This document shows positions 1 through 38,406 of a DNA stretch of 38,406 nt, in pieces. Every line of letters starts with the position of its first letter. Positions within the stretch are counted from its first letter, which is position 1. The stretch comes from Acidimicrobiales bacterium. Its GTDB lineage: Bacteria; Actinomycetota; Acidimicrobiia; Acidimicrobiales; RAAP-2. A program made the position numbers and the translations under genes. Below the pieces are notes generated by a model. The model saw only the letters and a list, made by a program, of their open reading frames with translations, searched no databases and was not told where the DNA came from. The stretch covers positions 1-38,406 of the forward strand of contig JASHUY010000007.1 of assembly GCA_030039755.1 (NCBI GenBank), given 5' to 3'.

Positions 1-1052
1 CGTCCGAGCTCAACTCGCTGCTGGATGCGGAGAGGGTCGGGTTCATCTGGGCCGGAGCAACCGAAGGTACCGTCGTCGCGCTGCACTTCCCCGTGGCGAT
101 GACCGCGGCGGGTTATTGGTGGACGCTCGCGCTGTACGGGTTGAAGTGCAACACGCTGCGCCTCGGGGGACAGCGGACGCACCAGCGACTCGAATACATG
201 AGGCGATACGGCGTGGAGCAGATGATGGTCGGGAGCCATTATCTCCAACGACTGACCTTCCTGGCTGCAGAGCACGGATTCGAGCCCCGCCGAGATTTTC
301 CGCACCTTGCCGCGCTCCTCGTGACCGGAGGGGGGTGGAGCGTCGAGACCGCCGAACAGTGGTCGGCGACCTGGGGAGCGACGCTCTATGAGCAGTATGG
401 AAGCAGCCAGCGCTGTATCGCCTGGAGTTGCGAGCGTGGCATGGTCGACGGAGGCCACCGAGGTGTGGTCCACGGGCTGCCCCACCAGTACGTCGTCGAG
501 GTGATCGACCCTACGACGGGCGACCCTGTCGAGGAGGGCTCCGAAGGTGAGATCGTGCTCACGCTGTTGGGTCCCCGTGCGATGCCTCTCGTTCGGTACG
601 GTACGGGAGACCGGGCAGTGTTCCGTCCCGGCACGTCGTGTCCCTGCGGACGAGCCTTCGACGGGATCGAGGCCGGATCAGTGGGACGGTTCGACGACAT
701 GTTGCGAGTTCGGGACCGGAACCTCTGGCCGGATGAGGTCGACCGGGTGGTGTTCTCCACCGCGTCGGTGCTCGATTACGCGGCGGCGGTGTGGATCGAC
801 GACATCGCACAAGTGCGATTGTCGATGAACCTCGCGCTGGAGCCTTCGATGGACGCGAGAGACAGCGGCGATCTACTGGCCCGGTTGTCCGCGCGCCTGA
901 GAGAGGAGACGGGGCTGCGGTTCGAACTCACGGGGCGAGCGCCTGAAAATCGGGAAGTCGATGATGCTGCGCTCATCGACGGCAAGCCACGACGCTGGAC
1001 CGATCTACGTGCGAATCCTGGGGTGGTACCGCGGTGGGTCGGTGCGACGTAG
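1..1052 (+). CDS. Phenylacetate-CoA ligase-like adenylate-forming enzyme (5' partial)
   Basis: The frame is open from base 3, so the start lies outside the window; about 350 residues are visible. The C-terminal half fits the PaaK branch of the ANL superfamily: YEQYGSSQ at the A5 position, GEIVLTLLGPRAMPLVRYGTGD (two family motifs run together) leading to the hinge, then the CPCGR metal-binding-like turn and GRFDDMLRVRDRNLWPDEVD, which opens the mobile C-terminal domain. Such enzymes make an aryl- or acyl-AMP from a carboxylic acid and ATP and transfer it to CoA. The usual Glu of the A5 motif (YGxTE) reads Gln here, which is a mild oddity. The substrate cannot be read from sequence. The gene ends before the promoter at 1142, so it probably belongs to an upstream transcript, although its chemistry fits the catabolic genes that follow. 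The family call is firm, the substrate unknown. Confidence 0.85.
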   Translation, partial: SELNSLLDAERVGFIWAGATEGTVVALHFPVAMTAAGYWWTLALYGLKCNTLRLGGQRTHQRLEYMRRYGVEQMMVGSHYLQRLTFLAAEHGFEPRRDFPHLAALLVTGGGWSVETAEQWSATWGATLYEQYGSSQRCIAWSCERGMVDGGHRGVVHGLPHQYVVEVIDPTTGDPVEEGSEGEIVLTLLGPRAMPLVRYGTGDRAVFRPGTSCPCGRAFDGIEAGSVGRFDDMLRVRDRNLWPDEVDRVVFSTASVLDYAAAVWIDDIAQVRLSMNLALEPSMDARDSGDLLARLSARLREETGLRFELTGRAPENREVDDAALIDGKPRRWTDLRANPGVVPRWVGAT

Positions 1053-1084
1053 TCGCGGAACCGTGCGGATCTGTCGTCTTCCCA

Positions 1085-1101
1085 CGGGCCGGACGGGCCC
1101 G
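1085..1101 (+). terminator. Hairpin after the ligase gene, possible terminator
   Basis: CGGGCC and GGCCCG form a perfect 6-bp stem around a 5-base loop (GGACG), 33 bases past the stop codon of the ligase and about 40 bases before the next promoter. There is no U-tract, so intrinsic termination is uncertain. The position between two transcription units is what supports the call. Confidence 0.4.
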
Positions 1102-1141
1102 AGGGGAGGGCAGGGGAGCGGTGTGGAGCAACTCTCGGGTG

Positions 1142-1170
1142 TTGACGATGTCGGCGGGTGGGGTTACGAT
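1142..1170 (+). promoter_or_regulatory. Sigma70-like promoter of the catabolic gene cluster
   Basis: A -35 box TTGACG (1142-1147) and a -10 box TACGAT (1165-1170) are separated by exactly 17 bp. Both boxes are close to the housekeeping consensus and stand out in this GC-rich DNA. The predicted start site, about base 1177, falls at the edge of the dyad at 1178-1195. The first downstream gene starts at 1246. Confidence 0.7.
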
Positions 1171-1177
1171 CGCGAAT

Positions 1178-1195
1178 CATGAGTCAGGACTCATG
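1178..1195. promoter_or_regulatory. Perfect 18-bp dyad, likely repressor operator
   Basis: CATGAGTCAGGACTCATG has two perfect 8-bp arms (CATGAGTC / GACTCATG) around a 2-base centre. It begins 7 bases after the -10 box, so it covers the predicted start site, a typical place for a repressor. The size and symmetry suit a TetR- or GntR-type dimer. The TetR gene at 12772 inside the same cluster is the natural candidate ligand-responsive repressor; that link is inference. I did not find a second good copy in the window. Confidence 0.65.
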
Positions 1196-1245
1196 TTCGG
1201 GTGTAGCGCTCGCTGACTCGTGAGGTGCGACGAAGAGAGGGGTGC

Positions 1246-1959
1246 GTGCGCTATCGCGTGGATCCGGGTTCGACCGCTCTTCTCGTCGTCGACATGACGA
1301 ACGACTTCCTTCAACCCGGCGTACCCCAGGAGTGTCCCGCCGGAAGGGAGATCGCTCCGAAGATCGCAGAGCTCATTGATGCTTGTCGACGGGTTGGGAT
1401 CCTCGTGCTGTACACGTCCCACATGCACCGGGCAGATGGCAGCGACATGGGACGCATGGCTGAGCGCTTCACCTACCTCGTCGACGATCGCCGCCGTCCG
1501 GTCACGCTGATCGAGGGAACTCGCGGTGTCGAGGTTGTCAACGAGCTTTCCCCTGCACCCGGAGAGATTGTGATCCGAAAGTCCCGGTACAGCGCCTTCT
1601 ACAACACCGATCTCGAGACGGTGCTCCACACCAAGGGAATCACAACGCTCGTCATCGGCGGCGTTGCCACCAACTTCTGCTGTGAATCGACGGCGCGTGA
1701 CGCGATGTTCCGGGACTACCGGGTGATCTTCCTCGCTGACGGAAACGCAACCTTCGACCTGCCAGACCTCGGTTGGGGGCCCATCGGGCACGACGAGGTC
1801 CAACGTGTCGTACTTTCGACGCTGGCCTCGGGGTTCTGCGAGGTCGCCACCGTGGACGATGTGCTCGCGCGAGTCCTCGCGACCGACGTCGAGCCGGTTC
1901 GCGGCCTTGCCGGCCAGGCGCGTGCGAGCGACATGGCCGGGGACCGGAGCTCCGTCTAG
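1246..1959 (+). CDS. Isochorismatase-fold cysteine hydrolase (amidohydrolase)
   Basis: A 237-residue protein of the isochorismatase/nicotinamidase family. The classical Asp-Lys-Cys triad is visible: D16 in LLVVDMTNDFL, K112 in IVIRKSRYSAFYNTDLE and C145 in GGVATNFCCESTARDAMF. The cis-peptide region before the cysteine (GGVAT) is also present. Members hydrolyse amide or carbamoyl C-N bonds (nicotinamidase, N-carbamoylsarcosine amidase, RutB ureidoacrylate hydrolase, biuret hydrolase), and one branch cleaves isochorismate. GTG at 1246 is preferred because GAGAGG lies 5 bases before it; an in-frame GTG at 1225 is possible but has no visible ribosome site. It is the first gene after the promoter and operator, so it is likely part of the inducible pathway, releasing ammonia or a carbamate from an intermediate. 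The exact substrate is unknown. Confidence 0.85.
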   Translation: MRYRVDPGSTALLVVDMTNDFLQPGVPQECPAGREIAPKIAELIDACRRVGILVLYTSHMHRADGSDMGRMAERFTYLVDDRRRPVTLIEGTRGVEVVNELSPAPGEIVIRKSRYSAFYNTDLETVLHTKGITTLVIGGVATNFCCESTARDAMFRDYRVIFLADGNATFDLPDLGWGPIGHDEVQRVVLSTLASGFCEVATVDDVLARVLATDVEPVRGLAGQARASDMAGDRSSV

Positions 1960-2024
1960 ATCCGGACAATGTGCAGCGGTTCCAACGAGGTCCAGAAGAG
2001 AGGCAACGACAAAAGGGGGGTCAG

Positions 2025-3176
2025 ATGGTTCGCAGACCGATGATGGCGAAGCGCCGTAGGCACTTAGTTGCCGTGAAGCGCGTCGGGATGCTCGTCGGCG
2101 TGCTCTCGATCACGGTCGGGGCAGGTGCGACGAGTACTTCGGCAGCCACGTCGCATTCGACGGTCAAGGACATATCCACGAAGGGGTTGAAGACCGGGTG
2201 GATCTATGACGGCTCGGTCGCGGACAAAGGCTACGACGAGGAGTGGTACGACGCACAGCTGTATCTCGAGAAGCATCTGGGGATCACGGCGACCTTTACC
2301 CAGAACACGCCCTATACCAGCCAGTGGACCACGACCGGCGAGAGGATGGCGGATGCGGGTGCGAAGATCCTCTACGATCCCGGGGACGGCGGCTCGCTGT
2401 TCTTCGCGGCATGTAAAGCGGAGCCAAAGGTGGCCTGCATCGAGAGCAACGGGGTGTTGCCCTTCCCGAAGAACGTCGTATCCCTCTACGACGAGAACTG
2501 GCTGCCTGCGTACCTCGAAGGTATGGCGGCGGGACTGCTGTCGAAGACGGGCGTGATCGGCTTCCTTGCCGCATTTTCGAACACGCCGGCCCCCGTGAAC
2601 GAGACGCTCAACGCTCTCCTGCTCGGTTGCCAAGCCACCCATCCTGGCTGCAAGGCTCTCGTCGACGTGGTGACATCGTGGTACACACCTCCCAAGGAGA
2701 CGGAGGACGCAAATGCCCTTGTCGACGCGGGTGCGACCGTTCTCGGTTCGACCGAGAACGACCCAATTGCGATCGAAGTCGCCCAGAAGCGCCACATATG
2801 GGGACTCGGCAGCTGGGGTAACGGCGTGAGCTCGGGACCCACAGCCTTCGTCACGTCACAGATCATCAACTGGGCTCCTTCCCTGATGACGCTCACTGAG
2901 CAGGTGGCCGACGGCACGTTCCACGGTGGCCGGATCGAGGTGTTCGGGTTCGGGCCGGGCCTCAAGTTGGCCCCGTGGGGACCGAAGGTGCCGAAATCGG
3001 TGCAAGAGAAGGTCAACACCGCGTACTCGCAGATGCTCAAGGGCAAGAACTTCTTCTGCGGTCCGATCTATGACACATCCGGAAAGCTTCGGGTGCCGAA
3101 GGGCAAGTGTCTGACAACGATGTACATCTACGACGGGTGGAACTGGTACGTCCAAGGCGTGAAGATCAGCAAGTAG
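2025..3176 (+). CDS. BMP-family substrate-binding protein of an ABC importer
   Basis: A 383-residue exported protein. The start at ATG 2025 is supported by AAAAGGGGGG just upstream; the frame is open further upstream but overlaps the previous gene. The N-terminus is strongly basic (RRPMMAKRRR), then a hydrophobic stretch near residues 20-34 and an Ala/Ser-rich cleavage area near residue 40. No lipobox cysteine is seen, although many Gram-positive BMP proteins are lipoproteins. The mature protein opens with KTGWIYDGSVADKGYDEEW, the BMP/Med hallmark, followed by ILYDPGDGGSLFF. Known relatives (PnrA, NupN) bind purine nucleosides and some bind nucleobases. The ATPase and two permeases that follow complete the importer. 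The ligand is probably a small heterocycle or nucleoside-like compound, by family and context. Confidence 0.85.
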   Translation: MVRRPMMAKRRRHLVAVKRVGMLVGVLSITVGAGATSTSAATSHSTVKDISTKGLKTGWIYDGSVADKGYDEEWYDAQLYLEKHLGITATFTQNTPYTSQWTTTGERMADAGAKILYDPGDGGSLFFAACKAEPKVACIESNGVLPFPKNVVSLYDENWLPAYLEGMAAGLLSKTGVIGFLAAFSNTPAPVNETLNALLLGCQATHPGCKALVDVVTSWYTPPKETEDANALVDAGATVLGSTENDPIAIEVAQKRHIWGLGSWGNGVSSGPTAFVTSQIINWAPSLMTLTEQVADGTFHGGRIEVFGFGPGLKLAPWGPKVPKSVQEKVNTAYSQMLKGKNFFCGPIYDTSGKLRVPKGKCLTTMYIYDGWNWYVQGVKISK

Positions 3177-3192
3177 ACGGGCAGCCCCACGT

Positions 3193-3210
3193 AGCCGGCG
3201 CCGGCCGGCT
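3193..3210 (+). promoter_or_regulatory. Stem-loop between binding-protein and ATPase genes
   Basis: AGCCGG and CCGGCT form a 6-bp stem with a CGCCGG loop, 17 bases after the stop of the BMP gene and 16 bases before the ATPase start. Similar hairpins after periplasmic or extracellular binding-protein genes stabilise the upstream message or cause partial termination, so that more binding protein than ATPase is made. No U-tract follows, so differential expression rather than full termination is the likelier role. Confidence 0.45.
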
Positions 3211-3225
3211 GGTGATCACGGGGAG

Positions 3226-4854
3226 ATGAGAACCATCGACACCGAGTCAGCTTCGTCCATCCGCGAGAGGGCTGGCGAGCGCGCCGTCAAACTTCAGCTG
3301 GAAGGAATCGAAAAGTCCTTCGGACTGTTGGCTGCGGTGGCGGGTGTCGACCTCGACTGCTACGCGGGAGAGGTGCACGCGATTCTCGGGGAGAACGGTG
3401 CCGGCAAGTCCACCCTGATGAAGATTGTCGCGGGGGATCTCCAGCCCGACGCGGGCCACATGTGGCTCGACGGAGAGACCTACCGGCCGGCGTCGCCGAA
3501 GCAGGCGATGCGCCGCGGCATCGGCATCGTCCACCAGGATCATCAACTCGTGTCGCGGTTCACCGTTGCGGAGAATCTCTTCCTCGGGTGGGACGGAGCG
3601 GACCGCGTCGGTGGCCCGAGGTCGCTCGCAGAGCAGGCGTCCGCGATCGTCGACCGCTACGGCTTTGAGCTCGATCCGACGAGCACCGTTCGCGACCTCT
3701 CCGTTGGCGAGCAGCAGCGAGTCGCGATCCTTCGTGCCCTCGTACGGGGAGTATCAGTACTGATCCTCGACGAGCCGACGGCGACGCTGACGCCCCAAGA
3801 GGTCGAGGTCCTCTTCGGGGTCATGCGCAACCTCGCAACCGACGGATGCGCCGTGTTGTTCATCACGCACAAGTTATGCGAGGTTCTCGCAATCTCGGCT
3901 CGGGTCACGGTTCTCCGAGCGGGCGTCCGTGTCGCAGAGTTGGGGGCACACGAATGCGATGAACGCCTGCTGGCCCGAGAGATGCTCGGTCGTGACGTTG
4001 AGTCCCCCTCGAAGGGGGACGCCCCACCGCGCGCGGTCAGCGAACCGATCCTTCAGGCTAGCGGAGTGACGGTGCGCGACGACCGTGGCTCGCTCGCAGT
4101 CGATGACGTCTCGTTCGAAGTGCATTCTCACGAGATCGTCGGCATCGCGGGCGTTGCCGGGAACGGTCAGCGAGAGTTGTCCGAGGCGGTGACCGGAGTG
4201 CGGCGAGTCGCGTCTGGTCGCGTCCTTGTGGATGGGAAGGAGATGACGGGGGAGGATGCCGCTTCATATGTCCGTGCTGGAGTCGGACACATCCCCGAGG
4301 ACCGCCTCACGGCGGGGATGATCCTCCGAGAGTCGATCGCGAACAATTCCATCTTGAAGATGCTCCATGTCGAGACGGATCGATCGAACCTCACCCGCGG
4401 ACCATGGCTACGCCGAAGGGAGATCGATCGCTTCGCTCGTCAACTTCTCGTCGAAGGGCAGGTTTCGACGAGCGATCCGAAGGTCAAGGTCGCCAACCTC
4501 TCGGGCGGGAACATCCAGCGCTTCCTCGTTGCCCGCGAGCTCCGTGCGGCGAGTCGTCTCCTCGTGGCCGTGCACCCGACGCGTGGTCTCGACGTAGGAG
4601 CTGCCGACCGAGTCTGGCGCATTCTGCTCAGGGCGCGTGACGAAGGTATTGCTGTCCTGTTGATATCCGAGGACCTCGACGAGGTGCTCAGTCTGTCGAA
4701 TCGGGTACTGGTCTTATCGGCTGGCCGGATTGCCGGGGAGCTGGACAACACCGGAGCCCCTCCCTCGCGCGAGCACCTCGGAATGCTGATGGGGGGCGTC
4801 GAGCAAGAGGCTCTCGTGGGCTCCGCTGCGGCGCTGAAGGGCTGTGGACCGTGA
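3226..4854 (+). CDS. ABC transporter ATPase, duplicated, nucleoside/sugar type
   Basis: A 542-residue protein with two ATP-binding cassettes in tandem, the usual form for RbsA/YufO-type importers. The first cassette has Walker A GENGAGKSTLMKI, signature LSVGEQQRVAILRAL and Walker B VLILDEPTATLTP. The second has a degenerate Walker A (GVAGNGQRELSEAV), signature LSGGNIQRFLVARELR and a Walker B-like LLVAVHPTRGLDVGA in which the usual acidic residues are lost. This asymmetry is normal in the family. It powers the BMP-type importer with the two permeases that follow. ATG 3226 is directly abutted by GGGGAG, an unusually short ribosome-site spacing. The permease start overlaps the stop of this gene (GTGA), which suggests translational coupling. 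Confidence 0.93.
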   Translation: MRTIDTESASSIRERAGERAVKLQLEGIEKSFGLLAAVAGVDLDCYAGEVHAILGENGAGKSTLMKIVAGDLQPDAGHMWLDGETYRPASPKQAMRRGIGIVHQDHQLVSRFTVAENLFLGWDGADRVGGPRSLAEQASAIVDRYGFELDPTSTVRDLSVGEQQRVAILRALVRGVSVLILDEPTATLTPQEVEVLFGVMRNLATDGCAVLFITHKLCEVLAISARVTVLRAGVRVAELGAHECDERLLAREMLGRDVESPSKGDAPPRAVSEPILQASGVTVRDDRGSLAVDDVSFEVHSHEIVGIAGVAGNGQRELSEAVTGVRRVASGRVLVDGKEMTGEDAASYVRAGVGHIPEDRLTAGMILRESIANNSILKMLHVETDRSNLTRGPWLRRREIDRFARQLLVEGQVSTSDPKVKVANLSGGNIQRFLVARELRAASRLLVAVHPTRGLDVGAADRVWRILLRARDEGIAVLLISEDLDEVLSLSNRVLVLSAGRIAGELDNTGAPPSREHLGMLMGGVEQEALVGSAAALKGCGP

Positions 4855-6068
4855 GCCTCTCTCTCCCAACGGTCACCGACGTCCATGTACGGCAATCCAT
4901 CGGGGTGCGCTCGCTGCGCAGTCGTTGGACGTGGATTCGACAGGAGCCGTCCGAAACCCGGAGTTGGATCTGCCGGCTCATCGCAGTTGTGCTCGCGCTC
5001 GTGGTAGCGGGCGCCTACTTGGTGATCACCGTCCACGTTCCCGATGTCCTCGGCCTTGTATTGCGCACAACGTTCACGACCGCACCCGGCTTGCAGGAGC
5101 TCGTGGTGCTCGCAACGCCCTTCTTTCTCACTGCCATGGCCGCACAGATACCGCTGCGGGTCGGACTGTGGAATGTCGGTGGAGAAGGGCAGTTCTTCGC
5201 CGGAGCATGGCTCGCGACTGCATTTGCCTTCTCGCTACCTCACGCTCCAGGTGGGGTCCTGATCATCGGGATGCTGCTAGCGGGCGCCGTGGGCGGGGCA
5301 ATCTGGGTCGCGATCCCCGTCCTCGTCAAGACGCTCCTGAACGTCAACGAGATCATCACCACCTTGATGCTGAACTTTGCCGCAACGTACTGGATCGCAT
5401 ATTGGATTACGGGGTCGTGGCGTTACCCCTCCACGCAAGGTGGCACGATCGAAAGCCGTTTCATGCCTGCGCAGTCCAACCTCCCACTGATTCACCTCGC
5501 AGGTGGGCTCGATTCGGGACTGATAATCGCGGTGGCGCTCACGATCGCCGTTGGCCTGGCAGTGCGATATTCGATTTTCGGTTACCGGACTCTCATCGTT
5601 GGATCCGGTCGGGCCGTGTCCTCGTACGCTGGCGTGCGGGTCCGATGGGTGATCGCACTGAGCCTCCTTCTCGGGGGAGCCCTCGCAGGCGCCGGTGGCG
5701 TATTGCAACTCATCGGCAACTCCCACCAACTCACGCCCGGACTCTCGGACAACACCGGGTACCTCGGAATCGCCGTCGCCGTCTTGGCCGGAGGGTCGGT
5801 CCTCGGAGTGATCGTGATGTCGTGCCTTCTCGCCGTCATCATGTCCGTCGGTCAGGCGGTCCAGATCTACGGAGTCTCGTCCGAGGACGTCTTCATCTTG
5901 ATCGGCCTGCTGCTCCTCCTCGCGACCATCGCCGAGGTGGTCGCCAAATACCGGCTCGTGCGGAAAGTTCCCACGGGTGGGACCGCTCGGGTGCCGAAGG
6001 AGCCCGTCGGTCTTGCACCGAGCGTCTCGGAGTCGTCACGAGCGGCCGTCGCGGGCGACGTCGGGTAA
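4851..6068 (+). CDS. ABC importer permease 1 (BMP-type nucleoside system)
   Basis: A 405-residue integral membrane protein of the branched-chain/ribose permease family (BPD_transp_2). GTG 4851 overlaps the ATPase stop by four bases. A long hydrophilic N-terminus (about 40 residues) precedes the first helix; roughly eight to ten hydrophobic segments follow. The stretch LRVGLWNVGGEGQFFAG is the typical permease motif of NupP/YufP-like subunits, and VNEIITTLMLNFAA is another family landmark. The C-terminal 40 residues are hydrophilic. It pairs with the next gene to form the channel for the BMP-bound ligand. Confidence 0.9.
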   Translation: MSLSLPTVTDVHVRQSIGVRSLRSRWTWIRQEPSETRSWICRLIAVVLALVVAGAYLVITVHVPDVLGLVLRTTFTTAPGLQELVVLATPFFLTAMAAQIPLRVGLWNVGGEGQFFAGAWLATAFAFSLPHAPGGVLIIGMLLAGAVGGAIWVAIPVLVKTLLNVNEIITTLMLNFAATYWIAYWITGSWRYPSTQGGTIESRFMPAQSNLPLIHLAGGLDSGLIIAVALTIAVGLAVRYSIFGYRTLIVGSGRAVSSYAGVRVRWVIALSLLLGGALAGAGGVLQLIGNSHQLTPGLSDNTGYLGIAVAVLAGGSVLGVIVMSCLLAVIMSVGQAVQIYGVSSEDVFILIGLLLLLATIAEVVAKYRLVRKVPTGGTARVPKEPVGLAPSVSESSRAAVAGDVG

Positions 6069-6083
6069 GCGGGAAGGGCTGCC

Positions 6084-7010
6084 ATGCACACGTTCGAGCT
6101 CTACTTCGCCGCCGCGATCCTGGCGGGGACCCCACTGCTTCTTGCCGCGACCGGAGAACTGCTCGGGGAGACGGTCGGGTTGCTCAACGTCGGTATCGAG
6201 GGGGTCATGCTGATCGGTGCGGTGACCGGTGTCGTCGTCACGCTCCACACCAACAACGCCGAGCTCGGACTTCTCGTGGGCGCACTGGCGGGAGCCGTCT
6301 TCCTGCTCGTCTTCTACGCGCTGCCCGTGGTCGCGCTGGGGACGGAGCAGATCCTGCCGGGTTTCGGCGTGTGGTTCGTCGGCCTCGGCCTCTCCCAGCT
6401 GATCGGGGTCAACTACGAGAACACGCCGGTCTCGAGCGGGTCAACGGTCGTCAGGCTTCCAGGTATCGACCGCATACCCGTCGTGAAGGAACTGATCGGC
6501 CAGTATCCGTGGCCCGTCTATCTGGCGTTCGTCCTACCGTTCGTGGTCGCCTGGGTGCTCGCCAGGACCCGACACGGACGCAACCTGCGAGCAATCGGTG
6601 AGGATCCTGTCGCGGCGTCCGCTGGAGCGGGGATCGCGGTGCGATGGTGGCGCACCGTCTACGTAGCCGTGAACGGGCTCCTGGGTGGCTTCGCAGGCGC
6701 AGTACTCGCGGTCATCGCCGTCGGCGAGTGGGGCACCGACGTCACTGCCGGCCGTGGGTTCATTGCGCTCGCGGTCGTGATCTTCTCCGGTTGGCGGTCG
6801 ATGCGGCTCATCGTTGGTGCCTACATCATCGGCGCGCTCCTCATACTCGCGGATCTCGGTGGCGCCCTCTCGTGGCCGATTCCCTCGGAGTTCCTCGACA
6901 TGATGCCGTACATCGGAGCGGTCGCGATCCTCACGGTGTGGGCGCTTCGCCCGGGTAGGCGCGCAGCGGCCCCTGGGTCGCTGGGCGTGCGCCTCAAGTA
7001 CAGCGGATAG
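6084..7010 (+). CDS. ABC importer permease 2 (BMP-type nucleoside system)
   Basis: A 308-residue membrane protein, NupQ/YufQ-like. The motif GLLNVGIEGVMLIGAVTG near the N-terminus is the hallmark of the second permease in BMP systems, and LRAIGEDPVAASAGAGI is the cytoplasmic loop expected to contact the ATPase. GGAAGGG precedes ATG 6084 by about 6 bases. The gap to permease 1 is only 15 bases, so the four transporter genes form one unit. Confidence 0.9.
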   Translation: MHTFELYFAAAILAGTPLLLAATGELLGETVGLLNVGIEGVMLIGAVTGVVVTLHTNNAELGLLVGALAGAVFLLVFYALPVVALGTEQILPGFGVWFVGLGLSQLIGVNYENTPVSSGSTVVRLPGIDRIPVVKELIGQYPWPVYLAFVLPFVVAWVLARTRHGRNLRAIGEDPVAASAGAGIAVRWWRTVYVAVNGLLGGFAGAVLAVIAVGEWGTDVTAGRGFIALAVVIFSGWRSMRLIVGAYIIGALLILADLGGALSWPIPSEFLDMMPYIGAVAILTVWALRPGRRAAAPGSLGVRLKYSG

Positions 7011-7056
7011 AGCAGTTTGGAACTTCGAGTGTTAGTCCAACGAGAGGAAGGACGAC

Positions 7057-7479
7057 GTGATCGTCACGCATCTTGACAGGGAAGAGCTCCTTGATCGGGA
7101 GCCGACCGTCTTCGGGGGTATGTCTCCGGGAAGCAAGGAGTCGTTCCGCTTGTCGTTTCCGATCAATGACCCACATGGTGTCGTCTGCTGGGAGGCGTTC
7201 GACGCCGGGCGGTCGACCGAGTGGGCGTTCTGGCACTCCGAGTTCCATGTCTGCCTGGGGGGGTCGGCCGACGTGACGTACACGCTCCCTCCGAACCACC
7301 AGGACGTACTGACGACGTCGATCCGCGAGGGTGACGCCGTGCTCATCCTCGCAGGGACGAGGGCACGCTTCGATGTGCCACCTGGCGATCCCTACGTTCA
7401 TGTGTCGCTCTTCCAACCCCGCTACGAGTACGCCAAGTATTTACTCGAGAAGCGGTACGACAAGCTGGTCCGCAGCTAG
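7057..7479 (+). CDS. Small cupin-like protein
   Basis: A 140-residue cytosolic protein with no signal peptide. GTG 7057 has AGGAAGG about 6 bases ahead. The core fits a single-domain cupin: WAFWHSEFHVCLGGSADVTY resembles motif 1 (with H-x3-H instead of H-x-H), and REGDAVLILAGTRARFDVPPG with a following PYVHVSLFQPR resembles motif 2. Cupins of this size can be metal-dependent dioxygenases, isomerases or ligand sensors. Its place between importer and catabolic genes favours an enzyme or accessory role in the same pathway. The family call is moderately sure; the function is unknown. Confidence 0.6.
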   Translation: MIVTHLDREELLDREPTVFGGMSPGSKESFRLSFPINDPHGVVCWEAFDAGRSTEWAFWHSEFHVCLGGSADVTYTLPPNHQDVLTTSIREGDAVLILAGTRARFDVPPGDPYVHVSLFQPRYEYAKYLLEKRYDKLVRS

Positions 7480-7517
7480 CGATGGCAAGTGCCTGTGCAG
7501 TCGGCGACGGAGATCAC

Positions 7518-7916
7518 ATGGAGTCAGCCGCGACGATCCTCGGGCCGACCCGTGCGGAGCAGCGAGCACCGTTCGTCCGGTTGTGTCGAGCGTGCGGGAG
7601 CATTTCGTGGTCGGGTCCGATGTGCTCACGTTGCGGAGGCGCACTCGAGGACTCGGTCATCTCGCCTGCCGGTGAGGTGGTGGCGGTGACCACGGTCACT
7701 CGCGTTCCAGACGACGTCCTGATCGCGGTGCCCTACAGCGTCGCGCTGGTGCGGCTGGGGAAGGGCCAGGAGGCCCTCTGCATCGCCGACCCGACCGACG
7801 TGCTCCGGATCGGCGATGTCGTCGCCCTCGACCTGGACGCCGTGGAGCAGGCGGGTGGGACCGTGGTCTTCCCCCGAGTTCGGCGTGAGAGCGGAAGCGT
7901 GAGGCAGAGGCCATGA
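7518..7916 (+). CDS. Zinc-ribbon OB-fold protein (DUF35), thiolase partner
   Basis: A protein of about 132 residues with an N-terminal rubredoxin-like zinc ribbon, C-x2-C-x9-C-x2-C in LCRACGSISWSGPMCSRCGG, followed by a beta-rich OB fold. DUF35 proteins are encoded beside SCP2-type thiolases or hydratases and form stable complexes with them, helping bind acyl-CoA. The next gene is exactly such a thiolase and overlaps by four bases (ATGA). I prefer ATG 7518, which has GGAG about 6 bases upstream; ATG 7482, just 2 bases after the previous stop, would add 12 residues and lacks a ribosome site. Confidence 0.85.
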   Translation: MESAATILGPTRAEQRAPFVRLCRACGSISWSGPMCSRCGGALEDSVISPAGEVVAVTTVTRVPDDVLIAVPYSVALVRLGKGQEALCIADPTDVLRIGDVVALDLDAVEQAGGTVVFPRVRRESGSVRQRP

Positions 7917-9037
7917 CCGGAGCGGTGATCCTGGGTTACGGCCTCCATCCGTTCGGCCGGTTCCCGGACAGACTCCCTGCGGTTGTCGCGCGGGCGGCAA
8001 TCGAAGCTGCACTCGGGCGGGCAGGGTTGTCCGCCGCTTCGATCGGTGCCGTGTTCGCTGCACACACGGCACCTGGTAGTGGCGGTGGGGCGGCGGTGGC
8101 GGCGGCGGCTGGCATCAGTGGAGTGCCAGTCGTGAATGTCGACCAGGCTTGCGCGAGCAGCTCGGCTGCGGTCGTGCTCGCTTGCCACGCGCTCGAAGCG
8201 GACGCGTATGAAGTCGTGCTCGTCATCGGGTACGAGAAGATGTCGCCGGGTTTCGTTCGCCTGAGCCAGCCACATTCGGGCGACGACCCGTGCCTCGGCT
8301 TCGATCTACAGCCGGTCCGCTACGCACTGAAGGCGAGTCGGTATCTGCAGGCGTACGGCGCGGACGATGCGATGCTCGCCGAGGTGACGGTGAAGTCTCG
8401 AGCTCACGCGGCTCTGAACCCGGACGCGCACCTGCGATCTCCAACTTCGATTCAGGAGGTCCTGATGTCTCCGATGGTTTCCACGCCGCTGACCCGGCTG
8501 CAGTGCTGTCCGACGAGTGACGGCGCCGCCGCGCTCGTGCTCGGCAGGTACGACTCGGTTGCTCGGCGCACGCACGCTCGCATCGTCGGCTGGAGTCTCG
8601 GGACCCCGGGCGCGACAGAATCGCAAGACGCTGGGGTACCGGAGAAGTTCACCTCGCGGCTTGCGCGGGAGGCCTATGACCACGCGGGGATCGGGCCCGA
8701 CGACGTGGCGGTCGTACAAGTGCACGATGCCTTTACGATCGCTGAACCGCTGCGCCTCGAAGCTCTCGATCTGGTTCCGGAGGGCGAGGGCCTTGCTTGG
8801 ACTGCAAAGGGGATGACGTCAATCGGTGGGCGACTGCCGACGAACACGGATGGCGGGCTGCTGAGCCGAGGCCATCCTGTGGGCGCGACGGGCGCTGCGC
8901 AGCTGATCGAGATCGCCCGGCAGCTTACCGGCGATGCAGGAACCCGTCAGATCGATCCCCGCCCCCGCGTCGGCATCTGCCAGAACGTCGGTGGTGGCGA
9001 GAATGCCGGCGGCGTCGTGACGATTCTAAGCCGATGA
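7913..9037 (+). CDS. SCP2-type thiolase / acetyl-CoA acetyltransferase-like
   Basis: A 374-residue thiolase-fold enzyme. The nucleophilic cysteine lies in VDQACASSSAAVVLAC, the typical SCP2-thiolase segment VQVHDAFTIAEPL replaces the NEAFA motif, the catalytic His is in LLSRGHPVGATGAAQ, and the glycine-rich end is QNVGGGENAGG. Enzymes of this branch carry out retro-Claisen or related C-C cleavage of acyl-CoA and often need a DUF35 partner, encoded directly upstream. It would release acetyl- or propionyl-CoA, or perform a related aldol cleavage, at the end of the pathway. ATG 7913 overlaps the DUF35 stop; its own stop overlaps the start of the next gene. Confidence 0.88.
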   Translation: MTGAVILGYGLHPFGRFPDRLPAVVARAAIEAALGRAGLSAASIGAVFAAHTAPGSGGGAAVAAAAGISGVPVVNVDQACASSSAAVVLACHALEADAYEVVLVIGYEKMSPGFVRLSQPHSGDDPCLGFDLQPVRYALKASRYLQAYGADDAMLAEVTVKSRAHAALNPDAHLRSPTSIQEVLMSPMVSTPLTRLQCCPTSDGAAALVLGRYDSVARRTHARIVGWSLGTPGATESQDAGVPEKFTSRLAREAYDHAGIGPDDVAVVQVHDAFTIAEPLRLEALDLVPEGEGLAWTAKGMTSIGGRLPTNTDGGLLSRGHPVGATGAAQLIEIARQLTGDAGTRQIDPRPRVGICQNVGGGENAGGVVTILSR

Positions 9038-9900
9038 AGTTCCCCCCCTTCGCGTACGAGAGACCGACCCGGCTGGACGAGGCCTGCGAGATGCTCGCCG
9101 TGGAGGGGGCACGCGCGCTTGCCGGAGGGCAGAGTCTGCTTCCGCTCATGGCGCTGCGACTCGCGCGGCCGGCGACTCTTGTCGATCTTGCCCGGGTCTC
9201 TGAGCTCACCGGGCTCGGAGTGGACGATGGAGGCAATCGCCGGCTTGATATGGGCGCGATGACCACCCACGCGCAGATTGAAGCGGACAGTTCGATCCGA
9301 GCGCGCTTTCCGGTCCTCGCGAAGATCGTGTCCCACATCGCCCATCCTGCCATCCGGCATCGTGGAACGGTCGGTGGCTCGATCGCGCACGCGGACCCTG
9401 CAGCCGAGATTCCGGCGGCGTGCATCGCGCTGGATGCAGAGGTCCTGATCTCATCGGTGAAAGGGACACGAAGCGAGCCCGTCGAGTCTCTCGTCGCCGG
9501 TCCGTACCAGACGACGCTCCGGGACGGGGAGATCGTGACTCGCGTGATCTTCCCTCTGCGTGCGGAGAGGAGGGCCGGCATGGACGAGGTAGCGCTGCGA
9601 GCGGGAGACTTCGCACTTGCCGGTGCCGTGTGCGTGCTGGATAGAGCAGGGCGGGATGATCAAAGAGGAACGGTCACCTTCTTCGGCGTCGAACCACGGC
9701 CGCGCCGCGCCGAGATCGACCTCGAGCGGGTCAGAACCTCGGCCGATGACCGTACGTACTGGGTCGAGCTGGCTTCGCGCCTCGACGAGGTGATCGAGGA
9801 CGTTCACGGAGATCCCTCTTTCCGCCGGCATCTTGCGGCGGTCACTGCACGCCGAGCGTTCGCGAGTGCCTCGACCCAGCAAGTAGGGGACTTCGTCTGA
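9034..9900 (+). CDS. Molybdenum hydroxylase, FAD-binding medium subunit
   Basis: A 288-residue CoxM/CutM-like subunit. ATG 9034 overlaps the thiolase stop (ATGA). FAD-binding motifs are clear: ALAGGQSLLPLMALRLARP near residue 30 and HRGTVGGSIAHADPAAEIPA near residue 110. The C-terminal CO-dehydrogenase flavoprotein domain follows. It moves electrons from the iron-sulfur subunit to an acceptor. The extra four-cysteine insertion of 4-hydroxybenzoyl-CoA reductases is absent, which argues against that ring-reducing enzyme and for an ordinary hydroxylase. The subunit order M-S-L and the overlapping starts are typical of CO-dehydrogenase-like operons. Confidence 0.93.
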   Translation: MKFPPFAYERPTRLDEACEMLAVEGARALAGGQSLLPLMALRLARPATLVDLARVSELTGLGVDDGGNRRLDMGAMTTHAQIEADSSIRARFPVLAKIVSHIAHPAIRHRGTVGGSIAHADPAAEIPAACIALDAEVLISSVKGTRSEPVESLVAGPYQTTLRDGEIVTRVIFPLRAERRAGMDEVALRAGDFALAGAVCVLDRAGRDDQRGTVTFFGVEPRPRRAEIDLERVRTSADDRTYWVELASRLDEVIEDVHGDPSFRRHLAAVTARRAFASASTQQVGDFV

Positions 9901-10388
9901 TGCGCATCGCACTCGACCTGAACGGGGCACAAGTCGAGGCCGACGTCGAGCCGTCGGTCAGCCTCGCGGATCTGTTGCGAACAAAGCTCGGCGCCTTGAG
10001 TGTCCACTTGGGTTGCGAACAGGGAGTCTGTGGAGCATGTGCAGTCCTCGTCGACGGGCGGACCGTTCGCTCGTGTCTCATGCTGGCGGTGCAGGGGGAC
10101 GGTCGCTCGGTCACGACGGCGGAAGGCGTGCCCCGGAGAAGGAGAGGGGAGTGGGCGGCGATCGAGTCCGCCTTCGTGGAGTTGAATGCGTTCCAGTGTG
10201 GCTTCTGCACTTCCGGCATGGTGGTGGCTCTCGAGGAGCTGCTCTCTCGTGAGGCGGTGACGCGATCGGAGGTCGCCGCACAGCTCTCCGGCCAGATCTG
10301 CCGATGCACGGGCTACGCGCCAATTGTCGAGGCTTTCGAGCGGGCGCTTGCGTCGTCCGGCCGGCTCTGCGATGGAGATGAGACATGA
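9900..10388 (+). CDS. Molybdenum hydroxylase, [2Fe-2S] small subunit
   Basis: A 162-residue subunit with two [2Fe-2S] clusters. The plant-type N-terminal cluster is C-x4-C-x2-C-x11-C in GCEQGVCGACAVLVDGRTV and the following SC. The C-terminal cluster near the molybdopterin uses CGFCTSGM and, about 30 residues later, CRCTGY. ATG 9900 shares its first base with the stop of the FAD subunit (TGATG). It carries electrons from the molybdenum centre to FAD. Confidence 0.96.
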   Translation: MRIALDLNGAQVEADVEPSVSLADLLRTKLGALSVHLGCEQGVCGACAVLVDGRTVRSCLMLAVQGDGRSVTTAEGVPRRRRGEWAAIESAFVELNAFQCGFCTSGMVVALEELLSREAVTRSEVAAQLSGQICRCTGYAPIVEAFERALASSGRLCDGDET

Positions 10389-12775
10389 CGCTCGACATTG
10401 ACCGGAGGAAAGGTCACCTTCGCGGCGAGCGGGGACGGTTCACCCGAGGCGGAGCCAGGTACAGCGCCGACTTTGCCGGGAGCGAAACCCTGGCCGTCGG
10501 CTTCGTCCGCAGCACGTACGGCCGTGCCCGGCTCCGCGGGGTTGATCTGACTCGAGTTCGGGCGAGCCCTGGGATCTTCGCCGCCTTCGACCATGATGAC
10601 GTATCCGGGCATGTCGCGCCTCTTCCCGTTCGCTATGGGCCGGGAAAGACGTACGACTGGCATTTGCTCGCCGACGACGCCGTCTCGTTCGTAGGCGAGC
10701 CGATCGCGCTCGTAGTGGGCGTGAACCGAGGTGCTGTGGAGGAAGCCTGTGAGGTGGCCGCGATCAACTACGAGCCGCTCGATCCGGTCATTGGTGTCGA
10801 TCTCGCGCAAGTAGAAGGGGCGGAGCTTGTTCGCCCCGAAGTTGGCTCAAACGTCTTGTTCGCCGCAGCAAGACACGCGGGCGACGTCGGCGCGTCGCTC
10901 GAATCAGCGGAGGTCATCGTCGAACGGACCTTCCACCTCGCTCGGCAGAGCGCCTGCCCTCTCGAGAACCGAGGCGTCGTCGCCTTCGAGGAGCCGTTCA
11001 GCGGTGACCTCGTCATCTGCACGTCAACGCAGATCCCACACATCCTCCGGGTGGCGGTCGCGACCGTGCTGACTCGCCCAGAGGAGTCGGTGCGCGTTCT
11101 CGTCCCCGACGTGGGCGGCGGATTCGGACTCAAGTGCCAAGTCGCCGCCGAGGAGTGTCTCGTCGCATGGGTTGCACAGCATCTCGGTTGTCGCGCCGCT
11201 TGGCTCGAGGACCGCTGGGAGAACCTGGTCGGGAGCAACCACGCGCACGACGAGTGGGTGCGGCTTCGCGTAGGTTTCACCACTGACGGGGAGATCACGG
11301 CGGTCGATGCCGATGTCACGGTCGACGTCGGTGCCCACTCTTCATACCCGCTTTCGGCGGCACTCGAGCCATCGAGCGTGGCCGCGCACCTGTTCGGTAG
11401 CTATCGGGTACCGGCATCGCACCTCGCGTTCCGGGGAGTCGCGACCAACAAGTGCCCGTCTGGTGCGTACCGCGGGGTTGGGGGTTCGGTCGCGAACTTC
11501 GCAACCGAGCGGATCCTCGACGAAGCGGCCCGAGCTCTGGGGGTCAGCAGAATAGATATTCGCCGGCGGAACCTCCTCGGCATGGCCGACATGCCCTACC
11601 GGCACCCGATCGGAGGGCTCATCGATGTAGGCGACCCACGAGGCCTCTTCGATCGCCTGCTTCAGCGGGTGCAGGACGAAACCCCGACCTTGGCTGCGCT
11701 CGACGCGACGGACGCGCGTTTCCAGCCGGGCGACTCCGGAGCTCTCGTCGGGGTGGGCTTGTCCGTCTTTGCCGAACACAGTTCGCCGGGGAGCGCCATC
11801 TACCGAGGGCGCGGGGTGACCGAGGTCCCGGGATACGACGCCGCGCGCGTCGAGCTACGCGATGACGGCACCTTCATCGTCTTCGTGAGCTCCGCCGATG
11901 CGGGTCAGAGGCATGCCGAGATCTGCAGGCACCAGGTCGCCGAAGCCCTCGGCGTCGACAGCGAGGGTGTCTCAGTGGTCGAAGGGGACACGGCGCGCTG
12001 TCCGAAGGGGACCGGCACCTTCGCATCCCGCTTTGCCGTGGCGCAGTTGAGTGCCGCGCTGCGGGCATCGACGCGGATGTCGGAACGCCTCGTCGAGGTG
12101 GCTGCCAGCTTCCTCTCTTGTGACGTCGAGGAGGTGAAGCGCGACGAGATGAGCTTCGTGAGTGGCGCAGGTGGTGCCAGCGTGACCGTGAAGGAGCTCG
12201 CGCATTGGTTGTACTTCCCCGATGGCGCACGTACCGGTCGTGTCTTCGAGGTGCCCGTGGTGGAGTCGGGCTACTGGGACGGCGGCCCGACCTTCCCGAA
12301 CTGCGCGATGCTCGCCGTCGTGGAGGTCGACGCTGAGACCTTCGTCTCGAAGGTGACGAGAGTCGTCGCCGTCGAGGACTGCGGTCGGGTTCTCGACGAG
12401 GCAGCTGTTCTCGGCCAGCTCCGCGGTGGGATCGTCATGGGGATCGGCGATGCAACGTTGGAAGAGCATCTATACAGCCCTGAGGGTGAAATTCTGACCG
12501 CGTCGTTCATGGATTACCTACTACCCACCGTGGGCGAAATGCCCACTTTCGAGCTGACATTGGTCAACGACGAACGCCTGTACAGCGCGCGCAGTGAATC
12601 CGGCGCAAAGGGTGTCGGAGAGGCGGGAACGATCGGCGCTGTCGGTGCGGTGGGCTGCGCGCTTGCCAGCGCGATTCGATCTCGCGGGGGCATTCTCGAC
12701 TCGCTTCCCGGTACGCCGCTCCGGCTGTTCGATGCTTGCAGCTCGAGACTGGAGAAGGGGACGGTGGGACGATGA
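10385..12775 (+). CDS. Molybdenum hydroxylase, molybdopterin large subunit
   Basis: A 796-residue xanthine-oxidase-family catalytic subunit that binds molybdopterin cytosine dinucleotide. Visible landmarks are VPDVGGGFGLK, CPLENRGVVAFEE, GAYRGVGGSVANF and, near the C-terminus, GAKGVGEAGTIGAVGAV, which contains the catalytic Glu. The loop reads AYRGVGG and lacks the AYxCSFR signature of form I CO dehydrogenase, so this is a hydroxylase of an organic substrate. Relatives hydroxylate carbon next to nitrogen in purines, nicotinate, quinoline or isoquinoline, or oxidise aldehydes. ATG 10385 overlaps the stop of the small subunit. No maturation gene (CoxD/CoxF or MocA-like) is in the window. Class is firm, substrate unknown. 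Confidence 0.93.
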   Translation: MTLDIDRRKGHLRGERGRFTRGGARYSADFAGSETLAVGFVRSTYGRARLRGVDLTRVRASPGIFAAFDHDDVSGHVAPLPVRYGPGKTYDWHLLADDAVSFVGEPIALVVGVNRGAVEEACEVAAINYEPLDPVIGVDLAQVEGAELVRPEVGSNVLFAAARHAGDVGASLESAEVIVERTFHLARQSACPLENRGVVAFEEPFSGDLVICTSTQIPHILRVAVATVLTRPEESVRVLVPDVGGGFGLKCQVAAEECLVAWVAQHLGCRAAWLEDRWENLVGSNHAHDEWVRLRVGFTTDGEITAVDADVTVDVGAHSSYPLSAALEPSSVAAHLFGSYRVPASHLAFRGVATNKCPSGAYRGVGGSVANFATERILDEAARALGVSRIDIRRRNLLGMADMPYRHPIGGLIDVGDPRGLFDRLLQRVQDETPTLAALDATDARFQPGDSGALVGVGLSVFAEHSSPGSAIYRGRGVTEVPGYDAARVELRDDGTFIVFVSSADAGQRHAEICRHQVAEALGVDSEGVSVVEGDTARCPKGTGTFASRFAVAQLSAALRASTRMSERLVEVAASFLSCDVEEVKRDEMSFVSGAGGASVTVKELAHWLYFPDGARTGRVFEVPVVESGYWDGGPTFPNCAMLAVVEVDAETFVSKVTRVVAVEDCGRVLDEAAVLGQLRGGIVMGIGDATLEEHLYSPEGEILTASFMDYLLPTVGEMPTFELTLVNDERLYSARSESGAKGVGEAGTIGAVGAVGCALASAIRSRGGILDSLPGTPLRLFDACSSRLEKGTVGR

Positions 12776-13548
12776 CCGACACCACCAAGCCGAGGGCGAA
12801 GGAAGAGCGCGAGCGCGATGTGTCGTCGGACGTCGACGGCCTCGGGAGCCGGCCGAAGTGGGTCCACGCGCCGGCACTCGCTGCGACGGCGCGGGGCGAG
12901 CGCACCCGGCAGCAGATCATCTCTGCGGCTGATGAGCTGTTTCGTACATCCACCAAGTACGAGAACATTGCGGTAGCGGACATCGCGCGGGCGAGCGGAA
13001 CCTCTGTTGGCACGATCTACCGGTACTTCGAGAGCAAGGAGGACCTGCTGCACCTCTTGCTGTCGAACGCTTTCTGGAGGATGTACAAAGCCTCTCGGGG
13101 TGTGTGGCGATCGGAGGAACCGGCGGAAGTGAACATCGAGCGGACGACGCGCGCCTATCTGGAGGCATTCTTCGAGGAGCGCGCGTTCCTTCGGGTGGCG
13201 TTCAGGATCATCGCGACGTCGGATACCGTTCGTAAGAGCTGGTGGGCGATGCGCCGAGAGTTGCGAGAACGAATGCGGTCGCGACTCCAACAGGACTTCG
13301 CGCTCGGAACGGCCGCACCGCTGAATGCCGAGGTGGCGATCCGGGCTCTGCTCGGGATGGTGAACGCGTACGCGGTCCAGGCATTCATCGATGAGGAGTA
13401 CGGACCGGCCATGAGGGAAGAGATCCCCGAGATCGCGACGGTCTTGGCCCAGATCTGGTACCGGTCGGTGATCGGAGTGGGGCTGCCGGACGGTGTGGTG
13501 CTCGACGAACTCGTGCCGATCAGTGGCAGGCTCGCGGAGGAGCGGTGA
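12772..13548 (+). CDS. TetR-family transcriptional regulator, cluster-internal
   Basis: A 258-residue regulator. About 40 charged residues precede the DNA-binding domain, which starts at RGERTRQQIISAADELF and has the helix-turn-helix ADIARASGTSVGTIYRYF followed by ESKEDLLHLLL. The ligand-binding domain is helical and contains a conserved-looking EAFFEERAFLRVAFRI segment. ATG 12772 overlaps the stop of the Mo subunit (ATGA), so it is co-expressed with the pathway. The palindrome at 1178-1195 is its most likely operator, with a pathway substrate or CoA ester as inducer; this is inference. Confidence 0.9.
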   Translation: MTDTTKPRAKEERERDVSSDVDGLGSRPKWVHAPALAATARGERTRQQIISAADELFRTSTKYENIAVADIARASGTSVGTIYRYFESKEDLLHLLLSNAFWRMYKASRGVWRSEEPAEVNIERTTRAYLEAFFEERAFLRVAFRIIATSDTVRKSWWAMRRELRERMRSRLQQDFALGTAAPLNAEVAIRALLGMVNAYAVQAFIDEEYGPAMREEIPEIATVLAQIWYRSVIGVGLPDGVVLDELVPISGRLAEER

Positions 13549-13552
13549 CGTG

Positions 13553-15112
13553 ATGACCGACCCCGTGCCGTTCCGTCCGTTCACCTACCTGGCCGCGAAT
13601 GCGGAGCGATGGCCTGAGGGCCCCGCGATCTACGAGCTGGGCGAGATCGTGACCTTCGGCGAGTTCTTCGACCGGGTCGGCTCCCTGGCTGTGGAGCTCA
13701 GGGCGGTCGGCGTGGGACCCGGGGACGTCGTTGGAGTTCTGCTCGGGAGCACGTGGCAGTACGTCGCGTTGGAGATTGCCGTACCGGCGCTCGGTGCTGT
13801 GATCCTGCCCCTTTCCCCATCCCTCGGCGCGTACGAGCTCGAGTCCGCTCTCAAGCGATCTTCGTCTGCCGTGGTGGTGACGGATTTTGAGGGAACCGAG
13901 CTCGTGGAGACCGCAGCAAAGCGTCTCGGGAGCGTACGGGTCGTCGAAGTGGGCGAAGTGGCGTCAAGCGGAGCTCACGCTCGCGCAAGCGCAGTCGAGC
14001 CGCACCCGACGCGACCGGACGATGTCGTCCAGATCGCGATGACTTCCGGAACGACGGGCCTGCCCAAACTGGCGTCGCTGTCGGCAGAGCTGAAGCAGCT
14101 CACCTTCGAGGGGTTCACTGGGAGACTCGGTATCGAGGTGGGCGACCGCGTGCTTCCGCTCTCCCCGGTGTCCCAGGGCGTGGGTGAAATGTGCCTGTAT
14201 GCACTACGCGTGGGCGCGTGTCTCGTGATGGCTCATGAGCGCCGATTCTCAGCCGATCGCGGCCTCGAGCTCGCGGAGGAGTCCCGTGCGACGGTAATCG
14301 GGGTGGTCCCGACGATGATCCGTCGGATGCTGCAGAGCTCCGCGTTCGACCCAGCCGGGCTGGAGTCCGTCCGGGTAACCGCTGTCGCCGGGGCACCAAT
14401 GCCACCAGACCTCGCCGAGAGCTGGGAGCGGAGGACGGGATCGCGCGTGTGCGGATTCTTCGGCGCCATGGACATCGGGCAGCTGGCGGTCGCGAGTCCT
14501 GAGGATCCCCAGGAAAAGCGTTGGCACACGGTCGGCCGGCCCCACGTACGCGCAGAAGTGATGATCTGCGACCCGGACGGTCGCTCTCTCGACAGGGGCG
14601 AGGTCGGTGAGATCTGCATGAAGGGACCGCTGGTGCAGAGTCGGTATTGGAACGAGCGTTACGGACCATTTGCAGAGGATGGTTGGGCGCACTTTGGAGA
14701 TGTCGGCTTCATCGACGACGATGGGTTCGTTCACGTGAGTGGGCGGATGAAAGACATCATCATCAGGGGGGGAGAGAACATCAACCCGTATGAGCTGGAG
14801 GCGGTGCTCGTGGAACATCCGGACGTCAGCGACGTCTGTGTGGTGGGTGTCCGGGATCCCGACCTGGGCGAGCGGGTCGCAGCGTGTGTCGTCGGGCTTC
14901 CCGGACACGAAGTGAACCTCGAGTCCCTTCGCGAATTTCTGAAGATGAGGGGGATCGCTCGCCACAAATGGGTCGAGCGCCTCGTCCTGATCGACCAGCT
15001 TCCCCTCGGTGGTACGGGAAAGATCCTGCGCAGAGAGTTGCGCGATCGGGTCGAGCGAGTGCTTTCGGAGGAGGAGCGTGCGTCGGGGGGTGGCGATGCA
15101 GACGCGAGCTGA
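13553..15112 (+). CDS. AMP-dependent acyl/aryl-CoA ligase
   Basis: A 519-residue ANL-family enzyme of usual length. The phosphate-binding loop is QIAMTSGTTGLPKLAS, the A5 region is GFFGAMDIGQ (Asp where Glu is usual), then DGWAHFGDVGFIDDDGFVHV, the hinge GRMKDIIIRGGENINPYELE and the C-terminal catalytic Lys in LPLGGTGKILRREL. It activates a carboxylate to a CoA thioester, feeding the crotonase, SDR and thiolase of this cluster. Its closest-looking relatives are FadD/cyclohexanecarboxylate-CoA-ligase-like. ATG 13553 is directly preceded by an in-frame GTG at 13550; GGAGG at 13536-13540 could serve either. Confidence 0.9.
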   Translation: MTDPVPFRPFTYLAANAERWPEGPAIYELGEIVTFGEFFDRVGSLAVELRAVGVGPGDVVGVLLGSTWQYVALEIAVPALGAVILPLSPSLGAYELESALKRSSSAVVVTDFEGTELVETAAKRLGSVRVVEVGEVASSGAHARASAVEPHPTRPDDVVQIAMTSGTTGLPKLASLSAELKQLTFEGFTGRLGIEVGDRVLPLSPVSQGVGEMCLYALRVGACLVMAHERRFSADRGLELAEESRATVIGVVPTMIRRMLQSSAFDPAGLESVRVTAVAGAPMPPDLAESWERRTGSRVCGFFGAMDIGQLAVASPEDPQEKRWHTVGRPHVRAEVMICDPDGRSLDRGEVGEICMKGPLVQSRYWNERYGPFAEDGWAHFGDVGFIDDDGFVHVSGRMKDIIIRGGENINPYELEAVLVEHPDVSDVCVVGVRDPDLGERVAACVVGLPGHEVNLESLREFLKMRGIARHKWVERLVLIDQLPLGGTGKILRRELRDRVERVLSEEERASGGGDADAS

Positions 15113-15878
15113 CGGAATTTCAGTTGCGTGGCACGAGGTCGGACGCGGCCGCTCGCTCATCCTTGTCCATGGGCTCGCAGACGACCATCGTGCCTGGAGA
15201 AAAGTTCTGCCGAATCTCCTGCTCGATCATCGTGTGATTCTCTACGATCTTCGCGGCCACGGCGAAAGCGAGCTCGGAGAGGCGGACGGAACCCTGACCC
15301 AGCTTGGTTCCGACCTCGTGGGCTTGATGGACGCCCTCGCCTTGGACCGCGCGGTGATCGCGGGGTTCTCGCTCGGTGGCACCGTGGCGATGCGTGTCGC
15401 AATCGATCATCCACACCGTGTGGAAGGGCTCGCCCTCATTGCGACGTCCAGCCGGGTGAATGCAGCAGCTGCGCAGTGGTACCAGGAGCGGGTGAACGCC
15501 GTGGTATCGAGCGACCCGGGTCTTCGGGAGCGACTCGATCACGATACGGCGGATGTCTACCGCAACGACCCGGGCGAGTTGGAAGAAGGACTCACCATCC
15601 GCCGGCAATCCACTGCTGACCCTCGCGGCTACGCCAACGCCTGCAGGGCCATGGTAACCCTGCACGAGCAACCGCTCGACGGGGAGCTCGATCGCATCGT
15701 CGCGCCGACCGTCATCATCTCAGGCGAAGCAGACCAGCACTGCCCTCCCCGCGCAGGCGAGATCATAGCCAGCCACATTGCGGGGAGCGCGCGTTACGTT
15801 CTTCCTGCCACCGGTCACCCGATACCCCTCGAGCGACCGGTGGAGCTGGCGACCGCCGTTCGGGAGCTTCGCCGGTAG
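15096..15878 (+). CDS. Alpha/beta hydrolase, enol-lactonase/RutD-like
   Basis: A 260-residue alpha/beta hydrolase. The oxyanion region is ILVHGLADDHRAW, the nucleophile S92 sits in AGFSLGGTVAMR, the acid is the Asp of SGEADQHCP and the base is the His of PATGHPIPLE. The arrangement is like 3-oxoadipate enol-lactonase and RutD-type carbamate or aminoacrylate hydrolases. It overlaps the end of the ligase by 17 bases; GGGGGG lies about 6 bases before ATG 15096. It would open a lactone, ester or carbamate in the pathway. Class is firm; substrate not readable. Confidence 0.85.
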   Translation: MQTRADGISVAWHEVGRGRSLILVHGLADDHRAWRKVLPNLLLDHRVILYDLRGHGESELGEADGTLTQLGSDLVGLMDALALDRAVIAGFSLGGTVAMRVAIDHPHRVEGLALIATSSRVNAAAAQWYQERVNAVVSSDPGLRERLDHDTADVYRNDPGELEEGLTIRRQSTADPRGYANACRAMVTLHEQPLDGELDRIVAPTVIISGEADQHCPPRAGEIIASHIAGSARYVLPATGHPIPLERPVELATAVRELRR

Positions 15879-15907
15879 GAGCCGGGCGAGAAAGGAGATC
15901 GGCCAGG

Positions 15908-16909
15908 GTGAGTTCTCTCAGCATCAGCGTCGGAATCAGCCCGCGGGAATCCTTCGTGGACTGGATGTCCTTCGTGCACCGTCTCGAAGATGAAGGAGTG
16001 AGTCGCGTCTGGCTGATCGATTCTCAAGCTGCGATGAAGGACGTCTATGCGGGGCTCGCAACGGCGGCGATCAGCACTGAGCGGCTTGAGCTGGGCACTG
16101 GGGTCACGAACCTGGTGACCCGGCACCCTACGGTCACCGCGAACGCCATCGCCGCTATCGCAGAGCTCTCTGAAGGTCGCGCGATCCTCGGACTAGGCGC
16201 GGGCGACTCGGCGGTCTACGCTCTCGGGAAGAGCCCGTCTCCGCTCCGCGAGGTCGAGGATGCCCTCACGTTCTTCCGGGCGGTGTTTTCCGGGGACCGC
16301 GGAACGTGGGAGGGCGAGCGTTTCTCACTCGCCTATCCCTCCCCGAATGTCAGGGTGTTCCTTGCGGTAAGTCAGGAGAAGATGTGCCGTCTTGCGGGCC
16401 GACTCGCAGACGGTGCAATCGTGATGGGACCTGCGCAACACGATGTCATGGCGCGCCAGGTCAGCTGGGTGCGCGACGGCATGAACTTGGCGGGACGTCA
16501 CCGCTCGGAAGTCGAGATCTGCGCGGTAACGACGATGTCGGTCTCCGACGACGTGGACCGCGCGGTCCGCGACGTACGTTCGTGGGCGACCGGTCAGGCC
16601 CGCCTGCTCGCCGACGTGAGGGACCTGCCCGAGAGCTTGGAGCAATACCGGGACGAGTTCGTCCGCGCGAAGTCATCGTACGACTACACGGAGCATCTGT
16701 CGACCCACGCCGATCACAAGGACGTGCTCAGCGAGGAGCTTGTTCGTACTCTCGCTATCGCTGGGCCGCTCGATCAGTGTGGCGCGCGCCTTTCTCGCCT
16801 CATGGAGACCGGAGTGGACAGCTTCATCTTCCCGCTCATGGGATCGGGCCGTCTCGAACGGTTGCGGGTGCTGCGTGACGCAGTTCGTCCAAACGTGCTT
16901 TCGAGGTAG
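15908..16909 (+). CDS. Luciferase-like F420/flavin-dependent oxidoreductase
   Basis: A 333-residue TIM-barrel protein of the bacterial-luciferase superfamily (LLM class). Hallmarks are SRVWLIDSQ, the LELGTGVTNLVTRHPTVTA strand-loop and GRAILGLGAGDSAV, which are close to the methylene-H4MPT reductase/F420-dependent branch. Members are two-component flavin monooxygenases or F420-dependent dehydrogenases or reductases. The uracil-opening RutA belongs to the same superfamily but looks different in this region. GTG 15908 has AAGGAG 10 bases ahead. No flavin reductase gene is nearby, which mildly favours F420. It may oxidise or reduce the ring of the substrate. Confidence 0.85.
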   Translation: MSSLSISVGISPRESFVDWMSFVHRLEDEGVSRVWLIDSQAAMKDVYAGLATAAISTERLELGTGVTNLVTRHPTVTANAIAAIAELSEGRAILGLGAGDSAVYALGKSPSPLREVEDALTFFRAVFSGDRGTWEGERFSLAYPSPNVRVFLAVSQEKMCRLAGRLADGAIVMGPAQHDVMARQVSWVRDGMNLAGRHRSEVEICAVTTMSVSDDVDRAVRDVRSWATGQARLLADVRDLPESLEQYRDEFVRAKSSYDYTEHLSTHADHKDVLSEELVRTLAIAGPLDQCGARLSRLMETGVDSFIFPLMGSGRLERLRVLRDAVRPNVLSR

Positions 16910-16918
16910 GCGAGAGCG

Positions 16919-17701
16919 ATGGACCTCGGCCTCTCGCAGGTCACCGTAGTTGTCTCGGGCGGCGCTTCCAACATCGGCCGCGCGATCAGTCTCGGGTTCG
17001 CGGGTGAGGGCGCGAACGTGATCGTTGCGGACATCGATGAAGTCCAGGCGAATCTTGTAGCGGATGAAGCTGAGGGAGGAAGGGTCGTCGTTCGGCATAC
17101 GGATGTGACCGACACCGAATCCGTCGACGCAACGGTCGAGTTCGCACTTTCTCGTTTCGGTTCCATCGAGGTCCTCGTCAATTGCGCCGGTTGGACGGTC
17201 GACAGGTTGTTCCTGGAGAAGCCGAGGGAGGAGTTCGAGAAGGAAATCGCGGTCGACATGTGGGGTTTCATCAACTTCACCAGACCTGTCCTCGCGCACA
17301 TGGTTGAGCGGCGGCGTGGCCGCGTCGTGTCGATCGCGTCGGACGCGGGGCGAATCGGGGAGTGGCGGGAGGCCGTGTACTCCGGGACGAAGGCAGGGGT
17401 GATCGCGATGACGAAGGCGATCGCGAGGGAGGTCGGGAAGTACGGAGTCACCCTCAACGTCGTTTCCCCGGGGTTCATCCCAGGTAATTCGGAGACGTCC
17501 GGTGCACACTCGATATGGAGTGGCGAGCAGGGTGAGCAGTTCCCTCCAGAGGTCCTGGACAAGGTTGCCCGCTCGTATCCGGTACGTCGCCTCGGTCGAG
17601 CCGAGGACGTTGTCGCGCCGGTTCTGCTGCTCGCTTCCGATCGGGCGTCGTTCATCACTGGACAGACGCTCTCGGTGAGCGGCGGCTACACGATGATCTG
17701 A
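16919..17701 (+). CDS. Short-chain dehydrogenase/reductase
   Basis: A 260-residue classical SDR. The nucleotide-binding loop is SGGASNIGRA (residues 13-22, SGG instead of TGG), VADID follows strand 2 and suggests NAD preference, NCAG takes the NNAG position, and the catalytic residues are Ser in VSIASDAGRIG plus Tyr and Lys in YSGTKAG. The C-terminal FITGQTLSVSGGYTM is typical. FabG-like enzymes of this kind oxidise 3-hydroxyacyl-CoA or alcohol intermediates. It starts 9 bases after the luciferase-like gene and precedes the crotonase. Confidence 0.92.
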   Translation: MDLGLSQVTVVVSGGASNIGRAISLGFAGEGANVIVADIDEVQANLVADEAEGGRVVVRHTDVTDTESVDATVEFALSRFGSIEVLVNCAGWTVDRLFLEKPREEFEKEIAVDMWGFINFTRPVLAHMVERRRGRVVSIASDAGRIGEWREAVYSGTKAGVIAMTKAIAREVGKYGVTLNVVSPGFIPGNSETSGAHSIWSGEQGEQFPPEVLDKVARSYPVRRLGRAEDVVAPVLLLASDRASFITGQTLSVSGGYTMI

Positions 17702-17746
17702 GTGAGGTGAACGGCATGCTGGTGAGAGTGTGTCCGCTACTTCTCC

Positions 17747-18463
17747 ATGATTGAGGTCGACCGTTCGGTCCCCGGAGTCCTGTGGATCCGGCTGAACCGT
17801 CCGGATCGTCGTAACGCGCTCGATCGGGAGACGGTCGACCAACTCACCGAGGTGTTCGCTGGGGAACGCGGGGATGCTCGACCGGTCGTCCTCTCTGCCT
17901 ACGAGAGCTTCTGTGCCGGCCTCGATCTCGGCCTCTCTGATCGGGATAGGGCCGACGTCAGCGACCGTCTCTACGAGCTCTACAAGCTCATGGTCGAATT
18001 TCCGTTGCCGATCGTCTCGGCAGCACGGGGTTACGCGATCGGCGCAGGTGCGCAGCTGCTCGTAGCGAGCGACCTCCGGGTCGTCTCACCTGGGTGCGAA
18101 ATCCGTTTTCCCGGTCCCCAGCATGGCCTTGCAGTAGGCGCTTGGGCGCTGCCGAGCTTGATCGGCAGAGGGCGGGCGTTCGACCTCTGCTTGACGATGC
18201 GGTCAGTGGGCGCGGACGAAGCGTTGCGGATCGGACTGGTTGACCGCGTCAGTGACGAGCCTGAGGACGCCGCTTTGGCTCTCGCTGGCGAGATTGCATT
18301 CCTTGATCGCTACGCAGTCCAGCAGGTGAAGGCTGTGGTACGCCGAGCGAGCGGACACGGTCCTGCGATCGTAGAGGAGGCCGACGCCAATCGCGGCCGC
18401 AGCCCTCTCCCAGATCGTGCCGGATTCAGAGCACGAAAGAAGGAGCCGTCGGTTGAGCCGTGA
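17747..18463 (+). CDS. Enoyl-CoA hydratase/isomerase family protein
   Basis: A 238-residue crotonase-fold protein, slightly shorter than the usual 255-265. WIRLNRPDRRNALDRETV opens the fold, FCAGLDLG and ARGYAIGAGAQLLVASDLR form the two oxyanion-hole regions. In ordinary hydratases a Glu follows FxxP and a second Glu sits about 20 residues later. Here the first site reads FPGPQHGLAVG, with Gln, and the second reads AFDLCLT, with Asp. So both acid/base positions look changed, and the reaction may be isomerisation, C-C or thioester cleavage or something else. No strong ribosome site precedes ATG 17747; the only upstream in-frame codons follow a stop at 17723. Confidence 0.85.
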   Translation: MIEVDRSVPGVLWIRLNRPDRRNALDRETVDQLTEVFAGERGDARPVVLSAYESFCAGLDLGLSDRDRADVSDRLYELYKLMVEFPLPIVSAARGYAIGAGAQLLVASDLRVVSPGCEIRFPGPQHGLAVGAWALPSLIGRGRAFDLCLTMRSVGADEALRIGLVDRVSDEPEDAALALAGEIAFLDRYAVQQVKAVVRRASGHGPAIVEEADANRGRSPLPDRAGFRARKKEPSVEP

Positions 18464-18565
18464 TTTCGAGGTGAAGCGCCGCAAGTTGCGTGGGGCCATG
18501 GGGTCGTCCACGAGGTGGCACCGGGACTCTCCGATCCAACTTACGAAGACATCGAAGGAGCAGGA

Positions 18566-19696
18566 ATGAGCGCGGGGAGCGACACGGTCTGGATTGATCG
18601 ATTCGACGTGAACGCGGGTCCAGGTCCGATCGTGGCGGTAAAGGATCTCATCGACGTCGTCGGGTCGGTCACGACCGCCGGGTGTCGCGCGGTCGCTGTA
18701 CGCGGCAAGGTGGCCGCCAAGGACGCAGCCTGCGTGTCCCGAGTGAGAGCGCAGGGAGGGAGGATCGCAGGCAAGGCCAACCTGCACGAGCTGGCATTCG
18801 GTGTGACCGGGGTGAACCCGTGGTTCGGGACCCCACCGAATCCCTCAGACCATGGACATGTCCCAGGCGGTTCTTCCTCGGGCTCTGCCGCCGCTGTGGC
18901 CCTGGGCGAGGCGGATATCGCGCTGGGTACGGATACGGCTGGTTCCATACGTATCCCGGCTGCGTGCTGCGGCGTGGTGGGGCTGAAGACCACGTACGGG
19001 CGCATTCCGCTTGACGGGGTGTGGCCGTTGGCACCGAGCTACGACACCGTGGGGCCGCTCGCCACCAGCGTTGACGGAATTGTCCAAGGCATGGGACTTC
19101 TGGAGCCCGGATTTACCGTAACCGCGGCGCCTCCGGAGTCTGTCGCTCGCATCGAGTTCGGCTCGGAGGTCGTGATCGATCCCGTCATCGATGAAGCGGT
19201 CGACGTCGCATTGCGTCACGCAGCCTTGACTGGGGATCCAGTTCGTGTCGACGCATGGGAGAGAGCTTGGCGTGATCAACAGATCTTGGTCGGTTTCGAA
19301 GCACTCTCGAGCAATGCGTGGCTCATCGGCGACGATGAGGGAGTCGGATGCGACACTCGTCAACGGTTCCAAGAGTCTGCCATCAGCGGAGATGATGCGA
19401 AGAACGTCCGACGGCGCGCAGAGGCTTGGGCGTCCGAGTTCAGGCAGATTGTCGATCGGTTCGGGGTGGTGGCACTTCCGACGCTCGCCCGAAGACCCCC
19501 CGCCGTCGGAGAGCGCGGCGGTTGGATGGCGTTGCTCACCGCTCCCGTGAGCCTCGCGGGCCTGCCCGCGGTCGCCCTACCGGTTCCCGCCGAACGCCGA
19601 CCCCCGGCCAGCCTTCAACTCGTTGCTGGGCTCGGACGAGAAGACCTGTTGATCGCCACCGCGGCTCGGATCGAAGAAGCGCTCTCGTCGGTCTGA
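18566..19696 (+). CDS. Short amidase-signature family hydrolase
   Basis: A 376-residue amidase-signature enzyme, about 80-120 residues shorter than typical members. The Ser-cisSer-Lys triad is present: K26 in AVKDLIDVVG, S103 in PGGSSSGSAAAV and S127 in GTDTAGSIRIPAACCG. Because Lys is at residue 26 the usual N-terminal helical segment is missing. Spacing between the triad residues is normal, so the core is intact. The family hydrolyses amides, ureas and carbamates (GatA, acetamidase, AtzE/AtzF, allophanate hydrolase). GAAGGAG stands 5 bases before ATG 18566. It is the last gene of the block and may release ammonia or a carbamoyl group. Confidence 0.88.
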   Translation: MSAGSDTVWIDRFDVNAGPGPIVAVKDLIDVVGSVTTAGCRAVAVRGKVAAKDAACVSRVRAQGGRIAGKANLHELAFGVTGVNPWFGTPPNPSDHGHVPGGSSSGSAAAVALGEADIALGTDTAGSIRIPAACCGVVGLKTTYGRIPLDGVWPLAPSYDTVGPLATSVDGIVQGMGLLEPGFTVTAAPPESVARIEFGSEVVIDPVIDEAVDVALRHAALTGDPVRVDAWERAWRDQQILVGFEALSSNAWLIGDDEGVGCDTRQRFQESAISGDDAKNVRRRAEAWASEFRQIVDRFGVVALPTLARRPPAVGERGGWMALLTAPVSLAGLPAVALPVPAERRPPASLQLVAGLGREDLLIATAARIEEALSSV

Positions 19697-19781
19697 TCGA
19701 GACCGCACGTCGCCGCTGGTGGTGGACGGTCATCGGTGCGCCGGGAAGTCCGACCAGGTCAGAGGGGGTAAATCAGCCCGG

Positions 19782-19853
19782 TGCGCCCCCCGGGACTTGA
19801 ACCCGGAACCTGCGGATTAAGAGTCCGTTGCTCTGCCATTGAGCTAGAGGCGC
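19782..19853 (-). tRNA. tRNA-Lys (CUU anticodon)
   Basis: On the minus strand a 72-base cloverleaf folds well. The acceptor is GCGCCTC with GGGGCGC (one U-G pair), the D arm is GCTC-AATGGCA-GAGC, the anticodon loop is CTCTTAA with anticodon CTT, the variable loop is AGGTT and the T arm is CCGGG-TTCAAGT-CCCGG. The discriminator is A. The genomic sequence continues CCG, so the terminal CCA is not fully encoded. A -10-like TACACT lies on the minus strand at 19863-19868, about 10 bases before the mature 5' end. The gene opposes the amidase and marks the end of the catabolic block. Confidence 0.95.
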
Positions 19854-19940
19854 CCGCCGGGCAGTGTAGGTGATGCGGATCGGCGGGCGGACCAACCGGA
19901 GTCGCTCGCCGGGCACCCTGCTCGGACGAGTGGCACGAGC

Positions 19941-20828
19941 GTGTCACGAAGAGCCCCGCGCACTACCGTGGCGCGCGTCACATGGCGTTCGCGGACCGTA
20001 CGGCCGGGAGGTCGCTGGTTGCCCTCGGAGACGTCGGGCGAGAAGGCGACGGCTCCCGGGGAACGGTCCTTTGACCGCGCGCCGGTTCCGGTGACCGCGC
20101 GCCCCTTTCGCGTCACGCTCGGTCTGGTCGCGACGACGGGCGTCGCTTCGCAGTACGTTCCGTCGCTTGTCGCACTGGGTCAGTGGTTGCCGGTTCGAGC
20201 GGTGCCTGCCGAGCTGTGCCGTTGGCGCGGCCCACGGAATTCTCCGCACGTCGCCCTCACCTTCGACGACGGGCCGGACCCGGAAGGGACGCCCCGGGTG
20301 CTCGACGCTCTCGACGAGCTGGGTCTGCGCGCCACGTTCTTCGTCTTGGGCGAGCGCGCCCTGGACACGCGCGATCTCGTGGAGGAGATCGCGCTGCGGG
20401 GTCATCAGCTCGGGACGCACGGTCATCAGCATGCGCGGCACCTCCTGCGTTCGCCGGCGTGGGTACGACGCGACCTCGAACGGTCTCGGGCCGCCATGGC
20501 CGCGCTGGGGCATCCCGCGCGCTGGTTCCGACCTCCGTACGGGCAGGCCACCGGCGCGACGCTCGTCGTCGCTCGGTCGATGGGGCTGAGGACGGTGCTG
20601 TGGTCCGCGTGGGGGCGGGAATGGACGCCGTCGAGCCCGCAGGACGTCGCGGCGCGGGTCGCAAAAAGATTGCGGCCCGGAGCCATTGTCCTCCTGCACG
20701 ACAGCGACCGGTTCGGTCCTCCGGGGATGTGGCGGGTGATCGTCGACGCACTTCCCCTCATCGCCGACGAGGTGCGACGTTCGGGGCTCTCCGCGGTGAC
20801 GCTGGACGAGCTCGTCGCGCGCCCGTAG
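19941..20828 (+). CDS. Polysaccharide deacetylase (NodB domain)
   Basis: Up to 295 residues with a C-terminal NodB domain of carbohydrate esterase family 4. The catalytic Asp and first metal Asp are in LTFDDGPDPEG, the metal His residues are in GTHGHQHARHLLR, and FRPPYGQATGATL and the late IVLLHDSDRFGPP motif complete the active site. It deacetylates N-acetylglucosamine units, probably in peptidoglycan or another envelope glycan. A hydrophobic segment (VTLGLVATTGVASQYVPSL) before the domain may be a membrane anchor or signal. The start is uncertain: GTG 19941 gives the longest form, while GTG 20091 puts the hydrophobic segment at the N-terminus. Confidence 0.88.
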   Translation: MSRRAPRTTVARVTWRSRTVRPGGRWLPSETSGEKATAPGERSFDRAPVPVTARPFRVTLGLVATTGVASQYVPSLVALGQWLPVRAVPAELCRWRGPRNSPHVALTFDDGPDPEGTPRVLDALDELGLRATFFVLGERALDTRDLVEEIALRGHQLGTHGHQHARHLLRSPAWVRRDLERSRAAMAALGHPARWFRPPYGQATGATLVVARSMGLRTVLWSAWGREWTPSSPQDVAARVAKRLRPGAIVLLHDSDRFGPPGMWRVIVDALPLIADEVRRSGLSAVTLDELVARP

Positions 20829-20949
20829 GGAGGCAGGGACCCGGATCGTCACTCCCGTTACCATGGGTCCCGGACAGGGCTGAACGTGTGCGCGGCTTCC
20901 CGATCGGGCAAGGTGCAGTAGGCGTGCTCCGGACGACAGGAGTTCCACG

Positions 20950-22203
20950 ATGACCACGCATGGGGCACCGCCGGCCGGTACCGCGGGCGCGGAACCGCTC
21001 GTCGGCGGCGGAGGGTCGACGTTGCACGCGTTCGACTCGGCCGTCGTGCTCTCGGGGTCGATCGGGAAGGGCCACGACTCCGTCGCCGAGGCCTGTCAGG
21101 CGGCGCTGCGGACGACCGGAGTCCCGGTGGACGTGCTCGACTGCATGTCGATGCTCGGAGGAGCGGGCTCGCGCGTCGGGACCGCGGTGTTCCGCCGGCT
21201 GATCTCGGTACCGGCCGTCTACGACGGTTTCCACTTCAGCCACCTCCGGAACGGGACGGGCGTTCCCCGGCTCTTGGGGCAGGCGGCGGTCCGTCAGCTC
21301 CTCCCCGCAGTGCGCGACGCGGTCGAGCGTGCGGGCGAGAGGCCACTCGTCATCTCGGTGTTCCCTACCGGGGTCTCCACTGCGGGCGCGCTCAAGCGCG
21401 AGCGTCCGGACTTGACCACGGTCGCCGTCTGTACCGACGCGTGCGCGCACAGCATGTGGGTCGCGGACGGCACCGACCTCTACGTCGTGTGCTCGCCGCT
21501 CGCCGCGCTCACCGTGCGGCGCTACGTGCCGGACGCCGACGTCGCGGTCGTCCCACCGCCGGTACGTCCGCAGTTCTACGACGCCCCGGAAAAGCGCGCC
21601 GCTCGTGACTCCCTCGGTGTGGCGCCTGATGTCCGTTGCGTGCTGCTCATGTCCGGTGGGTGGGGCCTCGGGCCGCTCGACAGGACGGCGGAAGCACTCG
21701 CTCGCGCGGGATACTGGGTGCTCGCGGTCGCCGGCGGGAACGCGCCCCTCTACGAGCGCCTCCGTTCCGTGGCCGCACGCCATTGGCGGGTGCTGCCCTT
21801 CGCGATGACGGACCGCGTCCACGAGCTCATGGCGGCGGCGGACGCGGTCGTCACGTCGGCCGGGCAAACCTGCAACGAGGCGCGAGTCGTCGGCCGCTGG
21901 CTCGTGATCCTGGACGTCGTCCCCGGCCACGGCCGCGAGAACACGCTCCACGAGCTCGTGCAGGGCGGTGCGCTCGCCTGCTCGCCCGATCCCGGCTCCG
22001 TGGAGGCAGCGGTCCGCTTCGTGTTCGCCGAACGGCCGGAGCAGCCGCCTTGGCCGGTCGCGAGCCCGGCCGATTGGCAGAAGCCCTTCTTCGATGCGCT
22101 CTCCGTGGTCGGGTTCGACGCCGAGACGCGCGCACGCCGACAGCGCGGCATCACCGGAGGGACCTCGACGCTGCCGTCGGACGAGGCTGCGGGCACCGGT
22201 TGA
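20950..22203 (+). CDS. MGDG-synthase/MurG-type glycosyltransferase (GT28)
   Basis: A 417-residue GT-B fold protein. SGSIGKGHDSVAEA near residue 38 matches the G-x-GH loop of diacylglycerol glycosyltransferases, the linker has VVPPPVRPQFY, and the C-terminal nucleotide-sugar site has MSGGWGLGPLDRTAEAL, followed by MTDRVHELMAAADAVVTSAGQTCNEA. It probably transfers a sugar to a lipid, cytosolic face of the membrane. AGGAG lies 8 bases before ATG 20950. The upstream deacetylase suggests both act on the cell envelope. Confidence 0.82.
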   Translation: MTTHGAPPAGTAGAEPLVGGGGSTLHAFDSAVVLSGSIGKGHDSVAEACQAALRTTGVPVDVLDCMSMLGGAGSRVGTAVFRRLISVPAVYDGFHFSHLRNGTGVPRLLGQAAVRQLLPAVRDAVERAGERPLVISVFPTGVSTAGALKRERPDLTTVAVCTDACAHSMWVADGTDLYVVCSPLAALTVRRYVPDADVAVVPPPVRPQFYDAPEKRAARDSLGVAPDVRCVLLMSGGWGLGPLDRTAEALARAGYWVLAVAGGNAPLYERLRSVAARHWRVLPFAMTDRVHELMAAADAVVTSAGQTCNEARVVGRWLVILDVVPGHGRENTLHELVQGGALACSPDPGSVEAAVRFVFAERPEQPPWPVASPADWQKPFFDALSVVGFDAETRARRQRGITGGTSTLPSDEAAGTG

Positions 22204-22238
22204 CGATCCCGGCGCCTGCGGTCGTCCACGCGCTCGGC

Positions 22239-22979
22239 TCAGCGCAGCGTTCGACCGAAGAAGTTCCACACGATCGGCCACGCCTGGTTCGCCGCCTCGG
22301 GACGGTACATCGGGCGGTCGGTCGCGAAGAACGCGTGACCGGCGTTCTCGAACGTGTGGAACTCGAAGGTCTTGCCGGCTTGCTCGAGGGCGCGGCCCAG
22401 CGCCGCGGTCTCCTCGGGGGAGGGGTGCTGGTCCTCGGCTCCGAACAGTCCGAGGAGGGGGCAGGAAAGGTTCTTCACGAGGTCGACGATCGGGTGGACC
22501 CGCAGTGGCATGCCCTCAGGCGGCTCGTTGACGACGAACGCGCCGTAGCAGTCCACCGCCGCGTCGAGATCGAGGCTGCACCCGGCAAGGAGGGACTGAC
22601 GCCCTCCTGAGCAGTAGCCGATGGTCCCGGCCTTGCCGTTGGAACGGTCGAGGGCCCGGAGATGTCGCACGGCTCCGTCGACGTCGCCGACCAGCTGCGG
22701 GTCGGGAACCCCACCCTTCTCGCGGACCGCCGCGGCGGCCTCGGCGGGGTCCATGCCGATGCCCTCCCGGCTGTAGAGGTTCGGGCACAGCGCGAAGTAC
22801 CCGTGGTCCGCGAAGCGACGGGTGATCTCCTTGGTCCCCTCGTCGTAGCCGGGCATGTGGTGGATGACCACCACGCCGCCGAACGCGCCGCCGTCGAGAG
22901 GCTGCGCGAAGTACGCCTCCAGCTCGTCTCCGCCGTGTCCCTGGATTCGGATGGTCTCCGCTCTCATGGCATCGGTCAT
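22239..22979 (-). CDS. Dienelactone hydrolase family protein
   Basis: A 246-residue alpha/beta hydrolase with a cysteine nucleophile, GTIGYCSGGRQS, an acid in GLFGAEDQHPSPEE and a base in FENAGHAFFATDR. VVVIHHMPGYDEGTKEITRR fits the carboxymethylenebutenolidase N-terminus. True dienelactone hydrolases open dienelactones in chloroaromatic breakdown; many relatives have other or unknown substrates. The gene converges with the glycosyltransferase and follows the aldehyde dehydrogenase on the same strand, with a 182-bp gap that contains hairpin repeats. Confidence 0.87.
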   Translation of the reverse strand: MTDAMRAETIRIQGHGGDELEAYFAQPLDGGAFGGVVVIHHMPGYDEGTKEITRRFADHGYFALCPNLYSREGIGMDPAEAAAAVREKGGVPDPQLVGDVDGAVRHLRALDRSNGKAGTIGYCSGGRQSLLAGCSLDLDAAVDCYGAFVVNEPPEGMPLRVHPIVDLVKNLSCPLLGLFGAEDQHPSPEETAALGRALEQAGKTFEFHTFENAGHAFFATDRPMYRPEAANQAWPIVWNFFGRTLR

Positions 22980-23079
22980 GGCGCGCTCCTCGCACTCGGT
23001 GCCCTGGACGTCGTTCGCGTGCCGGGTCGGCCGGTCGGTCCGCGGGGCGGGACCATGACGTTATCCGGGCCGGCGGAAC

Positions 23080-23160
23080 CGCTGGCGCTCCACCGCCAGA
23101 GCACTGGACCGCAGGCGCTCCACCGCCGGCACTGGGCCGCTGGCGCTCCACCGCCGGATC
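23080..23160. repeat. Three imperfect 28-30 bp hairpin repeats
   Basis: The 14-mer GGCGCTCCACCGCC occurs at 23084-23097, 23114-23127 and 23142-23155, with the flanks (G)(A/G)CCGC(T/A) before and CAGAGCACTG, CGGCACTG or CGGATCG after. On the minus strand the first copy reads CTGGCG-GTGGAG-CGCCAG, a 6-bp stem with a 6-base loop; the others form shorter stems. The cluster lies right after the aldehyde dehydrogenase stop codon. It could act as a terminator or an mRNA-end stabiliser, or it may be a small repeat family of this genome. Confidence 0.75.
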
Positions 23161-23161
23161 G

Positions 23162-24580
<1,419 letters not shown>

Positions 24581-24699
24581 CACGGTTCCTCCCTGGCAGT
24601 CGCTCTGCATGGCCGCGAGAGCCCCGATCACGCCGGCGCGGCGGCCTCGACGTTACGCGTCGAGGCGCCTCGACGGCCCGCTGCGGCCCGGGTTTCGGA

Positions 24700-24711
24700 A
24701 CAAACGTTCGT
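24700..24711. promoter_or_regulatory. Near-perfect dyad in divergent promoter region
   Basis: ACAAACGTTCGT is palindromic except for one mismatched pair (A/C at the third and tenth positions). It lies in the 188-bp gap between the aldehyde dehydrogenase (minus) and the Liv-type importer (plus). TetR-family operators of actinobacterial fatty-acid genes often have an AACGTT-like centre. It could control both directions. I saw no convincing sigma70 boxes here. Confidence 0.35.
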
Positions 24712-24768
24712 CCGACCAGGGAGAACATGCTGCGACCGCGCGAAGGGCGGGTGATAGAAGGGAAGCGC

Positions 24769-26103
24769 ATGAGCACGCGTGGCAGACCGATTGCGGTGCT
24801 GACGGTCACGCTCGTCCTCCTCGCCGGGCTCTTCGTCTCCTGGACGGGAGGTCGTGCGACCGCCACGCCCGCAACGCCGTCCCTGGGATGCCCGGCCGGC
24901 GTGGGCACCGGAGCGCCGGGCGTGACCCGGAGCGAGATCAAGATCGCGGCCATCTCCACCCTGTCGGGCGTCCTCGCCGCGGACTTCGGCTCACTCGTGC
25001 CGGGGATCAAGGCGTACTTCGACATGGTCGACGCGCACGGGGGCGTGGACGGCCGCAAGATCGAGCTCGCGTACGACCTGGACGACGCAGGACTGTCGAG
25101 CCAGTTCCAGGCAGACACCCACACCGCGATCCAACAGGACCACGCCTTCGCGGTCGCGGTCTCGTCGTACTGGTTCACCCCTTCCTACTTCGTGGCGACC
25201 TGTACCCCGACGTACGGCTACAACGTCGACGGAAACTGGTCCGGTGCACCGAACCTCTACGCGGCGGGCGGATCGGTCCTCACATTGAAGACCATCGTGC
25301 CGGCGGTGGCGTACCTCATCGACCGGACCCACTCGAAGTCGGTGGCGATACTCGCCTACAACGTCTCGACGTCATCGGACCTCTGTCGGACGACGGGCGA
25401 CCTTCTGCGAGCGGCCGGCTACCACGTGAGCTTCACAGACCTGCGCCTGCCGCCGATCTTCGCGAACCTCACCCCCGACGTCCAGCGGATCCAACGTGCA
25501 GGCGCAGACTTCATCGTCTCCTGCATGACAGTCACAGGGAACGTCGCGCTGGCACGTGACGTCCAGCAGTACGGCTTGCACGTGCACCAGCTGTGGTTCG
25601 ACGGCGCGGACGAAACCGTCGTGAAGAAGTACGAAAGCCTGCTGCAGGGCGTCTACTTCGACGTCCAGAGTGTTCCGGAGACCGCCGCGCACCTCTATCC
25701 GGGCGTCTACCCCGGGCTCGAGGTCTACCTGAAGGCGATGCAGCGGTACAGCCCCGGCTATGCGGACAACGCATTGTCGCTCATCGGTTGGGAATCCGCC
25801 GCGCTGATCGTCGCGGGGATAAAGGACGCCCGCCACCACTTGACCCAGGCGGCGGTCGTCGCCGCGACCAACCGCCTCACCGACTTCACGGCGGGCGGGC
25901 TCGAAGAGCCCGTCGACTGGGAGACCGCGCACTTCTTCGCGACACGGAAGTCCTGCACCGCGTACGAGGAGGTGAAGGGGGCGAACGCCGTGCCCGTGCT
26001 CGGGAAGGGCAAGGAGGTCTTCCTCTGCTTCGCAACGTCGGACGTCCGGCACCCGAAGCCCGCGCCGCTCCCGCCGGGCATCCCCGGTCCGCGCCAGACC
26101 TGA
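24769..26103 (+). CDS. Branched-chain-type ABC substrate-binding protein (LivJ-like)
   Basis: A 444-residue exported type I binding protein. The signal peptide (about residues 7-27, IAVLTVTLVLLAGLFVSW) has no lipobox Cys. GVTRSEIKIAAISTLSG then begins the Peripla_BP_6 domain; FDMVDAHGGVDGRKIEL is typical. The likely disulfide-forming residues are several Cys spread through the mature chain. Such proteins bind amino acids, amides, urea or aromatic acids. AGAAGGGA lies 6 bases before ATG 24769; an in-frame GTG at 24751 is less likely. First gene of a four-gene importer operon. Confidence 0.88.
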   Translation: MSTRGRPIAVLTVTLVLLAGLFVSWTGGRATATPATPSLGCPAGVGTGAPGVTRSEIKIAAISTLSGVLAADFGSLVPGIKAYFDMVDAHGGVDGRKIELAYDLDDAGLSSQFQADTHTAIQQDHAFAVAVSSYWFTPSYFVATCTPTYGYNVDGNWSGAPNLYAAGGSVLTLKTIVPAVAYLIDRTHSKSVAILAYNVSTSSDLCRTTGDLLRAAGYHVSFTDLRLPPIFANLTPDVQRIQRAGADFIVSCMTVTGNVALARDVQQYGLHVHQLWFDGADETVVKKYESLLQGVYFDVQSVPETAAHLYPGVYPGLEVYLKAMQRYSPGYADNALSLIGWESAALIVAGIKDARHHLTQAAVVAATNRLTDFTAGGLEEPVDWETAHFFATRKSCTAYEEVKGANAVPVLGKGKEVFLCFATSDVRHPKPAPLPPGIPGPRQT

Positions 26104-26112
26104 GCTCCGCGG

Positions 26113-28080
26113 ATGGAACAGCTGCTCGGGTTCGCCGTCCCGGGGATCCCTTACGGCTGTGCCTACGCCGTCTTCGCCGTGGGACTGGTGCTCACCTACC
26201 AGACGACCGGCGTCTTCAACTTCGGCTACGGCGCGCAGGCCTATGCATCCGCATTCGTCTTCGCGTGGCTCGTGGAGAACCACGCCTGGCCGACGTGGGC
26301 AGCGTTCCTCTGCTCGGTCGTGATCCTCGGGCCCGGCCTGGGCCTTGTCTTCGACCGGTTCCTCTTTCGCCGCATCCCGAGCACCAACACCACCGCCAGG
26401 GTCGTGACGGGTCTGAGCCTGCTCGTCGGCATCCCTGCGCTCCTGCCCGTCATCTTCGGGAACGGGAACCTCGTCGGAGCACCAAGCATCGTGTTCAACC
26501 CCGACACCGTGTACTTCCACCTGGGTTCGGACGTCCCCGTCAACGGGATCTACTTGAGCGCGGTGCTGTTCGCCGTCGTCATGCTGGTGGTCCTCGTGCT
26601 CCTGTTGCGCACGACGAGCCTCGGCCTCGAGATGCGCGCCGGGGTGGAGAGTCGGAGGTTGCTCGAGCTCGAAGGCGTGAACGCGCCGCGAGTGACCGCG
26701 ACCGCCTGGGCCTTGTGCGGTCTCATGGCCGGCCTGGCGGGCGTCCTCCTCGCCCCCACCGAGGTGACGGTCCAGGCGCAGGACTACGTGACGCTGATGG
26801 TGGCTGCGATCGCTGCGGCGGCTTGCGCGGCGCTTCGCTCGATGTCCGTCGCCGCGGTGGTCGCGGTGCTGATCGGTGTCGTCAGCCTTACGGCGCAGGG
26901 ATACCTCCCGACGTCGAGCTTCTGGTACTCCGCGGTGCTCCCGGCGTTCCCCTTCCTCGTCCTCGTTGGCGCGCTGCTGCTCGTCCCGGGGCTTCGTCGT
27001 CTCGACGAGGCGAAGGACCCGCTGTCATCGGTGGATCCGCCGCCGCCCCCTCCTTCGTCCCGCCTGCGCGGGCGGGAGATCGATTGGATCGTGCGCACCG
27101 GGTTCTGGGTGCTCCTCTTCGCCTTCGTGGGGTCGATGCTCACGTGGATGCCGCCGTCCTGGGAGACCGTGCTGAACCAGGGGATGGCGTACTCGGTGAT
27201 CTTCCTCTCCGTGACGCTCCTCACGGGGACCGCAGGCCAACTGTCGCTCGCGCAGGCCACGCTGGCCGGCATCGCGGCCTTCACCGCCGGACAGCTCGCA
27301 CGCCATGTCGGCTTGGACTTCCTGGCGGGCGCCGTGCTCGGGGCGTTGGCGGCCTCGGTCGTCGCGGCGGTGCTCGCGGTCGCCTCGCTGCGACTCCGCG
27401 GCCTCGGGCTTGCCCTCATGACGCTGGCGGCCGCGTTGTTGTTCGACGTGGCGATCTTCCCGGCACAAGCGGTGAGCGGTGGGACAGGGGGGATCACGTT
27501 GAGCTCCAGCTGGCTTCCCCTCGACCTGTTCGCCCCGGACGGGCACGCGTACTTCCTCCTCGCGCTCTTGGTGCTGGTCGTCTGCGCCGGCGGTGTCGCG
27601 CTCGTCCAGCGCGGCACCGTCGGCCGCTTCCTCGCCGCGATGCGCGGCAGCGAGCTCGGCGCGGCGGGCGTCGGCGTGAACCTCCCTTGGCAGCGGGTGC
27701 TCGCGTTCGCGCTCTCGGGCGCGCTCGCCGGCGTCGGCGGAGCGTTGCTCGCGATCCAGCAGACGGTGATCGCTCCGGGAGAGTTCAACTACCAGCTGTC
27801 GCTGGCGTTCGTGGTCATCGTCCTCACGACCGGGGTCGGGACGGTGGAGGGCGCCATCCAGGCGGGAATCGGCCTCGTCGTGGTCGAGCAGTTGCTGCAG
27901 TACGCGCCCCAGCGGCTTCAGGGGCTCACCTTCGTGCTCTTCGCGCTCGGGGCGCTCACGTACGCGGCGCACCCGGAGGGGATCGTGGAGCTCGAGAAGC
28001 GGCGGTGGACCGAGCGCGCCGAGCGGGTGCTCGCGCACCGGCACAGGTCGCCGGCGACCTCGTCGGTCGGGCCCTCGTGA
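26113..28080 (+). CDS. Fused LivH-LivM permease of a branched-chain ABC importer
   Basis: A 655-residue protein with two permease domains in one chain. Residues about 1-300 are LivH-like (IPYGCAYAVFAVGLVLTYQT, then VFNFGYGAQA). A proline-rich linker follows (DPPPPPPSSRLRGRE, about 309-323). Residues about 325-630 are LivM-like (VTLLTGTAGQLSLAQATLAG, then FAALRGSELGAAGVGVN-like GRFLAAMRGSELGAAGVGV). In most operons the two are separate genes. The C-terminal tail is hydrophilic. The stop codon shares a base with the start of the ATPase gene (TGATG). Confidence 0.92.
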   Translation: MEQLLGFAVPGIPYGCAYAVFAVGLVLTYQTTGVFNFGYGAQAYASAFVFAWLVENHAWPTWAAFLCSVVILGPGLGLVFDRFLFRRIPSTNTTARVVTGLSLLVGIPALLPVIFGNGNLVGAPSIVFNPDTVYFHLGSDVPVNGIYLSAVLFAVVMLVVLVLLLRTTSLGLEMRAGVESRRLLELEGVNAPRVTATAWALCGLMAGLAGVLLAPTEVTVQAQDYVTLMVAAIAAAACAALRSMSVAAVVAVLIGVVSLTAQGYLPTSSFWYSAVLPAFPFLVLVGALLLVPGLRRLDEAKDPLSSVDPPPPPPSSRLRGREIDWIVRTGFWVLLFAFVGSMLTWMPPSWETVLNQGMAYSVIFLSVTLLTGTAGQLSLAQATLAGIAAFTAGQLARHVGLDFLAGAVLGALAASVVAAVLAVASLRLRGLGLALMTLAAALLFDVAIFPAQAVSGGTGGITLSSSWLPLDLFAPDGHAYFLLALLVLVVCAGGVALVQRGTVGRFLAAMRGSELGAAGVGVNLPWQRVLAFALSGALAGVGGALLAIQQTVIAPGEFNYQLSLAFVVIVLTTGVGTVEGAIQAGIGLVVVEQLLQYAPQRLQGLTFVLFALGALTYAAHPEGIVELEKRRWTERAERVLAHRHRSPATSSVGPS

Positions 28081-28829
28081 TGCTCTCGGTGCGGGGCCTC
28101 TCGAAGTCCTTCGGGGCGACGCCTGCCGTCGCGGACGTCGACCTGGACGTCGCTCCCGGTGAGAGCGTCGGTCTCGTCGGGCCGAACGGCGCAGGCAAGA
28201 CCACGGTGCTCAATTGCGTCTTCGGCCAGACGCACCCCGATGCAGGCACCGTCGAGCTCGACGGGCACGACCTCGGCAGGCTCCCGACCTGGCGAAGGGC
28301 ACGCCTTGGCATCGGACGGACCTACCAGCGGCTGGAGGTGTTCCCCGAGCTCACCGTGCGTGACCACCTGGTCGTGGCGCTTCGCGTGCAACGCCACGGG
28401 GCGCGGCTCTGGCGGGACCTTCTCGGTCTCGGCGCCCCGAGCCGCGAGGAGCTGGCGGCGGTCGATTCCGTCCTCGACGCGGTCGGTCTCGTGGAAACCG
28501 CGGACGTGCCGGTCGCCGCGCTCGGCCTCGGCGCGTGTCGGCTCGTCGAGCTCGCACGTGCGATCGTGGGCGAGCCCCGGCTCCTCCTCACGGACGAGCC
28601 GTCGTCAGGGCTCGACGAGCACGAGACCCGGGAGCTGGCGGGCCTCTTGTGCTCGCTCCAGCTCGCCCGCGGGATGGGCATGCTGCTCGTGGAGCACGAT
28701 CTCGCGATGGTGGAGGCCGTCGTCGACCGCGTCGTGGTCATGGACCTGGGTCGCGTCGTCGCGTCGGGCGGGTTCCGCGAGGTCATGGGCGCGCCTGCCG
28801 TGCGTCGTGCCTACCTCGGCGTCCCGTGA
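28080..28829 (+). CDS. Branched-chain-type ABC ATPase (LivG-like)
   Basis: A 249-residue single ATPase. Walker A is GPNGAGKTTVLN, Walker B is LLLTDEPSSGLDEHE, and the switch His is in LVEHDLAMVEAVVDRV. The signature segment reads LGLGACRLVELARAI, where LSxGxxR is expected; the Ser that contacts ATP is replaced by Gly. ATG 28080 is chosen from the TGATG overlap with the permease; the frame is open far upstream only because GC-rich DNA has few stops. Confidence 0.9.
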   Translation: MLSVRGLSKSFGATPAVADVDLDVAPGESVGLVGPNGAGKTTVLNCVFGQTHPDAGTVELDGHDLGRLPTWRRARLGIGRTYQRLEVFPELTVRDHLVVALRVQRHGARLWRDLLGLGAPSREELAAVDSVLDAVGLVETADVPVAALGLGACRLVELARAIVGEPRLLLTDEPSSGLDEHETRELAGLLCSLQLARGMGMLLVEHDLAMVEAVVDRVVVMDLGRVVASGGFREVMGAPAVRRAYLGVP

Positions 28830-29620
28830 CCCGGCTCGAGCCTCCGGTCCTGGAGCTCGAGGCGGTCCGGGCGGCGTACGGCCCCTACCGTGCGCTCTTC
28901 GGCGTGAGCTTCTCTGTCGATCGAGGCGCGGCGGTCGCGCTGCTCGGGCCGAACGGGGCCGGGAAGTCGACCGTGGCACGCGTCGCGTCGGGTCTCGTGC
29001 GGGTGAGCTCGGGGTCCGTGCGTGTGGACGGGCGCGACGTGACCGGGGAACCGGCGTGGCGGATCGCCCGCGCCGGGCTCGCCCACGTGCCCGAGGGCCG
29101 CGGGGTCTTCGACTCGCTGAGCGTCGAGGAGAACCTCGTCCTCTCGTTCAGGCGACGCGCCGGGCGAGGGGAGGTCTCGACGTCGCTCGAGCGCGCGTAC
29201 GAGCGCTTTCCTGCGCTCGGGCAGCGCCGGCACGACCGCGCCGGCGCGCTCTCCGGCGGCCAGCAGCGCCTCCTTTCTCTCGCCAAGGTGCTCGTCGCGC
29301 CGCCCAAGGTGCTGATCGCGGACGAGCTCTCCCTCGGCCTGGCGCCGAGCGTGATCGACGACGTCTACGCCGGTCTCGCCGACGCGCGTCGCAGCGGCAC
29401 CGCGCTCGTCGTCGTCGAGCAGCAGATCGACCGGGCGCTCGCACTCGCGTCGTCTGCGGTCGTCCTCGACCGCGGCGCCGTCGTCTACTTCGGTCCCGCG
29501 CAGGGGGCACGGGCCGTGGCCGAAGAGGTCGTCGCGCGCCGTCACCGCGTGGAGGAGGACGCCGCCACGCAGGTGGGACCTGGCGCCCGCCCTCCCGCCG
29601 GACGTGAGGGACGGACGTGA
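28826..29620 (+). CDS. Branched-chain-type ABC ATPase (LivF-like)
   Basis: A 264-residue ATPase, partner of the LivG-like protein. Walker A is GPNGAGKSTVARVASG, the signature is LSGGQQRLLSLAKVL and Walker B is VLIADELSLGLAP, in which DE is followed by LS instead of PS as is common in LivF. GTG 28826 overlaps the LivG stop by four bases. The C-terminal tail runs into a 13-bp tandem repeat that carries the stop codon. It converges with the methyltransferase at 29634. Confidence 0.9.
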   Translation: MTRLEPPVLELEAVRAAYGPYRALFGVSFSVDRGAAVALLGPNGAGKSTVARVASGLVRVSSGSVRVDGRDVTGEPAWRIARAGLAHVPEGRGVFDSLSVEENLVLSFRRRAGRGEVSTSLERAYERFPALGQRRHDRAGALSGGQQRLLSLAKVLVAPPKVLIADELSLGLAPSVIDDVYAGLADARRSGTALVVVEQQIDRALALASSAVVLDRGAVVYFGPAQGARAVAEEVVARRHRVEEDAATQVGPGARPPAGREGRT

Positions 29621-29632
29621 GGGACGGACGTG
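29600..29632. repeat. 13-bp tandem repeat across the LivF stop codon
   Basis: GGACGTGAGGGAC occurs at 29600-29612 and again at 29613-29625, followed by GGACGTG at 29626-29632, about 2.5 copies. Because 13 is not a multiple of three, the copies are read in different frames; the TGA in the second copy ends LivF. Gain or loss of a unit would change the C-terminus. Confidence 0.8.
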
Positions 29633-29633
29633 G

Positions 29634-30365
29634 TCAGCTTGCGACGACGGTGAACCGCGGGATCACGCCGATGAGCCGCTCGGGGAACGGCAGCGCCAGG
29701 CGCTCTGCCCACTCGACGTCGCGGAGGCGGTGGAGACGGGGCGTCCGCCACCCCGCGTCGGCGACCATGGTGACCAGCTTCCCGGGGTGCGTCCCCGAGC
29801 CCAGCGGGAGCGTACGTCGGAGCTCGGGCGCGTACTCGGCGTGGTGGTCGGGGGGCGTGCGACGTACGCGGCGCATGAGGTGATTACCCGCCGCCCGGAG
29901 CTTCTCGACGGGGTCGACCCCGCCCCACAAGCTCTCGACGAGCACGAGCCGGCCGCCGGGCGACGCCGAGCGCCACGCAATCAGCGCGGAAGAGGGGTCC
30001 GGGAGCGTCCACAGCAGGTGACGCTCGACGATCGCCTCGAAATCACCGGGCGGTGCGGTCGCGGGGCCCACCACGGTCTCGACGTCGAGACCCTCGGCGT
30101 GCGCGCGCGTCCGCAGGCGCTCGAGCATGCCCGAAGAGAGGTCGAGCGCGGTCACCCGGTGGCCGAGACGGGCGGCGATGAGGGAGAGGAACCCGGTTCC
30201 TGCGCCGCAGTCGAGCACACGTGCAGGCGCCGGCGGGAGGGCGGCTTCGAGTGCCGCCGTCCACGCGGCGCGCACCGCCGGCTCGGTCGGACGGTGCTGG
30301 CGGGAGTCGTCGTACGTGGCGGCGTCCACGTCCCAGTACTCGCGGATCTCGTCGATCGTGGGCAT
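29634..30365 (-). CDS. SAM-dependent class I methyltransferase
   Basis: A 243-residue Rossmann-fold methyltransferase. Motif I is VLDCGAGTGFLSLIAARLG, the acidic end of strand 2 is ALDLSSGMLERLR, and DFEAIVERHLLWTLPDP is the motif IV region. It opens with IREYWDVDAATYDDSRQH, typical of UbiE/MenG-like and small-molecule methyltransferases. ATG 30365 is preferred because family similarity begins here; the frame is open to 30503. It diverges from the condensation-domain gene with a 170-bp gap. The substrate is unknown; a secondary-metabolite role is possible from the neighbour. Confidence 0.85.
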   Translation of the reverse strand: MPTIDEIREYWDVDAATYDDSRQHRPTEPAVRAAWTAALEAALPPAPARVLDCGAGTGFLSLIAARLGHRVTALDLSSGMLERLRTRAHAEGLDVETVVGPATAPPGDFEAIVERHLLWTLPDPSSALIAWRSASPGGRLVLVESLWGGVDPVEKLRAAGNHLMRRVRRTPPDHHAEYAPELRRTLPLGSGTHPGKLVTMVADAGWRTPRLHRLRDVEWAERLALPFPERLIGVIPRFTVVAS

Positions 30366-30535
30366 GTGGACCGGTCTATCCGATCGGTCGACGGTCGGCC
30401 AGTTCGGTCCGGCTCGGTCGAGCGCAACACTGCTGCGGCGACCGTCTCGGCGGAGCGACCTCCTCGCGCGGTGACAGAATCGGGGGCTGCCGCCCGGGTG
30501 CACGGGCAGGAGAGATCGGGAGAGATCGAGCAGCG

Positions 30536-31870
30536 ATGAGCACGACGCAGCGGGCCGTGCCCGGCGACACGGCGGGCGATCTCGCGCCCGATCCCGATCC
30601 GGATCCCGACGACGTCGTCGAGACGGCGCCGCTCTCGCTGACGCAGCGATCTTCGCTGCTGATGGCGCCGCACAACCCGAGCCGCGAGTTCATGAGCTGG
30701 GTGTACCAACTCAACGGGAAGCTGCGTGTGGACGCGCTCGTCGAGGCCGTCGACGACGTGGTCGAAGCTCACGACCTCCTGCGCGTCCGGTTCGCCCCCG
30801 GTCCCGGGGGCGACGTGGAGGCCGCCGGCCAGTACGTCACGCCCTTTCGTCCGGGGACGGTTCGTGTGGTCCGGCTCGACGACCGGCCGAAACTGGAGGC
30901 GCTGACGGCGTCCGTGGTCGCGTTGGAAGCGGAGTACCGGGACCTCTCACCGTGGGACGAGCCGCGCCTGCAGGCCACGCTCTACGTGGTCGCGCCCCAG
31001 ACGCACGTGCTCTCGATCTTCGTCGCGGAGGCGCTCTGTGACGGGGAGTCCGGGACCCTCGTGGCTGCAGAGCTCTCGAGAGCGTACGCGCTGCACGCCG
31101 GCAAGCCGCCGCCGGACCTCCCGCTTCCGTCGCAGAGGAGCTACTTGCGCTGGGTGCAAGAGAACCCGGTGCCCGAAGCGGCGCAGCAGCGCGCGGTCGA
31201 ACACTGGCGGGCGTTGGGCGACGTGCCGGTCGCGGCCGGCTCCTGGCCGATGGCGCTCCCTGCGGGGCAACGTCCCCGCACGAGGTTCTTCAACGTCCCG
31301 GCTGCGCACTGGCGGCATCTCCTCGACGTGACGCCGGGAATGGCGGCGATGCCGTTCGTGGTCCTGCTCTCCTGGCTGGAGATGGCGCTCGCCCGTGTGG
31401 CCGGCGCCGAGCGTTTCGTGGTCACCTCGGCAGTGTCGAACCGAAGCCGACCCGGCTCGAGGGACATGATCGGGAACTTCGTCGGTCCCGTCCGCATGAT
31501 CGCCGAGGTCGGTGCCACAGAGCCGCTCGAGGACGTCTCGCCGAAGGTGCTCCGTTCGCTGCGCGAAGCGCTCGCCGCGAGCGTCGTGCCGGTCCCCCTT
31601 GCCGACGCGCGCATCCAGGCCCCCGCGTCGTTCGTTCCGCCCGAGCCCACCGTGTCGTTCTTCATGTTCGACGAGCGCGAAGGCCCCGACTTCGCAGGTG
31701 TTCGCCAGCGTCGCTTCCGCGTGAACACGGGTCGTGACGTGCTGCGCGTCAACTGCACCCCGGACGAGTCGGGCGGGCGGAACTTCTTCGTGATCTCCGG
31801 TTCAGCGCCGGCAGAGCTCCTGGACGCCCTGGTCGCGGAGCTGCAGCGTCACCTCGGGTTGAGGGATTGA
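30536..31870 (+). CDS. Standalone condensation-domain-like protein, active-site His absent
   Basis: A 444-residue protein with the fold of an NRPS condensation or PapA-type acyltransferase domain. An acidic repeat PDPDPDPDD precedes LSLTQRSSLLM (motif C1-like). The central HHxxxDG motif reads AEALCDG: both His positions are replaced, while DG is kept. The later SNRSRPGSRDMIGNFVGPV matches the C5 motif well. No carrier, adenylation or thioesterase domain is attached. Without the catalytic His it may be a binding or recruiting domain like the glycopeptide X-domain, or use another residue. Start ATG 30536 has weak GGGAGAGA upstream. No known family member with this exact arrangement comes to mind. 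Confidence 0.78.
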   Translation: MSTTQRAVPGDTAGDLAPDPDPDPDDVVETAPLSLTQRSSLLMAPHNPSREFMSWVYQLNGKLRVDALVEAVDDVVEAHDLLRVRFAPGPGGDVEAAGQYVTPFRPGTVRVVRLDDRPKLEALTASVVALEAEYRDLSPWDEPRLQATLYVVAPQTHVLSIFVAEALCDGESGTLVAAELSRAYALHAGKPPPDLPLPSQRSYLRWVQENPVPEAAQQRAVEHWRALGDVPVAAGSWPMALPAGQRPRTRFFNVPAAHWRHLLDVTPGMAAMPFVVLLSWLEMALARVAGAERFVVTSAVSNRSRPGSRDMIGNFVGPVRMIAEVGATEPLEDVSPKVLRSLREALAASVVPVPLADARIQAPASFVPPEPTVSFFMFDEREGPDFAGVRQRRFRVNTGRDVLRVNCTPDESGGRNFFVISGSAPAELLDALVAELQRHLGLRD

Positions 31871-31886
31871 GCGGGCCTCGGGCAGG

Positions 31887-32561
31887 TCAGCCCTGCAGGT
31901 CGTCCTGACGGCCCCCGGCCTGCTCCCCAGCGGGAAGCCCTTGGAACGGGTGGCCGGCGCGCTCCGTGCGCAGGACCGAGACGCGATGAAGGAGCAGGCC
32001 CAGCACCGCGAGCACGAACAACGCCGCGAGCACGTACCCGGCGTAGCTGAAGTCGTCGATGACGTGGTGCCAGCTCGCTCCGAGGCTGTAGCCGATGCCC
32101 GCGAGCACCCCGCACCAGACCGCGCACCCGACGACGGTGAAGGTCACGAACTTCCCGATCGTCATCTCCCCGAGGCCGGCCGCCAGGGAGACGAACGAAC
32201 GGAGGAGCGGGATGAAGCGCCCGAACAGCACGAAGGGCTCGCCGCGCCGTGCGAACCACGCCTCCGCCCGGTCCAGGTCCCGGTGGGTCAGCAGCACGTA
32301 CTTCCCCACCCGGTCGACGAGGGGACGCCCCCCGAAGCGGCCGATGGAGTAGCCGACGACGGACCCGACCAGCTCGCCCGCGACCGCGACGGCGATGACC
32401 GCCCCGAGCGCGAGGTGGTCGTGCGACGACGTCAGCTGCCCGCTCGCGAGCGCACCCGCGTAGCCGGTGGCGATCTCCGAGCCCACCGGTATCCCTATCG
32501 CGGAGACCAGCACGATGCCGAACAGCGCGAGATAACCCCAGGTGGCGAGGATGTGCTCCAT
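31887..32561 (-). CDS. DedA/SNARE-associated family membrane protein
   Basis: A 224-residue membrane protein. SAIGIPVGSEIATGYAGALA and GELVGSVVGYSIGRFGG mark the N-terminal half, and FVLFGRFIPLLRSFVSLAAGLGEM is the DedA hallmark (FxRFIPxxR, G). Family members are linked to undecaprenyl phosphate or phospholipid flipping and membrane homeostasis. AAAGAGAG lies about 8 bases before ATG 32561. It converges with the condensation-domain gene and diverges from the DUF2237 gene. Confidence 0.92.
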   Translation of the reverse strand: MEHILATWGYLALFGIVLVSAIGIPVGSEIATGYAGALASGQLTSSHDHLALGAVIAVAVAGELVGSVVGYSIGRFGGRPLVDRVGKYVLLTHRDLDRAEAWFARRGEPFVLFGRFIPLLRSFVSLAAGLGEMTIGKFVTFTVVGCAVWCGVLAGIGYSLGASWHHVIDDFSYAGYVLAALFVLAVLGLLLHRVSVLRTERAGHPFQGLPAGEQAGGRQDDLQG

Positions 32562-32713
32562 GGCGGCTCTCTTTCTACATGCCCGGGGCGATACGGGGCC
32601 GGTTCGGCTGGACCCCGCGAGGCCGTGCAGGAGAAGATCGCCACCTACCGTGCCGGATCGTGAGCGCGATGACGGGATTCGTGGGACCGGCCGGCCGCGA
32701 GAAGGGATGAGGC

Positions 32714-33076
32714 GTGGCGAAGAACGTGCTCGGAGGCGAGCTGGAGCCGTGCAGCACCGACCCGATTACCGGCTTCTACCGCGACGGGTGCTGCAACACG
32801 GGTGTCGAGGACCTCGGAGTCCACACCGTCTGCGTACGGGTCACGGCGGAGTTCCTCGAGTTCTCGAAGTCACGGGGAAACGACCTCTCGACCCCCCGCC
32901 CCGGATTCCCCGGCCTGCAACCCGGTGACCGCTGGTGCCTGTGCGCGTCACGCTGGCAGGAGGCCCTGGACGAGGGGATGGCGCCCGAGGTCGTGCTCGA
33001 GGCGACGCACGCCGCCAGCGTCGAGTGGGTCAGCCTTGACGACCTTCGTCGCCACGCCGCACGGTGGGGGGCCTGA
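32714..33076 (+). CDS. DUF2237 family protein
   Basis: A 120-residue soluble protein. NVLGGELEPCSTDPITGFYR followed by GCCNTGVEDLGVHTVC and GDRWCLCASRWQEAL match the DUF2237 family, with conserved Cys residues that may bind metal. GTG 32714 has AAGGGATGAGG directly upstream. The family has no assigned function. The gene converges with the TetR gene at 33083, with a gap of 6 bases. Confidence 0.88.
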   Translation: MAKNVLGGELEPCSTDPITGFYRDGCCNTGVEDLGVHTVCVRVTAEFLEFSKSRGNDLSTPRPGFPGLQPGDRWCLCASRWQEALDEGMAPEVVLEATHAASVEWVSLDDLRRHAARWGA

Positions 33077-33082
33077 GCACCG

Positions 33083-33715
33083 TCAGAGCCGTGCCCGCAG
33101 GACGGCGGCGGCTTCGACGGAACGCCCGCGGAACGCGTCGTTGCGGGCACCCTCGGAGGACTCGAGCACGCCGGCGACGTGCTCGAAGAAGAGCCCGACG
33201 ATGAACGCTCGGAGGACACGAGCGACTGCGGGGGCCCCAGGCCCGTTGCAGATGGTGGGCTCGGACTCCTCGAGCCACCGTTCGAGGGCGGTCTGCGTGG
33301 CGTCGAAGAGCTCTACCCCGACGGCATGGGCCGTCTCTTCACCGCGCATCACCTCACCGAGCATGAGGCGGATGAAGTCCTCCACCTCGAGCATCGAGCG
33401 GAGGATGTCCTCGAGCATGTCGGCAAGGCCGTCGAAGTCGTCTCGCGCGATCGCGGCGGGTCCGGTCGACGCGGCGAGGTCTTCGATGAAGCCGCGCTCT
33501 TGGAGCACCGCCACGAGCAGCTCCCGTTTCGACGCGAAGTAGTGGTACAGCGACGCGACGTTCAGGCCCGCCGCTGCCGCGAGGTCACGCATGCTCGTGC
33601 CGTCCACGCCCCGCTGGGACATGAGGGCCAGCGCAGTGTCGAGGATGTGCTGACGCTGGGAAACCGCGGCCCGTTCCTGCGTCCCGGTGGGAGATGAGGT
33701 CGTCACGTCCCCCAT
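33083..33715 (-). CDS. TetR-family transcriptional regulator
   Basis: A 210-residue regulator. The DNA-binding part is QRQHILDTALALMSQRGVDG followed by helix-turn-helix RDLAAAAGLNVASLYHYFAS and KRELLVAVL. The ligand domain is helical and unassigned. The dyad at 33758-33769, about 43 bases before the start codon on its own strand, could be an autoregulatory operator. Targets are unknown; neighbours are DUF2237, DedA and the 366-bp gap. Confidence 0.9.
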   Translation of the reverse strand: MGDVTTSSPTGTQERAAVSQRQHILDTALALMSQRGVDGTSMRDLAAAAGLNVASLYHYFASKRELLVAVLQERGFIEDLAASTGPAAIARDDFDGLADMLEDILRSMLEVEDFIRLMLGEVMRGEETAHAVGVELFDATQTALERWLEESEPTICNGPGAPAVARVLRAFIVGLFFEHVAGVLESSEGARNDAFRGRSVEAAAVLRARL

Positions 33716-33757
33716 TGTCGGGTCCAGCGGGCCTTGCGTCGAGCGCGCCTCTGTTTT

Positions 33758-33769
33758 CCCTGTTCAGGG
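33758..33769. promoter_or_regulatory. 12-bp dyad upstream of TetR gene
   Basis: CCCTGTTCAGGG has two perfect 5-bp arms around TT. It lies 43 bases upstream of the TetR start on the minus strand, a plausible place for self-regulation. Chance occurrence is possible. Confidence 0.3.
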
Positions 33770-33909
33770 GCTCCGGCGTAGGAGCGAGCCCTCCAGGTCG
33801 GGTCGTGGTCGGTGCGGACGTCGGCCGCCACCCGACTTCCGGCCGGAGGCCGGCCGCGGGGTGCGACGAGCGGACTCATTCCGCGATGCAGAACGCCATC
33901 AGGAAGTCA

Positions 33910-33938
33910 TTGCACTCTTAGGAACAACTTGGTAGAAA
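33910..33938 (+). promoter_or_regulatory. Promoter-like boxes in an AT-rich patch
   Basis: TTGCAC (33910-33915), a 17-bp spacer and TAGAAA (33933-33938) sit in a locally AT-rich stretch. It points rightwards, where no gene lies on the plus strand until 36677; a transcript would run antisense to the nucleosidase gene. It may drive a small RNA or be a relic. Weak evidence. Confidence 0.3.
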
Positions 33939-34062
33939 TGTGGCTCACCGGAGCGGCGGAAGCCGGACAGGACGGCCGAGCCGGTGGACCGTGGCACGTT
34001 CGACTCGGGACGGAGGGGGCACGGTCCGCCGGCGAGCCGTCGATGCGCAATGCCCCGGCCGT

Positions 34063-34075
34063 CTCCCGCCGGGAG
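34063..34075 (-). terminator. Small hairpin after the nucleosidase gene
   Basis: CTCCC and GGGAG enclose a 3-base loop, 7 bases past the nucleosidase stop on the minus strand. No U-tract follows. Position suggests a 3'-end structure. Confidence 0.3.
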
Positions 34076-34081
34076 CCGCGT

Positions 34082-34831
34082 TCACTCCGAGGTGGGGTGG
34101 GCCGCAGCCGCGGTCGCCAGGTCCGAGATCACGGCGGCGCTCGCCGCACGAGTCGCTCGTGCGGTGTCGAGGCCGAGACGGACGAGGCGCCCGATCACCT
34201 TCGGGTCGCGCAGCACGACACGCGCGGCTGCAGCGACGTCCGCCCGTCCGTCGGGGCGCAGGAGCGACGCCACCTCCGCGGTCAGGGTGCCCGGGACGTC
34301 GCTGACCGCGCGGACGACGTCCCAAGGGATCCGGTTCGCCTCGCACACTGCGGCGATCGCCGCGGTCTCCATGTCCACCGCCGTCGCGCCGTCGGGAAGC
34401 TGCGGGAGGGACGCGGCGCCGTCCGGGCCGCGGCCCGCTAGGTACGCCCGGTCCACCGTGGCGAGCACCCCTGCCCGTGCTTCCATCGTGCCGGGCGTGT
34501 GCACCGAACCGGACCCTACGTCGACCACGGTCGCGGGACGAACGAGGTCGCCCACCTCGAGGGCGGGGTCGAGCGCGCCGGCCACGCCGGTGACGACCAC
34601 GCGCCGTGCAGCCACCGCCCCGAGCACCTGCGCCGTGCCTCCGCCGGCGCGGGCCGGTCCGACGCCGACGGCCGCCGCCACCACGCCGTGGCCGCGCCAT
34701 GCGGGCAGGCCGGCTATCGACGCCCGCCGCAGCCGGAGCTTCCGGGCGAGGGGGCGCAACTCCCGCGGCATCGCCGCGACGACGAGGACCACGCGCGCTG
34801 TCGGAGGAGGCGCCGGCCCGCTCGGCTGCAA
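34082..34831 (-). CDS. Nucleoside phosphorylase-fold hydrolase (MTA/SAH nucleosidase-like)
   Basis: A 249-residue member of the PNP/UDP superfamily. VVTGVAGALDPALEVGDLV is the phosphate/ribose loop, TAVDMETAAIAAVCEANRIP has the substrate-binding Met-Glu, and VRAVSD provides the catalytic Asp. The family includes MTA/SAH nucleosidase, futalosine hydrolase and the hopanoid enzyme HpnG; sequence alone does not decide. It starts 18 bases after the end of the upstream exported-protein gene, so the two may be co-transcribed. Confidence 0.82.
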   Translation of the reverse strand: MQPSGPAPPPTARVVLVVAAMPRELRPLARKLRLRRASIAGLPAWRGHGVVAAAVGVGPARAGGGTAQVLGAVAARRVVVTGVAGALDPALEVGDLVRPATVVDVGSGSVHTPGTMEARAGVLATVDRAYLAGRGPDGAASLPQLPDGATAVDMETAAIAAVCEANRIPWDVVRAVSDVPGTLTAEVASLLRPDGRADVAAAARVVLRDPKVIGRLVRLGLDTARATRAASAAVISDLATAAAAHPTSE

Positions 34832-34849
34832 CGGCGCCCCCCTGCGCCG

Positions 34850-35410
34850 CTACCGCGAACGGGTCCAGCCGCCGATGCGTGACAGCCGGAAGTCCTCGGT
34901 CTCTGTGACGTGCTGGGACTCGACCGTCGCGTCGAAGCGCAGGGAGACCCCGACGACGTAGCCGCCGTCCAGCTGTACCCGCCACCTGTACGTACCTTTG
35001 ATCTCGGCTCGCAGCGACGGCTTCAGGACCTTCCACGCGGGCTCGACGTAGTCGTAGGAGGAGCCGTGGGCCGAGAAGGCATCGATGGTCAGCAGGTGGC
35101 GCAGCGGACTGAGCACGCCCGAGGCCTGGCTCGTCACGTCCTCCTTCGCCTCGACCTTGCCTGTTCGTCCCACCGCCTTCATCAGCACGTGGTTCGGAGC
35201 CGTGAAGACGAACGAGATGGTGGTGCCCGGCTCCCGGCTCGTCGTGTAGCTGCCCACGATCCGGGTCGCCTCGAGCGTCTCACCGGCGGCGTTGTGCACG
35301 CTCAGGTCGGCCCCTGTCGGCGCCTGGACGACGCCGAGGAGCGCGCCGCCTGCTGCGAGGAGGCTCACCAGGCCGACGAGGACGAACGCCAGTGGAACGC
35401 GTCGCACCAC
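34850..35410 (-). CDS. Exported or membrane-anchored protein of unknown function
   Basis: A 186-residue protein not recognised. A short basic start (MVRR) precedes one hydrophobic segment (VPLAFVLVGLVSLLAAGGAL), which is a signal peptide or anchor. The rest is soluble and beta-rich in look, ending in RLSRIGGWTRSR. There are no Cys residues. It is in line with the nucleosidase gene downstream and the glycosyltransferase gene upstream, so an envelope role is possible. Confidence 0.7.
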   Translation of the reverse strand: MVRRVPLAFVLVGLVSLLAAGGALLGVVQAPTGADLSVHNAAGETLEATRIVGSYTTSREPGTTISFVFTAPNHVLMKAVGRTGKVEAKEDVTSQASGVLSPLRHLLTIDAFSAHGSSYDYVEPAWKVLKPSLRAEIKGTYRWRVQLDGGYVVGVSLRFDATVESQHVTETEDFRLSRIGGWTRSR

Positions 35411-35426
35411 GTCAGGCTACCCGGCG

Positions 35427-35477
35427 TGGCCGAGGTGGCCCGGGTGGCCGGGGTGGCCGGGGTGGCCGGGGTGGCCA
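35427..35477. repeat. 9-bp tandem repeat, 5.7 copies
   Basis: GTGGCCGAG, GTGGCCCGG, then three perfect GTGGCCGGG units and a final GTGGCC. It fills most of the 84-bp gap between the glycosyltransferase stop (35495, minus) and the start of the exported-protein gene (35410). Such short pure repeats can change copy number by slippage and could alter expression of the downstream gene. Confidence 0.9.
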
Positions 35478-35494
35478 CCTGACGCTTGGGGTCG

Positions 35495-36571
35495 CTATTC
35501 CCCGGTCACCTCGCGGACGAGCTCGACGAACCGCGCGGTCGAGGTGGCGAGGGCGAAGTTCCTGACGCGCAACCTGGCTGCATCGGAGAGTCGTGCGCGC
35601 AGCTCCCCGTCGGTCACCGCACGGTGGACTGCGGCCGCGAACCGCAGCGGGTCCTTCGTGGCGAGCACGAGTCCGGCGTCGCCGACCGTCTCGGGCACCG
35701 CGGCCGCGCCGTACGCGACGACGGGGACACCGTGCCCCATCGCCTCGACGATCGGCACGCAGAACCCTTCGTGCTCGGAGGCGCCCACGAAGACGTCCGC
35801 GGCGCGGTAGTACGCCTCCAGCTCGGAGGGGTCGACCGAGCCCGTGACCTCGACGGCATCGTCGAGCCCCAGCTGGTGGACGAAGCCTGCCAGCGCCGGC
35901 CCGTAGCGCTCGCCGAGCGGAGAGCCCACCAGGCGCAGCCGGGCCCGGCAGTCGTAGACGCGCCGGTAGACCGAGAGCATCTTCACGAGGTCGTGCGGAG
36001 CCTTGTGAGGCGAGACCTTCCCCACGAAGAGAAGGTCGACCCCGCCGCCCTCCTTGTCCGAGGCGAGCCGACGCGTCACCGAAGGTTCGGGGGTGGGCCC
36101 GGCCCGGGTCATGTCGATGAGGAGGGGCACCACCGAGGTCTTCAGGTAGCCCGCGTCGAGCAGCTCGAGCTCGTTGAAGTGCGAGTCGGCGACTGCGAGC
36201 ACGGCGCGCGACCCCAGCCGCGCGAGCTGGGCGCGCCCGAGGGACGCCTCGTAGGCGACCGACGGCTCCCAGGGGGCGAGGAGCTCGGCGGGCGTGATGT
36301 TGTGGTAGTTCACGAGCTTGGGCTCGTCGCGGGCCATGAGGGTGTCGAAGACGGGACTCCCGATCGACGCCTGGTAGAGGAGGAGCCGTTCGTGACCGTG
36401 GCGCCCCAGCGCGCCGATGGGCCGGCCGACCTCCGCCATGTCCGGCGTGCACGTCCCGTAGAAGATGTCGGACTCGATGCCCGCAGCGCGCAACGCGCGG
36501 GTGAGGTTCAGCGCGTGCACGCCGATGGCGTCGCGGCTGGCGAGCGACGGGATCACCTGGTCGACGCGCAC
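35495..36571 (-). CDS. GT4-family glycosyltransferase
   Basis: A 358-residue GT-B glycosyltransferase. DLLFVGKVSPHKAPHDLVKM starts the C-terminal sugar-nucleotide domain, and EHEGFCVPIVEAMGHGVPVV carries the E-x7-E motif. AVADSHFNELELLDAGY is the inter-domain part. GTG 36571 is chosen because family similarity begins at VDQVIPSLASRDAIGVH; the longer form to 36634 adds a basic stretch that overlaps the divergent promoter gap. It probably makes a cell-surface glycan. Divergent from the SpoIID-like gene. Confidence 0.88.
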   Translation of the reverse strand: MRVDQVIPSLASRDAIGVHALNLTRALRAAGIESDIFYGTCTPDMAEVGRPIGALGRHGHERLLLYQASIGSPVFDTLMARDEPKLVNYHNITPAELLAPWEPSVAYEASLGRAQLARLGSRAVLAVADSHFNELELLDAGYLKTSVVPLLIDMTRAGPTPEPSVTRRLASDKEGGGVDLLFVGKVSPHKAPHDLVKMLSVYRRVYDCRARLRLVGSPLGERYGPALAGFVHQLGLDDAVEVTGSVDPSELEAYYRAADVFVGASEHEGFCVPIVEAMGHGVPVVAYGAAAVPETVGDAGLVLATKDPLRFAAAVHRAVTDGELRARLSDAARLRVRNFALATSTARFVELVREVTGE

Positions 36572-36676
36572 GGGCGACGAGTGTAGGCACCGCCGCCGAC
36601 TTAGGCCGCGCACCGAGCGCCGCGCACCTTGCACGGCGCCGCTGGTCCGCGGTCGCGCGGGTACGGAGCGTTACCA

Positions 36677-38406
36677 TTGCGCATCGCACGTACCACTCGC
36701 CTGGCATGGGTGCGGCCTTGCGTCGCCCTCCTTGCGATCCCGGTGCTGTGCGTGGTGCCACTCGTCGCCGGGACGCAGGTTGCGGGCGCCAGAGCGGCCA
36801 CGTCCGGTGCCACGACGGCGGGCACGCGGTTCGAGCGGTCGGTGCGTGCCGCGCTGCCGCCCGACTCGACCGAGGTGCGTGTCGCGATGACCGAGAACGA
36901 CACATCCAACCTCGTGGTCGCCTCCCCGAGCGGCGCTCTCGTCGCCACCGGCGTCGCCGCCACCACGAGCGCGAAGGCGGTCGAGTACACGCCGGAGGGG
37001 AGCGGGACCTGGTCCGTGTCGACCGGTACAGGCTGTGGCGGCCCGTGGACGACGCAAGACGAGTCCGTCCCGACACCCGTGGTTCGAGCAGCGAGCACAG
37101 GGGCTCCCCTCACGCTCTGCGGGGACGACGGCACACAGCTGACCGTGCAGGGGACACTGAAAGGCGTCTACAACTCCGCAGGGGACGCGCGCACGGTGAA
37201 CACGCTTCCGCTCGAGGAGTACGTGGCGGACGTCATCCCGGCCGAGTCGATCTCGGACTGGGGCAACGTCGGCGCGCCCGGTCCCGAGGGCCGGCCCTGG
37301 GGGTTCCAGGAGCTCGAAGCCCAGGCGGTCGCGATCCGTTCCTACGTCCTGGCGGATCCTGGCGGCTATGGCGGCTACGCGACAACGTGTGATCTCTCCT
37401 GCCAGACCTACCGGGGGACGGAGTACCTCACGTCGAACAGCGAGGCAGCGGCGCAGGACACCGCGGGCGAGGTGATGGTGATGCCGAACGGCTCAGTCGC
37501 CTCTACCGAGTACTCGTCCTCCACGGGCGGCTACACCTCGAGCAGCGCAGAGGACTCGCCCTTCACACCGGTACCCGACACAGGGGACGCGGTGTGCCTC
37601 ACAGCGACCAACCCGGGGCTGTGCAACGTGAACCACGACTGGACGACGACCGTGGCGCTCGCCACGATCCACGCGCGTTGGCCGAAAGAGGGGGCGTCGC
37701 CGACGGTGACCGTCTCGGCGCGCAACGGCTACGGCACATGGGGGGGACGCGCCACCGCGATCACGATCTCGGGAGACGGCACGAGCCAGACGGTCGCATC
37801 GGCCACATTCGTCGGCGCGCTCGACCTGCTGTCCGACTACTTCTCGATCACCCAGACCTCCGGACGCCCGCTCACGATCGCCGGTCACGGGTGGGGGCAC
37901 GGCGTAGGCATGGGCCAATGGGGAGCCTTCGGCTACGCGGTCGGCACAGACCACGGTCAGGGGAACTGGACCTGGCAGCGGATCGTCGAGCACTTCTACG
38001 CGCCTGCGACGATCGTGTCGCTGCCCGCCTCGACCGCCACGGCCTTCTCCGACTCCCGGATCGAGGGTGCGACATCCGCCGGGACCGCGGCCCAGGAGCT
38101 CGAGCACCAGTTCCCAGCCTCGGCCGGGAGCTGTCCGGGAACCGCGTCCACACGCCCCGTCGTCCTCGCCACCGACGCGGGCTACGCCGACGCGCTGGCG
38201 AGCGCCTCCCTCGCTCGTGCCCTCAGCACCGGGACGCTCCTGACGGCCTCCACACAGCTCTCGAAGACGACCGCGACAGCGCTTCGTGTCGAGGGCGTGA
38301 CGCACGTCTACGTGGTCGGGGGGCCGCTCGCCGTCTCGACAGCGGTGGTCACCGCGTTGCGGTCGACGCCCGCAGGCGCGTGCGGCGGGGGAGCGGGCTC
38401 CGGGGC
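36677..38406 (+). CDS. SpoIID/LytB-domain protein with cell-wall-binding repeats (3' partial)
   Basis: A long open frame begins at TTG 36677, with GGAG about 8 bases upstream, and runs off the end: 576 residues visible. The translation starts LRIARTTRLAWVRPCVALLA, then more hydrophobic residues and VAGARA, a clear signal peptide. The SpoIID domain follows: NTLPLEEYVADVIPAES with the likely catalytic Glu, AQAVAIRSYVLA, YSSSTGGYTSSS and, later, GHGWGHGVGMGQWGAFGYA. Near residue 500 RPVVLATDAGYADALASASL and VTHVYVVGGPLAVS begin a cell-wall-binding repeat 2 region. The family are lytic transglycosylases or amidase activators acting on peptidoglycan outside the membrane. The gene is easy to miss because no ATG or GTG starts it properly. 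Confidence 0.9.
   Translation, partial: MRIARTTRLAWVRPCVALLAIPVLCVVPLVAGTQVAGARAATSGATTAGTRFERSVRAALPPDSTEVRVAMTENDTSNLVVASPSGALVATGVAATTSAKAVEYTPEGSGTWSVSTGTGCGGPWTTQDESVPTPVVRAASTGAPLTLCGDDGTQLTVQGTLKGVYNSAGDARTVNTLPLEEYVADVIPAESISDWGNVGAPGPEGRPWGFQELEAQAVAIRSYVLADPGGYGGYATTCDLSCQTYRGTEYLTSNSEAAAQDTAGEVMVMPNGSVASTEYSSSTGGYTSSSAEDSPFTPVPDTGDAVCLTATNPGLCNVNHDWTTTVALATIHARWPKEGASPTVTVSARNGYGTWGGRATAITISGDGTSQTVASATFVGALDLLSDYFSITQTSGRPLTIAGHGWGHGVGMGQWGAFGYAVGTDHGQGNWTWQRIVEHFYAPATIVSLPASTATAFSDSRIEGATSAGTAAQELEHQFPASAGSCPGTASTRPVVLATDAGYADALASASLARALSTGTLLTASTQLSKTTATALRVEGVTHVYVVGGPLAVSTAVVTALRSTPAGACGGGAGSG

Follow-up and report, generated by a model that had tools for sequence, protein, structure and literature searches.

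Among the regulators described so far, the closest arrangement appears by analogy to be that of MbdR, a TetR-family protein of Azoarcus sp. CIB which represses the anaerobic 3-methylbenzoate cluster and whose inducer is 3-methylbenzoyl-CoA, the first CoA-thioester of the pathway (PMC4424350). BkaR of the mycobacteria is an autoregulated, dimeric TetR-type repressor with a palindromic operator before its own and neighbouring genes (PMC3920632), features that the regulator considered here would share. In mycobacteria more generally, a tetR gene co-transcribed with its neighbours is the second most frequent arrangement, according to a survey of TetR operators (PMC4482099), and it would be the arrangement in the window, by which we mean the whole 38,406-nucleotide stretch of DNA analysed.

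We consider it likely that the TetR-family protein encoded at 12772-13548 has its operator in a dyad at 1178-1195, from which it would block the promoter of an operon of about 18.5 kb (1246-19696; Table 1). Judging from comparison of related loci, the dyad is very probably the docking site of this protein.

Table 1. Features of the proposed operon and its control region
Feature	Coordinates	Strand	Basis and remarks
-35-like element TTGACG	1142..1147	+	sequence, promoter scan; TTGAC also 30-46 bp before 4 of 5 other dyads
-10-like element TACGAT, 17-bp spacer	1165..1170	+	hexamers at orthologous sites only loosely alike
Candidate operator dyad CATGAGTC-AG-GACTCATG over predicted start site	1178..1195	.	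conserved in G201, G456, G929
Ribosome-binding-like AGAGAGG	1234..1240	+	read from sequence
Isochorismatase-family hydrolase, first gene of proposed operon	1246..1959	+	PF00857 (searched with 1243-1959)
Bmp/PnrA-like substrate-binding protein	2025..3176	+	PF02608; 64% in G201, 83% in G456
ABC transporter ATPase and two permeases	3226..7010	+	PF00005; PF02653 twice
Small protein without Pfam match	7057-7479	+	Pfam search
OB_ChsH2_C match below cut-off	7482-7916	+	Pfam search
Thiolase-like protein	7913-9037	+	Pfam search
Three-subunit molybdenum hydroxylase (FAD, 2Fe-2S, Mo subunits)	9034..12775	+	domain search
TetR-family regulator, proposed dyad binder	12772..13548	+	PF00440, PF17932; orthologues only in G201, G456, G929 at limits used
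AMP ligase, alpha/beta hydrolase, luciferase-like oxidoreductase, SDR, enoyl-CoA hydratase, amidase	13493..19696	+	gene order shared with G456 apart from one extra hydratase-like stretch there; AMP ligase given from its longest-ORF start, 13493, the true start probably lying later

The dyad sits in the gap between a PaaK-like ligase gene on the left (stop 1052) and the isochorismatase gene on the right, the likely start of which is GTG 1246, 5 nt after AGAGAGG; this start was set by the G201 protein, which begins at the matching place. The earlier note, made from the letters alone, had described TTGACG and TACGAT at a spacing of 17 bp followed after 7 bases by the dyad, and the elements lie exactly so, with the spacer at 1148-1164, CGCGAAT at 1171-1177 and CATGAGTCAGGACTCATG beyond. 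Its wording, a strong promoter with a perfect 18-bp operator, needs adjustment: the 8+8 arms are perfect inverted repeats, but the 2-bp centre AG is not self-complementary, 16 of 18 positions are symmetric and the reverse strand shows two mismatches; the -10 elements are weak matches, and no measurement backs the label "strong". A 14-codon ORF (1179-1223) has its ATG within the dyad and its TGA stop before the isochorismatase start, and would be nearly leaderless given transcription from about 1177.

Taken by itself, the window gives weak evidence, promoter matches and dyads both occurring in it at the chance rate. The promoter scan gave 2 matches in 20 kb against 1.9 expected, and 8+8 dyads with spacers of 0-12 number 30, nested arms being counted separately, where shuffles average 23.2 (range 15-36). 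Within the 190 bp from 1053 to 1242 any such dyad arose in 176 of 5000 shuffles, and one with a spacer of 0-4 in 73 of 5000. We therefore gave up judging the dyad from the window alone; it rises above chance because it is conserved in orthologous loci.

These loci were reached through the regulator and through the first gene of the operon. TetR searches of 172 genomes of the family (1e-15) and of 396 of the phylum (1e-30) found only the window's own protein, while 397 genomes of the order (1e-35) yielded G201 and G456 besides it, and 35 genomes of G201's family (1e-25) yielded G201, G456 and G929. At the limits used, three other genomes thus carry orthologues, with 60-72% identity, though the first search pass scores limited candidates per genome and may have missed others. 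With the isochorismatase as query, four of the 397 order genomes passed 1e-35 (the window's own, G201, G533 and G026), as did six of the 396 phylum genomes: its own and five without the cluster in the stretches examined. The isochorismatase relatives of G533, G801, G743, G595, G654, G757, G026 and G007 were rejected as orthologous loci, the stretches examined lacking the cluster; next to the G007 isochorismatase gene lies one for a molybdenum hydroxylase (31-41% identity), with no transporter or TetR match on that contig. A Dehalococcoidia MAG contig (L026) was likewise set aside: it encodes a nearly full-length isochorismatase relative (458-1135, 52% identity), with no other cluster gene on its 6.4 kb and, read by eye, no such dyad upstream. 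These nine relatives, eight genomes and L026, do not enter the conservation count; the search of relatives gave no match to the dyad pattern in G007 or G026. A plasmid search returned no record at 60% identity or more.

The three orthologous loci differ in layout. From Bmp to amidase, G456 and the window are colinear, the position of tetR included, and the extra hydratase-like stretch follows tetR; counterparts of the genes for the isochorismatase, the small protein, the OB-like protein and the thiolase were not found on the G456 contig. In G201 most of the cluster genes form two halves that diverge, tetR being read away from the PaaK-like gene; within the 40 kb examined there was no match to the luciferase-like, hydratase and amidase genes. 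This locus (L034) also has two more ORFs on the minus strand, at 10775-11284 and 11344-12288, which separate the isochorismatase gene from the PaaK-like one; the window has no ORFs in this interval. In G929 one end of the contig carries the TetR gene and a hydratase-like stretch, and about 6 kb from TetR there are more distantly related molybdenum hydroxylases (32-46%).

A dyad stands before a transcription unit in all four genomes found with this TetR, the window included. The earlier note had named loss of the dyad from orthologous clusters as grounds for refutation; it is kept at all three of the other TetR loci, directly before tetR in two of them. In G456 it is CATGAATCGGGATTCATG (C43:29387), with perfect arms, before the Bmp gene. 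G201 has three, all on C130: CATGATTCAGGGTTCATG before the PaaK-like CoA-ligase gene (13767), CCTGAATCATGACTCACT before the isochorismatase gene (10769, with an overlapping alternative frame CATGATTCAGGGTTTATC at 10776) and CATGATTCAGGCTTCATC before tetR (14051). In G929 CATGAATCATGATTCACT precedes tetR (C318:54350, with an overlapping frame at 54343). Mismatches to the window dyad, of 16 positions, number two for G456, three for the G201 PaaK-like site and four for each of the other three. With the window dyad as the sole query, the best match in the 400 bp upstream was equalled or beaten in 0 of 1000 shuffles for G456 Bmp, 4 for G201 PaaK-like, 11 for G201 isochorismatase, 14 for G201 tetR and 26 for G929 tetR (frame 54343, not 54350); in G201 the PaaK-like region shares sequence with the tetR region, for which the stretch upstream of 14300 was used because the tetR start is uncertain. 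When the three contigs are cut into 174 tiles of 400 bp, six tiles reach four or fewer mismatches to the window dyad; five of these, we take it, hold the sites listed here and one, in G929, does not.

The G456 dyad, CATGAATC-GG-GATTCATG, is altered symmetrically in both arms relative to the window, by the pair of changes GAGTC/GACTC to GAATC/GATTC. Such a paired change is predicted by a dimer-binding site and not required by a coding signal. It fits a DNA dyad better than a leaderless ORF at 1179-1223, which was rejected as an explanation; ATGs recur in the relatives' dyads because the operator contains CATG.

For specificity within genomes a looser pattern, CATGANTCNNGANTCATG, was searched, the free positions of which were picked after seeing G201 and G456, so that only the 400-bp upstream test uses the window dyad alone. 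Perfect matches occur in the window's own genome (G000) and in G456 only, the other 60 of 61 relatives and the other 34 genomes of G201's family having none. At one mismatch or fewer, 6 of the 60 other relatives match at seven sites, with no TetR homologue found within about 1.5 kb of the six of these that were examined, and in G201's family only G201 and G456 match. At up to two mismatches, all matches in G201 (2), G456 (1) and G929 (2) lie in the TetR loci; reversed controls gave 0, 0 and 2, the G929 control equalling its real count, and 0 in G000. The own genome has four further places at this level. These were tried as a wider regulon and dropped, the TetR query giving one chance-level match near them (E 0.38). 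With CATGAGTCNNGACTCATG, the window site is the sole place with fewer than three mismatches in the 2.98-Mb assembly (70% complete); three further places have three mismatches, and the total of four does not exceed the eight of the reversed-pattern control, which led us to reject a wider regulon on this pattern as well. A literature search with the motif letters gave nothing relevant among the matches listed.

The promoter geometry recurs along with the dyad. TTGAC stands 30-46 bp upstream, within the 50 bp before the dyad, at five of six sites, against 1.1-2.8% of 50-bp tiles of the same contigs. The window arrangement, TTGACG-17-TACGAT-7-dyad, is repeated at the G201 PaaK-like CoA-ligase gene as TTGACA-17-TAGGCA-7-dyad. 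With hexamers as assigned, the G201 isochorismatase gene has TTGACG-17-AAAGAT-4-dyad, G929 has TTGACC-17-TAAGAA-1-dyad and G456 has TTGACC-18-TAGCCT-16-dyad, the distance from the -10-like hexamer to the dyad running from 1 to 16 bp across sites. At the G201 tetR site TTGAC is absent from the 50 bp preceding the dyad, which lies just before a -10-like TATTGT and may fall between -35 and -10. A short dyad with a small centre lies at the predicted promoter of the unit that would be regulated, and it precedes the regulator's own unit, directly before tetR in G201 and G929 and before the proposed tetR-containing operon in the window and G456. The simple repression that the earlier note read from the window geometry gains support from the retention of the dyad with the TetR orthologue and from this recurring geometry.

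The gene that the earlier note placed inside the cluster is there, with ATG 12772 overlapping the stop of the preceding gene. Its product has an N-terminal TetR helix-turn-helix (PF00440, 42.3 bits, cut-off 24) and a C-terminal match to PF17932 just over the cut-off (27.0 against 26.4 bits); a single-sequence structure model is all-helical but poor (pLDDT 54). All 16 NCBIfam matches to named TetR subfamilies (KstR, FadR, MftR, FasR and others) fall far below their cut-offs, the best with 44 bits of 250, and a PDB sequence search gave nine weak TetR-family matches (best E 3e-9). The helix-turn-helix segment VADIARA..TSVGTIYRYF, in which the two dots vary, is unchanged in the window, G201, G456 and G929, which fits a shared operator; TSVGTIYRYF is presumably the recognition helix. 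A literature search for a TetR protein in this order of bacteria gave nothing related.

In the mechanism we propose, a TetR dimer would occupy TGANTC-NN-GANTCA, contained in CATGANTC-NN-GANTCATG, where it would cover the start site immediately downstream of the -10 and block RNA polymerase at the promoter of the operon 1246-19696. Besides the regulator, this operon encodes a Bmp-type ABC importer, a molybdenum hydroxylase, a CoA ligase, hydrolases and an amidase. Since tetR is one of the genes of the operon, its own expression would be limited as well. TetR binding, repression, transcription as a single operon and autoregulation are what we infer; the inducer, plausibly the imported substrate or an early CoA-thioester, which would release TetR, is a guess.

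Of the other readings, the one that survives best, though we think it unlikely, is that the dyad is a real operator bound by another regulator encoded elsewhere, the in-operon TetR using a different site. The pairing of TetR with the dyad is drawn from sequence comparison, and IclR, GntR and other palindrome-binding families also use dyads of about this length; the dyad is nonetheless present in every locus found with an orthologue, directly before tetR in G201 and G929, no other DNA-binding domain was found among the scanned proteins of 93-20828, and the G201 genome has no further site with two or fewer mismatches elsewhere, as expected of a local regulator. That TetR activates from the dyad, or both activates and represses, seems to us highly improbable. 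A few TetR-family proteins do activate, among them FasR, to which the protein at 12772-13548 has a weak NCBIfam match (29 bits where the cut-off is 330), but a site downstream of the -10 is a repressing position, and the dyad lies there at five of six promoters with the hexamers as assigned. Slightly less probable still is that the inverted repeat works in the transcript, as a hairpin at its 5' end, and not as DNA. Stems of 7 bp do form in the window (-7.2 kcal/mol) and G456 (-4.9), and one of 5 bp at the G201 PaaK-like site (-4.7), whereas the other three sites fold at 0, -1.2 and -1.4 kcal/mol; the G929 dyad starts only 1 bp after its -10-like hexamer, the G201 tetR dyad precedes TATTGT, and the sole Rfam match in the window at the gathering score is a tRNA. 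The hairpin was rejected on these folding energies, and the symmetric change in G456 better fits a DNA dyad. A random dyad beside a random promoter-like match, for which the chance rates within the window might speak, has a negligible probability, the sequence being kept as a dyad upstream of matching units in three further genomes and chance being very unlikely after the 400-bp shuffle test.

Repression of this operon by its own TetR would govern a set of genes that overlap or follow one another within 65 bp. The best NCBIfam matches of the isochorismatase-family protein are RutB and biuret amidohydrolase, both far below cut-offs. The gene-family names (Bmp importer, molybdenum hydroxylase, isochorismatase-type hydrolase, amidase, CoA ligase) suggest degradation of a nitrogen-containing, perhaps cyclic compound; a literature search for this gene combination found none.

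A tRNA-Lys on the minus strand (19780-19853) lies 84 bp beyond the end of the operon at 19696, with its 3' end facing the operon, and at the tRNA the G+C content jumps from about 65% to about 71% (63-66% before 20 kb, 68-74% after). A deacetylase gene beyond the tRNA is present in 9 of 13 genomes of the genus, the window's own included; in all eight of the others tRNA-Lys lies within the 1.5-kb flank, and no other cluster gene occurs in the approximately 0.3 to 8 kb of flank beyond it. The operon may be a genomic island at tRNA-Lys; a misassembly or chimeric contig at this point is also possible. Words of 12-18 bases from the tRNA 3' end occur nowhere else in the window, no attachment repeat was seen in it, and the general domain scan found no integrase among the scanned proteins; at its other end the cluster runs beyond the contig. 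The G+C-richer half also encodes a 655-aa protein (26113-28080) with two BPD_transp_2 stretches, possibly a fused permease. With somewhat less than even confidence, we suggest that an undescribed TetR subfamily of sparse distribution has CATGANTC-NN-GANTCATG as its operator and travels with a catabolic operon that is itself mobile (Bmp importer, molybdenum hydroxylase, CoA ligases, amidase) and was inserted here at the 3' side of tRNA-Lys, with regulator and operators kept matched through rearrangement of the cluster.

For a catabolic operon that is so far uncharacterised, the TetR protein and the dyad together offer a concrete, testable candidate pair of regulator and operator. Searches with the operator sequence can lead to the regulon, and TetR with its promoter might serve as a sensor to identify the substrate.

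Like the proposed site, the MbdR operator is an 18-bp palindrome, spanning the start site and -10 at two promoters, and it is repeated before the catabolic operon, a CoA-ligase gene and the regulator gene, much as in G201 (PMC4424350). The MbdR operator sequence is different, ATAC-N10-GTAT (PMC4424350), and the likeness drawn here is one of arrangement. BkaR differs in its core, GTTA-N-T-N4-A-N-TAAC, in its branched-chain keto-acid genes and in its divergent arrangement (PMC3920632). The mycobacterial survey is alike in method, seeking motifs conserved between orthologous tetR promoters (PMC4482099); the likeness drawn here is one of method and arrangement. The logic proposed here would be that known from MbdR and BkaR and the mechanism an ordinary one, the new elements being the putative operator sequence and the pairing of regulator and operator.
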